Assembly (NCBI RefSeq): GCF_001999965.1
Contig: NZ_CP019646.1
Coordinates: 2,666,001 to 2,730,000, forward strand
Direction of reading: 5' to 3'
Length of the DNA: 64,000 nucleotides
From: Limihaloglobus sulfuriphilus
GTDB lineage: Bacteria > Planctomycetota > Phycisphaerae > Sedimentisphaerales > Sedimentisphaeraceae
The translations under genes were made by a program, and so were the position numbers. The notes under the pieces are model-generated. The model was not told the DNA's origin and did no database searches. It was given only the letters and a program-made list of their open reading frames with translations. Positions 1 through 64,000 of the stretch are shown here, piece by piece. Each line of letters opens with the position of its first letter. The first letter of the stretch is position 1.

Positions 1-385
1 GATGCTCTATATAACTAAGCAGTTCTTTCTGGTTAGCCGCAAAATAATAAGGCGGCGCAAGGACCAAACCATTGGCACCATTTAACTGAGCAGTCCGGGC
101 CACACTCACCGATTCTTCAAAAGCAGTATCAGTTATGCCTGCAAGAACAGGAACTCTTCCCGCATTGAATTTGCAGGTCAATTCTATCATTTCAGTACGG
201 AGCCGATAACTAAGACCGGGCCCCTCTCCGGTAGTGCCGAGTATGAAAATACCTGACACCCCGCCCTTAATGACACGGCTGACAAGTCTTTCCAAACCGT
301 TAACATCTATACTGTCCCTGCCCGAAAGCGGTGTTACCAGCGGTACAATTATGCCTCGAAGCGGTTTTGGCAAATTTCTGTTCAT
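1..385 (-). CDS. Dihydrodipicolinate synthase / N-acetylneuraminate lyase family protein, N-terminal part
   Basis: The minus strand reads about 128 residues from an ATG at 385 and runs off the left edge. The start ([20 protein letters not shown]) and the motif [10 protein letters not shown], which forms the pyruvate-binding loop in this family, identify a class I aldolase of the DapA/NanA superfamily. The lysine that would form the Schiff base lies outside the window, so a lysine-biosynthesis role cannot be separated from a sugar-acid or sialic-acid lyase role. It is divergent from the sulfatase at 623, with 237 bp between them. In this kind of genome that neighbour favours sugar-acid catabolism (inference). 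Confidence 0.85.
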
Positions 386-622
386 TTTCGTTCTCAATTC
401 AAAATAACTGTTCTCTAACTTTAGCTTATCTTACAGATTAGAGCAACTGTTTAAAACATCATTTTATGCATTTGTTTTCACATTTTGCGCATAAAAATGG
501 ATGGGCACTGCTTGAAATGAGCCGTATTTGTGAAATAAAATTCGCAATATGTTATTTCTTTCTTGCTGTATTAGACTATATTATTGTTTTGACAATATCC
601 AGCAGATTTCAGAGGAATCAAA

Positions 623-2113
623 ATGAACAAACCAAACGTTGTCTTGATCATGACAGATCAACAAAGATTCGATTCGCTAAGTTGTTATGGGAACAAAGCC
701 ATCCAAACCCCAAACTTGGATTTAATGGCAAAAGAAGGGGTTTTATTCGAAAATTGTTATGTAAATTGCCCCATCTGTACCCCTTCCAGATCAAGCATAA
801 TGACAGGTAAACATATGCAAGATCACGGGGTTTATAAAGTTTACGACAACTTGCCCAAAGACGAAATACTTTTCACAAAACACCTCAAAGACACCGGATA
901 CAAAACCGCCCTTTTCGGCAAACTCCATGTCAGCAGTAATCATTACGAAGCAGAAAAAAGACACCCTAACGACGGTTTCGATATTTACGAATGGTGTAAC
1001 GAATCCGCATTACGTATGGATTCTCAATATCATGGTTATAAAAAATGGCTCTTGGAAAAGGATCCTCATTTCTGCAGGCAGCTTGAAAAAAAGAAACGCT
1101 CCATAGGCCATATTCCGCCGCATCTTCACATGTCGTTCTGGGCAGCGGAAAAAGCGGTGGAGTTCATAAACACCAGCGAGAGGGATCAGCCGTTCTTTTG
1201 TAAATTGAGTCTATTCGACCCGCACGATCCTTATGAAAATTATCCGGAGCAGATGGAAGATAAAGTGGATCAGTCCGCTATACCTGCCCCGATTGCAACC
1301 GACCCGAAAACCGACCACATCCGCGGCGTAGATTTGGAAAGAAACCATTCCTACCTCGGCAGCTTCAGTGATTTCAGCAAAAAAGATATTCACAAAATCA
1401 GAGTGGGATACAATGCCGCGGTAGCTTTCATAGATGAACAGATCGGAAAGGTGACCGCAGCCCTGGAAAAGAAAGGAATATCAGAAAACACCCTCATTAT
1501 ATTCACAAGCGATCACGGCGACTGCCTGGGAGATCACGGCCTGATGGTAAAGGGAGCTTTTTTTTATGACCAGGCCGTCAAGGTGCCTCTCATAATAAAA
1601 TGGCCCGCTCAATTAAAACCGTTCAAAACAAAAACCCTGATCCAGCCACATGATATTGCCGCTACCATTCTGCAGGCGGCTGGATTTGGAGAAGATCAAT
1701 TGCAATCCATCATGCCTGACTCCAAAAGCCTGCTTTCTCTGGCCCAGGATTCTACCAGAACCATTCACGATTTTGCGGTTTGCTGTTATCGAAACAGCGG
1801 GATAAATTCTTCAAACAGCCCCTGGGACCCGCCCGTTTTAGGCACAATGCTGCGATCCGGCAATTATAAACTAAACATCTATCACGAAAAGACTAATGAT
1901 AATTACCCTAAAAACGGCCAACTGTTTAATATGGAAAAGGACCCTTCCGAACTGAATGACCTTTGGGACGACCCTGATTCAGCGCAACTGAAAAATGAAC
2001 TTCTTCAGCAGCTTACTTCCTGGCTGGCCCGACGTGAATACAAAAATCTAAGTTCCCGCGGCGGAAATACCCCCCCGCAGAAAAGCCAGAGAATGACAAA
2101 TAAACTGAAATAA
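623..2113 (+). CDS. Sulfatase (formylglycine-dependent, family S1)
   Basis: This 496-residue sulfatase starts PNVVLIMTDQQRFD, with the first metal-binding aspartates, and carries the formylglycine motif C52-T-P-S-R56. The Cys is expected to be oxidised to formylglycine by a sulfatase-maturating enzyme. A second metal-binding segment, FTSDHGDCLGDHG, lies near residue 295. No signal peptide is visible, unlike the Tat-type sulfatase at 47854, so this enzyme may be cytoplasmic and act on imported sulfated sugars. A purine-rich RBS (AGAGGAAT) precedes the ATG. The gene ends 15 bp before an integrase remnant, so a mobile element lies right at its 3' end. The substrate cannot be told from sequence. 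Confidence 0.93.
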   Translation: MNKPNVVLIMTDQQRFDSLSCYGNKAIQTPNLDLMAKEGVLFENCYVNCPICTPSRSSIMTGKHMQDHGVYKVYDNLPKDEILFTKHLKDTGYKTALFGKLHVSSNHYEAEKRHPNDGFDIYEWCNESALRMDSQYHGYKKWLLEKDPHFCRQLEKKKRSIGHIPPHLHMSFWAAEKAVEFINTSERDQPFFCKLSLFDPHDPYENYPEQMEDKVDQSAIPAPIATDPKTDHIRGVDLERNHSYLGSFSDFSKKDIHKIRVGYNAAVAFIDEQIGKVTAALEKKGISENTLIIFTSDHGDCLGDHGLMVKGAFFYDQAVKVPLIIKWPAQLKPFKTKTLIQPHDIAATILQAAGFGEDQLQSIMPDSKSLLSLAQDSTRTIHDFAVCCYRNSGINSSNSPWDPPVLGTMLRSGNYKLNIYHEKTNDNYPKNGQLFNMEKDPSELNDLWDDPDSAQLKNELLQQLTSWLARREYKNLSSRGGNTPPQKSQRMTNKLK

Positions 2114-2348
2114 CTCATATCCCTGAACAAACTTATCAATCTCTCTGGTATAGAGGTATCTTGTAGCCTTTGTAAAGCCCAGGCAGAAATCCTTCCACTG
2201 GATAATGGCCTCATCAAGGAATACATCTTCTACGAAAATGGCCTTTTTGAGCTGATTCTGTCTTTCTTCGCAGTGCTCCTTGAAATTCTTGGCCTTTTTT
2301 CTGTCCTTAACCCCAATTTCTCACTTAGGTCTCGAAACCGGTAAAAAT

Positions 2349-3665
2349 CACTACTGTCCGGACGTTTGGACTTTAGATTAACATAAAGCTCTATATAACA
2401 ATTGAATACATAAATTTTTGGCTGTTTTCGATTTGAAATGAGAATCATTGTATAATCAGGTTTTTTGACTTCGAGGTATGCAATGAACTCCGGCAAAATG
2501 GTATTTTCTCAATTGATGGACTGTATTCCCTGGTGGCAATTTAATAATATCGTTGAACAATACCAAGGCAATCATAAGGTTAAACACTTTTCATGTAACG
2601 AGCATTTTCGAGCGATGGCGTTTGCCCAGTTCACCTACCGTAGAAGCCTTCGAGATGTAGAAGCGGCATTCAAGGCAATTGGTAAGAAAGCGTACCACAT
2701 GGGCATAAGATGCAGGATTGCCAAAAGCACATTAGCCGATGCCAACGAGCAAAGAGACTGGCGTATCTACGCCGACTTTGCCCAGGTACTGATTTCAAAG
2801 GCAAGAGCACTCTACGCCGATGAGCCTTTAGATATCGAATGGGATGGCAACATCTATGCTATCGATGCTACAACTATCGACCTTTGTCTGTCCGTTTTTC
2901 CATGGGCAAAATTCAGAAAGGCTAAAGCTGCTGTTAAATTGCATACAAAAATCAACCTGAGAGGCAATATACCGGAGTTTATACACATATCAGACGGCAA
3001 ACTTAATGATGTAAATGCACTGGACTTTATCGTGCCGGAGCCTGAAGCCTTTTATCTTTTCGATAGGGCATATACAGATTTTCAGCGACTCTACTCATTT
3101 ACAAAAGTAAACGCAAGTTTTGTCTCTCTGCTTAAAAAGAATATACTTTGGAAAAGAAGGTATTCTCACCATGTAGATAAAACCTCTGGTGTTCTAAGCG
3201 ACCAGACAATCATATTGACAGGTAAGGATACGCCAGTATATTACCCTGAACCATTGAGGCGAATACATTACTACTCAGAAGAGATACAGAAGCATTTGGT
3301 CTTTGTGACTAATAATTTTAGCCTGCCTGCAATAGTTGTGGCAAAGCTATATAAAATGCGATGGAAGGTTGAGTTGTTCTTCAAATGGATAAAGCAAAAT
3401 TTACGTATAAAGACTTTCTTTGGGTGTAACCCAAATGCCGTAAAGGTGCAGATATGGATAGCTATTTGTGCCTATTTGATTGTAGCTATCGTAAGGAAAG
3501 AACAAGAAATAGTTCAGCCAATGTCAGAAATTCTACAGGTATTGGGTATCACTCAACTGGAGAAAAAGCCCATTTTTGAGCTGTTTAAGGGCGATTTGTC
3601 CCAGAACCAAAATGACCAGCTTTGTAACCAATTGACATTGTTTGACTTATAACCGGACACTAATG
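2349..3665 (+). mobile_element. IS4-family insertion sequence nested in the IS1634-like element
   Basis: The imperfect 13-bp terminal repeats CACTACTGTCCGG (2349-2361) and CATTAGTGTCCGG (complement of 3653-3665) bound a 1317-bp element. It is flanked by a 9-bp target duplication, GGTAAAAAT, at 2340-2348 and 3666-3674. It sits between the left end of the IS1634-like element and that element's transposase gene, so it inserted later. Confidence 0.9.
2483..3652 (+). CDS. IS4-family DDE transposase
   Basis: This 389-residue transposase has an N-terminal DUF4372-like region (FSQLMDCIPWWQFNNIVEQY) followed by a DDE_Tnp_1 domain. Catalytic candidates are D in YAIDATTIDL, D in YLFDRAYTDF, and E in the Y-x-x-R-W-x-x-E-x-x-F-K-W segment typical of IS4 enzymes. 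I chose the ATG at 2483 because CGAGGT lies just upstream. An in-frame TTG at 2465 has no RBS. The gene is full length and looks intact, so the element may be mobile. Confidence 0.9.
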   Translation: MNSGKMVFSQLMDCIPWWQFNNIVEQYQGNHKVKHFSCNEHFRAMAFAQFTYRRSLRDVEAAFKAIGKKAYHMGIRCRIAKSTLADANEQRDWRIYADFAQVLISKARALYADEPLDIEWDGNIYAIDATTIDLCLSVFPWAKFRKAKAAVKLHTKINLRGNIPEFIHISDGKLNDVNALDFIVPEPEAFYLFDRAYTDFQRLYSFTKVNASFVSLLKKNILWKRRYSHHVDKTSGVLSDQTIILTGKDTPVYYPEPLRRIHYYSEEIQKHLVFVTNNFSLPAIVVAKLYKMRWKVELFFKWIKQNLRIKTFFGCNPNAVKVQIWIAICAYLIVAIVRKEQEIVQPMSEILQVLGITQLEKKPIFELFKGDLSQNQNDQLCNQLTLFDL

Positions 3666-3783
3666 GGTAAAAATAAAAATATTTTCGATGTTTCTGGCCT
3701 TTGAGGGGTGTTTTGATTCTGGATTTGGCTTTGGTACAGACCTGCCCTATTGCATAGGTGAATTTCTATGCGATAATTTGGGT

Positions 3784-5544
3784 ATGTATTTGAAAAAGCA
3801 CAGGCGTAAAAAGAACGGTAAATGCAACACCTATTACAGTATTGCTGAGAAGCGGAAGGTCTCCGGTTATCGGCATGTGGAGAAGGTGGTTCTTTACCTT
3901 GGTGAGATCAGCGGCTCTCAAAAGAAGGCCTGGCAGAGATCAATTGAGATAATCAACGAAGATAACAAACCTGTACACAAAACCCTTTTTGCTTTTGATC
4001 AGGACAACCAGAGCTGTCACGATGTTGATACGATACCGGTTAACATCTCAAAGATGAGACTGGAACGACCGCGTAGGTTTGGCGATTGCTGGCTGGCTTC
4101 TGAAATGTGGGATCAGCTTGGTTTTGACCGCTTCTGGTCAGAGCGGATTGATACAGACAGATCGCCGGTCGCATTCTCAAAAGTCCTCAAGTTGCTTACG
4201 GTGAGCAGGCTGATAAAACCTTCTGCCGAATACTTTGTCCATCAGCACTGGTTCAGCCAGAGTGCTATGGACGCCATCCTTGATTGTGATTTTGAGATTG
4301 CCGAGAAAAACAGGCTCTACCGTTGTCTTGACCGTATCCTTCCATACAAAGACGAACTTTGCAAATACCTTAAAGACACCTGGCAAGGAATGTTCAACCT
4401 TGAGTACGACATCCTGCTCTATGATATCACCAGCACGTATTTCGAGGGGCTATGCAAGCAGAATCCCAAGTCAGAATTCGGCCACAGCAAAGACAGACGC
4501 AGTGATTGCAGACAGGTGCTGATAGCCCTTGTTGTTACGCCGGAGGGCTTTCCTCTTGACTACGAAGTACTTCAGGGAAATACATCTGAAAAGACGACAT
4601 TAAGACCCCTGCTCAACAAGATAGAAACAATGTACGGCAAGGCCAACAGGGTCTGGCTGATGGACAGGGGCATACCAACGGAAGCTACGCTCAAGTTCAT
4701 GCGTAAGAACAATATAAGCTATCTTGTTGGCACACCCCGCAGACAGCTCGATGATTATAGCAGTGAACTTTCTGAAAAGGACTGGGAGCAGGTAAACAGC
4801 AGTGTTCATGTGAAATACATCGAAAAAGAGGGCGAATGCTATGTCCTTGCCAGGAGCAGGGATCGTATGCAAAAGGAGAGGGCCATGCGTAAAAGAAAAC
4901 TGCGTAAATATCTTGACGGACTTGAAAAACTCAAGGGATATCGCAATTATGAACGTTTTTATAAACGCCTTGGGGCTTTGCAATCGCAGGCCGGTAACGC
5001 TTATAGATGTGTGGAGCTCGATATTCCGGGGCAAAAGGAGCGGATTGAAGCCGGCGAATTCAGGTATCACATAAACCGGCAGAAATACCGTGATATGATC
5101 TATCGTGACGGCAAGTACTTTTTGCGGACCAATCAGAAGGGCAAGGATGGTAAGGCACTCTGGAATGAGTATATGCTGCAGTGCAACGTTGAGCAGTCTT
5201 TCAGAGAACTCAAGAGTGATCTTGGCATTCGCCCTGTATATCACCATAAAGAAGAGCGTGTTGATGCCCATATCTTTGTGGCGTTTATAAGTTATTGCCT
5301 GCAGGTGACATTGCGGCATAAGCTGCGGGTGAGTGCCTGTGGCCTAACCGCACAGGCTGCCCTGGAAACGATGAGCCGTATCCAGATGCTTGATGTGACA
5401 TTTGAAACACTTGACGGTCGGTACCTCTTGATGGAGAGATACACCGAGCCCGAGGCAGATCAGCGTCTGATACTGCACCACCTGAACATGGATCTGCCGC
5501 TGCAGAAGCCACCCAAAATATACAGCAGCCAGGTCAAAGATTAA
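3784..5544 (+). CDS. IS1634-family transposase
   Basis: This is a 586-residue DDE transposase of the IS1634 type. It has LLYDITSTYFEG with the first catalytic Asp, VWLMDRGIPTE with the second, and a late QCNVEQSFRELKSDL with the catalytic Glu. A lysine-rich helical insert (about residues 370-420) separates the second Asp from the Glu, as is usual in this family. The ATG at 3784 gives the natural N-terminus MYLKKHRRKKNGKCNTYYS. The reading frame is open for another 32 codons upstream, but that part lacks family character. The gene is intact, although the IS4 element lies upstream and may have displaced its promoter. Confidence 0.9.
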   Translation: MYLKKHRRKKNGKCNTYYSIAEKRKVSGYRHVEKVVLYLGEISGSQKKAWQRSIEIINEDNKPVHKTLFAFDQDNQSCHDVDTIPVNISKMRLERPRRFGDCWLASEMWDQLGFDRFWSERIDTDRSPVAFSKVLKLLTVSRLIKPSAEYFVHQHWFSQSAMDAILDCDFEIAEKNRLYRCLDRILPYKDELCKYLKDTWQGMFNLEYDILLYDITSTYFEGLCKQNPKSEFGHSKDRRSDCRQVLIALVVTPEGFPLDYEVLQGNTSEKTTLRPLLNKIETMYGKANRVWLMDRGIPTEATLKFMRKNNISYLVGTPRRQLDDYSSELSEKDWEQVNSSVHVKYIEKEGECYVLARSRDRMQKERAMRKRKLRKYLDGLEKLKGYRNYERFYKRLGALQSQAGNAYRCVELDIPGQKERIEAGEFRYHINRQKYRDMIYRDGKYFLRTNQKGKDGKALWNEYMLQCNVEQSFRELKSDLGIRPVYHHKEERVDAHIFVAFISYCLQVTLRHKLRVSACGLTAQAALETMSRIQMLDVTFETLDGRYLLMERYTEPEADQRLILHHLNMDLPLQKPPKIYSSQVKD

Positions 5545-5815
5545 GACCCCCTTTGGCGACACACCAACGCCGCGGGCGCTACCATAAACCCTGTTTTACA
5601 CCCCTAAGTGAGAAATTGGGGTTAAAGGACATACTCCCCTTATCCACTTCTCCATTTGGAAGGGTCACATGCCAGAAAACCCTCCTTTTCCCGCAATCCT
5701 TATGAAATGCCATAGATGCCATATTGCTTCTCCTTGTATTACTTCTTAAGTCGTGTCTTTATACAAGGATAACGCGGAATAAATCACTATTCAAGGGGTG
5801 AGTGGAGAAATACCC

Positions 5816-6988
5816 TTATTTCTTGCAATATAGATTAAATAAAAACACATGAATAATGACTTCGTGATTTATATCTTCAGGGGAATGGTATTTACAACGC
5901 CACTCTCCACCATGTTCTGAATCCAAAGTTTTGATATAACCTGTATAGCTTTCTAAAAGCCCCTTGATTTTATCTTTTATCTTCATGAAACTGGCATTGT
6001 GCTTATTAAATAATATCACTGATGCCTTGCAATCTCTCCAGATAAGGTAGCCAAATAGTTGGTCAATTGCTTCATGAACAACTTTGTCACCTGTCCATAT
6101 CTTACATTCCGCAATAAAAGAAGCTTTATCATCTTTTAGTATCAAGATATCAGTTTTCCCTTTTTTTCGAAAAGTCTCAGCAGTTGCTAATCCTTCATAT
6201 TTTGTATTTAAATTTGTGCGGATAAGATTCCTTAATGCTTCTTCACCTAATTCCTTGCAATCATTTGGAGACTGCTCCAGGGACAAACCACTATTGCGAA
6301 TAGCCTTCAGTATATCTTCATAATCATCAGGTTCAATTACTTCACTCGTTACACCCTTTTTAATTTTACAATTGATTACCTGATTATTCTCTACAAGGCT
6401 TTCATCTCTTACTTCACCGGCAATTCCTTCAACATTACTGCCTGCTCCAATACCAACAATTTCAGTATTTATAACTTGGTTGTTTCTAATTTTTGATTTA
6501 CCGTGAGTCATACCTGACACACCTCCAGCTTTACCGTTCGATTTAATATTTCCGCCAATGACATAATTCCCAGCAACCTCACCTCTACTATCTCCTGTAA
6601 TTGCTCCAGCAACATCTTCAGCCGTAATAAGGGAACCATTAACTTTACAGTTAATAATCTGAGCTCCTTCATCAATTTGCCCTGCTATTACTCCCACTTT
6701 GCTTCTACCTTCTACCTCTGCCCCTTCAATACAAAGATTTTTTACAACTGCGTTTGGCCCAAGCCGAGCAAATAAGCCTATATTGTCAAGTCCTGGAAAT
6801 TTTGATTTCAAACCAGTGATTTTATGACCCTTTCCATCGAATTTGCCGTTGTATGGAGTAACAACTACACCTTTATGATTAAAACTTTCCAGTTTTGGCT
6901 TAGATACCGGTGGAGATATTTCCCCACTGCTGGCAAGCTCCGAAACCAATCCCTTTGCAGTTTTCTTTCGGCTAATCTTCTTTTTCAT
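5816..6988 (-). CDS. GLUG-repeat protein with C-terminal PD-(D/E)XK nuclease-like domain
   Basis: This 390-residue protein begins with a basic, Ser/Pro-rich N-terminus and no signal peptide. Residues about 50-215 hold roughly five GLUG-type beta-helix repeats, for example IGLFARLGPNAVVKNLCIEG and VGVIAGQIDEGAQIINCKV. The C-terminal part has the nuclease signature TDILIL...FIAECKIW (Asp, then E-x-K), followed by AIDQLFGYLIWRDCKASVILF, seen in a family of restriction-endonuclease-like proteins. GLUG repeats usually occur in secreted adhesins, so their place in a cytoplasmic nuclease is unusual. It is the third gene after the XRE-ImmA and PIN genes, 45 bp downstream of the PIN gene, with an AAAGGA RBS. 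A defence role is inferred. Confidence 0.7.
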   Translation of the reverse strand: MKKKISRKKTAKGLVSELASSGEISPPVSKPKLESFNHKGVVVTPYNGKFDGKGHKITGLKSKFPGLDNIGLFARLGPNAVVKNLCIEGAEVEGRSKVGVIAGQIDEGAQIINCKVNGSLITAEDVAGAITGDSRGEVAGNYVIGGNIKSNGKAGGVSGMTHGKSKIRNNQVINTEIVGIGAGSNVEGIAGEVRDESLVENNQVINCKIKKGVTSEVIEPDDYEDILKAIRNSGLSLEQSPNDCKELGEEALRNLIRTNLNTKYEGLATAETFRKKGKTDILILKDDKASFIAECKIWTGDKVVHEAIDQLFGYLIWRDCKASVILFNKHNASFMKIKDKIKGLLESYTGYIKTLDSEHGGEWRCKYHSPEDINHEVIIHVFLFNLYCKK

Positions 6989-7033
6989 TGCGTTTATCCT
7001 TTTATTGAACTAATTTGCTCAAATGGCAAAAAA

Positions 7034-7543
7034 TCATAAACCTAATTTCTCTTTGAACTTTTCTACAGTTTTATCTCTGATAAATGCGTTATCCTTCTGG
7101 ATGCTCAGAGCTGTATTATAAGCTGTTTCTGCCTTTATTATGCCGTTTGAGACCAGATAAAGCATTATTTCCAGCCCCCAGATACATTCAACTTTATTAT
7201 TGGCACAATGCGTCCTTAGAGCTGTATCGTTAGTCAAACATGTCCAGTCATTATCCCTTGCAAGAACGTAACATATGGCATCCTGACCCGACAGGGACGG
7301 TTTATGCTCTCTGACAGATACCGCTTCAATTACCTGCATAAAAGACGGCTCAATAATTACTATTCCCAACTTTTTTACATCCTCTTCAGATAGCTGTCCT
7401 ACTTCACGCAATACAGGTAATGCCACATAAATATTTCCAAAATGTCTGCATATCAGTTTCAAAACTTTTGGAGCTGAATTGACATAATCAATCAACACAT
7501 TCGCATCAGAGATGATGCCCGCTTTTAGTTTCCTGGTCCTCAT
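7034..7543 (-). CDS. PIN-domain ribonuclease-like protein (probable toxin)
   Basis: This 169-residue protein has PIN-domain acidic residues: D13 and D19 in SDANVLIDY, E47 in LREVGQ, D88 in SGQDAICYVLAR and D106 in LTNDTALR. PIN proteins are Mg-dependent RNases and often serve as toxins. Its start overlaps the stop of the XRE-ImmA gene by 4 bp (ATGA), which implies translational coupling. The order antitoxin then toxin is normal for type II systems. Related PIN proteins paired with ImmA-type regulators are known from genome neighbourhoods. The RNA target is unknown. Confidence 0.8.
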   Translation of the reverse strand: MRTRKLKAGIISDANVLIDYVNSAPKVLKLICRHFGNIYVALPVLREVGQLSEEDVKKLGIVIIEPSFMQVIEAVSVREHKPSLSGQDAICYVLARDNDWTCLTNDTALRTHCANNKVECIWGLEIMLYLVSNGIIKAETAYNTALSIQKDNAFIRDKTVEKFKEKLGL

Positions 7544-8664
7544 GAAGGAATATCTGCCCAGGAATTAATGGTTGCTCTCATATTTTCAAGCGAGACATTC
7601 AACATTTCGGCAGCCCTGCTGACAGTTATCTGTGATTTATCCAACGCTCTCCTTACCAGAGAAGGATAATAATCTTCTACAAAATCCAACTTTACCAAAG
7701 GAACAGGTTCTTTACGGGAATTGATTTTTTCTTTATTGCCCTTATTATAAAGATATATAAACTTCGGAAGAAGTTTCCCGTATTCTCCTAACCCCATATC
7801 CGACATTCTATGTATTACAGATGAATAGCTCACTCCAAAGAAGCGTTTGAGATGTAAAACTCTTTCAACAAACCCTAAACCATAGGATTCATGTAATTTT
7901 TTCTCAAATGCCCGCTGAGGCATCAAAAAATACCCGGCAAACCTATCTGCCTCAATCTCTTCTTTTTTACCTTCTCCAATACAGTCTTTACTGTAGTCTC
8001 CCGGATGTAAAATGAGATGCCCCAGTTCGTGAGTTACCGTAAATATCTGCCTCTCGATAGTAATTGAAGGGGCACTGTTGACCACTATTGCCGGTCCACC
8101 GTCTGCTTCAGCTATGGAAAAACCAAAGAAATTCTTGATATCAAAGTTCTGGGTTTTTACCTTTATTCCGGCACTTTCAACTAATCCTAATATGTCTCCT
8201 ATCGGCTCATCTTCTTTCAAGCCCAGAGTTTTTCTTACCAACTCAGCGGCCCTTTTGGGACGGTCAACATCAAATTTTTCAATTTTGGGCTGAAGATTCT
8301 TTAACTGATACGGCTTAATGTCAGATACAGCAGACTGAAGAAAATTAAAGTTTTTCAGCCAGTATGCGGTCTCAATGAGGCAGAGTTCCTTGTTGGCTTT
8401 ATCTTTCTGGGTCTTTATAGAATTACTTCTGAAACGAACGGTTTCAAGTTTTGGCGGCTCTTCAAACAGCGATATCAAAGGAACATCAAACGCATCCGCA
8501 ATAGACTGTAAATTGCTGACCTTGGGTTCTCTGGTTTTGCCTTTTTCAATATCAGCATAGGCCTGACGTGAAATCTTCGCAGCGGCTGCGGTCTGAGACT
8601 GATTCATTCCGCGGCTGATTCTGATTCTCTTGATATTAACAGGTACTATTTCTTGAGGATTCAT
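7540..8664 (-). CDS. XRE-type HTH regulator with ImmA/IrrE metallopeptidase domain (probable antitoxin)
   Basis: The 374 residues start with a helix-turn-helix at about 9-65 (RGMNQSQTAAAAKISRQAYA). A DUF955/ImmA domain follows, with zinc motif H212-E-L-G-H216 and a third ligand candidate E238 in EEIEADRFAGYFLMP. The last 50 residues (ITVSRAAEMLNVSLENMRAT) could be a second DNA-binding helix pair. In characterised relatives such a protein represses its operon and is itself or cleaves a regulator. Here the overlap with the PIN gene points to an antitoxin-autorepressor. A well-formed promoter lies at 8718-8745. Confidence 0.85.
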   Translation of the reverse strand: MNPQEIVPVNIKRIRISRGMNQSQTAAAAKISRQAYADIEKGKTREPKVSNLQSIADAFDVPLISLFEEPPKLETVRFRSNSIKTQKDKANKELCLIETAYWLKNFNFLQSAVSDIKPYQLKNLQPKIEKFDVDRPKRAAELVRKTLGLKEDEPIGDILGLVESAGIKVKTQNFDIKNFFGFSIAEADGGPAIVVNSAPSITIERQIFTVTHELGHLILHPGDYSKDCIGEGKKEEIEADRFAGYFLMPQRAFEKKLHESYGLGFVERVLHLKRFFGVSYSSVIHRMSDMGLGEYGKLLPKFIYLYNKGNKEKINSRKEPVPLVKLDFVEDYYPSLVRRALDKSQITVSRAAEMLNVSLENMRATINSWADIPS

Positions 8665-8717
8665 TTATCACCTTTTATGAACATTGAAATTGCAATAATG
8701 ACAATTAAACTTTACAT

Positions 8718-8745
8718 ATTTTACTAAATTAACAAATAATGTCAA
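8718..8745 (-). promoter_or_regulatory. Predicted sigma-70 promoter of the XRE-ImmA/PIN/nuclease operon
   Basis: On the minus strand TTGACA (8745-8740) and TAAAAT (8723-8718) are separated by 16 bp. They lie 54 bp upstream of the start codon at 8664. A partial inverted repeat, AATTG-N9-CAATT, lies between the -10 box and the gene and could be the autoregulatory site. Confidence 0.6.
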
Positions 8746-8793
8746 GTTCGAGATGAGAAAAATAAATATATTACTATTTCCCCAAGAATCTCA

Positions 8794-8829
8794 ACTCAGC
8801 ACCAATTTTCACATTTTTTTCACATTAAA
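8794..8829 (-). repeat. 36-bp boundary repeat, left copy (inverted relative to the copy at 24912)
   Basis: The 36 bp are identical to the complement of 24912-24947, and similarity extends about 12 bp further through GATTCTTG. Read on the minus strand it holds two direct 9-mers, ATGTGAAAA, with an 11-bp period. It lies 130 bp upstream of the XRE-ImmA gene. It may be an end or recombinase-binding site of a mobile element. Confidence 0.75.
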
Positions 8830-8923
8830 GTAGATGAAAAGTGGACAGGAATTGAGCTACGGGCAAATCTGTTAATTTGGGGGATATGGATGACAAGAAT
8901 TAAAATAAACTTTTCCTCCCATC

Positions 8924-9091
8924 TCATCTAATAAATCGTTCTTTAGCTACTTTCTCCTCCAGGCGATGTAAGACAATTTCGATAGATGAGCGGATTCCAA
9001 TCTCCGTAAAAGCATTTGGAGAAAAAGCCCAACCCCTGTCTTTACCCTCTATCTTGCTAATCATCTTATTTTCAATACTTTGCATAAACAT
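8924..9091 (-). pseudogene. Remnant of a DUF6088 / AbiEi-type antitoxin
   Basis: A 55-residue minus-strand frame (MFMQSIENKMISKIEGKDRG, then WAFSPNAFTEIGIRSSIEIV) resembles the N-terminal winged helix of DUF6088 proteins, which often read KIRGKGRGWVFTPKDFLDLG. The normal continuation (about 150 more residues) is missing, because a stop follows EEKVAKERFIR. It is probably a relic of a second AbiE-like system, next to and divergent from the intact one at 9333. It is short enough that chance similarity cannot be excluded. Confidence 0.55.
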
Positions 9092-9205
9092 GACCTCTTA
9101 TATTCTGTAAGAAGATACAACACTTTTTCTTACAAAATCAAAAGATTTTAAACTATTAGTTAATACTCATCCCAACTAAACATAAACTACTTGATGATTT
9201 CCTGA

Positions 9206-9232
9206 AAAACACACAAATAATCAATGTGTTTT
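9206..9232. promoter_or_regulatory. Inverted repeat, candidate AbiEi operator
   Basis: A perfect 8-bp inverted repeat, AAAACACA-N11-TGTGTTTT, lies upstream of the abiE promoter. A third half-site, TGTGTTTT, occurs at 9299-9306 at the expected transcription start. AbiEi antitoxins are known to repress their operon by binding paired inverted repeats. Assignment here is inferred from position. Confidence 0.55.
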
Positions 9233-9264
9233 GATGTTTATTTTCAAATTAATTCTACTTTGAC

Positions 9265-9293
9265 TTGACATTACAGTTTGTAACGCATAAAAT
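9265..9293 (+). promoter_or_regulatory. Predicted promoter of the abiE operon
   Basis: TTGACA (9265-9270) and TAAAAT (9288-9293) have 17-bp spacing, close to the sigma-70 consensus. Transcription would start near 9300, about 33 bp before the TTG start codon and on top of a third TGTGTTTT half-site. Confidence 0.65.
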
Positions 9294-9332
9294 TATAGTG
9301 TGTTTTGTTAATTATATTCAAAAGGCACTAAA

Positions 9333-10133
9333 TTGAATGAGTTTCTCATAAATAATCCGGTCTTTTCTACAGAGCAGGTCAAGCAACTTCTTGCACAACG
9401 GGGGACAGTTGGCAGACGCTCTGCTGATTCATGGCTTGGTTACTATCAGAAAAAAGGCAGCATTATCAGAATTAAAAGAGGTTTGTATGCCTCAGTCCCC
9501 ATAGGAGCAGAGCCTTCTACATTCACACCGGACCCGTTTCTTATTGCTTCCCGCATGGCCGATGATGCCGTGCTGGCTTATCATACAGCACTGGAATTCC
9601 ATGGCCGTGCATATTCCCTGCATAGACGGCTTACATATCAGACAGCATCCCCAACACGTTTGCTGACCTTTCATGGCTGGCAGTTCCAGCCGGTTAAGTT
9701 CCCAAAACCTTTACAGCAACATGGAAAAGAAAACTTCGGCGTAATTGGGGAAAACAGAGACGGTATATCAATTCGAGTCACTTCTCTGGAACGGACGCTG
9801 GTTGATGTATTGAACCGCCCGGACTGCTCGGGAAGTTGGGAGGAGATATGGCGTTCGCTCGAATCTATTGAATATTTTGACCTGAAACAAGTCATAGACT
9901 ATGCCCTGCTTCTTGACAATGCCACGACAATAGCAAAACTCGGGTTCTTTCTTGAACAGCACAGCAGGGAGCTTCTTATTGAGAAAGAACAACTTGAAAT
10001 CCTTAAACCGATGCTTCCCAAACAACCACACTACCTCTCTCGGCAAAAAAGAGAAAATGGCATTTTGGTAAAAGAATGGAACTTGATTGTCCCGAAAGAA
10101 ATACTCCACAGGACATGGACTGATATAATATGA
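9333..10133 (+). CDS. AbiEi-type antitoxin / transcriptional regulator of a type IV toxin-antitoxin system
   Basis: This 266-residue protein has an N-terminal winged helix (VFSTEQVKQLLAQRGTVGRR, then IIRIKRGLYASVP) and a C-terminal domain with TSLERTLVDVLNRPDCSGSW, both characteristic of AbiEi antitoxins. In characterised AbiE systems it represses the operon and neutralises the nucleotidyltransferase AbiEii. The start is TTG at 9333, because the nearby ATG at 9337 is out of frame and stops at once. AAAGG lies at a suitable distance. It overlaps the next gene by 4 bp (ATGA). It appears intact, although its toxin partner is truncated and fused. Confidence 0.85.
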   Translation: MNEFLINNPVFSTEQVKQLLAQRGTVGRRSADSWLGYYQKKGSIIRIKRGLYASVPIGAEPSTFTPDPFLIASRMADDAVLAYHTALEFHGRAYSLHRRLTYQTASPTRLLTFHGWQFQPVKFPKPLQQHGKENFGVIGENRDGISIRVTSLERTLVDVLNRPDCSGSWEEIWRSLESIEYFDLKQVIDYALLLDNATTIAKLGFFLEQHSRELLIEKEQLEILKPMLPKQPHYLSRQKRENGILVKEWNLIVPKEILHRTWTDII

Positions 10134-12535
10134 AATTATCCAGACAGGAAATAACTTCTATCTCCGCCTCGACAGGTTTTGAAGCCGGTATTGTTGAGAA
10201 GGTTATCCAACTTCTGAATCTGCTCAACAGAATCAACTCACATCCTTTCCTGAAGAATAAACTGGCACTCAAAGGCGGAACAGCACTAAACCTTTTTATG
10301 TTTGATATACCAAGACTCTCTGTCGATATCGATTTGAACTATGTCGGCCGCCTTGACAGGGAGCAAATGCTATCTGAACGTCCTAAAATTGAACAGGCTT
10401 TGCAGGCGGTATTTTCCCGTGAAGATTTCACTGTAAGGAGCATACCAGCAGAACATGCAGGCGGAAAGTGGAAACTGACTTTTCGAGGTTTTTCGGGCAT
10501 ATCTTCAAACCTTGAAGTTGACTTAAACTACATGTTCAGGCAACCCTTGTGGGAAATCCAAACCCTCAATTCCAACCTCCTGGGCAGCTATCAGGCTCAG
10601 AACATTCCTGTAGTTGACATTCATGAACTGGCTGCCGGTAAACTGGCTGCTCTTTTCGCACGACATCAGGCACGTGACCTTTTTGATGCACACTATATTT
10701 TATGCAATCAGAATCTGGATATCAAACGCCTGAGAACAGCCTTTATTGTTTACGGAGCCAATATCCTAAAGCTCATCGGCCCGCTGTTTCTCGACGAGCT
10801 GCGGGCGGAGTTTGAGCACCTCCGCGGCCTCAAACGGGAAAAAGAAAAACGCCTCATGGAGTTTCAGCGGAAGATATCAGAGCTGGGATTCTTTGATCCG
10901 GCGTGCGGCTGCGGCAACTTCCTCGTGATTACATACAGGGAGCTGCGCCGGCTCGAGATTGAGATACTCACAGAGATACACGCCGGACAGATGCAGATGG
11001 GCGAGTGGGTCTCGATGGTAAACGTAGAGAACTTCTACGGCATAGAGATAGAGGAATTCCCCGCACGCATCGCCGAGACGGCCATGTGGTTGATGAACCA
11101 CCAGATGAACCTCGAGCTATCCATCGCCGTCAACGTTCAAAGGGCGTCGCTGCCGCTGATACAGTCCGCGCACATACTAAACGAAAACGCGCTGCAGACG
11201 GATTGGGCGGAGTTCGCACCGAAAGATAAAATTGACTATATCCTCGGAAATCCGCCGTTTATAGGGAAACACCTTCAGAACAAAACCCAGAATGAAGATA
11301 TGGCTCTGATTTTTGAAGGCGTTAAAAATTTTAAAAGTCTGGATTATGTCTCAGCATGGTATATAAAAGCGGCAGAGTATATTCAGGGAACAAGAAAAAA
11401 AGTAGCCTTTGTTTCTACAAATTCAATCACTATGGGCGAACAGGTTGGAATACTCTGGAACGAGTTATTCAATAATTACAATATCAAGATTCATTTCGCA
11501 CATCGTACATTCCGCTGGACAAGCGAGGCAAGGGGCAAAGCCGCTGTTCATGTTGTTATTATCGGATTTGGAGCATTTGATACAGAGAATAAACGACTTT
11601 TCGAATATGAAAATATTAAAGGTGAGCCGCACGAAATTGAAGCTAGAAATATCAATCCTCTACTAATAGACGGAGACGATATTATAATTATGAGGAGGGC
11701 AAAACCTCTCTCCGATGTTCCCAAAATGGTGTATGGTAATAAACCTGTTGATGGTGGAAATTTAATTTTGTCAGATGGAGAAAAACAAGAGTTCTTAGAA
11801 AAACAGCCAGAAGCTGCAAAATTCATAAAGCCTTTATTGTCGGGTGGTAATTATTTAAAGGATATTCCCCGTTGGTGCCTTTGGTTAGTTGATGCAGACC
11901 CGAAAGAAATCAGATCAATGCCTCATCTAATGGAGAGAATCGAAAAAGTAAAAATCATGAGACTAAACAGTGTTGATTCTGGTGCTCGTAAATTAGCTGA
12001 AAGACCAACGCAATTTCGTGATACAAAGAATCCAGAATCTTTTATTTTAGTACCCAGAGTTTCATCTGAAAGACGCAAGTATATTCCTATAGGCTTTTTT
12101 GGTAAAGATACTATTGTATCCGATACCTGCCAGTCAATCCCCGACGCTACATTATATCATTTTGGCGTATTGACCTCCGAGATGCACATGGCTTGGGTGA
12201 AATATACCTGTGGGCGATTAGAAAGCCGTTTCCGGTATTCCAAGGACATCGTTTACAACAACTACCCGTGGCCAAAGGACGTATCAGCAGAGCAGGCCGC
12301 GGCGGTTGAGGCGGCGGCGCAGGGGGTGCTTGACGACCGGGCACAGTTTCCGGACAGCTCGCTTGCCGACCTGTACGACCCGCTGACCATGCCGCCGGTG
12401 CTGGTCAAGGCGCATCAGAAGCTCGACCGTGCGGTTGATAAATGCTACCGCAGTAAGCCCTTCGCCGGCGAAACCGAACGCCTCGAATTCCTCTTCGCCC
12501 TGTACAGCGAATACGTTGAACCGTTGGTTAATTAG
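10130..12535 (+). CDS. Chimeric gene: AbiEii nucleotidyltransferase fused to the C-terminal part of a type IIG RM enzyme
   Basis: Residues 1-210 are an AbiEii toxin with the nucleotidyltransferase motifs K-G49-G50-T-A-L and R62-L-S-V-D66-I-D68. The normal C-terminal third of AbiEii is missing. From residue 211 on, the protein is almost identical to residues 316-905 of the MmeI-like enzyme at 35059-37776. It carries the methylase motifs DPACGCGNF and GNPPF and the target-recognition region but lacks the nuclease domain. Differences are few (for example R/C in TFRW/TFCW). The junction lies at about 10760 in AATATCCTAAAG, shared by both partners. The frame stays open across the join, so a 801-residue protein could be made. 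Whether either half works is unknown. Confidence 0.88.
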   Translation: MKLSRQEITSISASTGFEAGIVEKVIQLLNLLNRINSHPFLKNKLALKGGTALNLFMFDIPRLSVDIDLNYVGRLDREQMLSERPKIEQALQAVFSREDFTVRSIPAEHAGGKWKLTFRGFSGISSNLEVDLNYMFRQPLWEIQTLNSNLLGSYQAQNIPVVDIHELAAGKLAALFARHQARDLFDAHYILCNQNLDIKRLRTAFIVYGANILKLIGPLFLDELRAEFEHLRGLKREKEKRLMEFQRKISELGFFDPACGCGNFLVITYRELRRLEIEILTEIHAGQMQMGEWVSMVNVENFYGIEIEEFPARIAETAMWLMNHQMNLELSIAVNVQRASLPLIQSAHILNENALQTDWAEFAPKDKIDYILGNPPFIGKHLQNKTQNEDMALIFEGVKNFKSLDYVSAWYIKAAEYIQGTRKKVAFVSTNSITMGEQVGILWNELFNNYNIKIHFAHRTFRWTSEARGKAAVHVVIIGFGAFDTENKRLFEYENIKGEPHEIEARNINPLLIDGDDIIIMRRAKPLSDVPKMVYGNKPVDGGNLILSDGEKQEFLEKQPEAAKFIKPLLSGGNYLKDIPRWCLWLVDADPKEIRSMPHLMERIEKVKIMRLNSVDSGARKLAERPTQFRDTKNPESFILVPRVSSERRKYIPIGFFGKDTIVSDTCQSIPDATLYHFGVLTSEMHMAWVKYTCGRLESRFRYSKDIVYNNYPWPKDVSAEQAAAVEAAAQGVLDDRAQFPDSSLADLYDPLTMPPVLVKAHQKLDRAVDKCYRSKPFAGETERLEFLFALYSEYVEPLVN

Positions 12536-12588
12536 AAATTACGAATTACGAATTACGAATGTAAATTGGACAGGATTAACAGGATTTA
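10760..12588. repeat. 1.8-kb inverted repeat with 34995-36832
   Basis: The stretch from the fusion junction through the stop codon and about 50 bp of downstream DNA matches the minus strand of 36832-34995 at near identity. The downstream part differs in the number of AATTACG units (three at 12537-12557, five in the other copy) and in one extra CAGGATTA unit. The shared flank shows that a DNA segment was copied, not just coding sequence. Confidence 0.9.
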
Positions 12589-12628
12589 ATGTTTGAAAAT
12601 TTTTTACAACTCTAAAAGGAAATAGGAC

Positions 12629-13588
12629 ATGGATAACTCTGAAAGTCTAATATCTGTGAAATATGTAGGAGAAAGAACTAAGAATGGAATTATGGATGCA
12701 AGAACTTCTGCAGAAGCTTTAATAGGTTTTGACCGTATGTTCAGGTATGCAATTAGCGAGAAAGAACCTGATTTGAAAAACGTAAATTTTGAACTACCAG
12801 TTAGAATTAGGAAAGGCAGTTGGGAAATAAGTTTTTCAGGGGCCTGCCAAATTGCGTTTACTGCTTACATTTCTGGTTTTTTTCTAAAAGCGTCTCAAGT
12901 TGGATTTCAGGAAACAGGAACTGTAAGAAATATTGGAGAATTGATTAAGTGGTGCGGCAAAGCAGTTCAGTATTTAATAAAAATCACAAAACATATCGGA
13001 ACGCTTGATGTTGAAGGATGTGAGATAGGTTCCAATACTCTTAGTGGTGTACATGTTGAAATCATTAACGGAGAAGGAAAGCCGTTATTAGTGCCAGTCG
13101 AGTTTTTAAGATTTGCTGAAGAATGCCCGCGTAATCTTCTCGAAAATAGTGTTGGTATCATTGAAGAAAATCGGGAGATGGTCATTGAAACATCTGATGG
13201 GGAACAAGTCAGAATACAAAATAAAGAAAAGGGTATATATTTACCAGAGCTGGAAGAAGATGATATGGATATTGTATTGCCCGAACTTAAACACGGCGAT
13301 AATGTTGAACTTGTTGGGAAAATAACAAGAACTAATGAAAAGGAAAAGAGTGTTGGTTTTTTCTACGGAGGACATACTCTGACAATGAAACCAGAATCAG
13401 GTAACCTTGAGCAATTTAAGTCTCAAATAGTTTCACCAGACAGCGGACATATTTTTTCGGAAAAAGTAAAAGTTTGGGGTAGGGTTGAGAGAGAGGATGC
13501 AGAAGGGAACTTTAAATATCAAAGACCTCGTATCTTTTTCAGTGAAATCAAATCCATTGAGAAGATGCCACGAACTTTATTTGACTAA
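12629..13588 (+). CDS. Uncharacterised protein, first gene of a two-gene unit
   Basis: I do not recognise this 319-residue protein with confidence. Its N-terminus (LISVKYVGERTKNGIMDART, then SAEALIGFDRMFRYAI) recalls a family of accessory-region proteins that begin with a similar beta strand and helix. A hydrophobic patch at about residues 72-90 (CQIAFTAYISGFFLKAS) may be a helix or weak membrane contact. The C-terminal 100 residues look like a small beta domain (VELVGKITRTNEKEKSVGFF, then KVKVWGRVERE). An AAAAGGA RBS precedes ATG 12629. The next gene follows after 19 bp, so the two are probably co-transcribed. The setting beside AbiE and RM genes suggests defence (inference). Confidence 0.6.
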   Translation: MDNSESLISVKYVGERTKNGIMDARTSAEALIGFDRMFRYAISEKEPDLKNVNFELPVRIRKGSWEISFSGACQIAFTAYISGFFLKASQVGFQETGTVRNIGELIKWCGKAVQYLIKITKHIGTLDVEGCEIGSNTLSGVHVEIINGEGKPLLVPVEFLRFAEECPRNLLENSVGIIEENREMVIETSDGEQVRIQNKEKGIYLPELEEDDMDIVLPELKHGDNVELVGKITRTNEKEKSVGFFYGGHTLTMKPESGNLEQFKSQIVSPDSGHIFSEKVKVWGRVEREDAEGNFKYQRPRIFFSEIKSIEKMPRTLFD

Positions 13589-13607
13589 ATAGTAGATTAC
13601 TGTTTTC

Positions 13608-14363
13608 ATGGATTTATTTATGAATATTTATGACAAGACAGCTGAGGATGTTATCAAACCTGATTTTTTTGAAGAGTACGAGAGGCTTCATAAAGACATA
13701 TGGGGGCGACTGATTCAGATAAATACCAGTATCACTATATTAGAGACTATTAGTAATTATCCATTAAAACATATTTCTTCGCCACAGAATAATATTTTTT
13801 GGAGTATGGTTCACTGGAATTTTATCTATTCGGTAATTGTACTTCTTCATGGGTTGATTAGCGATCAAGGCGGTTCTAAACTTACACTTCAAAGAATGAA
13901 GAACAAAGTCGATCTGTGGATCAAAGATGATATGAGAAGTGACTTCAGGGAACATGTAAAGAAGGCTAAATTTGACAGTGAAATAAGAATCCTTCGAAAA
14001 AAGGCCGCTAATATGCGAAACAAGATTATTGCCCACAGGGCTATTGTAAATGATAAAGATCGAGTTGAAGGTATGAGAGTTTCAGACGTTCGTAAATTAT
14101 TCGAAGCTGCCGAGCGGCTTTTTCAGGCGTGCTGTTTTGGAACGGAGTATGTTACTACTTTTTATCTTGATTCTACATGCGGTGGTAAGCCGGTTAAGCG
14201 AGATATAGACGAATTACTTGAAATGTTAGTCAAGAATTCTTACTGGTTCAATATGCCTGAAAAAAGAGGGGAGTTCTGGGAAATGGACAAGAAGTATATG
14301 AACAAAGAAGAACTAAAAGATTTGATTAAATGGCGGAAAAAGCTGGGTGTAGATAATATTTAG
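13608..14363 (+). CDS. HEPN-like / AbiU2-like protein
   Basis: This 251-residue, largely helical protein has the segment FIYSVIVLLHGLISDQGGS followed by MRNKIIAHRA. The latter matches the R-x4-6-H motif of HEPN ribonuclease domains and resembles AbiU2-type proteins. HEPN proteins often act as RNases in toxin-antitoxin or abortive-infection systems. It lies 19 bp downstream of the unknown gene at 12629, which could be its partner or regulator. No RBS is obvious; ATG 13608 is followed by a second ATG at 13620. Function is inferred only from the motif and context. Confidence 0.6.
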   Translation: MDLFMNIYDKTAEDVIKPDFFEEYERLHKDIWGRLIQINTSITILETISNYPLKHISSPQNNIFWSMVHWNFIYSVIVLLHGLISDQGGSKLTLQRMKNKVDLWIKDDMRSDFREHVKKAKFDSEIRILRKKAANMRNKIIAHRAIVNDKDRVEGMRVSDVRKLFEAAERLFQACCFGTEYVTTFYLDSTCGGKPVKRDIDELLEMLVKNSYWFNMPEKRGEFWEMDKKYMNKEELKDLIKWRKKLGVDNI

Positions 14364-14391
14364 AATATGAGAAAATATAAGGAGCTTAATT

Positions 14392-14547
14392 ATGGAGACT
14401 TCAGATACTATTAGAATATTGAAAGCCCTGGCAGATGGGGTTGACACTATGACGGGTGAAATCTTACTGCACGCTGAAGCGTGTACTCTTACCGGCTGGA
14501 AGGGGCGGCCTGCGTGGGATTACGAATGTATTGCCTGGTATTATTGA
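14392..14547 (+). pseudogene. Small gene fragment ending in a palindromic repeat
   Basis: A 51-residue frame starts at ATG 14392 with a good GGAG RBS at 14381. Its first 30 residues (SDTIRILKALADGVDTMTGE) match a widespread small protein type I know as hypothetical. From about residue 26 the frame reads through a 25-bp palindromic repeat (14469-14493) that also occurs at 38281-38330. The natural C-terminus is therefore probably replaced, and I treat this as a truncated gene. Confidence 0.5.
14469..14493 (-). repeat. 25-bp palindromic dispersed repeat, copy 1
   Basis: It has core ACGC-TTCA-GCGT and is followed on one side by a GTAAGAGTAC tract. It matches the tandem pair at 38281-38305 and 38306-38330 in the opposite orientation. 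It interrupts the small gene at 14392. Confidence 0.8.
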
Positions 14548-14631
14548 GCATCTGGAGGCGTTGTTTTTTGTATTGCCATATGTTTTTATTTACTGTATAT
14601 TAGATTTTTACTATTTGAAATAAGGCAGAAA

Positions 14632-15081
14632 ATGTTTTTTAAAAACGACAACGAAACTCCCTGGTACGCGGCGGGCCTGCATTTTGAGTGTCTCGCCTGC
14701 GGCAACTGCTGCTCCGGCCCGGAAGAGGGCTACATCTGGCTCGTTGAGGAAGAGTCGAAGATGATCGCTGAGAAGCTGAGCATGAGCGTCCAGGAATTTA
14801 AATCAACATATACAAAACGCATAACAGGCAAAAACCGCAGTATTGTAGAGGATCCGGCGACGAACGACTGCGTATTTCTCGCCGACATCGGCAAAATTCG
14901 GGGCTGCCGGATATACGACTGCCGGCCGAATCAGTGCCGCACATGGCCCTTCTGGGATATAAACCTGATCAGCCCGGATGCCTGGAATATCGCCGCACAG
15001 AGGTGTCCCGGCATAAACAGAGGCAGGCTATATACTTATGAGGAAATAGAAAAACGTCGAACCCAGCAGAAATGGTGGTAG
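14632..15081 (+). CDS. YkgJ-family cysteine cluster protein
   Basis: This 149-residue protein has the YkgJ/UPF0153 cysteine pattern: FECLACGNCCSGPEEGYIWL near the N-terminus, then CVFL...GCRIYDCRPNQCRTWPF. The cysteines are thought to bind zinc or an iron-sulfur cluster. The molecular role is not established in this family. A second member follows 27 bp downstream at 15109, so the two probably form an operon. This gene marks the return to G+C-richer, core-like coding sequence after the island. Confidence 0.85.
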   Translation: MFFKNDNETPWYAAGLHFECLACGNCCSGPEEGYIWLVEEESKMIAEKLSMSVQEFKSTYTKRITGKNRSIVEDPATNDCVFLADIGKIRGCRIYDCRPNQCRTWPFWDINLISPDAWNIAAQRCPGINRGRLYTYEEIEKRRTQQKWW

Positions 15082-15108
15082 CCGCGAAGAGATAACGGCG
15101 GAGAGAGC

Positions 15109-15567
15109 ATGGACATAAAACGCATAGAACGCGATGTTGAAAGGGTGTACCAGTGGATAGACATGGTGCTGCGGGACAGGATTACGCCCCTGGAGGTGTG
15201 CGACTGCTGCGGCAGCTGCTGCGATTTTGACAAATACGGCCACAGGCTCTTTGTTACCACGCCGGAGATGATATACTTCCTGAGCAAAATAAAAGCCGGC
15301 CAGCGAAAGCAGATGGTAAACGGTGTCTGCCCGTATCTGGTTTTCGGCGAGTGCTCGATCCATGAATACCGTTTTGCCGGCTGCCGGATATTTCTGTGCA
15401 GGGCCGACGAGGAGGTTCAGTCGCAGCTAAGCGAGTTTTCCCTCAAGAAATTCAAGAATATGTGCAATCTCTACTCGCTGCCCTACCGCTACCAGGATCT
15501 CTCCGCGACCTTAGCCGACATAGCCGACCCTGATTCCTGGCTGCACAGACTTGTCGAAAACAGATAA
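15109..15567 (+). CDS. YkgJ-family cysteine cluster protein (second copy)
   Basis: This 152-residue member has CDCCGSCCDFDKYG and later CPYLVFGECSIHEYRFAGCR with IFLC, the same metal-binding layout as its neighbour at 14632 but with little further similarity. A GGAGAG stretch precedes ATG 15109. The C-terminal third is helical and lacks further cysteines apart from one in NMCNLYS. Functions are not known. The tandem pair suggests two related substrates or partners. Confidence 0.82.
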   Translation: MDIKRIERDVERVYQWIDMVLRDRITPLEVCDCCGSCCDFDKYGHRLFVTTPEMIYFLSKIKAGQRKQMVNGVCPYLVFGECSIHEYRFAGCRIFLCRADEEVQSQLSEFSLKKFKNMCNLYSLPYRYQDLSATLADIADPDSWLHRLVENR

Positions 15568-15757
15568 ATGTCAGTTGCTGATTGACTTGTATCCGAACAT
15601 AAAATATATTAAAAGAGTATAAGAGATGTCTGTAAAAGGCCCTTTTTCATATAATGACAATTTTTAGCCCCGGTTGAACTGCTTGACCGGACGTGTGCTT
15701 GTTTGTTAAGTTCTTTGTTGAGTTTTGTTTAGCTCAATAAAGAGGAGAGGACATATT

Positions 15758-16423
15758 ATGCCGGAGTATCAGAATCAGCAGATGCATTTTCAAATGCCTT
15801 CTGCCGGAAGACTGTTCACACCTGTTATTACTTGGATATTGGGTGCAATGCTGGTGCTTTTTGTGCTTTGCCTTATAAACGCTGAATTAGTTACAGGCTT
15901 TTTGGGTTTGTCGGGCGGCAATATAGCTTCGGGCAAAATCTGGACGCTTTTCACGTATGTTTTCGTCAATTCTGATCCACTGTCAATGGTATTTAACGGG
16001 CTTGCGGTTCTGTTTTTAGGTTCTATGATAGAACGGCAGTGGGACAGATTCAACTTTATCATGCTCTGGCTTGCTGTTTCGGTCGTTTGCGGCGTGATTT
16101 TCCTCTTATTCTTCTGGGATTCGGCAGCGATTGGGCCGTCTCCATGTATTTTCGGCTTTATTGGTGCTATGGGCCTGCTGATGCGGGGCAGGGTAATCAA
16201 TTTTTTTATGTGCAGGATGCGTATCAGAACGCTGATATGGATAGCTATAATCGCCGCACTCATTATGTCGATTCGACAGCCTGCCAACCTCGTATGGATC
16301 GCCGGGGCGGCTGTAGCGTACGTCTATATAAAATTATGCTGGAAAATCCGCAGTGCCGGTTCAGGCAGTGCCGTCAAACCGGAAACAGGCCATCGAAGCG
16401 GCGATTTTATAGATTTGGACTGA
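15758..16423 (+). CDS. Rhomboid-like membrane protein, probably catalytically inactive
   Basis: This 221-residue protein has five to six hydrophobic segments and the rhomboid layout. It includes WTLFTYVFVNSDPLSMVFNG (the usual H-x-N loop region without His), FLGSMIERQWDRFNF, and GPSPCIFGFIGAMGLL in place of the usual G-x-S-G. The last segment (NLVWIAGAAVAYVYI) lacks the catalytic His. The serine is retained, but the His of the Ser-His dyad is not seen, so a pseudoprotease role is likelier. ATG 15758 is chosen for its GAGGAGAGG RBS. The radical SAM gene starts 2 bp after the stop. Confidence 0.75.
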   Translation: MPEYQNQQMHFQMPSAGRLFTPVITWILGAMLVLFVLCLINAELVTGFLGLSGGNIASGKIWTLFTYVFVNSDPLSMVFNGLAVLFLGSMIERQWDRFNFIMLWLAVSVVCGVIFLLFFWDSAAIGPSPCIFGFIGAMGLLMRGRVINFFMCRMRIRTLIWIAIIAALIMSIRQPANLVWIAGAAVAYVYIKLCWKIRSAGSGSAVKPETGHRSGDFIDLD

Positions 16424-16425
16424 AA

Positions 16426-17229
16426 ATGCAGAATAACGCGGCAGAAAAACTTTTAGAAAATTGTCGGATATGCCCGCGAAGGTGCGGCGTTGACCGGCTT
16501 TCGGGCCAAACGGGTTATTGCGGGCTGGATGGCAGGGCATATTTTTACCGTGAACTTCTCAATCCGTTTGAGGAGAAGATTCTCTCTCCTTCGCACCAGC
16601 TCTATGCCGCCGGTTGTAACATGAGGTGCTGTTATTGCAGTGTGGGCGAGTGGAACGTAGAACCCATCTCGGCGGGGATGTTGAGTGAGCGGGAGATTAT
16701 AAAAAGCATAGATATCCGCCGGCGGCAGGGGGCATTAAACCTCAACCTGCTTGGCGGTGAACCGGCGGTGAGTATTGCCGGCATAATTGAGCTTCTGGGG
16801 AAAATCAAAACCATGCCCAAAATCGTCTGGAACTCAAACATGTATTATCTGCCCGTCATTTGGCCGCTGCTCGAGGGGTTTGTAGATATCTATCTGGCGG
16901 ATTTCAAGTGCTATGCTCCCGAATGCTGCGAAAACATACTTGATGCGGGCGATTACTGCGATTATGCCGAATCAAACATCCTTCGCGCCGCCGAGACGGC
17001 TGATGTTATAATCCGCCATGTGGTTCTGCCGGGGCATTTTGACTGCTGCACAAGGCCGATACTTGACTGGGTTCGGCGGCGGCTGGCGAAGGTGAAACTG
17101 AGCTTGTGGTACAGTTACATACCGCCGAGTGGAAGTATAAACTGCCCGGGCGGTTATCTCTCCCAGGACGAAAAGGAATGTATAACGGAATATTCTCAAA
17201 AACTCGAATTGAATTATACTCTGATGTAA
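16426..17229 (+). CDS. Radical SAM protein (PflA/AmrS-like)
   Basis: This 267-residue protein has an N-terminal cysteine group (C13, C16, C20, C32 in CRICPRRC and GYCG) typical of the PflA-homologue group. The radical SAM cluster C64-N-M-R-C68-C-Y-C71 follows. GGEPAVS matches the GGEP SAM-binding motif, and FVDIYLADFK is the conserved late strand. The enzyme would bind a 4Fe-4S cluster and cleave S-adenosylmethionine. The substrate is not identified. ATG 16426 lies just after the rhomboid-like stop, although the frame is open far upstream. A small gene follows within 2 bp. Confidence 0.85.
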   Translation: MQNNAAEKLLENCRICPRRCGVDRLSGQTGYCGLDGRAYFYRELLNPFEEKILSPSHQLYAAGCNMRCCYCSVGEWNVEPISAGMLSEREIIKSIDIRRRQGALNLNLLGGEPAVSIAGIIELLGKIKTMPKIVWNSNMYYLPVIWPLLEGFVDIYLADFKCYAPECCENILDAGDYCDYAESNILRAAETADVIIRHVVLPGHFDCCTRPILDWVRRRLAKVKLSLWYSYIPPSGSINCPGGYLSQDEKECITEYSQKLELNYTLM

Positions 17230-17231
17230 AA

Positions 17232-17411
17232 GTGAACAAAAAAAATACAAATCACAAACCGGCTGATATGCCGATAAAAAGAATGCCCGGAGACCTTGAG
17301 CTGCGGATACTCGCCGACGGCAGAATCGTATTCATAGCCCCCGACCAGGGTATGCTCGATGTGGCAGAAAAACTCCGGGACGAGTTCAAGAATTCAACAT
17401 CGCGGAACTGA
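17232..17411 (+). CDS. Small conserved-looking protein upstream of the AAA ATPase
   Basis: This 59-residue protein starts at GTG 17232 and contains LELRILADGRIVFIAPDQGM followed by LDVAEKLRDEF. The start could instead be ATG 17268, which would give 47 residues. The small beta-strand and helix pattern and its tight place between the radical SAM gene and the AAA gene (9 bp) suggest a genuine operon member. I do not recognise a named family. Similar short proteins near AAA/DUF2997 genes would be a useful comparison. Confidence 0.6.
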   Translation: MNKKNTNHKPADMPIKRMPGDLELRILADGRIVFIAPDQGMLDVAEKLRDEFKNSTSRN

Positions 17412-17420
17412 CAGGAACAA

Positions 17421-19007
17421 ATGCAAATGGAAAAACAGACTTCAAATCAGAAATCACCGCCGCAAAGCGAATTAGAGGTGCTCATTCGTGCCAGATATCC
17501 ACTGATCTATGTAGTCAGCTGGGAGGAGCAGCGCGTCCTTAAGGAGGTCTGGGATATCGCCGATCGCCTGAATAAAAAAGTGTACGAGTGGTCGATTACC
17601 ATGGGGCTGGTCCCGGGCGGAACCTCGATTCAGTCGCAGAAACAGAAGGATTCGGCCTCGCAGGATCCGCTTGTTGCTCTTGATACGGTTGTTGAGCATG
17701 TTGAGCCGGCGCTGTATGTGTTCAAGGATTTCCACCCATTCCTCAAAGGCCAGAACATGTCGGTAGTGCGGCGGATGCGTGAGATCGCCATCTCACTGAA
17801 AAACACGTTCAAGACAATTATCATAATCAGCCCGACGTTTCAGCTTCCCGGGGACCTTGAAAAAGACCTGACGGTTATAGATTACAGTTTGCCGTGTGCG
17901 GCGGATCTTGCAAAACTGCTGGACAGGGTGATTGAGCAGGTAAAAGATAACCCCAAACTCAAAGTTAATATTTCAGGCGATGTCCGCGAACAGATTGTCC
18001 ATTCACTTCTGGGGCTGACTCTGGCAGAGGCGGAAAACGTGCTTGCCAAAACTCTCGTGCAGAACCGGGCTCTCAACGCAGAAAGTGTGGAGGTTATCAA
18101 CAGCGAGAAAAAACAGATTATCCGCAAGAACGGAATGCTCGAATATTATGATTCCTGCGAAAACATGAATACTGTCGGCGGGCTTGATGAGCTCAAAACC
18201 TGGCTGGACAGGCGAAGCGAGGCCTTTACCGACAGGGCCAGGACGTTCGGCCTGCCCGCACCCAAGGGGGTTCTTCTTCTGGGAGTTCAGGGCTGCGGGA
18301 AAAGTCTGATGGCAAAAGCGATAAGCAGTGTCTGGAAACTGCCGCTGCTGCGTTTTGATGTTGGACGGGTATTCGGTTCTCTGGTAGGCTCGTCGGAGGA
18401 AAATGTGCGGCGGGCGATACGGGTTGCCGAGTCGGTTGCGCCGGCAATACTCTGGCTCGATGAGATCGACAAAGCGTTTCGCGGTTCACGCTCCAGCGGC
18501 GGCAGTACCGACGGCGGAACAAGCGCCAGAGTCTTCGGCACATTTCTGACATGGATGTCCGAGAAGACCTCGCCGGTTTTTGTTGTCTCGACTGCCAACG
18601 ATATAACGTCCCTGCCACCGGAGCTGCTGAGAAAGGGAAGGTTTGATGAGATTTTCTTCGTGGATCTGCCGCTGACCGAAGAGCGTGAGGATATATTCAG
18701 AGTTCATCTGAAAAAACGCAAATTCGATCCCGATATTTTTGACATAAAACGGCTTGCCGCGGCAACAGTCGGTTACAGCGGCGCGGAAATCGAAGAGGCT
18801 GTAGTCAGCGCAATGTTCGATGTTTTCTACGAGAATCGTAATTTATCCACAGATGATATACTAAACGCGGTCAGCCGTACTGTGCCACTTTCTAAAACAA
18901 TGAGCGAAGATATGAACACGCTTCGCGAATGGGCCCAGGGCAGGGCTCGTCCGGCCGCGGGCAGGCTATTTACTGAGCAGAAGCAGCAGCGGCAGATTGA
19001 AATATAA
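17421..19007 (+). CDS. Ycf46-like AAA ATPase
   Basis: This 528-residue protein has an N-terminal half as in Ycf46 proteins (ELEVLIRARYPLIYVVSWEE at residues 17-36). A C-terminal AAA domain follows with Walker A G288-V-Q-G-C-G-K-S295, Walker B ILWLDEIDKAF, sensor STANDITSLPPELLRKGRFDE with arginine finger, and sensor 2 region GYSGAEIEEAV. Ycf46 homologues are linked to carbon-use regulation in cyanobacteria, but their general role is not settled. Downstream lie small genes of DUF1257- and DUF2997-like type, a combination known from cyanobacteria and planctomycetes. AGGAAC precedes ATG 17421. Confidence 0.88.
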   Translation: MQMEKQTSNQKSPPQSELEVLIRARYPLIYVVSWEEQRVLKEVWDIADRLNKKVYEWSITMGLVPGGTSIQSQKQKDSASQDPLVALDTVVEHVEPALYVFKDFHPFLKGQNMSVVRRMREIAISLKNTFKTIIIISPTFQLPGDLEKDLTVIDYSLPCAADLAKLLDRVIEQVKDNPKLKVNISGDVREQIVHSLLGLTLAEAENVLAKTLVQNRALNAESVEVINSEKKQIIRKNGMLEYYDSCENMNTVGGLDELKTWLDRRSEAFTDRARTFGLPAPKGVLLLGVQGCGKSLMAKAISSVWKLPLLRFDVGRVFGSLVGSSEENVRRAIRVAESVAPAILWLDEIDKAFRGSRSSGGSTDGGTSARVFGTFLTWMSEKTSPVFVVSTANDITSLPPELLRKGRFDEIFFVDLPLTEEREDIFRVHLKKRKFDPDIFDIKRLAAATVGYSGAEIEEAVVSAMFDVFYENRNLSTDDILNAVSRTVPLSKTMSEDMNTLREWAQGRARPAAGRLFTEQKQQRQIEI

Positions 19008-19033
19008 CAATATATAAATAACAGGAGCAAAAC

Positions 19034-19498
19034 ATGAGCACAGTAGTAATTCTGGCACCGGTGATAGTCGGCAGCTGGCCTGTAATAGCCGCCGCGGCCG
19101 CTGCTGCCGCCTCAAGCCTGGGCATGTCTGTCGCCCAGGAGATACAGGAGTCAAAAGAACAGATGGCCGATGAAAACAATTCAGTCGAAATTGAGCTTGA
19201 GCAGGCCCAGTTTGCCCAGAACCTCTCAGCAGGCAGCGAGATGCTGCTGGAGAAAGACGGAATGAAAATTATCATCAAACGGGATAATCGCGGCCGCTGC
19301 TCGGTATGTGCCGAAGGCAAAGGCTTTTCCAAGGCCGAGCTCAAACACGCGGCAGAGGAGTTTACGCAAAAGTTTACCCAGTGCTACGCTTATCACCGGA
19401 CTGTTACCGAGCTTAAAAACAAGAATTTTCAGATGCTTGATGAGCAGGTTGAGCAGGATGGAAGCATAAAACTGCATGTAAGGAGGTGGGTTGACTGA
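19034..19498 (+). CDS. Hypothetical protein, possibly DUF1257/Ycf35-like
   Basis: This 154-residue protein starts with a hydrophobic, Ala-rich stretch (VVILAPVIVGSWPVIAAAAA) that could be a membrane anchor. An acidic middle and a C-terminal half follow, ending FQMLDEQVEQDGSIKLHVRR. That ending resembles DUF1257 proteins, which often occur between a Ycf46-type ATPase and a DUF2997 protein, as here. The hydrophobic N-terminus is not typical of that family, so the assignment is tentative. ATG 19034 has an AGGAG RBS. It overlaps the next start by 1 bp. Confidence 0.6.
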   Translation: MSTVVILAPVIVGSWPVIAAAAAAAASSLGMSVAQEIQESKEQMADENNSVEIELEQAQFAQNLSAGSEMLLEKDGMKIIIKRDNRGRCSVCAEGKGFSKAELKHAAEEFTQKFTQCYAYHRTVTELKNKNFQMLDEQVEQDGSIKLHVRRWVD

Positions 19499-19707
19499 TG
19501 CCGCAGCACGATATAGAAATCACAATCTCCAAAACCGGAGAGGTAAGGGTGCACATCAAGGGCGCCAAAGGCAAGGCCTGCATGGATTATGCCAAATGGC
19601 TGAGCAACGTCATCGGAAACGTCAAGGACCAGAAGCTCACCAGCGAGTACTACGAGCCCGATGAGACAAATCGCATCAAGCTTGAGCAGGAACTCAGAGA
19701 GGAGTAG
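19498..19707 (+). CDS. DUF2997-family small protein
   Basis: This 69-residue protein, HDIEITISKTGEVRVHIKGA then KGKACMDYAKWLSNVIG, matches DUF2997: two strands, then G-x-x-C-x-D followed by a helix. Its ATG is preceded by a strong Shine-Dalgarno AAGGAGGT at 19480-19487 inside the previous gene, and the two genes overlap by 1 bp, so they are co-translated. In cyanobacteria and planctomycetes this family occurs beside Ycf46-like ATPases. Its biochemical role is unknown. Confidence 0.75.
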   Translation: MPQHDIEITISKTGEVRVHIKGAKGKACMDYAKWLSNVIGNVKDQKLTSEYYEPDETNRIKLEQELREE

Positions 19708-19716
19708 CAGGCGTTT

Positions 19717-20742
19717 ATGAAGTGCCCCGGGTGCGGATTTGAGAATATGCCAGGCTACAGCAAGTGTTTTCGCTGCGGGGCGATTCTGTCCGGCGATCAG
19801 GAAAGAATAGATGTCAATCCGCCGCGAATGCCCCGCTGGAAGAGGCCCGTCCGTGCGTTTCGCCGATATCTTCGCAAAAAGGTTCCCGGCGGCTCCATCG
19901 AAATACAAAACCGGCTGCCGGCGTGGCTCGATCCGTCAGTAGCTGATACGGGCTGGTTTTTCCTGTCTGTAATCCCGGGTTTAGGTCATTTTATTTTCGG
20001 CCGCCTTCGTCAGGTCTGGTTATTTCTTTGTGCCTGGGTTGCTGCCGTAATACTGGCACTTGTGTTTTTCGGCGGCTCACTCGGCACGTTCTTCGCGGTT
20101 TCGGCAGCGGGTATCCACGCATACATTGCTGTAAGCCTGACCGCTGTTTACAGGTTTCGCGGCATCAGAGAGAGGCTTGTACTGAATTTAGTCGTTACAT
20201 TTTTGTATCTGGGCTTATATGTTCTGATTCTCCGCGGGGGTCTGGGTATCCGTTCCATGAGAGCTGCTGACAATTATCCCGGCCAGAACATTGAAACAGG
20301 AGATGTTCTGATTGTAACGCGTGTTTTCGACGTTGACGAACATATCCGCCGCGGCTCAATAGTCCGCTGCCGGCTGTATCATCCGCAGCGTTACAGCAAT
20401 TCTGTTGTCGGGCTTGGTCAGGTTACCGCACTGCCCGGCGAAACAGTCAGCATATCAAGAAAAGGTTTCATAGTAAACGGTGTTAGTCTTTCTGCTGAGG
20501 CTTTTCCCGTTCCTGGTTATATTCATACTGACACGCAGATCGAAATTACTCTTCAGGACGGAGTTTATTTCGTAAACGCTCCTTACAATTTAAATTACGT
20601 TGGCCGAAGGTTTGTCCAGAATTATATACACCGTATGTGCTGCATCAGTGGGGAAAATATCTTAGGCAAAGCAAGAGTTGTCTGGATACCTTTTGAGAAA
20701 ACGGCTATAATAAACGATATAGATATACAGGGTATTCAATGA
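19717..20742 (+). CDS. Zinc-ribbon membrane protein with degenerate signal peptidase I domain
   Basis: This 341-residue protein begins with a zinc ribbon (CPGCGFENMPGYSKCFRCG, residues 3-21). It then has three to four hydrophobic segments (about residues 85-185) and a C-terminal S24/S26-like beta domain: GDVLIVTRV, RRGSIVRCRLY and TALPGETVSISRKGFIVNGV. A Ser-Met pair in GIRSMRAAD stands where signal peptidase I has its catalytic Ser. The lysine of the usual K-R-V-x-G-L-P-G box is replaced (GQVTALPG), so peptidase activity is doubtful. It overlaps the TPR gene by 4 bp. Confidence 0.7.
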   Translation: MKCPGCGFENMPGYSKCFRCGAILSGDQERIDVNPPRMPRWKRPVRAFRRYLRKKVPGGSIEIQNRLPAWLDPSVADTGWFFLSVIPGLGHFIFGRLRQVWLFLCAWVAAVILALVFFGGSLGTFFAVSAAGIHAYIAVSLTAVYRFRGIRERLVLNLVVTFLYLGLYVLILRGGLGIRSMRAADNYPGQNIETGDVLIVTRVFDVDEHIRRGSIVRCRLYHPQRYSNSVVGLGQVTALPGETVSISRKGFIVNGVSLSAEAFPVPGYIHTDTQIEITLQDGVYFVNAPYNLNYVGRRFVQNYIHRMCCISGENILGKARVVWIPFEKTAIINDIDIQGIQ

Positions 20743-21521
20743 CGCGATTTAATAATCTTGAATTTGACAGCAACGAGCTCAGCGGAGAATCCCTGAGCAA
20801 AAAAGATAGCGGCGGCGAAGCAAGCCGCGGCGCGGGCTTCTTCTACGAAAAGGCACGGCGCAGCTACCTCGCGGGTGCTTTTGAGAACGCACTACGGGAG
20901 TATTCACGTTCACTGGATACCAATCCCGCATTTCTACAGTCATGGCTTGGTCAGATACGTATGCTCATCGAGCTTGGCGAGTATCCCGAGGCGATAGTCT
21001 GGGCAGACAAGGCGCTGGAGTCATTTCCCGATAATTCTAACATCTACGCTCTCAAGGCGCTTGCGTATTTGCGGGACGGCAATTGTACAGAGGCGTCGGC
21101 TTTTTCCGACCTTTCCGTGTCAAAAGCCGATCCTTCCTGGCTGGTCTGGCTTGTCAGGGCGGAGGTGCTGAGAAAAAAGAGGACGCTATGTCTGAGCTGT
21201 GTTGATAAGGCCCTTGCCGGCGTCAGCGATAAAAACAGGCCTTTGATTATATTTGAAGCGGGCAGGTGTCTCTTTGTCAGCGGGTACTGTGCTGAGGCGA
21301 TAAAATATTTCAGAACCGCTGCCGAATTCGTTTCCGATTCGGCCCTGATTTGGTATGAGCTTGCGCGTTGTCAGAAGCAGTTGGGTTTTGACCAGGCCCG
21401 CGATTCTATTCATCATGCGCTCGAGATAAGGCCGGACTGGAAACGTGCCCAAAAACTTGAGGAAGCAATTTCAGGCAGCAGTTTTCTAAAACGAATTTCA
21501 CGCAGGATATTCAGGAGATAA
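20739..21521 (+). CDS. TPR-repeat protein
   Basis: This 260-residue protein has about five tetratricopeptide-like helix pairs from residue 35 on, for example YEKARRSYLAGAFENALREY and AWLG-type positions in FLQSWLGQIRMLIELGEYPE. TPRs mediate protein-protein contacts. There is no signal peptide. The gene starts in a 4-bp overlap with the signal-peptidase-like gene and is followed after 2 bp by the PilT-like ATPase gene, so all three are probably translated together. A role as a scaffold for the pilus-type ATPase is possible but inferred only from order. Confidence 0.8.
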   Translation: MTRFNNLEFDSNELSGESLSKKDSGGEASRGAGFFYEKARRSYLAGAFENALREYSRSLDTNPAFLQSWLGQIRMLIELGEYPEAIVWADKALESFPDNSNIYALKALAYLRDGNCTEASAFSDLSVSKADPSWLVWLVRAEVLRKKRTLCLSCVDKALAGVSDKNRPLIIFEAGRCLFVSGYCAEAIKYFRTAAEFVSDSALIWYELARCQKQLGFDQARDSIHHALEIRPDWKRAQKLEEAISGSSFLKRISRRIFRR

Positions 21522-21523
21522 AT

Positions 21524-22603
21524 GTGCAGATAGCCAAAGAGGTAAGACAAATACTTGCATTGGCCCGAAAGGTCAACGCATCGGATATACACATCATAGC
21601 CGGTATGTCGCCGCTTTTGAGGATTAACGGCGAGATTGTGCTTGCAGATGTGCCGCCGCTGTCAAGGGATGATACCCGCCGCATGTCTTACAGCCTGCTT
21701 AACCCGCAGCAGATAGCGGTCTTTGAAAGGGACTGGCAGATATGCTGCAGTGTGTTTGATGATAAATTCGGCCGTTTCCGGGTCTCTATATACTACCAGG
21801 CAAACAATCCGGAGATGGCGCTGCGGCCGGTTACGGACAGAGTGGCGACGCGTAATGAACTGCGGCTTCCGGATACTGTTGAAGACCTGACGCGGCTGAC
21901 AAACGGGCTGATACTGATTACCGGCCCGACCGGTTCCGGCAAGACCACTACCATGAACTATATGATTGACCTGATAAACAGCGAACGCCGCTGCAAAATC
22001 ATTACAATCGAAGACCCCGTTGAATATGTGCACACGCGCAAAAAAGCGGCTATCGTCCAGCAGGAGCTTTATACTGATGTTAAATCCTTCGCCTCGGCTC
22101 TTGTTCATGTGCTTCGCCAGGACCCGGACGTTATCTGTATCGGTGAGATGCGTGACCCTGATACAACCGCTACGGCACTTACAGCAGCCGAGACAGGGCA
22201 TCTGGTGATCGCCACCTGTCATACGGCCAATGCCTTTCAGACCGTTGAGCGTATCGCGTCAATCTTCCCCGATACCCAGCAGCCGCAGATTATCACTCAG
22301 CTTGCAAACTCGCTCAAGGCGGTTATCGCTCAGCGGCTTGTGTCCAAGGTTGACAAAAAGGGCCGTGTTCTGGCTACCGAGCTTCTAATAGTCGAGCCGG
22401 CTTCGAAGCGGCATATCAGGGAAAAGGAATTTCATCAGCTTGTCTCGGTTATCCAGACCGGCAGGCGTATGGGTATGCACACAATGGATGATTCACTCTA
22501 CGAGCTTTATCAGATGGGCGAGATTAGCCTGGAAGCGGCACTTAACCACGCAATATACCCAAAATCGCTGCAGGAGCGTATTCACGGAGATAACGGGGAC
22601 TAA
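21524..22603 (+). CDS. PilT-like type IV pilus retraction ATPase
   Basis: This 359-residue protein has the PilT layout. SDIHIIAGMSPLLRINGEIV forms the N-terminal domain, followed by Walker A G134-P-T-G-S-G-K-T141, the Asp box TIEDPVEYVH, Walker B QDPDVICIGEMRD and His-box TGHLVIATCHTANAFQTVER. PilT enzymes are hexameric ATPases that drive pilus retraction at the inner membrane. The start is GTG at 21524 with AGGAGA just upstream, because the ATG at 21522 stops after two codons. No pilin or PilB gene is in the window, so its own machinery must lie elsewhere. Confidence 0.92.
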   Translation: MQIAKEVRQILALARKVNASDIHIIAGMSPLLRINGEIVLADVPPLSRDDTRRMSYSLLNPQQIAVFERDWQICCSVFDDKFGRFRVSIYYQANNPEMALRPVTDRVATRNELRLPDTVEDLTRLTNGLILITGPTGSGKTTTMNYMIDLINSERRCKIITIEDPVEYVHTRKKAAIVQQELYTDVKSFASALVHVLRQDPDVICIGEMRDPDTTATALTAAETGHLVIATCHTANAFQTVERIASIFPDTQQPQIITQLANSLKAVIAQRLVSKVDKKGRVLATELLIVEPASKRHIREKEFHQLVSVIQTGRRMGMHTMDDSLYELYQMGEISLEAALNHAIYPKSLQERIHGDNGD

Positions 22604-22785
22604 GCAGATAAAAATGTCCTTTTGGGTTCGTTAATCCTTGATTATGAGCATAATAGCCGTTTGAAAGGTCTTTAAACGCACGAAATGGCGGATTTTTCAC
22701 TTGTAAAATTTCTGTTCTGATTTATTCTGTTAAGTATGTTAAATTTAATGTTTTAAAGTTTTTATTATTATAACAGGAGTCTGAT

Positions 22786-24501
22786 ATGGCTAAGAATGTT
22801 AAAGCACTCAAACTGCCCTCGATCGATAAGGGCACACCCAAAGCGCCGGTGATCGGTGTTTACGCCACCGGCGATCCCCGTATTGACCAGGAAAGCCTCA
22901 CACGCGCACAGAATATAGTAGAAATAGTCTCCGGCGAACTTGCCGGCCAGATTGTAACTCCTGACGGTAATGCCGTTGACATCGTTTATACTGATGTTCT
23001 GGTGGACAGCGAATCGACCGCCGATCTTGTTGCCCAGCAGTTCCGCGATGCAGGCGTAAATATACTGATTTGCCTGCCGGATACATGGGCTTTTCCCCAG
23101 CTTACGACAATATCTCTGCTCCAGCAGTTCCCCCAGGATACCCCGCTCAATATTACCTGCGGCAACAGCGGGCCCAAGCCCGGCGTTGTTTATGCCCAGG
23201 CACTCCACGGAGCCATCAGCCAGTACGGCAGGATGGTAGCTCTCAATGTCGGAAGCTGGCCGGATACAGGTTTGAAACCAAAACCCACCAAGGCTACAAT
23301 TGACAGCCTGATCGACTGGTGCTATGCCGCGGTAACACGTGTTGCCCTCAAGGGCCGTCGCGTTATGATCTTCGGCCATGATTCTATGGGAATGGAAACT
23401 GCTCTGGCGCATATACTTCCGACACGTAACACCTTCGGCTTGGAAATAACCCGCCTGGACATGAAACTTCTGGCGGATATGCTCTCAAAGAATGCGTATG
23501 ACAAAAAAGAACTCGCTGCACTGAGGGCGTGGATCGACAAAAGTGTTGGCAAACGCCTGGAGCTCAAGACAGAGACCGAGAGCAAGCGGTTTGACCAGTC
23601 ACTGGCGATGTATCTTATAGTCCGTGATCTGATGGCAGAGCTCAACGCTGTGGGCGGCGGTTTCATGAGCCAGCTTGAGTGGGGAAGTGACTCCCGCGGC
23701 GTGCCGCTTCCGGTTGCGGATCTTATGGAATCGCTTTTCAACAGCACCTTTGATCATAACGGGGCCAAACCCGCCCAGCCCTTCGGCACAGAAGCAGACT
23801 GCCAGGGACTGCTGACAATGCTGTTTATGACATGGCTCTCCGGCGGCAATCCGCCGCTGTTTATGGACTTCCGCAAGGTTTGGGAAGGTGCGGAAATAAA
23901 GGCGCTTGCTAAAAAACTCAAGATCGCTCTTCCAAAATCAGCCCCATGGCTCAAGAAAGGCGTTGTTGACGGCAATAATTCCGGCTCGGCTTCGCTTAAC
24001 TGGGCGGTCAAACCCGGTTCTAAGCCTGAAGCGGCTATGAAAAAGATTGCAATGCCTATTGCGGATGATGCTTACTTCCCGGGAGGCGGGAATTCCGTTA
24101 CTTTTGTCTCACCTGCGGGGATCGAAGGTATTGCAGGCCGACTGACATATTGCAGCCTGAACAACAAATTCAGCCTGATTTGGGACGAGGCGGTTACTAC
24201 CAGTCTGCCGGCGAAGCTCGAGAAGGCGATGTGCAACCTGACTAACTGGAACTGGCCGCACACGTTCCTCATCCCGAAATACGCAAGTATGATGGAATAC
24301 AAGCAATACGCGCCGGCTAACCACCTGCACATGACCTGGGGCCTGCCAATTGCACGTCTCCAGCACTGGATGGACATGACCGGCGTTCTTAACTGCACGC
24401 CATGGGCGGCTCGCCCCTCGTTCATTGAGGGCGTTGACAGACCCCAGCCGCTGGTTCATCTCTTAGCGGGCGGCGAGACGGCGTATAAATCGCTTATATA
24501 A
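22786..24501 (+). CDS. L-fucose/L-arabinose isomerase family protein (FucI-like)
   Basis: This 571-residue protein spans the length of FucI. Diagnostic segments are VNILICLPDTWAFPQLTT, LNITCGNSGPKPGVVYAQAL, MIFGHDSMGMETALAHI, and TEADCQGLLTMLFMTWLSGG followed by NPPLFMDFRKVW, with the metal-binding Glu and Asp. Members convert aldoses such as L-fucose or D-arabinose to ketoses with Mn. The substrate cannot be fixed from sequence. An AGGAG RBS precedes ATG 22786. The gene stands alone in a 182-bp to 245-bp intergenic setting and ends in a terminator at 24538, so it is a single-gene unit. A sugar isomerase fits the polysaccharide-degrading lifestyle. Confidence 0.88.
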   Translation: MAKNVKALKLPSIDKGTPKAPVIGVYATGDPRIDQESLTRAQNIVEIVSGELAGQIVTPDGNAVDIVYTDVLVDSESTADLVAQQFRDAGVNILICLPDTWAFPQLTTISLLQQFPQDTPLNITCGNSGPKPGVVYAQALHGAISQYGRMVALNVGSWPDTGLKPKPTKATIDSLIDWCYAAVTRVALKGRRVMIFGHDSMGMETALAHILPTRNTFGLEITRLDMKLLADMLSKNAYDKKELAALRAWIDKSVGKRLELKTETESKRFDQSLAMYLIVRDLMAELNAVGGGFMSQLEWGSDSRGVPLPVADLMESLFNSTFDHNGAKPAQPFGTEADCQGLLTMLFMTWLSGGNPPLFMDFRKVWEGAEIKALAKKLKIALPKSAPWLKKGVVDGNNSGSASLNWAVKPGSKPEAAMKKIAMPIADDAYFPGGGNSVTFVSPAGIEGIAGRLTYCSLNNKFSLIWDEAVTTSLPAKLEKAMCNLTNWNWPHTFLIPKYASMMEYKQYAPANHLHMTWGLPIARLQHWMDMTGVLNCTPWAARPSFIEGVDRPQPLVHLLAGGETAYKSLI

Positions 24502-24537
24502 AAGCGGTAAACACGCATTTAATGTAATACAACCAGC

Positions 24538-24575
24538 AAACGCAGGTGCGGCATAAAACCGGCCTGCGTTTTTTT
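24538..24575 (+). terminator. Rho-independent terminator after the FucI-like gene
   Basis: The stem AAACGCAGG / CCTGCGTTT encloses a 16-nt loop and runs into a tract of seven to eight T residues. It lies 37 bp after the stop codon. Confidence 0.85.
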
Positions 24576-24707
24576 ACTTACCCCGTTGACAACTTTGACC
24601 TTCGAAAGCGGCGTTTACGAAGTATGCCTCCCGCCAGTATCGGAAGCCTGTTAAATGCGGCACGGGTAAAATTTTTGAAAAATATCAAAAAACTGCTCAT
24701 AATCCGC

Positions 24708-24735
24708 TTGATAATCAATCTGTTTAGGGTAAAAT
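24708..24735 (+). promoter_or_regulatory. Predicted promoter of the tRNA-Leu gene
   Basis: TTGATA (24708-24713) and TAAAAT (24730-24735) are 16 bp apart and end 13 bp before the mature tRNA 5' end, a normal arrangement for a stand-alone tRNA gene. Confidence 0.6.
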
Positions 24736-24748
24736 GCTTCGCTCAAAT

Positions 24749-24834
<86 letters not shown>

Positions 24835-24911
24835 TTTTTTATGCCCATTTTTGACCCCGCCAGGGCAGTTTTTGCCGATTTGCACCTCTCTAATGTCCAA
24901 TTTGTGTATAG

Positions 24912-24947
24912 TTTAATGTGAAAAAAATGTGAAAATTGGTGCTGAGT
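24912..24947 (+). repeat. 36-bp boundary repeat, right copy
   Basis: It is the exact inverted match of 8794-8829, with two ATGTGAAAA direct repeats one helical turn (11 bp) apart. It lies 78 bp after the tRNA and 181 bp before the Schlafen-type gene. Together with the left copy it frames the core block. Confidence 0.75.
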
Positions 24948-25654
24948 AGGGATTCTTGCAGTTTGGTATTATCTTTCTAAAGATGAAATTGATTGAAAAT
25001 TTTATATAGTTTTGGATAAGCTCTTGTTTTTGCTTAACTTAAGTGTATAATTAGGGTAATAATTGATGATTTTGCAGGGTATTGCAGGATTATTAGCAAG
25101 ATTAACGAAGAGTAAGGGCATAATACAATGACAGCTCGCAATACTGAATATCTTAGAAGTTTGGTTAACGAACTAAGGAAACTCCCTACAGAATGTGAGT
25201 GGGTTGAGTTTAAGCACAATAATTCAAAAAAAGAGGATATTGGAAGCTATCTTTCTGCTCTTTCTAATTCAGCCGCATTGCAAGGCAAATCTTCGGCTTA
25301 TGTAGTCTGGGGAATTGACAACAAAACTCATGATATTGTCGGTACAACATTTTTACCGCATCAAGTAAAGATTGGTAATGAGGAACTTGAAAATTGGCTT
25401 TTGTGTCAATCGGCGCTTTAAATTAGGTCACTATGAGCGCGTTCAAAATGGGTCAGTTAAACCAGTTGTTATTTACTATTTTTAGTTTCATTTGTCAAGT
25501 TGGATTTGGATAAAACGATTATTTTCGACGTTATTGGGCAGATACGCCAGGCCTGTTTCGCCCGGACCGGCGGCCGGGTGAGAATGGGCCACCCAAAAAG
25601 CTCGTCGGAACCTGGCCGCCGCAAGCCGGGCGGGACAGGCCGGTTAAGACTGAG

Positions 25655-26422
25655 TCAGCCTTCATGGCCGGCTCTTTTCTCACAGGCACCATGCTCGGCA
25701 CGGTCCTTGAGACGGTAGCTGCGGCCTGTGATGTTGATGATCTCAGCATGATGCAAAAACCTGTCCAGGATTGCGGTTGCCGATGGTACATCACCAATGA
25801 GCTTGCCCCAGTCTTCCAGCGGCCTGTTGGAGGTCATCATCGTGGATTTGTTTTCATATCGCCGCATAATGATCTCCAGCAGATACTCGCCGCAGCGTTT
25901 TGGCAGATGCTTGATGCCCATGTCATCGATTATCAGCAGCTCCGGCTTGAGATATCTGTTCATTACCTTATCCTGACAGGCAAAGGCATCTTCGTGCAGA
26001 AAATCCCTGGCAACATCAAATATCGAGCGGTACCGCACAGCCATGCCTGCCTTGACTGCCTGATAGCCTATCGCCTGACACAAATGACTCTTGCCCACAC
26101 CCGGAGGGCCAAGCAGCAGAACATCAACGCCCTCACTGATAAAGCGGCATGTGGCCATATCAAATATCCGGCTTCTTTTAATCGAAGTATTGAACTGCCA
26201 GTCAAACTCCTCCAGTGTCTTGAGTTCTCTAAACCCGGCAGCCTTAATACCCCTTTGGATCTGGCGATGCTTTCTGACCAGCATCTCATCCTGCAGGATC
26301 AGTTCTAAAAACTCAGCATGAGTGAGGCTGTTGCCGGCTGCCTCCTGCAATCGAACTTCAAGTGTCTCAAGCATACCTGACAACCTTAGTGATTTTAATG
26401 TGTTATGCAGTGAATTGTTCAT
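25655..26422 (-). CDS. istB: IS21-family helper ATPase IstB
   Basis: This 255-residue AAA+ ATPase has Walker A LLLGPPGVGKSHL, Walker B LLIIDDMGIKHLP and IS21_IstB_N features (LRLSGMLETLEVRLQEAAGN). IstB forms oligomers on DNA, selects target DNA and stimulates the IstA transposase. It lies 34 bp downstream of istA, the usual order, and is a normal length. The C-terminus is followed by IS-end sequence. The gene appears intact. Confidence 0.95.
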   Translation of the reverse strand: MNNSLHNTLKSLRLSGMLETLEVRLQEAAGNSLTHAEFLELILQDEMLVRKHRQIQRGIKAAGFRELKTLEEFDWQFNTSIKRSRIFDMATCRFISEGVDVLLLGPPGVGKSHLCQAIGYQAVKAGMAVRYRSIFDVARDFLHEDAFACQDKVMNRYLKPELLIIDDMGIKHLPKRCGEYLLEIIMRRYENKSTMMTSNRPLEDWGKLIGDVPSATAILDRFLHHAEIINITGRSYRLKDRAEHGACEKRAGHEG

Positions 26423-26456
26423 AATAATCTGCTCCTGAATAAGTTATGATTATTGT

Positions 26457-27956
26457 TCAGCCCAGAACCTCTCTTACGAATTCTCCGTAACTGGAGATAT
26501 CTCTGATAATAGGGTGCTCATCTATAAATTCCATCTGGAGCTGCCTGTCACCGCCGTGTTTAATAATACTCCTGATGGTCTTCAATCGAAAAGCATTGTG
26601 GCTTAACGCTATTTTACATGCATTATCGATTTTGTTACCTTTATAGGTATTGGTCATATTCAGCAAGCCCAGAAGTACGCGGATACCAGGTATTCCTCTG
26701 GCCTCAAGCATCTGCAGGGCCCATCTCTCGGCATTGTCACCTATCAGACTGACTCGTTCAAGCATCCATACAACGCCGTTTTCTATCTTTGTTCTTTTCT
26801 CTGAATGAATATGTCCGTCCTGAGTCTGGAATCTGCCCGGCTCAACTTTAGCGTGAACAACAATCTGCTCCATGCTGCGGTTAAATACTCTTACCATATG
26901 GCCGTCCCATCTTGCCCATACCTTGCGGCCGGTATATTCCGGAGGCACCGAGTAATAGGTCCTCTCTACCTCTATATGGCCGTCCCTGTGAACGGACCGC
27001 TGAGCTTCTGTAAATGAAGGAAACCTTCCAACCGGAAGCCTCAATAAAGCAGGCTTTTCCTGTTCTGTGAACAATTTGCCTACCTGCTTGCGGGTAGTGC
27101 CGTGAATACGGGTATCGGCAATACGGCTCTCCCAGCTGAGAAGAAACTGATTCTGCTCTGAGAGGCTCTTAAAGCTGCGGCCCTTGAGGGCGTTATTTTT
27201 GACATATGCTACTGCTTTTTCAACCTTACCCTTGTGTCTTGGGGTATACGGCTTACAGGGTAAAATGGCGGTACCGTAATGACGGCAGAATGACACTATT
27301 TTTGGGTGTATCTCAGGATCATACCAGTCAGCTTTGTTTACAGCAGCTTTAAGATTATCTATTATCAGTGTTTGCGGAACACCGCCAAAGTGGTGAAAAG
27401 CGTTTTCCAGGCAATTTATAAAGTTATCGCCGGTCTGCCTGAAAACTGCCTCGCTGTAGGATTTACGGGAGAAGCTAAGCACTACCCGTATTACATGAGT
27501 TCTTTTTCGTCTGCCATCTTTCGTTATTACCGGTGCACCCGTACCAAAATCTATCTGAGCCTCTTCACCGGGCCTGCATTCAAGACGCCTGAACGGAACA
27601 GGCGAATTTTTACTGAGGCGGTTGACAAACCTGCGAACGCTGTGGTAGCTGACATCAGAGCCGTGGTCGTCACGAAGATCCTGCCATATACGCCGGCGGC
27701 TGAGCCCCATATCCAGCTTGTTCTTAATTATTTCACGGTAAGGCTCACAATTGCTTACCGGACCGGTTGAGCTTTGGGCCACCGACCCGGGAGGCGCGTT
27801 AGTGACCTGTTTTGAATTATCATTGTCTGATTTTGCATACTTACGCACCGTATCCAGGTGGATGCCAAGCTCTCTGGATATACGCCTGCAAGACCAGTTA
27901 CGCTCTCTTAATGTCTGTATTACACTTCTTTTAGTCATTTTTAGATAGTTCGCCAT
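26457..27956 (-). CDS. istA: IS21-family transposase IstA
   Basis: This 499-residue protein has an N-terminal HTH (VIQTLRERNWSCRRISRELG) and an rve integrase core with acidic residues in EAQIDFGTGAPV and TLIIDNLKAAV, and Glu in HKGKVEKAVAYVK. A C-terminal beta-barrel region follows. IstA is the DDE transposase of IS21 elements and produces short target duplications, in agreement with the 4-bp TTTG seen here. It begins about 120 bp inside the right end. Both genes are intact, so the element may still be active. Confidence 0.95.
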   Translation of the reverse strand: MANYLKMTKRSVIQTLRERNWSCRRISRELGIHLDTVRKYAKSDNDNSKQVTNAPPGSVAQSSTGPVSNCEPYREIIKNKLDMGLSRRRIWQDLRDDHGSDVSYHSVRRFVNRLSKNSPVPFRRLECRPGEEAQIDFGTGAPVITKDGRRKRTHVIRVVLSFSRKSYSEAVFRQTGDNFINCLENAFHHFGGVPQTLIIDNLKAAVNKADWYDPEIHPKIVSFCRHYGTAILPCKPYTPRHKGKVEKAVAYVKNNALKGRSFKSLSEQNQFLLSWESRIADTRIHGTTRKQVGKLFTEQEKPALLRLPVGRFPSFTEAQRSVHRDGHIEVERTYYSVPPEYTGRKVWARWDGHMVRVFNRSMEQIVVHAKVEPGRFQTQDGHIHSEKRTKIENGVVWMLERVSLIGDNAERWALQMLEARGIPGIRVLLGLLNMTNTYKGNKIDNACKIALSHNAFRLKTIRSIIKHGGDRQLQMEFIDEHPIIRDISSYGEFVREVLG

Positions 27957-29427
27957 AAAGACCTCCGTTATATTTTCGATAATATCGATAATATAACGAC
28001 TCTAAGGCAAAAACTTCCTTTCAAAATGACCTATTTTGACCCGCTCATTACTGACCTGTTTTCAGCGCCGCTTAACATTTGCAACGCCTTGCTCCCAAGC
28101 TGCACTTTCAGTTCTATAAACTAAAGATTGAAGGCCAAGATATTGTCATTCTTGAAATTCCGTCTGCCAGTAAGCATCCTACATCATTTCAAAATGAAGA
28201 ATGGGTAAGAGTCGGTTCTTACCGTAAGAAAATCAAAGACTATCCCGAAAAAGCGAGAGAGTTATGGCGTAATCTTGATAAAACCCCTTTTGAATCTTTG
28301 ATTGTGTTAGAGAAAGTTGATGATGCCAGAGTTTTGGAGCTACTTGATTATACTGGTTATTTTGAACTATTGGAAATACCCGTTCCAGATGGAAATAAGG
28401 CTATCTTAGAAGCTCTTGTTACTGATGACGTTCTTACCGTGTGCGAAGCTGGGGGCTATAATATTACAAATCTGGGAGCAATTTTATTTGCAAAAGATTT
28501 AAATTCCTTTGGCAATGTTAAGCGGAAAGCTATTCGTGTTATCCAATACAAAGGTGAAAATAAACTTCATACTATCCGAGAACAGGTTGGAGGAAAAGGG
28601 TATGCTTCTGGCTTTGAAGGCTTAATAGAATACATCATGGCTTTATTACCAACAAATGAAGTTATAGAGTCAGGTTTACGTAAAGAAGTGCCTATGTATC
28701 CAGAATTGGCAGTTCGTGAATTGATAGCGAATGCACTTATACATCAAGACTTCTATGTAGCTGGTACTGGGCCAACGGTTGAGATTTATGATAGAAGAAT
28801 TGAAATCACTAATCCGGGTGAACCGTTAGTTGAAACCAATCGGTTTCTTAATAGTCCTCCCAAGTCTCGTAATGAAAAACTGGCTTCCTTAATGCGAAGA
28901 TTAGGGATTTGTGAAGAGCGTGGGAGCGGGATAGATAAAGTAGTATATGAAACAGAGTTGAACCAACTTCCAGCTCCTTTGTTTGAAGTACTAGATGGAT
29001 TTACTCAGACTGTTTTATTTGCTCATAGAGACCTGAAAAATATCGATAAAACATCTCGGCAAAGGGCGTGTTATTTTCATGCTTGCCTAAAATATGAAGA
29101 ACGAGACTATATGAGCAATTCTAGTTTGCGAGAACGATTTGGAATCGATGCTAAAAACAGTGCTATGGTGTCGAGAATAATTAAAGATTCATTAGAGGCA
29201 GGGCTGATTTGCTTGTTTGATGAATCTGTTGGAGCGAAAGCGAAACGATACATACCCGCGTGGGCAAGAAGTTAGTATTTGTTTGACTACTATCTAAAAC
29301 ATCCTGAGATTACCTGGTATTAGTGGCTCTTAAGTTATTTTAGGGGTTAGGTTTAGCGTTTTAATTATTTGTTTGACTGTTGTTTGACTGATAGTTTTAC
29401 TCTTATCTCTATATTTTTTCCCCAAAA

Positions 29428-29505
29428 CACCCCTTGAATAGTGATTTATTCCGCGTTATCCTTGTATAAAGACACGACTTAAGAAGTAATACAAGGAGAA
29501 GCAAT
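29428..29505 (+). promoter_or_regulatory. Integrase leader shared with the remnant at 5723-5800
   Basis: These 78 bp match the leader of the broken integrase. They hold a possible promoter, TTGAAT (29434-29439) and TATCCT (29457-29462) with 17-bp spacing, and an AAGGAG RBS before ATG 29506. The homology between the two loci starts abruptly at 29428/5800, so a boundary of the copied unit lies here. Confidence 0.5.
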
Positions 29506-30528
29506 ATGGCATCTATGGCATTTCATAAGGATTGCGGGAAATGGAGAGTTTTCTGGCATGTGACCCTGCCCAATGGAGAAGTTGATAAGGGGAGTATGTC
29601 CTTTAAGGACAGAAAAAAGGCCAAGAATTTCAAGGAGCACTGCGAAGAAAGGCAGAATCAGCTCAAGAAGGCCATTTTCGTAGAAGATGTATTCCTTGAT
29701 GAGGCTATTATCCAGTGGAAGGATTTCTGCCTGGGCTTTACAAAGGCTACAAGATACCTCTATACCAGAGAGATTGATAAGTTTAAAACCTTTTTAAATG
29801 GCGAAGTTGTTTATGCTTCAGAACTTGAAACCGCCCATATCAGGGATTATCTCAACTATATGCTAAGAAAAAAACTTTCTAACAAGACTGTCAATAATAT
29901 CCTCTGTGCCATAAAATCCCTTTGCAAATATATAACTGAAAACTATAAGCTCAATAATCCTGCAAAGGATATAAAAAAACTAAAGGAAGACCCTCCAAAT
30001 GCCCGTTTCTGGACTTTAGAAGAGTATAGAAGGGTTCTAAAAAACTGCCCTGATTATGTTCAGAGATGGATTAGATTTATTGCCTGCACGGGGCTCAGGG
30101 CTCATGAATTCTGTAATCTCAAATGGGGTAACTGCGACCTTGAAAAAAGGACTATAACGATTATTGGCAAGGGAAGAAAAAAGAGGACTATTGGGCTAAA
30201 TGATATCGCTCTTGGAATTCTTGAGGGTGTCAATAAGGGAGAAAGGGTAATTCCTGATGCCCTTGTATTTGTAAATGATGGTGGAAGAGCTTTAACCCGT
30301 TATAATTTAGCCTGGCATATAGGCGAAGCCTGCCGCGACGCGGGACTCCCTGGCGGCGGACCCCATGCGGCGAGACACTTTTTTGCGACTCAGCTTCTTT
30401 TGAGAGGGGTTCCCATCATCAAGGTCTCTGCTCTTCTGGGTCACGCTTCTGTTACGACTACGCAGCGGCACTACAGCCATATCCTCTCTGCCGACTTGAG
30501 TGATGTAACAAGCGTTCTGGCGGTTTGA
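29506..30528 (+). CDS. Tyrosine recombinase / phage-type integrase
   Basis: This 340-residue protein has an N-terminal SAM-like core-binding domain (about 60-160) and a catalytic domain. Its residues are R198 in TGLRAHE, K222 in GKGRKKR, H287 and R290 in HAARH, H313 in LLGHASVTTTQ and nucleophile Y323 in HYSH. All six are present, so it should be active. The first 93 codons and 78 bp of leader are duplicated in inverted orientation as the remnant at 2129-5722. It lies downstream of, and in line with, the Schlafen-type gene. No obvious att site was found by eye beside its 3' end. Confidence 0.93.
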   Translation: MASMAFHKDCGKWRVFWHVTLPNGEVDKGSMSFKDRKKAKNFKEHCEERQNQLKKAIFVEDVFLDEAIIQWKDFCLGFTKATRYLYTREIDKFKTFLNGEVVYASELETAHIRDYLNYMLRKKLSNKTVNNILCAIKSLCKYITENYKLNNPAKDIKKLKEDPPNARFWTLEEYRRVLKNCPDYVQRWIRFIACTGLRAHEFCNLKWGNCDLEKRTITIIGKGRKKRTIGLNDIALGILEGVNKGERVIPDALVFVNDGGRALTRYNLAWHIGEACRDAGLPGGGPHAARHFFATQLLLRGVPIIKVSALLGHASVTTTQRHYSHILSADLSDVTSVLAV

Positions 30529-30723
30529 TTTTTCATACTTTTCAAGGGCGTGGCGTTCGAGAACTGCCGTATGCCAGCCCTTCTTTTTTGAGCTTTTAGA
30601 GCCATAAGTGAAATCTGGCAAATCCCCATTTTCAATAAGCCGGTAAAGGGTTTTATCCGAAATATCCATCTGTTCCATCATTTCTGTCATTGTGATATAT
30701 ACTTTCTCTCCAAATCCTTTCAT
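30307..30723 (-). CDS. HTH_17 excisionase/AlpA-like DNA-binding protein
   Basis: The N-terminal 65 residues (YITMTEMMEQMDISDKTLYR, then LIENGDLPDFTYGSKSSKKK) form a MerR/HTH_17 winged helix as in excisionases and AlpA-like regulators. The frame runs on for 74 more codons antisense to the end of the integrase gene and stops only at 30307, giving 138 residues. That tail is basic and low in complexity and may be an accident of a truncated gene. The convergent place next to the integrase supports a role as recombination directionality factor or element regulator. Confidence 0.6.
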   Translation of the reverse strand: MKGFGEKVYITMTEMMEQMDISDKTLYRLIENGDLPDFTYGSKSSKKKGWHTAVLERHALEKYEKSNRQNACYITQVGREDMAVVPLRSRNRSVTQKSRDLDDGNPSQKKLSRKKVSRRMGSAARESRVAAGFAYMPG

Positions 30724-31053
30724 AAATAAGCCTCTATTATGTGTTTATAATTGTTGAAGCTGATAATAGAGGATTGTTATTCACTTTTCAACAGGATTTC
30801 AAATCCCCCAAATTGGAAGATTTGAGGTTTTTTGGGAAGGTTGGTTTGATAAGATATCTATTGCCCTTATTTGATGATTTTATATAATTCCAGAACACAG
30901 CACAACAGCCTATGCAATGTAGGCTGGAACAACTACTGAACTCCTCATTGCCCTTATTGGGGAGTTCTCTGTATATATTAGGGCGGTGGAACTGGAGAAA
31001 TGAGTATGATTTATCCTTGAATTGTTCAGAAAATGAACAACTTCAGCAGGTGG
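30724..31053. other. Intergenic stretch without a recognised gene
   Basis: These 330 A+T-rich bp separate two minus-strand genes. A weak hairpin with arms CAAATC and GATTTG followed by TTTTTT lies at 30800-30832 on the plus strand. A short open frame at 30912 has no RBS and no coding character. I see nothing else. Confidence 0.4.
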
Positions 31054-31470
31054 TTAGCCCCATGCAATCATATCGCCATCAATTTTCTTTCCGCAATTAT
31101 CGCAGGTTGGGTTCATGAATTTTAAATCCCATTCTTCCCAGCAGTGAGGGCAATAATCGTCTGGAATAATGCACATTTCACCATCTACAAGATACTTTTG
31201 GGTGGCAGTGTCCCCATAGTGCCTGTAGAGTTCAATGCCCTTGCCAGCAACAAAGCCTGTCTGGAGCAATGGGACAGAGGTTTCCTTATTGGAGTCACAG
31301 ACGTTCAATTGAAAATCGATGCTGACTGAATAGGATTCCGGGAGCTGGTTCGTGACGCTTTTCAGCTCATTAAGCAGAGCATCCAGTGCCCCTGATTTAT
31401 GTAGGTCATCGATAAAGGAGTTTGTCTTATCAGTCAGAGGGCCAAGTTTCTTAAATTCATTATCTTTCAT
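31054..31470 (-). CDS. Zinc-ribbon hypothetical protein
   Basis: This 138-residue protein has a helical N-terminal half (FKKLGPLTDKTNSFIDDLHK) and a C-terminal zinc ribbon, C-P-H-C then C-D-N-C (YCPHCWEEWDLKFMNPTCDN). The middle segment GKGIELYRHYGDTATQKYLV resembles a small beta domain. I do not recognise a named family. It lies between the integrase region and the type I methylase, in an accessory setting, and reads on the minus strand. The cysteine spacing makes it clearly a real protein. Confidence 0.7.
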   Translation of the reverse strand: MKDNEFKKLGPLTDKTNSFIDDLHKSGALDALLNELKSVTNQLPESYSVSIDFQLNVCDSNKETSVPLLQTGFVAGKGIELYRHYGDTATQKYLVDGEMCIIPDDYCPHCWEEWDLKFMNPTCDNCGKKIDGDMIAWG

Positions 31471-31908
31471 ATTTTGCGGCTCCGTATTTGAGTTTTTTAA
31501 TCTTTTATGATAAATGATTATATCTTATTAAGATGTATTCCACAAGCATGAATATTTTGAGAATACAGGGCTTGTTAGATTGATTTTTCCCGCGAAAAAA
31601 AGGTTGTATGAACTCATTTGAGCTCGTATAGAAGAGTTTTAACTGGACAAATATCAAATTTCTGCTATTATGTTAGCTAGTACAAGGGTGGAACCGACCT
31701 CTGGTTCTCATGTCCCTCCTAAGCCCTTCTTGATAGGATATTTAAGAATATTTTTGAGAGGTTTCAAATATGATATACAGACCTTGCCGGAGCAGTGAAA
31801 AATATGAGGGGTAAATATCTATTGATTATTGATTTAGGTATATATATCTGTTAAAATCCCCTTTCATATGGTCATATTTTAATATATTTATGGAGTCTAA
31901 TAAGGGAC
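31471..31908. other. 438-bp intergenic region between divergent genes
   Basis: It is A+T-rich with no convincing frame. It must hold the promoters of the zinc-ribbon gene (minus) and of the methylase gene (plus). A G+C-richer island at 31680-31735 (GGAACCGACCTCTGGTTC) could fold into a small hairpin, but it matches no RNA family I know. Confidence 0.35.
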
Positions 31909-33678
31909 ATGGTAAATTTTCAGGATAAAGCCAATTTTATCTGGCAGGTTGCGGATGACATCCTCCGCGGGGCGTTCAAGCAGCATGAATACGGCGAAGT
32001 AATCCTGCCATTTGTGGTTCTGCGTCGTTTAGACTGCGTTCTCGAAGAGAGAAAAGACGCGGTTATCGCTACTTATGACAAATACAAGGACGTTCTCGAC
32101 GATACTGCCCAGGTCTGCAAAGAGGCCACAAAGAGGGATAAGAGCGACAAGGGGCTAAACTTCTATAACACATCCTTTTACGACCTCCGCCGTTTAGCCC
32201 AGGATGCCAACAACATAGAGGTCAACTTCAACAACTACATCAACGGCTACAGCAGAAATGTCCGTGATATCATCGAGAATTTCCAAATCGATAAAATCGT
32301 CGCCAAGCTGGTCAAGAACGGCTATCTCTTCCAGCTCATAGACAAATTTACCGAGGTCGAGCTGCATCCAGACCAGGTATCCAACCATCAGATGGGCTAT
32401 ATCTTCGAGGAGCTGCTGCGGCGGTTCTCTGAGATGAGCAACGAGACTGCCGGTGAGCACTATACCCCTCGTGAGGTCATCCGGCTGATGGTCAATATCA
32501 TGTTTGCCGAGCATAAAAAAGAACTCAAGGGCGAGGGCATCATAAGAACCGTATTTGACCCCGCCTGCGGCACGGGCGGTATGCTGGTAACCGCCAAGGA
32601 GCATATAAAAGAGCATATAAACGAAAAGGTAGAGGTTCATATGTTCGGCCAGGAGCTCAACGAGCAGACCTACGCCATCGCCAAGAGTGATGTGCTTATT
32701 ATGGGCGAGAACGAGGGCAATATCCGCCAGGGAACGAGCTTTTCTGATGATAAGTTCGCCGATATGCGGTTTAACTATATGCTTACCAACCCTCCGTTCG
32801 GGGTATCCTGGAAGAAGGAAAAGGCGTTTATCGAGAACGAGACGAAGAACCCATACGGCAGGTTTTCTGCCGGCACGCCGCGTATATCTGACGGGGCACT
32901 GCTGTTTTTGCAGCATATGATATCCAAGATGGAGGTTAACGGCTCCCGTATTGCCATCATCTTTAACGGCTCACCCCTGTTTACCGGTGATGCGGGCAGC
33001 GGAGAGTCCAATATCAGAAAGTGGATTATAGAAAATGACTGGCTTGAAGCCGTTATCGCTCTGCCGACAGAGCTGTTCTATAATACCGGCATATCTACAT
33101 ATATCTGGGTTGTTACCAACCGCAAGCCTGAGAAACGCCGCGGCAGGGTCCAGCTTGTCAACGCTTCGGGTTTCTCTGCCAGGATGCGTAAGAGCCTTGG
33201 CAGTAAGCGAAACTTTATAACTGATGAGCAGATAAGAGAGATTTCCGCTATTTATGAGGCTTTTTCAGAAGGTGAATACTGCAAGATATTCGATAACGAG
33301 GATTTTGGATATACCAAGGTGACGGTCGAAAGACCCAAGAAAGATTCAATCAAGTTGGTCACCAAGAACGGGTTGCTTGTAACCAAAGATGGAAAACTCG
33401 TAGCCAAAAAATGTAAAAGAGTTCCAGACTCCAAGCTTAGAGATTATGAAAAGATACCGCTCAAGCAGGATATAGACGAATATTTTGAAAAAGAGGTAAA
33501 GCCCCATGTTCCCGATGCCTGGATGGACAGAAGCAAGGACAAGGTGGGCTATGAAATCAACTTTACCAAGTATTTCTATAAATATAAACCTCTGAGACCT
33601 CTTGAGGAGATTAAGGCGGATATACTGGCCCTTGAGAATGAGACTGAAGGACTGCTCAGGGAGATATTGGAAGGATGA
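31909..33678 (+). CDS. hsdM: Type I restriction-modification DNA methyltransferase subunit HsdM
   Basis: This 589-residue N6-adenine methylase has an N-terminal HsdM_N helical domain, TAGEHYTPREVI before the catalytic domain, motif I D217-P-A-C-G-T-G-G224 and motif IV N294-P-P-F297. In a type I enzyme two HsdM and one HsdS form the methylase, with HsdR needed for cleavage. Here HsdS is truncated and no hsdR is in the window, so the system looks broken. The methylase itself is full length. It is followed within 3 bp by remnant genes and low-complexity DNA. Confidence 0.93.
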   Translation: MVNFQDKANFIWQVADDILRGAFKQHEYGEVILPFVVLRRLDCVLEERKDAVIATYDKYKDVLDDTAQVCKEATKRDKSDKGLNFYNTSFYDLRRLAQDANNIEVNFNNYINGYSRNVRDIIENFQIDKIVAKLVKNGYLFQLIDKFTEVELHPDQVSNHQMGYIFEELLRRFSEMSNETAGEHYTPREVIRLMVNIMFAEHKKELKGEGIIRTVFDPACGTGGMLVTAKEHIKEHINEKVEVHMFGQELNEQTYAIAKSDVLIMGENEGNIRQGTSFSDDKFADMRFNYMLTNPPFGVSWKKEKAFIENETKNPYGRFSAGTPRISDGALLFLQHMISKMEVNGSRIAIIFNGSPLFTGDAGSGESNIRKWIIENDWLEAVIALPTELFYNTGISTYIWVVTNRKPEKRRGRVQLVNASGFSARMRKSLGSKRNFITDEQIREISAIYEAFSEGEYCKIFDNEDFGYTKVTVERPKKDSIKLVTKNGLLVTKDGKLVAKKCKRVPDSKLRDYEKIPLKQDIDEYFEKEVKPHVPDAWMDRSKDKVGYEINFTKYFYKYKPLRPLEEIKADILALENETEGLLREILEG

Positions 33679-33681
33679 AGG

Positions 33682-33948
33682 ATGAAGGCGGAAGGCTTAA
33701 GGATGAATGTTAAATTGAAGACACGGACGAGTTTTGCTTTTCGTGCTATAAGATTATATGCCGTTTTACTGAAAATGACAGCAGAACAGGCTCTGGGCAT
33801 GGCAAAATCTACTATAAATGAACATATAAAGAACATTTTTGCCAAAAAAGAGCTGATTGAGAGGCATGTAATGCAGAAATTCGGAAATTCCGAATTTGTA
33901 TGTCGGAAATTCCGACGAACCACTCACCGCAGAGCAATGGATGGATGA
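33682..33948 (+). pseudogene. Chimeric remnant: four-helix-bundle N-terminus joined to a RhuM-family fragment
   Basis: An 88-residue frame starts like the four-helix-bundle gene at 33998 (VKLKTRTSFAFRAIRLYAVL versus VDLKTRTKGFAIRIIKLYAD). It then changes to AKSTINEHIKNIFAKKELIE, the hallmark of RhuM virulence-type proteins, whose C-terminal two thirds are missing. The junction near 33785 is within a coding-like region, so the frame is a fusion of two gene pieces. Low-complexity GGATGAAGGCGGAA repeats flank it. It is unlikely to encode a working protein. Confidence 0.65.
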
Positions 33949-33997
33949 AGGCGGATGGATGAAGGCGGAAATATGAATATTTTAAAAATAAAGCTGA

Positions 33998-34363
33998 ATG
34001 ATGAATGTTGACTTGAAGACAAGGACGAAGGGTTTTGCTATTCGGATTATAAAGTTATATGCTGATTTACCGAAATCAACAGAAGCCCAGATTTTGGGAA
34101 AACAGTTGCTCCGGTCCGGAACTTCTGTCGGTGCTCATTATCGAGAGGGGATGCGGGCAAGGTCAGATGCTGAATTCATCAGCAAAATTGAAGGTGGTTT
34201 GCAGGAGTTAGAAGAATCCGTTTATTGGATGGAATTACTCATAGAGTCTGACGTTATTGATGAATATTCGCTTAGTGAATTAATCAAAGAGGCAGATGAA
34301 TTGACCGCGATACTCATTACCTGCGTCAAAAAAGTAAAGGATAGAAAGGAAGCAAAGAAATGA
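33998..34363 (+). CDS. Four-helix-bundle (S23-like) protein
   Basis: This 121-residue protein matches the four-helix-bundle family first found as insertions in 23S rRNA genes. Diagnostic segments are LGKQLLRSGTSVGAHYREGM, then FISKIEGGLQELEESVYWME and a C-terminal ELTAILITCVKKV. Members form pentamers, but their cell function is unknown. They are widespread in environmental bacteria, often in variable regions. It is flanked on both sides by GGATGAAGGCGGAA-type repeats. It sits between hsdM and hsdS, where such genes are often inserted. Confidence 0.88.
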   Translation: MMNVDLKTRTKGFAIRIIKLYADLPKSTEAQILGKQLLRSGTSVGAHYREGMRARSDAEFISKIEGGLQELEESVYWMELLIESDVIDEYSLSELIKEADELTAILITCVKKVKDRKEAKK

Positions 34364-34368
34364 ACAAT

Positions 34369-34518
34369 AAGCGGAAGGCGGAAGGCGGAAATGGGAAGGA
34401 TGAAGGCGGAAAGATGAAGGCGGAAGGTGGAAGTCTAAAGGCTGAATCTCATCCTTCATCCCTCATCCCTCATTCTTCAGAACATCCTTCATCCTTCATC
34501 CTTCAGCCTTTATCCTTC
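34369..34518. repeat. Low-complexity GGATGAAGGCGGAA repeats with inverted pyrimidine-rich half
   Basis: About 70 bp of purine-rich GGAAGGCGGAA / GGATGAAGGC units (34369-34442) are followed by about 70 bp of CATCCTTCATCC units on the same strand, so the tract can fold back on itself. Similar units lie at 33675-33700 and 33940-33980. The tract replaces the start of hsdS. Confidence 0.75.
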
Positions 34519-34519
34519 C

Positions 34520-34924
34520 TATAAGGATTCCGGTGTTGAGTGGATTGGTGAGGTTCCAAGCCATTGGGCGTTGGTGAAATTTAAGATAATTACAGATATT
34601 ATTACTTGTGGTCATGCAGCAACTCCTGAATATTATGACGAGGGGGTGATGTTTCTTTCTGCTCAAAATATCAAGAATGAAAAACTGGATTTATTTCAAT
34701 ATAACTATATATCTGAAGAACTTCACAATCAACTAACCAGACATAAAAAAGTGGTAAAAGGAGATTTGCTCCAAGTTAGAGTAGGTGGTGCTGCTACAAT
34801 TGGTCAAACTTGCGTTATTGAAATCGAAAATGATTTTAGTATATATGTATCGCTATGTCATATTAGATTAAACGAAAAAGCATGCAATTATTATATTTTT
34901 AAGCATTTACAGGCTGAAGCCTGA
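34520..34924 (+). pseudogene. hsdS: HsdS specificity subunit, truncated at both ends
   Basis: From 34520 the frame reads YKDSGVEWIGEVPSHWALVK, the conserved N-terminus of HsdS, followed by part of the first target-recognition domain (LSAQNIKNEKLDLFQYNYIS, then KGDLLQVRVGGAATIGQTCV). No ATG precedes it, since low-complexity repeats occupy that place; a TTG at 34571 is the only nearby start. The frame ends at 34924 after running into a 160-bp repeat (34898-35057) also found at 38340. A normal HsdS has about 400 residues with two recognition domains. About 118-135 residues remain, so the type I system is presumably inactive. Confidence 0.85.
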
Positions 34925-35057
34925 ACTCTTGCGGCGGTTTCTCACAGGCAGCTCTAATCCCCGCCGCCAACGTCAGTTATTTCCCAATCCTGTTAATCCT
35001 GTAATCCTGTCCAATTTACATTCGTAATTCGTAATTCGTAATTCGTAATTCGTAATT
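34898..35057. repeat. Direct repeat flanking the MmeI-like gene, left copy
   Basis: The stretch AAGCATTTACAGGCTGAAGC and the following 140 bp match 38340-38500 in the same orientation, ending in arrays of CGTAATT units (five here at 35023-35057). It interrupts hsdS and abuts the 3' end of the MmeI-like gene. Confidence 0.85.
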
Positions 35058-35058
35058 T

Positions 35059-37776
35059 CTAATTAACCAACGGTTCCACGTATTCGCTGTACAGGGCGAA
35101 GAGGAATTCGAGGCGTTCGGTTTCGCCGGCGAAGGGCTTGCTGCGGTAGCATTTATCAACCGCACGGTCGAGCCTCTGATGCGCCTTGACCAGCACCGGC
35201 GGCATGGTCAGAGGGTCGTACAGGTCGGCAAGCGAGCTGTCTGGAAACTGCCCGCGGGCGTCAAGCACCCCCTGCGCCGCCGCCTCAACCGCCGCGGCCT
35301 GCTCTGCTGATACGTCCTTTGGCCACGGGTAGTTGTTGTAAACGATGTCCTTGGAATACCGGAAACGGCTTTCTAATCGCCCACAGGTATATTTCACCCA
35401 AGCCATGTGCATCTCGGAGGTCAATACGCCAAAATGATATAATGTAGCGTCGGGGATTGACTGGCAGGTATCGGATACAATAGTATCTTTACCAAAAAAG
35501 CCTATAGGAATATACTTGCGTCTTTCAGATGAAACTCTGGGTACTAAAATAAAAGATTCTGGATTCTTTGTATCACGAAATTGCGTTGGTCTTTCAGCTA
35601 ATTTACGAGCACCAGAATCAACACTGTTTAGTCTCATGATTTTTACTTTTTCGATTCTCTCCATTAGATGAGGCATTGATCTGATTTCTTTCGGGTCTGC
35701 ATCAACTAACCAAAGGCACCAACGGGGAATATCCTTTAAATAATTACCACCCGACAATAAAGGCTTTATGAATTTTGCAGCTTCTGGCTGTTTTTCTAAG
35801 AACTCTTGTTTTTCTCCATCTGACAAAATTAAATTTCCACCATCAACAGGTTTATTACCATACACCATTTTGGGAACATCGGAGAGAGGTTTTGCCCTCC
35901 TCATAATTATAATATCGTCTCCGTCTATTAGTAGAGGATTGATATTTCTAGCTTCAATTTCGTGCGGCTCACCTTTAATATTTTCATATTCGAAAAGTCG
36001 TTTATTCTCTGTATCAAATGCTCCAAATCCGATAATAACAACATGAACAGCGGCTTTGCCCCTTGCCTCGCTTGTCCAGCAGAATGTACGATGTGCGAAA
36101 TGAATCTTGATATTGTAATTATTGAATAACTCGTTCCAGAGTATTCCAACCTGTTCGCCCATAGTGATTGAATTTGTAGAAACAAAGGCTACTTTTTTTC
36201 TTGTTCCCTGAATATACTCTGCCGCTTTTATATACCATGCTGAGACATAATCCAGACTTTTAAAATTTTTAACGCCTTCAAAAATCAGAGCCATATCTTC
36301 ATTCTGGGTTTTGTTCTGAAGGTGTTTCCCTATGAACGGCGGATTTCCGAGGATATAGTCAATTTTTTCTTTCGGTGCGAACTCTGTCCAGTCGGTCTGC
36401 AGCGCGTTTTCGTTTAGTATGTGCGCGGACTGTATCAGCGGCAGGGATGCCCTTTGAACGTTGACGGCGATGGATAGCTCGAGGTTCATCTGGTGGTTCA
36501 TCAACCACATAGCGGTCTCGGCGATACGTGCGGGGAATTCCTCTATTTCTATGCCGTAGAAGTTCTCTACGTTTACCATCGAGACCCACTCGCCCATCTG
36601 CATCTGTCCGGCGTGTATCTCTGTGAGTATCTCAATCTCGAGCCGGCGCAGCTCCCTGTATGTAATCACGAGGAAGTTGCCGCAGCCGCACGCCGGATCA
36701 AAGAATCCCAGCTCTGATATCTTCCGCTGAAACTCCATGAGGCGTTTTTCTTTTTCCCGTTTGAGGCCGCGGAGGTGCTCAAACTCCGCCCGCAGCTCGT
36801 CGAGAAACAGCGGGCCGATGAGCTTTAGGATATTTTTCTCCGAAGTGTAGTGCGCTCCGATATTTCTGCGTTTTTCAGGGTCCATGACCGACTGGAACAT
36901 CGAGCCGAAGATCGCCGGCGATATCACGCCCCAGTTAAAATCGCAGCACTCCAGCAGCGACTCCCGCAGCGAGCTGTCAAAATAAACCGCCGGCAGTATC
37001 TCCTCGAACAGGCCGCCGTTGACGTATGGAAAGGCGCTTAGCATCTCGTCCATGTGCCTCTGCCTCTCGGCGGTTACGGTGTTGAGCGTCTGGAATATGC
37101 TCGATAGATGCCCGCCCAGGTCGCTGCCGTCCTCGCTGGTGCGCTGGCGGATGTAATCGGTGAAGATGTTTTTCTCGAATATGCCGGTATCGTCGGCGAA
37201 CATGCAGAACAGAAGCCGCATTAAGAGCACTTCGAGCTGGTGGCCGCGGTAGCCGTTTTCCAGCAGCCCGTCATGAAGTTTGCCCATCTTCTCCGCCGCG
37301 GCGATGTTTACCGGCTCCTCGTCCTTGTATTTCTTCTGTGTGTAGCCGGCGATAAAGCCGAAAAGATTTACATTGCTGTGCAGCTGGGATAAGTGGAACT
37401 CGTGCAGGCTGTCCTCGTCGAGGTCGTAGAGCCGGAACCGCTCAAAATCCGACACCAGAACGTATTTGGGCAGCTCATGGTCCTTGAGCCCGGCGAAGTA
37501 GTCCAGGGCCTGCGAGTATGCCTTGTCCAGGTTTTTGCCGCGTGATTTGTGCTCTACCAGCAGGGTGCCCTTCCAGAACAGGTCGATAAAACCGTAATTG
37601 CTGTCGAGCTTCTTTACCGGCTCCTCAAACGCGGCAATCCTGCGGCGGTTTATGCCGAAAACATGAAAAAAAGCGTCCCAGAATGATTTTGCCTCGGCAT
37701 GTTCGCGGCTCTCCCCCTGCCATTCGCGGCTGAAATCCATCGCACGGTGTTTTATTTCGTTCCAGCTTAAAGCCAT
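35059..37776 (-). CDS. MmeI-like type IIG restriction-modification enzyme
   Basis: This 905-residue single-chain enzyme has an N-terminal PD-(D/E)XK nuclease: D65 in YGFIDLF and E75-H-K77 in LLVEHKS. A helical connector follows, then GAHYTSE (307-313), methylase motif I D360-P-A-C-G-C-G-N-F, motif IV N478-P-P-F481 and a C-terminal target-recognition domain. Enzymes of this type cut at a fixed distance from an asymmetric site and protect by N6-adenine methylation of one strand, so they need no partner. All key residues are present. The last 590 codons are duplicated at 10760-12535. The gene lies between direct repeats (34898, 38340), as a cassette. Confidence 0.92.
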   Translation of the reverse strand: MALSWNEIKHRAMDFSREWQGESREHAEAKSFWDAFFHVFGINRRRIAAFEEPVKKLDSNYGFIDLFWKGTLLVEHKSRGKNLDKAYSQALDYFAGLKDHELPKYVLVSDFERFRLYDLDEDSLHEFHLSQLHSNVNLFGFIAGYTQKKYKDEEPVNIAAAEKMGKLHDGLLENGYRGHQLEVLLMRLLFCMFADDTGIFEKNIFTDYIRQRTSEDGSDLGGHLSSIFQTLNTVTAERQRHMDEMLSAFPYVNGGLFEEILPAVYFDSSLRESLLECCDFNWGVISPAIFGSMFQSVMDPEKRRNIGAHYTSEKNILKLIGPLFLDELRAEFEHLRGLKREKEKRLMEFQRKISELGFFDPACGCGNFLVITYRELRRLEIEILTEIHAGQMQMGEWVSMVNVENFYGIEIEEFPARIAETAMWLMNHQMNLELSIAVNVQRASLPLIQSAHILNENALQTDWTEFAPKEKIDYILGNPPFIGKHLQNKTQNEDMALIFEGVKNFKSLDYVSAWYIKAAEYIQGTRKKVAFVSTNSITMGEQVGILWNELFNNYNIKIHFAHRTFCWTSEARGKAAVHVVIIGFGAFDTENKRLFEYENIKGEPHEIEARNINPLLIDGDDIIIMRRAKPLSDVPKMVYGNKPVDGGNLILSDGEKQEFLEKQPEAAKFIKPLLSGGNYLKDIPRWCLWLVDADPKEIRSMPHLMERIEKVKIMRLNSVDSGARKLAERPTQFRDTKNPESFILVPRVSSERRKYIPIGFFGKDTIVSDTCQSIPDATLYHFGVLTSEMHMAWVKYTCGRLESRFRYSKDIVYNNYPWPKDVSAEQAAAVEAAAQGVLDARGQFPDSSLADLYDPLTMPPVLVKAHQRLDRAVDKCYRSKPFAGETERLEFLFALYSEYVEPLVN

Positions 37777-37906
37777 TTATGTCCCTTGAATGTGTTCTAT
37801 CTTGCTAATACTGAAAAACAACTTAACCACAAATTTAGCAGAGATTTACATTTTTACAACAACAATCCGGAATTTACAGCCGTAATTTTTCCATCCAAAA
37901 CCGATG

Positions 37907-37955
37907 TTGCCTTATGCCTATTGCCTTATGCCTATTGCCTTTTGCCTATTGCCTA
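37907..37955 (+). repeat. 14-bp tandem repeat
   Basis: Units TTGCCTTATGCCTA (twice), TTGCCTTTTGCCTA and a half unit lie upstream of the divergent end of the MmeI-like gene. Confidence 0.9.
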
Positions 37956-38060
37956 CTGCCTTCTCAACCGCCTATTTCTCCTGACAGGATTACAGGATAA
38001 ACAGGATTAAGGCGGTACGGGGAGAATGAAGTGAAGGGGATTGGCCGGCGACACAAATTT

Positions 38061-38364
38061 CCAGGGCGTTGCCCTGGGCTAAGCTATCCAAGCCCTTCAG
38101 GCTTGAGGGATAAACATATCATCCGGAGGCGTTTACCACTGTTTCAAGACGTGATTATTCACCACAGGGGGCTCGGGAAAAAATTTACGCACACATAAAA
38201 AGTTTAACCATTCTCATTTTGCCTAAGCACCAACGGTGCGAAGTATCATAGCGGGGCATCGCCCCATATTCAAACTTGATGGTAAGAGTACACGCTTCAG
38301 CGTGCGGTAAGAATACACGCTTCAGCGTGCTTGTTGTCTTTTAAGCATTTACAGGCTAAAGCCT
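38061..38364. repeat. Cluster of REP-like hairpins
   Basis: Seven perfect small palindromes lie within 304 bp: CCAGGGC-GTT-GCCCTGG (38061-38077), CAAGCC-CTTCA-GGCTTG (38089-38105), GCACC-AAC-GGTGC (38227-38239), GGGGC-ATC-GCCCC (38253-38265), ACGC-TTCA-GCGT twice within a 25-bp tandem (38281-38330), and AGGC-TAAA-GCCT (38353-38364). The 25-bp unit recurs at 14469. Confidence 0.85.
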
Positions 38365-38500
38365 GAACTCTTGCGGCGGTTTCTCACAGGCAGCTCTAAT
38401 CCCCGCCGCCAACGCCAGTTATTTACCAATCCTGTAATCCTGTCTAATTGACATTCGTAATTCGTAATTCATAATTCGTAATTCATAATTCGTAATTCAT
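38340..38500. repeat. Direct repeat flanking the MmeI-like gene, right copy
   Basis: It matches 34898-35057 with few substitutions (for example GGCTAAAGCC for GGCTGAAGCC) and ends in a different mixture of CGTAATT and CATAATT units. Confidence 0.85.
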
Positions 38501-38767
38501 ATTGCCCGTCACCTTTTGTCTAAACTAACCGCTCCATAATTCTTCACTTGTTTCGCATTCTTGTAATATCTATAAACAAGTGAAGAACGGCTCTGATTGT
38601 TTCTGCGCTATTGCCTGCTGTCCATTACCTAATTCGTGTCAATCCGTGTCCATCCGTGGTATTTAACCTCCTAATTCCAAATTCTCTTGAAATTTCCGCC
38701 CCTGTACTGCATAATATAAGCGAGTAAATAAAACTTCTCAGCCATTAAGGACATATAGAGGTGTGCA

Positions 38768-39433
38768 ATGCAGATGTCAGTAAGCCAGTACGCTCATGAA
38801 AAACCGGAGAAACAGGAAAAAAGAACCTCCTCTGCCGGGCCGTTTATCGTCATCTCCCAGCAGTACGGCTGCTCAGGTGCATCAGCAGCACAGGCCGCGG
38901 CGGATATGCTCAGGGATCAGGAGCGGGGAGACTGGCAGGTCTCCACAGATTCTCACATAAAAGAGCTGGCACTCGAGACGGGCTGCGACATTGAAACCAT
39001 CTTAGCCGAAAAGAACTGCAAACAGTCCGCCTGGCGCGATATCATAAAGAACCTTCGCGGCTCATCCTCGCTCGATTCATTCGACATTCACCAGAAACTC
39101 GCCAACAAGGCCCGTGAAGCGGCGATAAAGGGCAACATCATAATAGTCGGCCAGACAGCCTCGCCGGCAACGGCAAAGATTGAAAACGGCGTCAGAATAC
39201 GGCTTATCGCCCCCCTGAAATGGCGGATCTCGGCGGTTTGTGCCGCGGATAAAATCGAGCGGAAGGAAGCCGAGGAGAAAATCGAGGAGATTGACGAGAT
39301 TAAAATGGATATTGAAAAGATTTATGAAAAGATGAACCCGCGAACCCCTGCTTTTGACCTGGTCATAGACAATTCAAAATTCAGCGACCGCCAGATCGCC
39401 GAGATACTAATCGCCGCACTTCACCTGCGGTGA
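38768..39433 (+). CDS. Cytidylate kinase-like protein
   Basis: This 221-residue protein belongs to the cytidylate-kinase-like family (pfam13189 type). It has FIVISQQYGCSGASAAQAAA (a modified P loop without the usual GK[ST]), a helical middle, GNIIIVGQTASPATA and RIRLIAPLKWRISAVCAAD. A C-terminal strand FDLVIDNSKFSDRQIAEI follows. Members resemble nucleoside monophosphate kinases, but their substrate is unknown. The first 25 residues are charged and probably disordered. It has its own promoter region after the repeat-rich stretch and is followed by the rpsD leader. This marks the start of core genes. Confidence 0.8.
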   Translation: MQMSVSQYAHEKPEKQEKRTSSAGPFIVISQQYGCSGASAAQAAADMLRDQERGDWQVSTDSHIKELALETGCDIETILAEKNCKQSAWRDIIKNLRGSSSLDSFDIHQKLANKAREAAIKGNIIIVGQTASPATAKIENGVRIRLIAPLKWRISAVCAADKIERKEAEEKIEEIDEIKMDIEKIYEKMNPRTPAFDLVIDNSKFSDRQIAEILIAALHLR

Positions 39434-39599
39434 ACCGGCAAAACCGGGTATCTGCAGATTTTTCTGGTTTTTGACAGGATTAACAGTCCCGACTTAGCGG
39501 GGTTGTAAATCATCTCTATTTGGAAAATCGCAATCAATACGGCAATTTTTTTTGAAAAAAAGTTGATTTTTTGCTGATAACCAGTATAAAGGTTTGCCT

Positions 39600-39725
39600 T
39601 GTACGGGTTTCACCCGGCGGAAACTGGAAGTTTTGCTCCAGTCTCACGGCCTGAGAGTGAATAAGCCCTGTAATTAAATAAGAGCGTATAAGCTCTGTAA
39701 GCAAAACAATTTAAGGAAACTGAAT
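39600..39725 (+). promoter_or_regulatory. Structured leader of rpsD
   Basis: Three hairpins precede the start codon: CGGGT-TTC-ACCCG (39604-39616), ACTGGA-N8-TCCAGT (39623-39642) and AGAGC-N6-GCTCT (39681-39696). S4 represses its own mRNA in other bacteria through leader structures. Whether this leader does so is inferred from position. Confidence 0.4.
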
Positions 39726-40340
39726 ATGTCTAACTACACAGGCCCCAAGGTCAGATTGAGCAGGAAACTCGGTGTGCCGATCGCCGAGACGCCAAAGCAT
39801 GTAAACCCGCGTAAGCAAACCCGCCCGGGTCAGCACGGTTTTAAACGCAGCCGCGCAACTCTTTACGGCACACAGCTCAAAGAAAAACAGAAAATCGCGT
39901 ATTACTACAACGTGCAGAACAAACAGCTCAGGCAGTACATGAAGCTCGCTGAGCAGTCACGTCTGACAACCGACGTCGCATTCCAGCAGATTCTGGAAAC
40001 ACGGCTTGACAATGTCATCCGCCGGCTTCGCTGGGCACGCACCATCTGGCAGGCACGCCAGGTCGTCGGCCACGGCCACGTAAAACTCAACGGCCGCAGG
40101 GTTGACCTGCCCTCGATCCGCGTAAAGGTCGGAGACGTCATTGAGATCAAGGAACGCAGCAAAAAGTACATTACAGAAGTAATCGAAAGCACCGCTTCAA
40201 TGGGCTTTGCCGTTCCCGACTGGCTGACAGCCGACGACAAAAACCTCAAGGCAACTGTTATCCGTCTGCCCGAGCACGATGAAGTAAGACTGCCCTTCGA
40301 GGTTGACTTCACAAACATCATCGAGTTCTACACACGATAA
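39726..40340 (+). CDS. rpsD: 30S ribosomal protein S4
   Basis: This 204-residue S4 protein has the N-terminal part (YTGPKVRLSRKLGVPIAETP) and the S4 RNA-binding domain RLDNVIRRLRWARTIWQARQ then VVGHGHVKLNGRRVDLPS. S4 binds the 5' domain of 16S rRNA early in 30S assembly. The gene stands alone instead of in the alpha operon with rpsM, rpsK and rpoA. An AAGGAAAC RBS precedes the ATG and a terminator follows, so it is a single-gene transcript. Confidence 0.97.
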   Translation: MSNYTGPKVRLSRKLGVPIAETPKHVNPRKQTRPGQHGFKRSRATLYGTQLKEKQKIAYYYNVQNKQLRQYMKLAEQSRLTTDVAFQQILETRLDNVIRRLRWARTIWQARQVVGHGHVKLNGRRVDLPSIRVKVGDVIEIKERSKKYITEVIESTASMGFAVPDWLTADDKNLKATVIRLPEHDEVRLPFEVDFTNIIEFYTR

Positions 40341-40362
40341 TACATTACCTAAAAAAACTCGC

Positions 40363-40396
40363 AAAGCCGGCTGGGAATACTCACGCCGGCTTTTTT
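40363..40396 (+). terminator. Rho-independent terminator after rpsD
   Basis: The stem AAAGCCGGC / GCCGGCTTT has a 13-nt loop and runs into six T residues. On the other strand its A tract adjoins the end of the araC-type gene. Confidence 0.85.
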
Positions 40397-41243
40397 ATTT
40401 CCGTTTGCCGGCTGTTCTGTACCTGTTCGGAGGCATCCCGCGGCGTTTTATGAACTGGCGGTTGAAATTGGACAGGTTGTTGAAACCGCTTGCAAAACAG
40501 ACGTTTATAACCGGCTCGGAGGTTTTCATCAGCATCTCGCACGCGCTTTCGATACGCGTCTCTATCAGATAATCGTTGAACGGGCGGCCGAGCTGTCGTT
40601 TGAAAAATTTGCAGAATCCTGAAACACTCATGCCCGCCATGGCCGCCGCGGCTTCGACGGACACCTCATCGCCGCTGTTGTTATGGACATAGTTGAGCAC
40701 CTGCATAAGCCTGCCGGGGTTCTTACTCATGGCAAGCACCGGCTCACGCGGCAGAATACTCACAGATGCCGCGTTTGACAGCGTTTCGAGCAGCCCAAGC
40801 AGAGCGGTAAGCCGGCCGGCACTGCTGTTGTGCTGAGCGGTTTCGTCCCATAAATCCCCAGACACAGATAATATGTCCGCAAAATAAAGCCCCCTTGCGG
40901 ATTTTTCAATCAGCCGCGAACACTTCTCAAGCTCGGGAAGCTGCCACAAATAACCGCCGGCAATAGTTTTGCGAAACTGAATCACATACGCCCGACTGGC
41001 AATATTTTCCGATACAGACGACTCAAATGTGTGTGGCAAATCCGGCCCGAACATCATCGCATCGCCGGGACGGTAGTCTATCACCCTGCCGCTGATGTAA
41101 CACTTGCCGCTGCCGGATAGGACAATAACAATTTCGCATTCCGGGTGGTGATGCATGGAATACAAAAAACGCGGCCCCGTGTTTGTATAGCAGTAAAAGG
41201 ATGTATTCTGGTGCCTTGGAACTTTCTCATACCGTATCTGCAT
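40395..41243 (-). CDS. AraC-family transcriptional regulator with cupin sensor domain
   Basis: This 282-residue protein has an N-terminal cupin (HHHPECEIVIVLSGSGKCYI then DYRPGDAMMFGPDLPHTF, with metal-like His residues). Two C-terminal AraC helix-turn-helix motifs follow: EVSVEAAAAMAGMSVSGFCK and EPVINVCFASGFNNLSNFNR. Such regulators typically sense a sugar and activate a neighbouring gene. The gene is divergent from the uroporphyrinogen-decarboxylase-like gene at 41402, with 158 bp between them, which is the likely target. The ligand is unknown. Confidence 0.9.
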   Translation of the reverse strand: MQIRYEKVPRHQNTSFYCYTNTGPRFLYSMHHHPECEIVIVLSGSGKCYISGRVIDYRPGDAMMFGPDLPHTFESSVSENIASRAYVIQFRKTIAGGYLWQLPELEKCSRLIEKSARGLYFADILSVSGDLWDETAQHNSSAGRLTALLGLLETLSNAASVSILPREPVLAMSKNPGRLMQVLNYVHNNSGDEVSVEAAAAMAGMSVSGFCKFFKRQLGRPFNDYLIETRIESACEMLMKTSEPVINVCFASGFNNLSNFNRQFIKRRGMPPNRYRTAGKRK

Positions 41244-41401
41244 TGCCGTATTATATGCAACCTTGCCTGAATATCAATATATTTACGCAGTATTTGGTTA
41301 AATAGTATTATAATGGTGGTAAAATTGATGAAGAAAGACAAATAAAACCAGTTATAATTCATGGCGGCTAACTAAGTAAAGTTTTATAAAGGTAATCAAT
41401 T

Positions 41402-42457
41402 ATGAGTAAATTTGAACCGGATTATAATCATCTGATTGACGCGGCTAACAACATTGAGCCAAAACGCATTCCGCTCTACGACCACAACGTAGATGCCCCG
41501 TTCCTTAGCAAGGTATTCGGCATTGACATGCTCGATCTGGCGACTAACGGCAAGGCAGACGACCTGCGTGAATACATGCGCAGGTTTTGCGGATTTTTCC
41601 TCGATACAGGCTATGATACGGTATCTTTTGAGTGCTGTATTGGTGCCGCGATGCCGGGCAGCGGTTCGCTGAGCGGGCACAAACCCGGCGAGATACAAAA
41701 TCGAGAAGACTTCGAAAAATATCCCTGGGACAAAATTGAAGAGAACTTCTTCAGGATGTACACGCCGTATTTTGACCTGCTGTGTGAATTCATGCCCGAG
41801 GGTATGAAGGCCGTCGGCGGCGTCGGAAACGGCGTATTCGAATGCGTACAGGAGATTACCGGCTACCAGAACCTGTGCCTGATTTCGTATGACGACCCGC
41901 AGCTCTATGCGGAGCTTTTCACCACTGTCGGCGATATAAACGCCGGGATCTGGAAGCGGTTTATGGAAACCTACAGCGATATATACGCGGTGATGCGTTT
42001 CGGCGACGACCTGGGCTACAAGTCCTCATCACTTCTAAGCGCAGAGGACATCAAAAAACACGTAATCCCCCAGTACAGAAAGATTACCGACATCGTCCAT
42101 TCATACAACAAACCGTTCCTGCTGCACACGTGCGGCTGTATTTTCAACGTGATGGACGATATTATCGAAGAGGCTAAGATCGACGCCAAGCACTCCAACG
42201 AAGATGCCATCGCACCGTTTACCGACTGGATCGAGAGGTACGGCGACCGCATCGGCAACTTCGGCGGCATTGATATGGACGTGATCTGCCGGCAAAGCCC
42301 CGATGAGATACGCGCATACACTTTGGATATACTCGAAAAATCCATGGGACACGGCGGCGTAGCGTTCGGCTCGGGCAATTCTGTACCTCACTATGTACCG
42401 GTAGAAGGCTACTACGCCATGACAAATACTATCCGGGAATTCAGAGGAGACAAATAG
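41402..42457 (+). CDS. Uroporphyrinogen decarboxylase family protein (possible methyltransferase)
   Basis: This 351-residue protein is of the URO-D superfamily, with an (alpha/beta)8 barrel inferred from the family. FGDDLGYKSSSLLSAEDIKK is the usual GDD motif region, and LLHTCGCIFNVMDDIIE contains the His-x-Cys pair that binds zinc in MtaA/CmuA-type methyltransferases. YGDRIGNFGGIDMDVI and GGVAFGSGNSVPHYVP complete the pattern. Planctomycetes carry many such proteins next to AraC regulators and carbohydrate genes. Haem synthesis is unlikely, and demethylation of a sugar or other compound is a guess. It is probably controlled by the divergent AraC gene. Confidence 0.85.
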   Translation: MSKFEPDYNHLIDAANNIEPKRIPLYDHNVDAPFLSKVFGIDMLDLATNGKADDLREYMRRFCGFFLDTGYDTVSFECCIGAAMPGSGSLSGHKPGEIQNREDFEKYPWDKIEENFFRMYTPYFDLLCEFMPEGMKAVGGVGNGVFECVQEITGYQNLCLISYDDPQLYAELFTTVGDINAGIWKRFMETYSDIYAVMRFGDDLGYKSSSLLSAEDIKKHVIPQYRKITDIVHSYNKPFLLHTCGCIFNVMDDIIEEAKIDAKHSNEDAIAPFTDWIERYGDRIGNFGGIDMDVICRQSPDEIRAYTLDILEKSMGHGGVAFGSGNSVPHYVPVEGYYAMTNTIREFRGDK

Positions 42458-42518
42458 CTTCTGATAAAATTCGTGAATTTTCTCTACTAAGCACGCTAAC
42501 GCATGAAATATAAACGGT

Positions 42519-43487
42519 TTACATGCTCGGGCTGACCTTGCGATTTCGTTTTCGGCCGGGCGGGGTTTTCCAGCGGCGGTGTATCCACCAGTATTGCTCA
42601 GGGGCTTTGCGGATTAGCCGTTCCATCTCGGTTGAGAATTCCTGGGTGATCCATTCCAGCGGTTTTTCCTTGTCCTTCCATTCATGCGGTTCGATGATCC
42701 TGCCGCATTCCATCTCAAAGAAGAACCGCTCATCAACACGCCGGCTCACGCCCACAACTATGGGCACGTTGTACTCCATGGCAACCAGACCTATACTCTT
42801 GTATGTACTGGCTTTGCGGCCGAAGAAGTCCACGAAAACGCCCTTTCGCCCTGCGTCCTGGTCGGCGATGAATCCCAGCGTAGCTCCTTTGCCGAGTATA
42901 TCGTGCATGTGTTCGGAGGCACCTTTTTTGTCGATAATCTTCTGGCCCTTTTCCTCGCGTATGCCGTATAGCCAGCGGCTGATATACGGGTTGTCCAGCG
43001 GTCGGGCGATGGAGTAGAGGTCAAAGCCGTATAGGCCGAACATGTAACCTGTAATCTCAAAATTCCCGTAATGCGGCGTGAGAAGCACTGTTCCCTTGTG
43101 CTCTTTTACAATCCATTTGACCCGCTCGGCGTTTATAAACCTCGAAAACTCGCGCCAGTTACCTTTGCGGACAAGCCGGGGCGTGTAGATAATGTCGATA
43201 ACCATCATCGCCAGATTCTGGAAACTCTTTACGCCGGTCTCTACGTGCCACTGATGGTCCTTTTCGGGAAACGCAGCCTGAAGGTTAGACATTGCTCTTT
43301 CGCGGTGGCGTTTTGAGTGTTTCCAAAGCAGTGTGCCGGCACGTTTTGCCAGACGCAGCGAGCGATCAAGCCCCAGAATCAGCAGAAAACCTACTAAACC
43401 GCGCAAAGCAATATAGCCAAGGTAGTTAAGTACCCTGTTATGCTTGAGATGCTTTTTTCGCCATTGTCTGAACGTCTGAGATTTCAT
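42519..43487 (-). CDS. Lipid A acyltransferase-like protein (LpxL/HtrB family)
   Basis: The protein has about 322 residues, starting at ATG 43487. An in-frame GTG at 43532 would add 15 residues, but neither start has a clear RBS. A hydrophobic segment near residue 30 (YIALRGLVGFLLILGLD) anchors it in the inner membrane. The acyltransferase motif H-x4-E is in LLTPHYGNFEITGYM, followed by GFIADQDAGRKGVFVDFFGR. The family adds a secondary acyl chain to lipid A, which would fit a Gram-negative envelope. It reads away from rpmA on the same strand. Confidence 0.88.
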   Translation of the reverse strand: MKSQTFRQWRKKHLKHNRVLNYLGYIALRGLVGFLLILGLDRSLRLAKRAGTLLWKHSKRHRERAMSNLQAAFPEKDHQWHVETGVKSFQNLAMMVIDIIYTPRLVRKGNWREFSRFINAERVKWIVKEHKGTVLLTPHYGNFEITGYMFGLYGFDLYSIARPLDNPYISRWLYGIREEKGQKIIDKKGASEHMHDILGKGATLGFIADQDAGRKGVFVDFFGRKASTYKSIGLVAMEYNVPIVVGVSRRVDERFFFEMECGRIIEPHEWKDKEKPLEWITQEFSTEMERLIRKAPEQYWWIHRRWKTPPGRKRNRKVSPSM

Positions 43488-43573
43488 AGGAAAGATTGTA
43501 TTGATAAAACCCCGTAAGTCAAAGAATAACACGAAATTATGCTATACACAATTATCCGGCTCGTGATATTCAA

Positions 43574-43605
43574 TAAAAAAGGCCGCCCGGTAAGAGCAGC
43601 CCTTT
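43574..43605 (-). terminator. Possible terminator after rpmA
   Basis: On the minus strand an imperfect hairpin, AGGGCTGCTC-TTACC-GGGCGGCCT, runs into six T residues, 31 bp after the rpmA stop codon. Confidence 0.6.
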
Positions 43606-43635
43606 AGATTCTATATGATTTTGTTTTAGGCGGAT

Positions 43636-43881
43636 TTACGCCTGGGGGACATCGATATGGATGCGTTTTCCCTGGAAGCGTACCTGGCCGTCTGCCAGTG
43701 CGTAGATAGTGTAGTCGTTACCCATGCCTACGTTGAAGCCCGGGTGGAACTTTGTTCCGCACTGACGTACAATTATCGCTCCGGCTTTGGCCTTCTGGCC
43801 GCCGTAAATTTTAATACCACGCCTCTGGGCGTTACTGTCTCTACCGTTCCTTGAGGAACCTTGACCTTTCTTATGTGCCAT
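43636..43881 (-). CDS. rpmA: 50S ribosomal protein L27
   Basis: This 81-residue L27 begins [20 protein letters not shown], the conserved N-terminus that reaches the peptidyl-transferase centre. It has no cleavable N-terminal extension of the Firmicutes type. The conserved [20 protein letters not shown] follows. rplU (L21), its usual partner, is not in the window beside it, which is a departure from the common rplU-rpmA pair. An AAGGA RBS precedes the ATG. Confidence 0.97.
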
Positions 43882-44067
43882 TATATATTCCTTATAATTA
43901 AGGGGATACGTTAATTAAACTATTCACCAATATGTAATTAGAACGAGTACTTTAAGGTTTTTGGCGATTTTGTAAAGTAAAAAACGATATTTTTCAAAAA
44001 ATTTAACCTTAAGCCGCACAGAAACGCATCTGTTTGCCGGTTTTAAAGGCAGGGCTTTAGTTGTTTT

Positions 44068-45432
44068 TTATTGCTGTCTTTGCTCCATTGGAACATACTC
44101 CCGCCTTTTGCAAACAGCCTTGTAAGCGGGCCTCATAATCCTGCCGCCGGAGACTATTTCCTCGAGAATGTGTGCCGCCCAGCCGGCGACCCTTGCCATC
44201 GCGAAGATTGGCGTGTAGAGGTCGGGGTTAATGCCCAGTATTTTGTATATAAAGCCGGAATAGAAGTCCACATTGGCGCTTATTATCTTGTCGTTGTTCT
44301 TGACGCGTTTGAATACTTCAGGGCCGAGTTTTTCGACGTTTCTGTAAAGCTGTACCTCATCCATCACGCCTTTTTCCTTGGCAAGCTCGTTGAGCTTATC
44401 ATAAAGGATAATCGCTCTTGGGTCAGATTTGGTATATACCGCATGTCCGAGACCGTAAACCAGGCCCGTCTTGTCGTAGGCTTCTTTGTTTATGACCTTT
44501 TCGAGATAACGCTCTACTTCGTCAAGATCATTCCAGTCCTTGATGTTCTCCTTGAAGTTTTCCATCATGGCAACAACTTTATTATTTGCTCCGCCGTGTT
44601 TGGAGCCCTTTAGAGAGCCGACCGCCGCCGCTATCGCCGAATAAACATCAGTATCAGAGGACATAACAACATGAGTCGTGAAAGTCGAGTTGTTACCTCC
44701 GCCGTGCTCAGCATGAAGCACAAGTGCCAAATCCAGAATTTCCGCCTCGAGTTTTGTGAATTCCTTGTTGGGCCGAATCAGCCGCAGAAAGTTTTCCGCT
44801 GTGCTCAGGCCCGGGTCAGGGTTGTGAATATAGAGGCTCTTCTTGTTATAATTGTGCATCTTGGCCTGATAGGCATACGCAATCATGATAGGGAACCTTG
44901 CGATCAGCTCAATGCACTGCCGCAGGACATTGGTAATAGCCCGACCTTCGGCATCATCGTCGTAAGAGTAGAGTGCAAGGATACTTCTGGCGAGTTTGTT
45001 CATGATATTGCGGCTGGGAGCCTCAAGAATCATGTTTTCCACAAAACCGGCAGGCAGTTTCCGGCTGCTCTCGAGTATTTCATTGAACTGGTCGAGTTTC
45101 TTCCTTGTCGGCAGATCGCCAAAGAGCAGAAGGTAGCTAGCCTCTTCAAAGCCCGGGCGACCGGATGCCTGGAAACCGGCAACGAGCTTATCGATTGATA
45201 TCCCGCGGTATCGCAGCGCACCCTCAACTGGAATCTTCTCATGTTCCTCAACAATATATCCGGTTACATCGCCAATTTCGGTCAGACCAACGAGAACACC
45301 GGTACCATCGCTGTTACGAAGGCCGCGTTTGACGTTAAAATAAGGGTATTGTTCTGCGGGAATACGATTATTTGTCAGAGCCATATTGGAATGCTCGTCC
45401 AAAAATTCCTGATAGTTTACTGTTTTCAGCAT
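44068..45432 (-). CDS. gltA: Citrate synthase
   Basis: This is a citrate synthase of about 454 residues, including the catalytic histidines in LVLHAEHGGGNNSTFTTHVV and GLGHAVYTKSDPRAIIL and the Asp-containing end region ANVDFYSGFIYKILGI. It condenses acetyl-CoA and oxaloacetate at the start of the TCA cycle or of glutamate synthesis. ATG 45432 is chosen for its AAGGAC RBS and the family-like start MLKTVNYQEFLDEHSN. The frame is open for 34 more codons upstream without family character. 2-methylcitrate synthase cannot be excluded. Confidence 0.92.
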   Translation of the reverse strand: MLKTVNYQEFLDEHSNMALTNNRIPAEQYPYFNVKRGLRNSDGTGVLVGLTEIGDVTGYIVEEHEKIPVEGALRYRGISIDKLVAGFQASGRPGFEEASYLLLFGDLPTRKKLDQFNEILESSRKLPAGFVENMILEAPSRNIMNKLARSILALYSYDDDAEGRAITNVLRQCIELIARFPIMIAYAYQAKMHNYNKKSLYIHNPDPGLSTAENFLRLIRPNKEFTKLEAEILDLALVLHAEHGGGNNSTFTTHVVMSSDTDVYSAIAAAVGSLKGSKHGGANNKVVAMMENFKENIKDWNDLDEVERYLEKVINKEAYDKTGLVYGLGHAVYTKSDPRAIILYDKLNELAKEKGVMDEVQLYRNVEKLGPEVFKRVKNNDKIISANVDFYSGFIYKILGINPDLYTPIFAMARVAGWAAHILEEIVSGGRIMRPAYKAVCKRREYVPMEQRQQ

Positions 45433-45800
45433 AGTAGTCCTTGTATATCTTTTTTCGTAAGTCTTATCAACAATAACAACACGATTCCTGCCTGTAGAAA
45501 CAGAACAGGTTTTATCTGCATAGACACTGCGCATTTACCAAAACGGCAGATCCTGATAAAACATTTAAATTGCCGCCAGCAAATTGTTTACTACAGACAA
45601 ACAAGAGCGGCGTTTGGCCTGAAAAGGGTGGAAAAATAACACTTCACACCTTATAAAGACGTGTGTTTATATCATAGATATTGATAAAAATCAACACTAT
45701 TTTGCGTACCAGCGGCTAAAACTGAAAAAAACAGCCGCATCAGTAAATGTATATGCCTATTTTAAAAGGACTTATAATGTATCGTTTTTTTTCGGCAAAA
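45433..45800. other. 368-bp region between citrate synthase and the glycan cluster
   Basis: It holds the citrate synthase promoter on the minus strand and the end of the glycan operon transcript. No terminator of the GC-hairpin type was found near the end of the operon (45801), and no gene is seen. Confidence 0.4.
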
Positions 45801-47732
45801 TCACTGTTTAAATATCTTTTTCAGCTCCTCAAGAGCGGGCTTTGGCTCACCTTCGAAGTCAACAACCGCAGTATTTGCCGTACACGGGAAGCAGTCGTGC
45901 CCCATCCACAGTATCACGCCGCCGCAGCGGGGGAACCTGTTTTTGCAGCTGCCCACAGCCTTTATGAGTATTTTGGCCTGGCGCTGCTGTGACCACCGGA
46001 CATATTCTGCCAGAGCGTCGGGTTTGCGGCCTTTTTCCTTTTCGAACTGTTTAACCTCGAGCCACCAGCCGGTACGCTGCCAGAGCGGGTTATCAAAAGC
46101 AGGGTAAGTATCACAGTCTCCGGCATATTTTTCTATAATTTCAACACTGCTTGCCCCGGGTGCCCCGAGTTCTGAGCGGAACAGAGAATCATCATTGTCC
46201 CAGTAGCTCTGCCATTTTTCGTCCAGGTCGCCCTTCGCGTTCCACGGCCCGTGTATATCCCAGTGAACACCCTTGCCGTAATTTTTTTCGTCCGCGCAGA
46301 AGTAAGGCCCTGTCGGCGAGGTAGCGACAAATCTGTACTGAGGATATTCTTTCTCAATAAGCTCATTTGCCGCCGCGAACATAGGATGCTCCATCGTCAG
46401 CGGTGTATTGCCGACGGCTTCTGTGAGCTCATTGCCGCCGCACCAGAGAAACAGGCACGGATGACTGCTGAGCCGCTGGAGATATGAGCGGGTTATTTCG
46501 AGATACTGTGAGACCATTTCCGGATCGTCGGGCGGATAATTCTCTATACCAGAAGAAGATATGGGCATTTCCTGCCACACGAGCAGGCCAAGCCGGTCGC
46601 AGATGTCATAAAACCAGCCCTTTTCGATGGTGGCCCCGCCCCACATACGCAAGACGTTTACGCCCGAATCAGCGTAGAGCTCAAGCCGTTTCCGATAATC
46701 GTCAATTGTCAAATCAGCGAAATTAGGCCGTATCGGAACCCAGTTTACGCCCTGGAGAAAAGTATCTTCGCCGTTTATATTGCAGATCCAGGGGTCGGCC
46801 TTCTCGGGTGCATCGAGGCAGGCTTTCCAGGTAACTCGTTTAAAACCTATAAACTTTTCTACGCTATCAAGCAGGTTGTCATTGGAATCATAAAGCCCGA
46901 TTTTGAATGCGTAGGTTTTGGGCTTGCCTGAGCCGTTGGGCTGCCAGGGGTCAATCTTGAGATTTTCAAGCTCAATACCGCCGGTCAGCTCTGGGGCGGC
47001 GTACCTGCCGGTTGCGACCGGGGAATTATCATCAGAAACCTCTATGAGGACATAATCATCTTTGGCGAAACTGCCGTTTGAGCGGCATGAAAGTGAGCCT
47101 TTTCGGCTTTGGCAGTCATAATCGGCGCAGATATTGAGAGCCGAAAGCTCGCTTGCGTTTACTTCTTCAATATAGATATTATCCCATATTCCAATCTGCA
47201 CCACGCGGCTTGTCCAGTCCCAGGTGTAGTAGAAACGCGGCTTCCAGTCTCGTATTTTAGAAGAATAGTTGCTCTGACCCAGCCATCTGGGCGATGTATG
47301 GAACATAATCTGTAAAAGGCTGTCATTTTGTGATATATCTTCCTCAATCTCAAAAACATGCTCAATGTGGCAGTTGCTGAAAGTGTAAACGGGCTTTCTG
47401 TTGAGGTATATCGTTCCGTGACTGTCAAGCCCGCACGCCCGAAGCCGGTATTTCTTGCCGGGTGTGAACCAGCCCGCCGGCAGAGTTGCCTCGTAGAGCC
47501 AGTGTCGGTTTTCAACCCATTCAAGCTGCTTGGAGTTTAGCCCAACATTCCAATCGGGAATAACGCCCGCCTCGAGCAAAGCCGCCTGGACAGAGCCCGG
47601 AACCTTAGCCGGGACCGGAAAAGTGTCAATTTTCGGCTCGGTGCCTAATTCCATAGAGCGGCCGCACTCCCACTCAAGAGGTGCATAACCGGATACTGTC
47701 CATTTTAGTTCTGATAAATCAAATCTATTCAT
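45801..47732 (-). CDS. Glycoside hydrolase family 2, beta-mannosidase-like
   Basis: The 643 residues have an N-terminal jelly-roll (YEATLPAGWFTPGKKYRLRA, then GLDSHGTIYLN), an immunoglobulin-like domain and a TIM barrel. Barrel motifs are NVLRMWGGATIEKGWFYDIC, LGLLVWQEMPI, acid/base Glu in LFLWCGGNELTEA, and nucleophile Glu candidate in LFRSELGAPGASS. This pattern fits beta-mannosidases more than beta-galactosidases. No signal peptide is visible. The protein is shorter than typical beta-mannosidases (about 800 residues), lacking C-terminal beta domains. It is the last gene of the glycan cluster and would remove beta-mannose. Confidence 0.85.
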   Translation of the reverse strand: MNRFDLSELKWTVSGYAPLEWECGRSMELGTEPKIDTFPVPAKVPGSVQAALLEAGVIPDWNVGLNSKQLEWVENRHWLYEATLPAGWFTPGKKYRLRACGLDSHGTIYLNRKPVYTFSNCHIEHVFEIEEDISQNDSLLQIMFHTSPRWLGQSNYSSKIRDWKPRFYYTWDWTSRVVQIGIWDNIYIEEVNASELSALNICADYDCQSRKGSLSCRSNGSFAKDDYVLIEVSDDNSPVATGRYAAPELTGGIELENLKIDPWQPNGSGKPKTYAFKIGLYDSNDNLLDSVEKFIGFKRVTWKACLDAPEKADPWICNINGEDTFLQGVNWVPIRPNFADLTIDDYRKRLELYADSGVNVLRMWGGATIEKGWFYDICDRLGLLVWQEMPISSSGIENYPPDDPEMVSQYLEITRSYLQRLSSHPCLFLWCGGNELTEAVGNTPLTMEHPMFAAANELIEKEYPQYRFVATSPTGPYFCADEKNYGKGVHWDIHGPWNAKGDLDEKWQSYWDNDDSLFRSELGAPGASSVEIIEKYAGDCDTYPAFDNPLWQRTGWWLEVKQFEKEKGRKPDALAEYVRWSQQRQAKILIKAVGSCKNRFPRCGGVILWMGHDCFPCTANTAVVDFEGEPKPALEELKKIFKQ

Positions 47733-47853
47733 TTCTGCCTTTATTTGTAAAATTTAAGTATATACATTTTTCGGTATGCCGGCTTAAAATTCGCCAACAC
47801 ATTTAACGAGATAAATAACCGCCGATTTTCGAATAAACCGGCAGACCCAAAAA

Positions 47854-49446
47854 TCATGTGAGCTTGTACTGAGCCATAAGACGCTTAAGCTCTTCTTTCA
47901 TCTCTGAAATTATCTTCTGATATTTCGGGTTGTCATACTCGCTTTGCATTTCCAGCGGGTCTTTTTTCAAATCATAAAATTCCCACTCGCCTTTTGAGTA
48001 AAATTCAATGAGCTTGTAGCGATTATTTCTTACACCGCGGTGCGGGGCAACGGCGTGGGTGCCCTTCTCGTAGTAGGTGTAGAGTATGCTCTCTCTCCAG
48101 TTGCGGGGTTTATTGCCCTTAAGGATAGGGAGAAAGGATTCGCCCTGCACGTCCTGAGGAATTTCCAAACCCGCCGCCTCAAGCAGAGTCGGGGCGTAGT
48201 CGATATTCTGAACCATAGCTTCGGGCCGGCTGCCGGGTTTGGCAACACCGGGCCATTTTATAATAAGCGGGTTGCGAAGGGATTCTTCGTACATCCAGCG
48301 TTTATCGTACCAGCCGTGTTCGCCGTTGTAGAAGCCCTGATCAGAGCTGTATATAACGATGGTATTCTCATCAAGGCCGTTTTCTTTTAGATAATCCATA
48401 ACCTTGCCGACGTTTTCGTCCATTGCCTTGATACACCTGATATAATCCTTGAGGTATGCCTGATATTTCCATCGGATGAGGTCTTTGCCGGTGAGATTGT
48501 CAGACCTGTATTTTTCGTTGCGGGGCACATAGTATTCGTCCCAGGCCTTTTTCTGCTCGGGAGTCATTCTGTTGAACTCTGCGGGGGTTGTCCTGTCCAT
48601 TGACTCGGTTTCAGGGGCTGAATTCTTTATCTCATCCAGGGTGGAGGTTTCAAACGGAGGCGTAACCTTGAGGTCAAAGGCTATATTGAGATGGTCTCTT
48701 ACAGTCATCTCCTGCTCGCTTGCGGCGGAAGTCCGCCCCTGGTAATCGTCGAAAAGGTTCTCCGGCTCCGGCACATCAACGTCTTCAATCAGGTCAAAAT
48801 GCCTTGGGTGCGGCATCCATGTACGATGAGGCGCTTTGTGCCAGCTGCACAGGAAAAACGGCTTTGATTTGTCTCTTTTCTTATCAAGCCAGTCAATCGT
48901 CATATCGCCGATAATGTCTGAACAGTAGCCCTGTTTGCGAACCTTTTTATCAGAAGATTTGGTTATAAAATCGGGATTGTAATACACTCCCTGACCGGGC
49001 AGGATTGCGTAATCGTCAAAACCCTGCGGTTGAGAAACCAGATGCCATTTACCAATTATGGACGTCTGATAACCGGCTCCATGCAGCTCTCTTGCAAATG
49101 TCCACTGCGAAGAGTCGAACACGTCATGATTATCCCTGAAACCGTTTATATGGCTGTGCTTGCCGGTAAGGATACATGCCCTGCTGGGGCCGCAGATTGA
49201 GTTGGCGACAAAACTGTTTTCAAAGAGAGCGCCTTCATCGGCGAGCCTGTCAATGTTGGGGGTAATATTATGTTTTTTGATAAAATCTTTCATCCTGGAG
49301 TCGTAGGCTCCAAGAGTCTGGAGTGAATGGTCATCAGAGAAAAAGAAAAGGATATTGGGCTGCTTAACCGGTTTTTTCGCCGGCAGCTTGGCGCTCATAC
49401 CCATTGCCAGTATCCCTGCTGTTTTTAGAAAGTCTCTTCTGTTCAT
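47854..49446 (-). CDS. Sulfatase with Tat signal
   Basis: This 530-residue protein starts MNRRDFLKTAGILAMGMSAK, a twin-arginine signal, so it is exported folded. Metal-binding residues FFFSDDHSLQT, the formylglycine motif C85-G-P-S-R89 and a second Asp-rich site YSSDQGFYNGEHGWYDKRW define a family S1 sulfatase. The Cys needs maturation to formylglycine by an anaerobic or aerobic activator not in the window. It lies among genes for mannose-specific enzymes, so a sulfated mannose-containing glycan is a reasonable substrate guess. It has a clear RBS (AGAGGTAAG). Confidence 0.93.
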   Translation of the reverse strand: MNRRDFLKTAGILAMGMSAKLPAKKPVKQPNILFFFSDDHSLQTLGAYDSRMKDFIKKHNITPNIDRLADEGALFENSFVANSICGPSRACILTGKHSHINGFRDNHDVFDSSQWTFARELHGAGYQTSIIGKWHLVSQPQGFDDYAILPGQGVYYNPDFITKSSDKKVRKQGYCSDIIGDMTIDWLDKKRDKSKPFFLCSWHKAPHRTWMPHPRHFDLIEDVDVPEPENLFDDYQGRTSAASEQEMTVRDHLNIAFDLKVTPPFETSTLDEIKNSAPETESMDRTTPAEFNRMTPEQKKAWDEYYVPRNEKYRSDNLTGKDLIRWKYQAYLKDYIRCIKAMDENVGKVMDYLKENGLDENTIVIYSSDQGFYNGEHGWYDKRWMYEESLRNPLIIKWPGVAKPGSRPEAMVQNIDYAPTLLEAAGLEIPQDVQGESFLPILKGNKPRNWRESILYTYYEKGTHAVAPHRGVRNNRYKLIEFYSKGEWEFYDLKKDPLEMQSEYDNPKYQKIISEMKEELKRLMAQYKLT

Positions 49447-49486
49447 AATCTTACCTCTTTAAAGTAAAAATGCTTTTGCCGCGGAT

Positions 49487-52324
49487 TTATACAGCAATCT
49501 CGATACTTACTATCTTATAAGCCGGGGCATTAAAAGCAACCATTTTACCTTCTTTGACGGGAATTTCTTCAAGCCTTTGCTCGTCGAGGTTTACCAGCCA
49601 TGCTCCGCTAATGCCGTCGGGCACGTTAAGCACGGCCTGCTCAAGAGCATCTGCCGGATTATAAACCCTTAGAATATACGAATTTGAATCTTCAGCCCTT
49701 TTAAACGCCGAAAACCCTAAATTCGGATTGTTTATGCTGAAGAAAGACTTTTCTTTTGAATCAAGCGAGCCGGCGGAGGCGTTGGTCTGTATCGGTATAA
49801 CAGGATTGTTAAACGTTTCAGAGAGCTTCAATACGCCCGCGTCCCGCCAGGTACCCTTGTGCGGCATAATCGCGTATTTGTATTTATGACTGCCCGGCAG
49901 CTGACCGCCCTTCTGCGAGGGAAAGTCTGAGCCTGCCCTTTCGGTGCAGATCCAGTTTTTCACTGACCTAAACAGAGAAAGAGCCAGAACACGGTCTTTG
50001 GTATTTGTAAGTTCATATTCGCTCAGGCCCTGGTTTATTAACGCAAACCCGCTTTTACCGTCGCTTATGTCAACAAACCTGTTGTGGGGCTGGGTTGCCA
50101 TGTCACGCCACGATACTGACTGGGAGGGGCCAAGCGGCTTGACCGGACGGCGGTCAACAATGAAATGGCCGCCGGCATCGGCGTACTCCGCACCGGTAAG
50201 GCCGGTGGGGAACATCGCCCGCAGGTAATGGTCCTGATGGCAGTTATCGAGTTCAACGGTAACATCAACATGCTTTTGCCCTTTCTTCAGCGTTATATAA
50301 CTGCGGATAAGCAGGTCTTTGAGCTCATCGCCGCGGCGTTTCTGCTGCGGGATACCCTTTGCAGGCAGGCTCATCGCAACCTCGCTGACGAGGGTTGCCT
50401 GGACAGGGCCGCTGTCCTGGGACCATATCCGGGCGTTGGAACCCAGAGATGTGTGCACCTGGTCATGCATCGGCCTTTCATTAACCCAGTAGTTGCCTTG
50501 CTCGCCGCGGTCTTCGAAATAGTTGAGCTTCTTGTAAACCTCGCCGGTCTGTTTGCAGGTCATATCAAACGTGCCGTTGGGGTTCATCTCGATACGCAGG
50601 TATTCGTTTTCCATGGAATCAGGGCCGGTGAGCAGTGTTCCTGTCTGACACTGTGAATCTGACCAGTCGGACTTACCGAGATCCGCGGCATCGGCCTGGT
50701 CGCGGTGGCAAACACGGAATACCTTGTAGCCGCCGGCGGGTATTTCGCCGGTATCGAAGTATATGCGGTGCCGGTCGCAGTAGTAGGGAAACGCCCTTGT
50801 ATGCAGCTCGGCGACACAGTATTTTTCATCTTCCCAGCCGTTCCACTGCATGGGAACAGGGTTGTTGTCCGCGTCATAAACAATAACGCCCTCCATATCG
50901 CAGAAAACGTCTTTGTCGGGTTTTGCGGGCAGATTGACCCACGCCTCGACAACATCCCTTCTCGAATCAGGCAGAGAATTAAACACAACCAGCATCACGC
51001 TGTCTTTGTCATAGCCGCTCAGGTCTATATCTTTTACAATATTTCCCATCGCCTGCTCTGCAACGGTATTGGAAAGCTCAATGCTCTGATCAAGCCTGTA
51101 AAGGGTATCTTCGGCGGTTTTGTCCTGGGTAACGCCGTTTATTGAGTCGTGCGGCTGTGATTTGAGCAGATAATCCAGAGACCGCTCAAGCATACACTCG
51201 TGGCAGGGCCTGCCGGCCACAAAGCTCATAAAACTAAGCGGCTCTGCCAGACGGAACAGCATCTGCTCGGCTTTTTTGTTTTTCTGTTTGATATTCGCCC
51301 TTGTGGCAAGCGCATTGCCGGTAACGTCCTGTATTGGCCCGTCTCTGAGCTCGCCGTGAACCTCTTTGAGCTTTGAGATATCAATTTTCTCTCTTATCAG
51401 CTTAACAAATTCAGCCATTGTGGTGTGTATCCACTGCCGCTGAGGATCGGTATCAACCTTCCGTATGCGTTCGAGCATCTCGGGGAAAAGCGGCTGTGCG
51501 GCGGTATAGTCGCAGCCGTTCATCATCAGGCGGTCACTTTCCAGCACGCTCTGGTCGGTCGTCTTCCAGGTATCATCGATCAGCTGCTGGGTTATGATTT
51601 CAGGGTGCCAGTCAACCGGAGCATCGAGGCGGAAATGATCCTGTTCCATGAAATCCCGGTCAGCCCTGTGGTAAGCGACACCGTCAGTTGTTATGTCATA
51701 TTTCCATTCTTCGTTGCTGAAATTGCTGCGCCCGAAAAGCGAGTGGAGGTGAATCATGAAATAGAAATTCTGGCGGCCGATATCTCCGAACCGGCTGGAA
51801 AGAAGCCTGCTTCCGTCGGGCGCTATCCAGGCAAACTCTGAATTCGGGGCGCGGTCTTTGCTGACCTTTTTGCCGATAAGGGCGACGTCTATGCCGAAAC
51901 CGGCATAAATCTGCGGCAGCTGAGCGGTCTGGCCCCAGCCGAAGGGCGTATAACCGATCCGTATGCCGCCGCCAAGCTGTTTTGCCTTGCGTGTGCCGAC
52001 AAGCAGGTTGCGGACAAGAGACTCGCCGTCGAGGGGGAACTCATCGGGGAGTATGTACCAGGGCCCGATCTCAAGTTTGCCGGCTTTAACGAGACTTTTG
52101 AGCGTCTCGGTCTTTTCCGGCCGCATATCAAGATAATCAATCGCCGGTATCACCTGTCCATCGAGCAGAAAACCCGGATAATCGCCTTTTTCCAAAAGCT
52201 CTACAAGCTCATCCATAAATTCCAGCAGCATAGCCCTTGTCTGCCAGATAGGATACCTCCATTCACGATCCCAGTGTGTATGTGAAACGATGTGTGCTGT
52301 TTTTTTTATTTGTTTTTTTGTCAT
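49487..52324 (-). CDS. GH38-like alpha-mannosidase family protein with altered nucleophile motif
   Basis: This 945-residue protein has the family's N-terminal metal motif VSHTHWDREW (H17, D19), QPHDSINGVTQDKTAEDTLY with a further His-Asp pair, and the long C-terminal beta domains of GH38. The segment that in MngB-type enzymes reads G-Y-x-P-D-S-F-G-Q with the nucleophile Asp here reads G-Y-T-P-F-G-W-G-Q (residues 124-132). No Asp is present in that motif. Either the mechanism differs or the protein is not a classic alpha-mannosidase. It has no signal peptide. It is the largest gene of the cluster, between the sulfatase and the esterase. Confidence 0.85.
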   Translation of the reverse strand: MTKKQIKKTAHIVSHTHWDREWRYPIWQTRAMLLEFMDELVELLEKGDYPGFLLDGQVIPAIDYLDMRPEKTETLKSLVKAGKLEIGPWYILPDEFPLDGESLVRNLLVGTRKAKQLGGGIRIGYTPFGWGQTAQLPQIYAGFGIDVALIGKKVSKDRAPNSEFAWIAPDGSRLLSSRFGDIGRQNFYFMIHLHSLFGRSNFSNEEWKYDITTDGVAYHRADRDFMEQDHFRLDAPVDWHPEIITQQLIDDTWKTTDQSVLESDRLMMNGCDYTAAQPLFPEMLERIRKVDTDPQRQWIHTTMAEFVKLIREKIDISKLKEVHGELRDGPIQDVTGNALATRANIKQKNKKAEQMLFRLAEPLSFMSFVAGRPCHECMLERSLDYLLKSQPHDSINGVTQDKTAEDTLYRLDQSIELSNTVAEQAMGNIVKDIDLSGYDKDSVMLVVFNSLPDSRRDVVEAWVNLPAKPDKDVFCDMEGVIVYDADNNPVPMQWNGWEDEKYCVAELHTRAFPYYCDRHRIYFDTGEIPAGGYKVFRVCHRDQADAADLGKSDWSDSQCQTGTLLTGPDSMENEYLRIEMNPNGTFDMTCKQTGEVYKKLNYFEDRGEQGNYWVNERPMHDQVHTSLGSNARIWSQDSGPVQATLVSEVAMSLPAKGIPQQKRRGDELKDLLIRSYITLKKGQKHVDVTVELDNCHQDHYLRAMFPTGLTGAEYADAGGHFIVDRRPVKPLGPSQSVSWRDMATQPHNRFVDISDGKSGFALINQGLSEYELTNTKDRVLALSLFRSVKNWICTERAGSDFPSQKGGQLPGSHKYKYAIMPHKGTWRDAGVLKLSETFNNPVIPIQTNASAGSLDSKEKSFFSINNPNLGFSAFKRAEDSNSYILRVYNPADALEQAVLNVPDGISGAWLVNLDEQRLEEIPVKEGKMVAFNAPAYKIVSIEIAV

Positions 52325-52405
52325 TTTTCTTCTAATTATTCTAAATTACAGTTCAATTCATTACTGAAATCTCCGCGTATCAGCGGAAATATCCTTACAC
52401 ATTAT

Positions 52406-54145
52406 TCAGTTTTTTTTGCCGAAAGCAGCGGAAATCAAATCAAATGCATAACCACCGCTGTTTTCGTTTTTACCGCTGATGACAATCTTCACCTTGTGTT
52501 TTCCAAAGTCAAGATCCTTTCCCGTTCTGGTTGGAGAATATCCGCCCCATGTCTGCGGGCCCCAGCCGTCAAGCTGCATGTATTCGATGCCGTCAACATA
52601 AACATCGGCTTTTCCCATATCGGCGTTTTGGCACCAGTAGCTAATCGCCAGATACGTACCTTCGTATTCAAACTCAAGACTGCTGCCGAGAGTTTGAGTT
52701 GTCCAGGCCTTTTCAATGAGCCTTCTGCCGTTCATCTCCCAGCCGCCGCCGCTGCGGGCGTGTTCTTCCAGGTTCCAGCCCTCTGCCAGGGACGGCTTCA
52801 ACTCGCCGCCTTCAAGAAAAACACTATGTTCGAACTTGTCGGTGTACAAGGGCTTATGTTTGAACGACGGTTTTTTTTGCTTAGCCGCTCCGGCCGCCTG
52901 CTCGAATTTCAGGCTCAGCAGCCTCGCCGCGATCTCGTGTCCGGCGTCGTTTGGGTGCACATCGTCTGCAAGCACCTGATCTTTGTTGATTTTGTGCTGT
53001 TCCAGCATATCTTCGAACACATCCCTGAAGCTGACAAACGGCACGCCGTAGTATTCGCTTACGGCAGTGTGCTTATCCTGCACATTTTTGCCCCAGGCGT
53101 TCATCATCGCCAACATTACAACCGCCGGCTCGTGTTTCATGGTAAGTATCTGCCGCAGAAGCCCTTCCATTGTCTCATTGCCGAAAGGGTTACCCGAGTC
53201 GTTTATGGAGTATTCGACAATCACCAGGTCGGGCTTGTATCTGAGCAGGTGGCTCTGGGCCCGAAACGTTCCATACATAGAGTCTGTCGCGCCGATACCG
53301 CTGTTGTACAGCCGCACAGTTATATCGGGGAATCTTTCACAAAACCATTTGGCGGCTATGTTTGGATACCTTCTCTCCGGCGTTGTCGCGGAGGCCCCCA
53401 TTGTGATTGAGCCGCCGATCGAGCCGATTGTGATATCCTCGCCGTTTTTGGCTTTATCGATGACTTTTTTCAGCCGCCACAGATTGCCGTTGACCAGATT
53501 GGCCTTTTTAAACAGCTCATCATCGCTTATTGCCAGCGGGTCAACCTTACCGTCAGGTACAAGGTCGAAAAACTTATTTATCCTGTATTTTGAGATAAAC
53601 TGCCTGTATTCGCTCATAGAAAGCCCGGCGGGGATAATCTCCAGCCCCTTAATCTCAACCGCCGTATTCGCAGGGATCTTCAGCGGCATGTCATTGGAGG
53701 CAATATCGTCGATATATCTGGCGTCGGTTTCATAGCCGTTTTTGAAAGCCCGCAACCGCACACCGTCGGCGATGAATCCTATATTATACCATTTGCCGGC
53801 CTTTATTTCACCATAGCCGACGAAAATCCTGGCTCCGCTGCCGTCAAACGCCTCGGCGTAAAGTCCCTGGGTTTTTTCGTATTTGACGTAAAAACCGCTC
53901 TTGAGCCATTCGAACTTTTCGAGCAGAATATGATCGCGGCCAAGGTCGTCTATCTTTACGCACATCGAAAGAGTTATCTGCGGGGAATTAAACGCCGCGT
54001 TATTTCTTAGAATCACATCCTTTGAATTTTCCATAGCCTCTGTCAAAATATTATCATCTATAATTAGAGAGTCATAATCGGTTTGCTGCGCCCCTGCAAA
54101 ACCTGCCAGAAGAGCGGCGAATAAAACTATCAATATTTTCTTCAT
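52406..54145 (-). CDS. SGNH/GDSL hydrolase with N-terminal LamG-like and C-terminal carbohydrate-binding-like domain
   Basis: This 579-residue secreted protein starts MKKILIVLFAALLAGFAGAQ, a clear signal peptide. Residues 50-180 look like a LamG/concanavalin-type beta sandwich (ITLSMCVKIDDLGRDHILLE). The SGNH core has Ser in IGSIGGSITMGASATTPERR, then IVEYSINDSGN with Asn, and the D-x-x-H pair in ADDVHPNDAGHEIAARLL. These esterases remove acetyl or other acyl groups from sugars. In this cluster deacylation of the glycan before hydrolysis is likely. Confidence 0.88.
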   Translation of the reverse strand: MKKILIVLFAALLAGFAGAQQTDYDSLIIDDNILTEAMENSKDVILRNNAAFNSPQITLSMCVKIDDLGRDHILLEKFEWLKSGFYVKYEKTQGLYAEAFDGSGARIFVGYGEIKAGKWYNIGFIADGVRLRAFKNGYETDARYIDDIASNDMPLKIPANTAVEIKGLEIIPAGLSMSEYRQFISKYRINKFFDLVPDGKVDPLAISDDELFKKANLVNGNLWRLKKVIDKAKNGEDITIGSIGGSITMGASATTPERRYPNIAAKWFCERFPDITVRLYNSGIGATDSMYGTFRAQSHLLRYKPDLVIVEYSINDSGNPFGNETMEGLLRQILTMKHEPAVVMLAMMNAWGKNVQDKHTAVSEYYGVPFVSFRDVFEDMLEQHKINKDQVLADDVHPNDAGHEIAARLLSLKFEQAAGAAKQKKPSFKHKPLYTDKFEHSVFLEGGELKPSLAEGWNLEEHARSGGGWEMNGRRLIEKAWTTQTLGSSLEFEYEGTYLAISYWCQNADMGKADVYVDGIEYMQLDGWGPQTWGGYSPTRTGKDLDFGKHKVKIVISGKNENSGGYAFDLISAAFGKKN

Positions 54146-54208
54146 GAATCATTTTCCTTTCAAAAAGCAAACGGCTGTATAATCATTAAACGAAAATAAT
54201 CAACACGG

Positions 54209-56002
54209 TCAACTATTTTCGAGCTTGTCGTACCATGTAAACTTAAGAACCGCAGAAGTAATCCCGCATACAAGGACTGATATCCAGAAACCTTTCCATT
54301 CTCTAAGAACTAAGAACACGGGCATCGCCGCAAGTGTAACCTGCCATACTATCCCAGTTCCAACGCTTATCGCGTCAGCGGTTAAGCAGTTTCCGGTTTT
54401 AAAATCAGGGTCCCGGCTTAGCACTTTTTCGTGCACCGGTTTCCAGAAGCCCCAGGGCCTGACCGAGGTGTAGAACGGAATCAATACCTTATCATCATTT
54501 GGTTTTGTCAGCAGGCTTACGATCACAGACATAGCCGCGCTGCCGCCGAAAAGATAGGGAAACGCCTCTATCGGCGATAGCGAGGGGAAAGCCTTCGGGT
54601 AAACAAGCGCCATCACCATTCCAGTAATCATGCCGGCAAAATACCCATAACCGTTGAATCTCCACCAGTGCCATCTTATCACATTCGGCGCGGCAAACCC
54701 GCCGAAGAGGCCCGCAACCAGCCACATCATTATCTCAACAATGGTTTTTGATGTCAGGCCGAATATGATACCCAGAACCACAACTCCAATCGAAGCGGCA
54801 TAGCTGAGCTTTATATATGTTGACTGTGATGCGCCGGGGTTTATGTATCGCTTGTATATATCGTTTACAATATAAGCGGCGCCGGCATTTACTGTAGAAT
54901 CGAACGTGCTCATAAACGCCGCCAACAGACCAGCCAGCATAAGCCCTGAGAGACCTGCCGGCAAAAAGTTGCCTATAACCTCGGGCATCACCTGCTCAAA
55001 ATCCACATCGCTGCCCATAGCCTTGAGCTCGGGCATAAAGAAACCCAGAGCCAGAACCGCCAGCGCCGACATCAGCAAATACCGCGGCAGCATAACCACA
55101 ACCGAGGCCGCACCGCTCATCAGAGACGATTCACGCGGGCTTCTGGTTGCAAGCACCCTCTGCATATCATAATTGGGCCCCGGGCCTGCCATACTCTTGA
55201 ATACTCCCTGCCACAGAGACATCAGAACAACATAGGCAAAGAGAGTGAAACCTTCCTGAGCTATTTTATCATTAAGGGCGGGCAGTCTCTCTGACCAGTC
55301 AAGCTCAAGCCTTCGGCCAAAGGATATATCAAGCCAGCCATCGGGCACCATTGAGCAGATCAGCTCGGGGCTGACTTTGTTTATCGCGACAACAGCAATG
55401 CCGACAGATACAACCGTCATAATAGCATACTGTAGGATATCGGTAAGAACAACGCTGTACATGCCGCCGAATATCACGTAAACCGTTGTAGCTGTGACAA
55501 AGATAAAGGCGTAAACATGCGGCGAAACGTCCCAGCTGAAAAATACCGCCGCAAATTTGCCTATCCCGACAAACGCCATGGCTATCATGCAAACCGTTGA
55601 AATGATAGCAAAGAGTACAATGCTCAGCCGGCACAGCTCCGCGCCGGTGCCGCTGCCGAATCGGGTTTCTATCCACTCGCCGCCGGTTAGGACATTTGAA
55701 CGCCGCACCCACTTTGAGAGGTAAACCATCATGAATATCTGATTGAACGCCGGCCACAGCCACAGGAACCACAGCGACTTTACGCCGTAGGTGAAAAAGA
55801 CATACACGCCGAACATCGTTCCGGCGACATCGAACATGCTCGAGCCGTTGGATATCGAGAGCAGGTACCAGGGTATCGTCTTGCCGCCCAGGAAGTATGA
55901 ATCCATATCCTGCCTGGCCTTTCTGGAGAGCCAGAGTCCTCCAAGAACAACCAGAACAAGATAGCCAATTATAATCAGTATATCGACAATATGTAACTGC
56001 AT
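54209..56002 (-). CDS. Sodium:solute symporter (SSS family)
   Basis: This 597-residue protein has about 14 hydrophobic helices and SSS features such as SYFLGGKTIPWYLLSISNGS followed by SMFDVAGTMFGV. Helix segments LAGLLAAFMSTFDSTVNAGA and YIVNDIYKRYINPGASQS contain the conserved Ser/Thr of the sodium-binding region. It imports a small solute with sodium, here probably a sugar released by the cluster's secreted enzymes. It stands between the esterase gene and the secreted paralogues, on the same strand. Confidence 0.92.
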   Translation of the reverse strand: MQLHIVDILIIIGYLVLVVLGGLWLSRKARQDMDSYFLGGKTIPWYLLSISNGSSMFDVAGTMFGVYVFFTYGVKSLWFLWLWPAFNQIFMMVYLSKWVRRSNVLTGGEWIETRFGSGTGAELCRLSIVLFAIISTVCMIAMAFVGIGKFAAVFFSWDVSPHVYAFIFVTATTVYVIFGGMYSVVLTDILQYAIMTVVSVGIAVVAINKVSPELICSMVPDGWLDISFGRRLELDWSERLPALNDKIAQEGFTLFAYVVLMSLWQGVFKSMAGPGPNYDMQRVLATRSPRESSLMSGAASVVVMLPRYLLMSALAVLALGFFMPELKAMGSDVDFEQVMPEVIGNFLPAGLSGLMLAGLLAAFMSTFDSTVNAGAAYIVNDIYKRYINPGASQSTYIKLSYAASIGVVVLGIIFGLTSKTIVEIMMWLVAGLFGGFAAPNVIRWHWWRFNGYGYFAGMITGMVMALVYPKAFPSLSPIEAFPYLFGGSAAMSVIVSLLTKPNDDKVLIPFYTSVRPWGFWKPVHEKVLSRDPDFKTGNCLTADAISVGTGIVWQVTLAAMPVFLVLREWKGFWISVLVCGITSAVLKFTWYDKLENS

Positions 56003-56090
56003 GGAATCATTGCTCTTTTAATTATTCTAACCCGTTTTGATTTCAAATCGGCGGCAAGACCTTTACTGCCGCTGAACAAAGGTTTTTGTG

Positions 56091-57638
56091 CTATTTTCTA
56101 AGCAGCTCGGCCTCTCTCTGATAACTCTGGGACTGCTCTATTTTTTCAATCTCTTTCCAGCTTTCTTCCCTGAGGGCCCTGAGTGCTTTACGACGCTGCT
56201 GCGGCGGGGTGAAACCTCCGTATGCCTGATACAGCAGTTTCAGCCTCTCGACCGGCATATCTTCCTGCAAACTGCCCAGCCTGATACCCTGCGAGGTCTC
56301 GCCGTCCTCGAGATGCAGCACAAGCCGGTTGAAATTGTCCTGATAATTCGGATTTGACCATATTTCCGCGATTACGTCTTCCTGGCCGAAGCCTCCGGGA
56401 CACGCCGGCGAGGGATTGTTGCAGTAATATGAGACTGTAATCGGGTTTTCGTTTTCGTACACCGGAACCCTGCAAACGCGCCTGCCGGGCATACTAAGAT
56501 AACTGTTAGGATCGTGTTTCCAGAGCCAGTCCCAGGCGTATTTGAGGAATTCGTTGCGGTAGTCCTCTTTCTGGTTGGCAAACCAGGTTATCTCATCGGT
56601 GCCCCATGGAAAAATAGTTCCCGGGTTTGTCAGGCTGTTGAAATAGTTGTCAAACTCAAGCACCATCGGCAAGTCTTCACACTGCCAGCCCGAAGGGTGG
56701 GTACCTGTTATTTTTTCGTCGTAAACGGAATCAATGTAGCCCATCTCGAGACAGGCGTGCAGAGGGCTGGCCGGTATGCTCTTGAGCCGCAGCGGAAATG
56801 GGAGAAAATCCAGCAGAATTTTGCCGTCCTTGACGATCTTGTGCGGGCTTTCAAGGCTGACATGGCCGCTGATAAGTACATAATTCCTGCGGGCATGTTC
56901 TTTGCCGTATCTGCGTATCCTGTTTATGATATCTTCCATGTGCCGCCAGTCGGAATCCTTGGCGGTGAAGAGCTGAATCTGGCCGAGCTGAATGGATTCA
57001 TAGCCGGCGTCTATATACTTTTTCGCGCGGTAGAAAACCCACATCTTTGTTTCGGTGCTTGTAATGTCGGGAACTGACGCCCCCGGGCACCAGCGGTTTC
57101 GCCAGAGGCCGTCTTTATAGATCATATCCTCGTAACGGAATGTACGCTCCTCGGGCTCCAGATCAAACTCTTCGAAGGCAAACGCGGGTATCTTTATGTT
57201 TTCAACGCCGTTTTTGCTGAAATCTCTGTCGCCGGCCTCCGGGGCTTTTGCAGAATATACCGTCTCAAAGATGTCCGCCTGCAGCATAATCTCCGGATCA
57301 GCCCTGTGTATTATACCGGCACGCTCCTTAGCGATTTGAAAATGGGCGTCATCATCTGCCGGCACATCCCATGCATAGGAGCATCTGCTAATATACTTTG
57401 CCCCCGCCTTGAGCACCACCCCCAGGTCATCTTCAAAGCTGGGCGAGGGCCCCTCCGGGCTCGATACCGCCATCCCAAGATAATGTATCGACCGCGAGAG
57501 ATAGTTGTGGAGGACTTCCCGCGAGATACTTCCGTCAAAGCCGTAGTCCCTTCGGCTGTTTTCATCAGACGCCGATGCTGTTAAGATATAAATTGCAAGC
57601 AGTACAAAAATGTATAGTTGTTTTCTCATTGTATTCAT
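56091..57638 (-). CDS. Secreted protein of an unrecognised barrel-like family, paralogue 1
   Basis: This 515-residue protein has a signal peptide (MRKQLYIFVLLAIYILTASA). It is followed by YGFDGSISREVLHNYLSRSI, which opens all four paralogues in this cluster. Alternating strands and helices suggest an (alpha/beta)8 barrel. Conserved acidic positions are E in YESIQLGQIQLF, E in CLEMGYIDSVY, E and D in VLEFDNYF, and E in WGTDEITWF. I do not recognise the family. It has an extra 75-residue C-terminal helix-rich tail absent from its paralogues. It lies 14 bp downstream of paralogue 2. Glycosidase activity is an inference from context. Confidence 0.75.
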   Translation of the reverse strand: MNTMRKQLYIFVLLAIYILTASASDENSRRDYGFDGSISREVLHNYLSRSIHYLGMAVSSPEGPSPSFEDDLGVVLKAGAKYISRCSYAWDVPADDDAHFQIAKERAGIIHRADPEIMLQADIFETVYSAKAPEAGDRDFSKNGVENIKIPAFAFEEFDLEPEERTFRYEDMIYKDGLWRNRWCPGASVPDITSTETKMWVFYRAKKYIDAGYESIQLGQIQLFTAKDSDWRHMEDIINRIRRYGKEHARRNYVLISGHVSLESPHKIVKDGKILLDFLPFPLRLKSIPASPLHACLEMGYIDSVYDEKITGTHPSGWQCEDLPMVLEFDNYFNSLTNPGTIFPWGTDEITWFANQKEDYRNEFLKYAWDWLWKHDPNSYLSMPGRRVCRVPVYENENPITVSYYCNNPSPACPGGFGQEDVIAEIWSNPNYQDNFNRLVLHLEDGETSQGIRLGSLQEDMPVERLKLLYQAYGGFTPPQQRRKALRALREESWKEIEKIEQSQSYQREAELLRK

Positions 57639-57652
57639 TTCATCAACAAAGG

Positions 57653-58978
57653 TTATTCTGACCAGAGCCGCTTAACCGTCTCTTCCTGAGAGAAACCGGT
57701 TGGGCAGGCATCTGATTTTGTGTTAATCCGATACGTCCAAACATCTCCAATTGGATCCGGAGCAATCGTGATATATCCCGGAACCCTGAGATACCCGTTG
57801 GGGGCGTTATCTCGAATCCATCCATGAGCATATTCCAGCCACTGGTTTCGATAATCATTACTGCAATGGGCAAACCAGCATATTTCGTCCCAACCCCACG
57901 GCCACCACCATTCTTTAGTTCCACAAATTCCTGGATTTGATGCCCCTGAATTATCAAATTCCACAAAGTAAGGAAGCGAATCGCATTTCCAACCGCTTGG
58001 GGTTATCCCGCCGAGGCTATTTTGATAAATAGAATCATGATAACCAACTTCAAGAATTGTATGGTAAGGCTGGCCGCAAATTTCTTTGGGCCTGAGCGGG
58101 AATACATGGAAATCAAACAAAAGCCTGCCGTTTTTCACGATTCCATGCGGTTTATTACTGCCATGCAATGCCGGAACATGTGCACTGCAAATAACAAAAT
58201 TTCTCCTGGCATTCTTTTTAGCATAATCACGAATCCTGCCAAGAAGTTCAAAAGATATTTCATGTTCGGGGTCGTTATCGTCCATCGTCCTGATTTGTCC
58301 AAAATGTATCGCCTCCATACCTGCGTCAATATAGCGAGATGCACGGTAAAAAAAATACATTTGCGTTTCGATTGAAGCGATATCAGGTATTGAAGCCCCC
58401 TTTACCCAGTGGTCGTGGTACAAATATTCTTCGTCTGACAGTTTGTTCTTTCCATAAAGCATTGCATAATAATCAAAATTACGAAGTTCAACCGGTAATC
58501 CAAATTCTTTGAATACATATTCAGGTATCGGTATTAAGTCAACACCGTAATTAGTTAATTCATTGCTACTGTGGAAAACAGCTTCGAAAATCGAACACTG
58601 AAGCAGAAATTCAGGGTCAATCTCAAATAACTGCTTTGCTCTTTTTTGCACTAACGCGAAATGCTGCTCTTCCGGAATTTCGGGAGTCCAGACAAAACTG
58701 GTTCTACCAATAAATTTAGCGCCAATACTCTTAAGCATCCTGACATTTTCATTAAAAACGGCATCACTTCGAGTCTGACAAAGTTCTCCTTGAGTGATAG
58801 CCCGGGAAAGATAGTTACGTAAAACACGTTCAGAAATGCTCCCATTGAAAGCATATTTTTCGGATATTACAGTGTCGCGTTTCTGGGCCGGGTTTGAAGA
58901 TTGAGTAGTATTGTCTTCACAACCGATAAAGAACACAAGTGAGATCGCAATGCCGCTGAATATAAATATCTTTTTCAT
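57653..58978 (-). CDS. Secreted lipoprotein of the same unrecognised family, paralogue 2
   Basis: This 441-residue protein starts MKKIFIFSGIAISLVFFIGC, a lipoprotein signal with lipobox and Cys20, so it is anchored in a membrane. It then has YAFNGSISERVLRNYLSRAI. Key segments are MEAIHFGQIRTM, ILEVGYHDSIY, FVEFDNSG and WGWDEICWFAHC. The gene is more A+T-rich than its neighbours, except for its last 83 bp, which are almost identical to the end of paralogue 3. This is a sign of gene conversion or of a different origin. The function is unknown. Confidence 0.75.
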   Translation of the reverse strand: MKKIFIFSGIAISLVFFIGCEDNTTQSSNPAQKRDTVISEKYAFNGSISERVLRNYLSRAITQGELCQTRSDAVFNENVRMLKSIGAKFIGRTSFVWTPEIPEEQHFALVQKRAKQLFEIDPEFLLQCSIFEAVFHSSNELTNYGVDLIPIPEYVFKEFGLPVELRNFDYYAMLYGKNKLSDEEYLYHDHWVKGASIPDIASIETQMYFFYRASRYIDAGMEAIHFGQIRTMDDNDPEHEISFELLGRIRDYAKKNARRNFVICSAHVPALHGSNKPHGIVKNGRLLFDFHVFPLRPKEICGQPYHTILEVGYHDSIYQNSLGGITPSGWKCDSLPYFVEFDNSGASNPGICGTKEWWWPWGWDEICWFAHCSNDYRNQWLEYAHGWIRDNAPNGYLRVPGYITIAPDPIGDVWTYRINTKSDACPTGFSQEETVKRLWSE

Positions 58979-59014
58979 TTTCTATCTGCTTTCTGAATAA
59001 TCTATAAATTCAAT

Positions 59015-60283
59015 TTATTCAGACCAGAGCCGCTTAACCGTCTCTTCCTGAGAGAAACCGGTTGGGCAGGCATCTGATTTTGTGTTAATCCGATACGTCC
59101 AGATATCACCGATCGGGTCGGCGGCAATGGTTGTGCAGCCGGGCATCTGGAGATGACCTACGGGATCGTTTTCTTTGAGCCAGTTGACAACGTACTCAAG
59201 CCAGTAGTTCCGGTAATCCTCGTCACAGTGGGAAAACCATGTAATCTCGTCCCAGCCCCACGGCCACCACCATTCCTCGCCGCCGCACACGCCGGGGTTT
59301 GATGCGCCGGAGTTGTCCAGCTCGATAAGATACGGCAGAGACTCGCACTTCCAGCCGCTGGGGGTTATGCCGCCTTTGCTTCTCTTGAATATGGCATCAT
59401 GGTAACCTATCTCCAGTTCGGCGTGATACGGTGTTTCGCATATTTCTTTGGGCCGCTGGGGGAACGAGTGGAAATCAAGCAGCAGCCTGCCCTCGTCTGA
59501 GACATAGCCGCCGGTGGGCACGTGAGCGTCTAACATAACAAATTTGCGGCGGCCGTTTTCGCGGGCATATCCGCGTATCCTCTCTGTAAGCTCGAACCAT
59601 ATTTTATTACCCGGGTCGTTGGCGTTCATCAGGGCGATCTGGCCCAGGTGTATGCCCTCAAAACCGGCATTGATATACCGCGCAGCGCGGTAGAAAAAAT
59701 ACATCTGTGTCTCAATCTTGCTGACATCGGGGACAGATGCACCCTTTACCCAGTGATCTTTGTACCGGCCTTCTTTGTACAGCATCGCCTCATAGCTGAA
59801 ATTCCTTACCTGTACAGGGAGGCCAAACTCTTTGAACACAAACTCGGGGATGCGTATCTGATCAACGCCGAAACGGGTCAGCTCATTGTCGCTTTTGAAG
59901 ACAGCCTCGAATATGCAGCATTGAAGCACAAACTCCGGATCTGCCCTGTGAGCCTGCTTTGCGCGGGCGGCGACAATCTCGAAATGTTTCTCATCGGGCA
60001 TGTCCGGCGTCCATACAAATGCCGCCCTTCCGATGAACTTTGCGCCTATGTTCTTGAGCATTCTGAGATTCTCATTGAACACTGCGCCATCCTGCTCATA
60101 ACAGAAACCGCCCTGGGTGATGGCCCTTGAAAGATAATTCTCAAGCACATCTTTTGATATGCTGCCCTCAAAATCGTATTTTCCCGAAATTTGGGACTTT
60201 GCCCGGTTACCCATCGCAGAGGCCGCGGCTGTCAAAGCCAGCAGCAACACCAAAACCGTTGTGTAAATCTTATTCATTATCAT
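59015..60283 (-). CDS. Secreted protein of the same unrecognised family, paralogue 3
   Basis: This 422-residue protein has a signal peptide (IYTTVLVLLLALTAAASAMG) and the same core: YDFEGSISKDVLENYLSRAI, FEGIHLGQIALM, LEIGYHDAIFKRSKGGITPS, LIELDNSG and WGWDEITWFSHC. It starts in a 4-bp overlap with the stop of the GH130 gene upstream of it, so the two are translationally coupled. Paralogues 2 and 3 are the closest pair. The coupling to a mannoside phosphorylase supports an enzymatic role on the same glycan. Confidence 0.78.
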   Translation of the reverse strand: MIMNKIYTTVLVLLLALTAAASAMGNRAKSQISGKYDFEGSISKDVLENYLSRAITQGGFCYEQDGAVFNENLRMLKNIGAKFIGRAAFVWTPDMPDEKHFEIVAARAKQAHRADPEFVLQCCIFEAVFKSDNELTRFGVDQIRIPEFVFKEFGLPVQVRNFSYEAMLYKEGRYKDHWVKGASVPDVSKIETQMYFFYRAARYINAGFEGIHLGQIALMNANDPGNKIWFELTERIRGYARENGRRKFVMLDAHVPTGGYVSDEGRLLLDFHSFPQRPKEICETPYHAELEIGYHDAIFKRSKGGITPSGWKCESLPYLIELDNSGASNPGVCGGEEWWWPWGWDEITWFSHCDEDYRNYWLEYVVNWLKENDPVGHLQMPGCTTIAADPIGDIWTYRINTKSDACPTGFSQEETVKRLWSE

Positions 60284-61290
60284 AGCTCCGAGTTTTCTTT
60301 TACAAAATCAATCAATTCATCAGTATTGCAGAAGGCAAGCCCTGTAACCGTATCAGCGCAGCCGTAATAAATCGCCATTCTGCCGGTTTCCGGCTCAACA
60401 ATATTTGCACAGGGGAATACGACATTTGGCACATCGCCGACGCATTCATAGATTTCCCTTGGATTCAGCAGATAAGGTTTTGCGCGGTATTTGACCTTCC
60501 ACGGCTCATCAATGTCGAGAATCGCTGCGCCGATGCTGTAGTTGAAGCCGTTACAGCTGGTCAAGACACCGTGATATATCATCAGCCAGCCTTCGCTGGT
60601 TTCTATCGGTACCGGCCCGGGGCCTATCTTTGTGCATTCCCAGGTGAGTTTGCCTTTTTTTGGCGACATCACGTGGCGATGGCAGCCCCAATGCACCATA
60701 TCCGGGCTTTGAGAGCAGAATATATCGCCAAACGGCGTATGACCGGTATCGCTGGGGCGGCTGAGCATGAAAAACTTGCCGTTTATCTTGCGGGGAAAGA
60801 GAACGCCGTTTCTGTTAAACGGCAGAAAAGCGTTTTCCATCTGGTAGAAAGTTTTAAAATCGTATGTATAGCCCACGCCGATTGTGTAGCCGTGGTAGCT
60901 GTTGCACCATGTTATGTAGTATCTGTCCTCTATCCAGCAGACTCGCGGATCATAGGACTCTACGAATTCGCCTATTTCAGGCTCGTCGCAGACCCACTTA
61001 ATCGGTTCGGGGTCGAGCTGAAAGTTTATCCCGTCATCGCTTCGCCCGTTGTGAAGCCGCATGTTGCGGCAGACGCTGTCCGCGCGAAAAACGCCGGCGA
61101 AAGCACCCTTATACGGCACAACAGCGCTGTTGAAGATGCTGTTTGAGCAGGGAATCAGGTCACGCGGTATTATCGGATTATTATCATAACGCCACATAAC
61201 GCTGCCCGAGCCGGCGGGCCGGTCCTGCCAGGGTATCTTAACCGCAGCGGTATCCTGCGGGTTTGAAGTAGTTATAATGCTGTATTTCAT
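60280..61290 (-). CDS. GH130 family beta-mannoside phosphorylase-like
   Basis: This 336-residue five-bladed propeller protein is of GH130 type: VMWRYDNNPIIPRDLIPCSN, ADSVCRNMRLHNGRSDDGIN, the catalytic Asp in FVESYDPRVCWIEDRYYITW, and IGPGPVPIETSEGWLMIYHG. GH130 enzymes split beta-mannosyl linkages with phosphate and give mannose 1-phosphate, for example from mannosyl-N-acetylglucosamine of N-glycan cores. There is no signal peptide, so it works in the cytoplasm on imported disaccharides. It directly abuts paralogue 4 and overlaps paralogue 3. Confidence 0.9.
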   Translation of the reverse strand: MKYSIITTSNPQDTAAVKIPWQDRPAGSGSVMWRYDNNPIIPRDLIPCSNSIFNSAVVPYKGAFAGVFRADSVCRNMRLHNGRSDDGINFQLDPEPIKWVCDEPEIGEFVESYDPRVCWIEDRYYITWCNSYHGYTIGVGYTYDFKTFYQMENAFLPFNRNGVLFPRKINGKFFMLSRPSDTGHTPFGDIFCSQSPDMVHWGCHRHVMSPKKGKLTWECTKIGPGPVPIETSEGWLMIYHGVLTSCNGFNYSIGAAILDIDEPWKVKYRAKPYLLNPREIYECVGDVPNVVFPCANIVEPETGRMAIYYGCADTVTGLAFCNTDELIDFVKENSEL

Positions 61291-62538
61291 CTATTGTTCC
61301 TTTGTCCATAAATCTTTGATTTTCTGTTCCTGTCCGTATCCGCCCGGACAGCCTTCACCGGGTGTATTTGCCATATACCAGAGCCGCCTGCCGCCGGGGT
61401 GATAGAATGCCGTGGGCACCTTGCCCGGCATCTCCAGATTGCCGACAGGGTCATTTTCTTTTATCCAGTTGAAAGCGTATTCGAGCCAGTTATTTCTAAA
61501 ATCAGTGTTGCGGAAGGTAAACCATGTAATCTCTTCATATCCCCAGACCCACGGGCTGCCCAGATCCGGCCGGCCCTCTCTGCCGGAGGTATGGGTGTTG
61601 TCAAACTCGACAATATACGGCAGAGAATCGCATTTCCAGCCGCTCGGGGCGATGCCGCCCTTGCTTTTTCCATAGATCGAGTTGTGAGTACCAAACTCGA
61701 GCCTCGCGTGGTAGGGCTTGCCGGCGATATCTATGGGCCGGGACGGATAGGAATGGAAGTCATACATAAGATTGCCGTCCTTGTCCACAATACCGTGGGT
61801 ATGTGAATCGCACAGAACAAGGCCCCTTCTGGCGTTTTCGGCGGCATATTTTCGTATCCGTGTAATGGTATCCCACCAGTTTTTATGCCCATCATCCGCC
61901 GCGTCCATCAGATGGCACTGGCCAAAGTGGATAGCTTCATATCCCAGATCGATGTATCTTGTCGCCCTGTAAAAAAACCACATTCTTGTCTCAAGCCTGC
62001 TCATATCCGGTACTGACTGAGACGGCCCCCAGAAGTCCTGGCGTTTGCCGCCGGCATAGAGCATGTCGTCATAATTGAATTTTCTCTTAACCGCCTCGAG
62101 TCCGTACTCCTGAAAAACTCTCTCGGGAATATCAACAGAATTCACGTGCTGCTTTTCCACTATCTCAAATATACATGCCTGCGCTATTATATCAGAATCT
62201 ATTTCGTGCAGCCTGCGGGCGGTTTCTTCTGCCTTTGCAAAGATATCCTCCTCGCTGACCGCCTTGCCGTAATGAGCCGGATAGTCCGTCTTTGAGTTCC
62301 AGATGTAGGAGACTCTGCCGACAAATTTTGCGCCGATATTTTCGATCATTCTGTAGTCATCTTCAGGGCAGGCGCTGTAACTTAGCCCGTTCATCGTTAT
62401 TGCTCTGCTTAGATAATTCAACAGAACGTCTTTGCTGATACTGCCTCGAAAATCGTAGTTTGTCCGGGCATTTATATTCTTAACATTTATACACATTGCT
62501 GAGAATAAAATAATAATTGTCAGTTTTTTTATACGCAT
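61291..62538 (-). CDS. Secreted protein of the same unrecognised family, paralogue 4
   Basis: This 415-residue protein has an N-terminal hydrophobic segment (LTIIILFSAMCINVKNINA) that acts as a signal peptide. It shares the core YDFRGSISKDVLLNYLSRAI, YEAIHFGQCHLMDAADDGHK, RLEFGTHNSIYGKSKGGIAP, IVEFDNTH and WGYEEITWF. It is the most diverged of the three shorter members: the FGQ segment has Cys, and the Asp before the last Glu is Glu. It is the first gene after the dockerin-like gene, and its stop codon adjoins the GH130 start without a gap. Confidence 0.76.
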   Translation of the reverse strand: MRIKKLTIIILFSAMCINVKNINARTNYDFRGSISKDVLLNYLSRAITMNGLSYSACPEDDYRMIENIGAKFVGRVSYIWNSKTDYPAHYGKAVSEEDIFAKAEETARRLHEIDSDIIAQACIFEIVEKQHVNSVDIPERVFQEYGLEAVKRKFNYDDMLYAGGKRQDFWGPSQSVPDMSRLETRMWFFYRATRYIDLGYEAIHFGQCHLMDAADDGHKNWWDTITRIRKYAAENARRGLVLCDSHTHGIVDKDGNLMYDFHSYPSRPIDIAGKPYHARLEFGTHNSIYGKSKGGIAPSGWKCDSLPYIVEFDNTHTSGREGRPDLGSPWVWGYEEITWFTFRNTDFRNNWLEYAFNWIKENDPVGNLEMPGKVPTAFYHPGGRRLWYMANTPGEGCPGGYGQEQKIKDLWTKEQ

Positions 62539-62694
62539 AAAAATCCTTTAGCTTTGTTTGAAGCTGAATCTAATCTGAAACTCAACATCTTAGCCCCGGG
62601 CAAGTCAGGGCCTGCGGATAAACAGCCGCCATAAATGAGACGCTGGTTTGTCCGCCTCTTAAGCGGCAATACTTCTAATGCTTGAGGCAAACAC

Positions 62695-64000
62695 CTATCT
62701 GCCCCCGCTCAGCCAGCTTTGGCCAAGAAGCTCAATATCGAGCATATCTACATGTCCGCTTTTATCAATATCTGCAGTTTTCTCCGCGGCAGTCAGTTTC
62801 ACATCGTCAAGATGAACAAACGTTCCGCCCAGAGACACCCTTAGTTCTCTGCCGACAAGCTGCTCTGAGCCGGCGCTGTCCCATGAGACGCTCTGAAGTA
62901 CCCACTCACCTTTTATAAGCGGCACGGGATTGGGCATTATATACAAACCATCAACAGCGTCGGCGGCCGCGAGTTCGACCTCGCCTTCGCCGTCAACCGC
63001 CAAAAGGCTGATCCGCGATGAGCTGCCGGTGGAGGTTAACGGCACACCCACGCCTGCACAAAGCTGATAAGTTGTATCAGTATCTATCAAAACGCCGCTG
63101 TCCTGCGTAAGGGTTCCGCCCGTTGCATATATTACCTGCTCGCCGTGCGGCACTGTCTGTCCCGGGCTATACAGGCTTGGCCACTGGGCATCAGATGGAT
63201 CATAAATCTTCACCGCGCCGTTCAGGTTCCAACCTTCGGGCAGGGCTGAAGATATGCGGCCGTCCCTGACATCGGGCAGCTCGAAGCTGCTGTTTGACAG
63301 GGGTAAAACCGAGCTGTAAAGCCAGTCCCGGGCAAGCGTGGAAAAATCTTTCAAATCTACTGAATCATCAAAATTGATATCACTCCTATCGTACATGTTG
63401 GCGTCAACCTCAATAAACGCCGTGCAGTAGCGTTTCTCCGCGCCGCCGTCGAGGCTTGCGGCGATGCCGGCGGTTATCCGGAGGGTATCCACATTTGAGA
63501 TGCATCCCGTGCCGCCGTCGTAGATCTCTATAACAGAGCCGCTGCCGGCGGGCACAGCAGAATCGTCGAGGCCGTGAACACGGGTTATGCTTTTGAAAAC
63601 ATCCGGCTCATCAACCGTGCTGTAGGAGAATCCCAGATTATAAAACCGCCTGCCGTCAGAGGTTGGTGCTGTGAAGACAGTTATGTCGCGAAGGGTTCTT
63701 GAGCCGGTGTAGTTTTGGTTGAATTTTATCTCAAAATCGCCGTAAACGAAATTCTCGTTATCCGCGGGAAAACCAAAGCCAAGCCCGCCCTGCTGCTGTG
63801 CTGTTGAGTCGGCTATGTTCAGTGCCTGGCCGTATTCCATGGAATCAACGGATAAATCTGCCAGGCCTGCCTGGAAAGCCGACTGAAGTGTATCATCAGC
63901 CTGAGTCTGCGGCCAGGGGTAGTTTTCAATCTGGTATTGAGACTGCTCAACCTGGATGCCGGGCATTGTTGAAGTATCCATATTGGCCCATATTTTCTTT
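62695..64000 (-). CDS. Secreted beta-rich protein with two dockerin-like calcium motifs, 5' end outside the window
   Basis: At least 435 residues are read from the right edge to the stop at 62695; the frame is open at the edge, so the start lies outside. The protein is beta-rich and Ser/Asp-rich. It has two EF-hand-like dockerin motifs, DINFDDSVDLKDFSTLARDW (middle) and ADIDKSGHVDMLDIELLGQS (C-terminal). Between them lies a carbohydrate-binding-like domain (NSSFELPDVRDGRISSALPE). Such proteins are typical of Phycisphaerae. They may bind calcium and cell-surface or extracellular sugars. It precedes the four-paralogue cluster in the same direction. Confidence 0.75.
   Translation of the reverse strand, partial: KKIWANMDTSTMPGIQVEQSQYQIENYPWPQTQADDTLQSAFQAGLADLSVDSMEYGQALNIADSTAQQQGGLGFGFPADNENFVYGDFEIKFNQNYTGSRTLRDITVFTAPTSDGRRFYNLGFSYSTVDEPDVFKSITRVHGLDDSAVPAGSGSVIEIYDGGTGCISNVDTLRITAGIAASLDGGAEKRYCTAFIEVDANMYDRSDINFDDSVDLKDFSTLARDWLYSSVLPLSNSSFELPDVRDGRISSALPEGWNLNGAVKIYDPSDAQWPSLYSPGQTVPHGEQVIYATGGTLTQDSGVLIDTDTTYQLCAGVGVPLTSTGSSSRISLLAVDGEGEVELAAADAVDGLYIMPNPVPLIKGEWVLQSVSWDSAGSEQLVGRELRVSLGGTFVHLDDVKLTAAEKTADIDKSGHVDMLDIELLGQSWLSGGR

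Follow-up and report, generated by a model that had tools for sequence, protein, structure and literature searches.

An in-frame AbiEii-MmeI chimera behind an intact antitoxin gene in Limihaloglobus sulfuriphilus, a probable recombination scar in a defence island

The chimeric gene and its surroundings

The window analysed here is a stretch of 64,000 nucleotides of the Limihaloglobus sulfuriphilus genome (positions 2666001-2730000), which is assembled as one contig of 3.87 Mb with a rated completeness of 99.97%. At 10130-12535 on the plus strand it carries one open frame that starts with ATG, runs for 801 codons (801 aa) and changes protein family at residue 210. Using PADLOC models, residues 1-210 match AbiEii (PDLC02305 positions 1-210 of 306, E = 1.9e-81) and residues 210-797 match a type IIG restriction-modification enzyme (REase_MTase_IIG, PDLC03598 positions 320-909 of 912, E = 3.4e-251). 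Pfam gives the order AbiEii (31-224), MmeI_Mtase (237-491), MmeI_TRD (514-716) and MmeI_C (720-799), with MmeI_N and MmeI_hel absent. The frame, the switch point between models, the Pfam order and the DNA homology described below all bear out the in-frame AbiEii/MmeI chimera that the earlier note had read at this position.

The toxin part (10130-10759, plus strand) holds residues 1-210 of the nucleotidyltransferase with all four motifs, as judged from PDLC02305 and an alignment with intact relatives of 317-328 aa. The remainder (10760-12535, plus strand) corresponds to residues 315-905 of an MmeI-like protein by Pfam and by alignment to MmeI (PDB 5hr4), and comprises the MTase from motif I onward, lacking motif X, followed by the TRD and the C-terminal helical domain. 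The range of 316-905 proposed earlier was broadly right, except that the MmeI part begins one residue sooner, at N315. The join itself reads YGA/NILKLIG, and its placement at about 10760 was accurate: by blastn and direct comparison, 10760 is the first base shared with the other MmeI copy in the window, and from there on the stretch AATATCCTAAAG, in which the two sequences had been said to converge, is MmeI sequence alone. Codon phase is preserved across the join; entry into MmeI in the two other frames would meet a stop after 2 and 17 codons, respectively. At this position YGA-MNRKDWR is the usual reading in intact AbiEii relatives, and to judge by them microhomology at this left end probably amounted to a few bases at most.

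Directly upstream lies an intact abiEi antitoxin gene (9333-10133, plus strand, 266 aa; PADLOC PDLC02270 positions 2-264 of 265, E = 8.7e-108), whose stop codon overlaps the start of the chimera (ATGA). Its product is 36-55% identical, over nearly the full length, to the AbiEi proteins that precede AbiEii relatives. The near-complete match agrees with the earlier description of the antitoxin as intact. The promoter was described in the same terms, and a consensus scan does place a promoter-like TTGACA-N17-TAAAAT before the abiE operon (9265-9293, plus strand, 11 of 12 matches), but the number of such sites in the region is not above chance. Translation of the chimera is plausible.

Two genes after the chimera, at 12629-14363, encode a candidate defence protein (matched weakly by PDC-S42/LAPAL) and a HEPN protein similar to AbiU2. 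On the other side, a minus-strand trio at 5816-8664 consists of an HTH plus ImmA/IrrE-like metalloprotease (7540-8664), an unknown and a PDC-S54 match (5816-6988), and is likely a defence or toxin-antitoxin cassette. A 357-bp stretch at 29428-29784, in which a tyrosine recombinase gene (29506-30528) begins, has an inverted copy at 2129-2310/5622-5800. Between the two parts of this copy sits a 3.3-kb insertion, which is bounded by terminal inverted repeats (AACCCCAATTTCTCACTTAGG) and has apparently duplicated its TTAA target. The insertion carries two transposase ORFs, one DUF4372/DDE (2465-3652) and one of the IS1634 family (3688-5544). Outside the window, the same genome has a second AbiEii-like locus (1146043-1148634) with one intact-looking copy, next to which a further copy lies in two pieces and carries an in-frame TAG.

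Conserved parts kept and lost by each partner

The locus resembles AbiE systems (AbiEi/AbiEii, DUF1814) and MenT toxins in its antitoxin-toxin order, its 4-bp overlap, its AbiEi-type antitoxin (a wHTH with a C-terminal domain) and its motifs I-IV. Its closest AbiEii relatives are 50-67% identical to the chimera over residues 1-211. The residues of AbiEii found by mutation to be needed lie in motifs I-IV (PMC3985639). All of them have counterparts in the chimera (G49/G50, R62, D66/D68, K171, R178 and D183/D186), which are conserved across an alignment of 13 sequences, so the claim that the nucleotidyltransferase residues were all kept holds. What sets the chimera apart from AbiE systems is that the C-terminal 110 or so toxin residues, and with them the helical lobe of the full-length protein, have given way to MmeI sequence.

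The loss of the toxin's C-terminal third, also noticed earlier, is confirmed by AbiEii matches that stop at position 210 of 306-322. Intact relatives (317-328 aa) have the same YGA motif and then about 110 further residues, typically beginning MNRKDWRTV; in every one of them this region includes several helices and nearly invariant positions. In the predicted structure of one intact relative (mean pLDDT 90.6), the helices beyond residue 210 span 228-238, 250-267, 273-285, 297-304 and 307-318. The best solved matches of that model are the MenT4, TglT and MenT3 toxins, with MenT1 lower in the ranking. MenT toxins are bi-lobed, the short MenT1 included (PMC10435456), and the cut in the chimera would therefore remove most of the second lobe. 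A search of the genome with a distant query only did not find the missing AbiEii C-terminus. When the chimera itself was modelled, its N-terminal 208 residues were predicted confidently. The prediction for the whole protein had a mean pLDDT of 43.7 on a shallow alignment, is uninformative past residue 208, and we conclude nothing from it on the fold of the MmeI half.

The window also contains a complete MmeI-like type IIG/IIL restriction-modification gene (35059-37776, minus strand, 905 aa), as the earlier note had it. The gene covers PDLC03598 positions 2-901 of 912 (E = 0), has all five Pfam domains (MmeI_N, MmeI_hel, MmeI_Mtase, MmeI_TRD and MmeI_C) and matches MmeI end to end, with 5hr4 residues 1-902 aligned at 1038 bits. 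It is the source or the sister of the 3' part of the chimera. In its product the stretch GAHYTSEK, which we take to be motif X following established knowledge of gamma-class methyltransferases, occupies residues 307-314, and the chimera begins right after it. H309 of the complete copy aligns with His314 of MmeI, and HYT is conserved in all 13 homologues aligned from related genomes. The MTase domain of MmeI begins at residue 301, and its His314 stacks on the flipped-out target adenine and is reported to be absolutely conserved in 341 family members (PMC4833311).

The chimera keeps motif I (FFDPACGCGNF, at 254) and the motif IV NPPF (at 374), and shares with MmeI-family type IIL/IIG enzymes most of the MTase from motif I, the TRD and the C-terminal helical domain. 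It differs from them in having no PD-(D/E)XK nuclease, no helical spacer and no motif X with the His314 equivalent, so that its gamma-class MTase is incomplete. The locus had been described as a methylase without its nuclease, which understates the damage: the cut also takes the start of the MTase domain and motif X with its invariant adenine-stacking His. An intact methylase that merely lacks its nuclease is ruled out on sequence by the same loss, and because motif X and its His are gone, the chimera is unlikely to be a working methylase.

The two MmeI copies and the flanking repeats

The MmeI segments at 10760-12586 and 36834-34995 are inverted relative to each other and 98% identical in DNA over 1841 alignment columns, differing by 22 substitutions and in the length of a repeat tail. 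The substitutions are clustered, with none in 10761-11046, 12 in 11047-11260, one in 11261-12335 and nine in 12336-12517. A uniform SNP model was rejected, and at the rate of the patches the two clean tracts would arise with P of about 2e-7 and 2e-24. Since clean tracts are so improbable at that rate, the copies owe their form to gene conversion, or to a diverged allele imported in patches. The clean tract in the middle (11261-12335, plus strand, one SNP in 1075 bp), mapped as a gene-conversion tract, coincides with the AT-rich block of the late MTase and the TRD, and is flanked by patches at about 5% divergence. This block and the matching part of 35059-37776 have about 35-43% GC between flanks of 55-62%, and a TRD swap in the history of the MmeI gene is suggested.

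The SNPs are mostly synonymous: third codon positions hold 17 of the 22 (P = 3e-5), and pN/pS is 0.16. Together with identical tracts lying beside 5%-diverged patches, this indicates two separately maintained copies with later conversion. Most of the divergence dates from a time when selection acted on the protein encoded by each copy, probably before the fusion, when the second copy was still a whole gene or formed part of an allele in another strain. When the nonsynonymous differences were polarised against homologues, derived states turned up in both copies, so neither looks uniquely decayed.

At its right end the duplicated segment runs into a dispersed intergenic repeat (12536-12586, plus strand), (AATTACGAAT)n...GGACAGGATTAACAGGATT, which is also given as (AATTACGAAT)n...TTGGACAGGATTAACAGGATT. 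The repeat is shared with 34995-35058, 38339-38497 and genome position 3385194, and across the genome it has about 44 matches, full or partial. The complete MmeI gene is bracketed by a direct repeat, formed by a dispersed repeat of about 168 bp beside the gene (34897-35064) and its second copy at 38339-38497. An apparent type I hsdS remnant (34523-34924, beginning YKDSGVEWIGEVPSHW) lies downstream of hsdM (31909-33678), and its frame runs into the dispersed repeat next to the MmeI gene and stops there; it has no Pfam match and was assigned by reading the sequence. Between hsdM and this remnant is a gene for a 23S rRNA-intervening-sequence-type protein, a four-helix bundle (33998-34363).

Origin and possible function of the chimera

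The earlier note had suggested that other AbiEii-MmeI fusions would show whether this one is selected. Our searches covered 59 relatives, 397 genomes from the class and 392 from the phylum, sets that overlap in part and amount to about 850 genome searches, and no second fusion came up: the two parts are joined in the genome of the window only. In the other genomes, matches to the AbiEii part stop near residue 210 and those to the MmeI part begin at about 203-211, in separate frames. No location in 72,556 plasmids or 50,697 phages covered 80% of the chimera, and none of 16 AbiEii relatives in GTDB contigs was fused. Searches of viral contigs with both halves gave no matches, so nothing points to a phage origin. 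Within these searches the architecture occurs once, and the genome, plasmid, phage and GTDB results rule it out as a recurrent one. Read in a functional sense, the proposal that one polypeptide joins two defence systems finds no support, since there is no second example and both enzymes have lost a conserved part.

We consider it probable that recent recombination in a defence island left the chimera as an in-frame scar downstream of an intact antitoxin gene. This reading follows from the loss of conserved parts by both partners (motif X with H309 on one side, the C-terminal helices of AbiEii on the other), from the lack of a second fusion, from the right boundary in a dispersed repeat and from the SNP mosaic. 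The ancestor would have had an abiE operon and two MmeI-like copies in opposite orientation, about 22 kb apart, and in a single event codon 210 of abiEii would have been fused to codon 315 in one of the MmeI copies. The likeliest event is a deletion from inside abiEii into an adjoining second MmeI gene; alternatively, it may have been a one-sided-homology duplication anchored at its 3' end in the dispersed intergenic repeat. The comparison, which comes from one genome only, makes such a deletion more likely than a new copy taken from the gene at 35 kb, because most of the divergence probably predates the fusion and arose under protein-level selection. The in-frame outcome would then be a one-in-three chance. 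If the protein is made, it would come under AbiEi transcriptional control, with a methylase that is damaged or dead and at most a residual nucleotidyltransferase toxin, and the gene would be becoming a pseudogene.

Against a scar stand the 801-codon frame without a stop and the intact antitoxin gene, on account of which the chimera might still be a recent functional product, yet with 22 changes placed at random a frame free of stops would be expected in 36% of cases. By analogy with short members of the toxin family that are toxic (MenT1, about 190 aa), loss of a long C-terminal lobe need not kill the nucleotidyltransferase. The most plausible functional alternative, which we nevertheless think unlikely, is accordingly that the nucleotidyltransferase core of residues 1-210 still works, with the MmeI part as inert ballast in place of the C-terminal lobe and AbiEi kept because the chimera is still toxic. 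The presence of every catalytic residue, the confident prediction of the first 208 residues in the chimeric context and the intact antitoxin are compatible with such a toxin, as are the activity of MenT1, which has 189-195 residues in solved chains (PMC10435456), and the tolerance of AbiEii for a C-terminal tag (PMC3985639). However, MenT1 keeps a four-helix second lobe (PMC10435456), and by helix count the cut would fall inside the equivalent lobe of AbiEii, whose further 110 or so residues, with several helices and nearly invariant positions, are retained in every intact relative.

Far less probable still is a new defence protein in which DNA recognition by the MmeI TRD guides or gates the toxin, whether as a DNA-binding toxin or through methylation sensing. 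The TRD and C-terminal domain are intact, the frame is fully open, and the TRD is near-identical to that of the complete enzyme and could bind the same site; but no relatives share the architecture, motif X and the adenine-stacking His are lost, and the selection visible between the copies may predate the fusion. Equally slight is the chance of a selected fusion in which tethering the AbiEii nucleotidyltransferase to the MmeI TRD couples toxicity or AbiEi autoregulation to restriction-site binding. We find it similarly hard to credit that the inverted 1.8-kb copy is a silent partner, trading its TRD end with that of the complete MmeI gene through a 22-kb inversion or through gene conversion. 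The orientation, the 98% identity and the tracts centred on the AT-rich TRD block would suit this, whereas both copies carry the same TRD, so that exchange would leave specificity unchanged, and no recombinase signal is tied to them. The least probable account is that the assembly is wrong and two loci were falsely joined at the MmeI segment, which is indeed a 1.8-kb near-repeat within the same genome. An error is unlikely given the single, nearly complete contig and MmeI segments that are 22 SNPs and a tail indel apart; moreover, a misresolved repeat would be expected to swap flanks inside the repeat and make no new edge, and the AbiEii-MmeI join lies at the edge.

The preferred reading, a recombination scar, places the gene with chimeric and truncated genes that arise by recombination at repeats in defence islands, which it resembles in its exact join, its one end in a dispersed repeat and its mosaic conversion. 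It differs from them in that its frame stays open for 801 codons and an intact antitoxin gene precedes it. Genes of this kind are generally known, and no specific precedent was found among them. The literature likewise yielded no direct precedent for AbiEii truncation or for defence-gene fusions.

The locus is of interest mainly as an example of what recombination can do in defence islands, where nearly identical gene copies lie among intergenic repeats: pieces of defence genes that have no relation to each other can end up in one long open frame. Profile annotation with the PADLOC models calls this locus AbiEii plus a type IIG restriction-modification system, and so counts two systems although each is incomplete. 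Should the fusion protein prove active, it would represent a new kind of toxin, a nucleotidyltransferase targeted to DNA.
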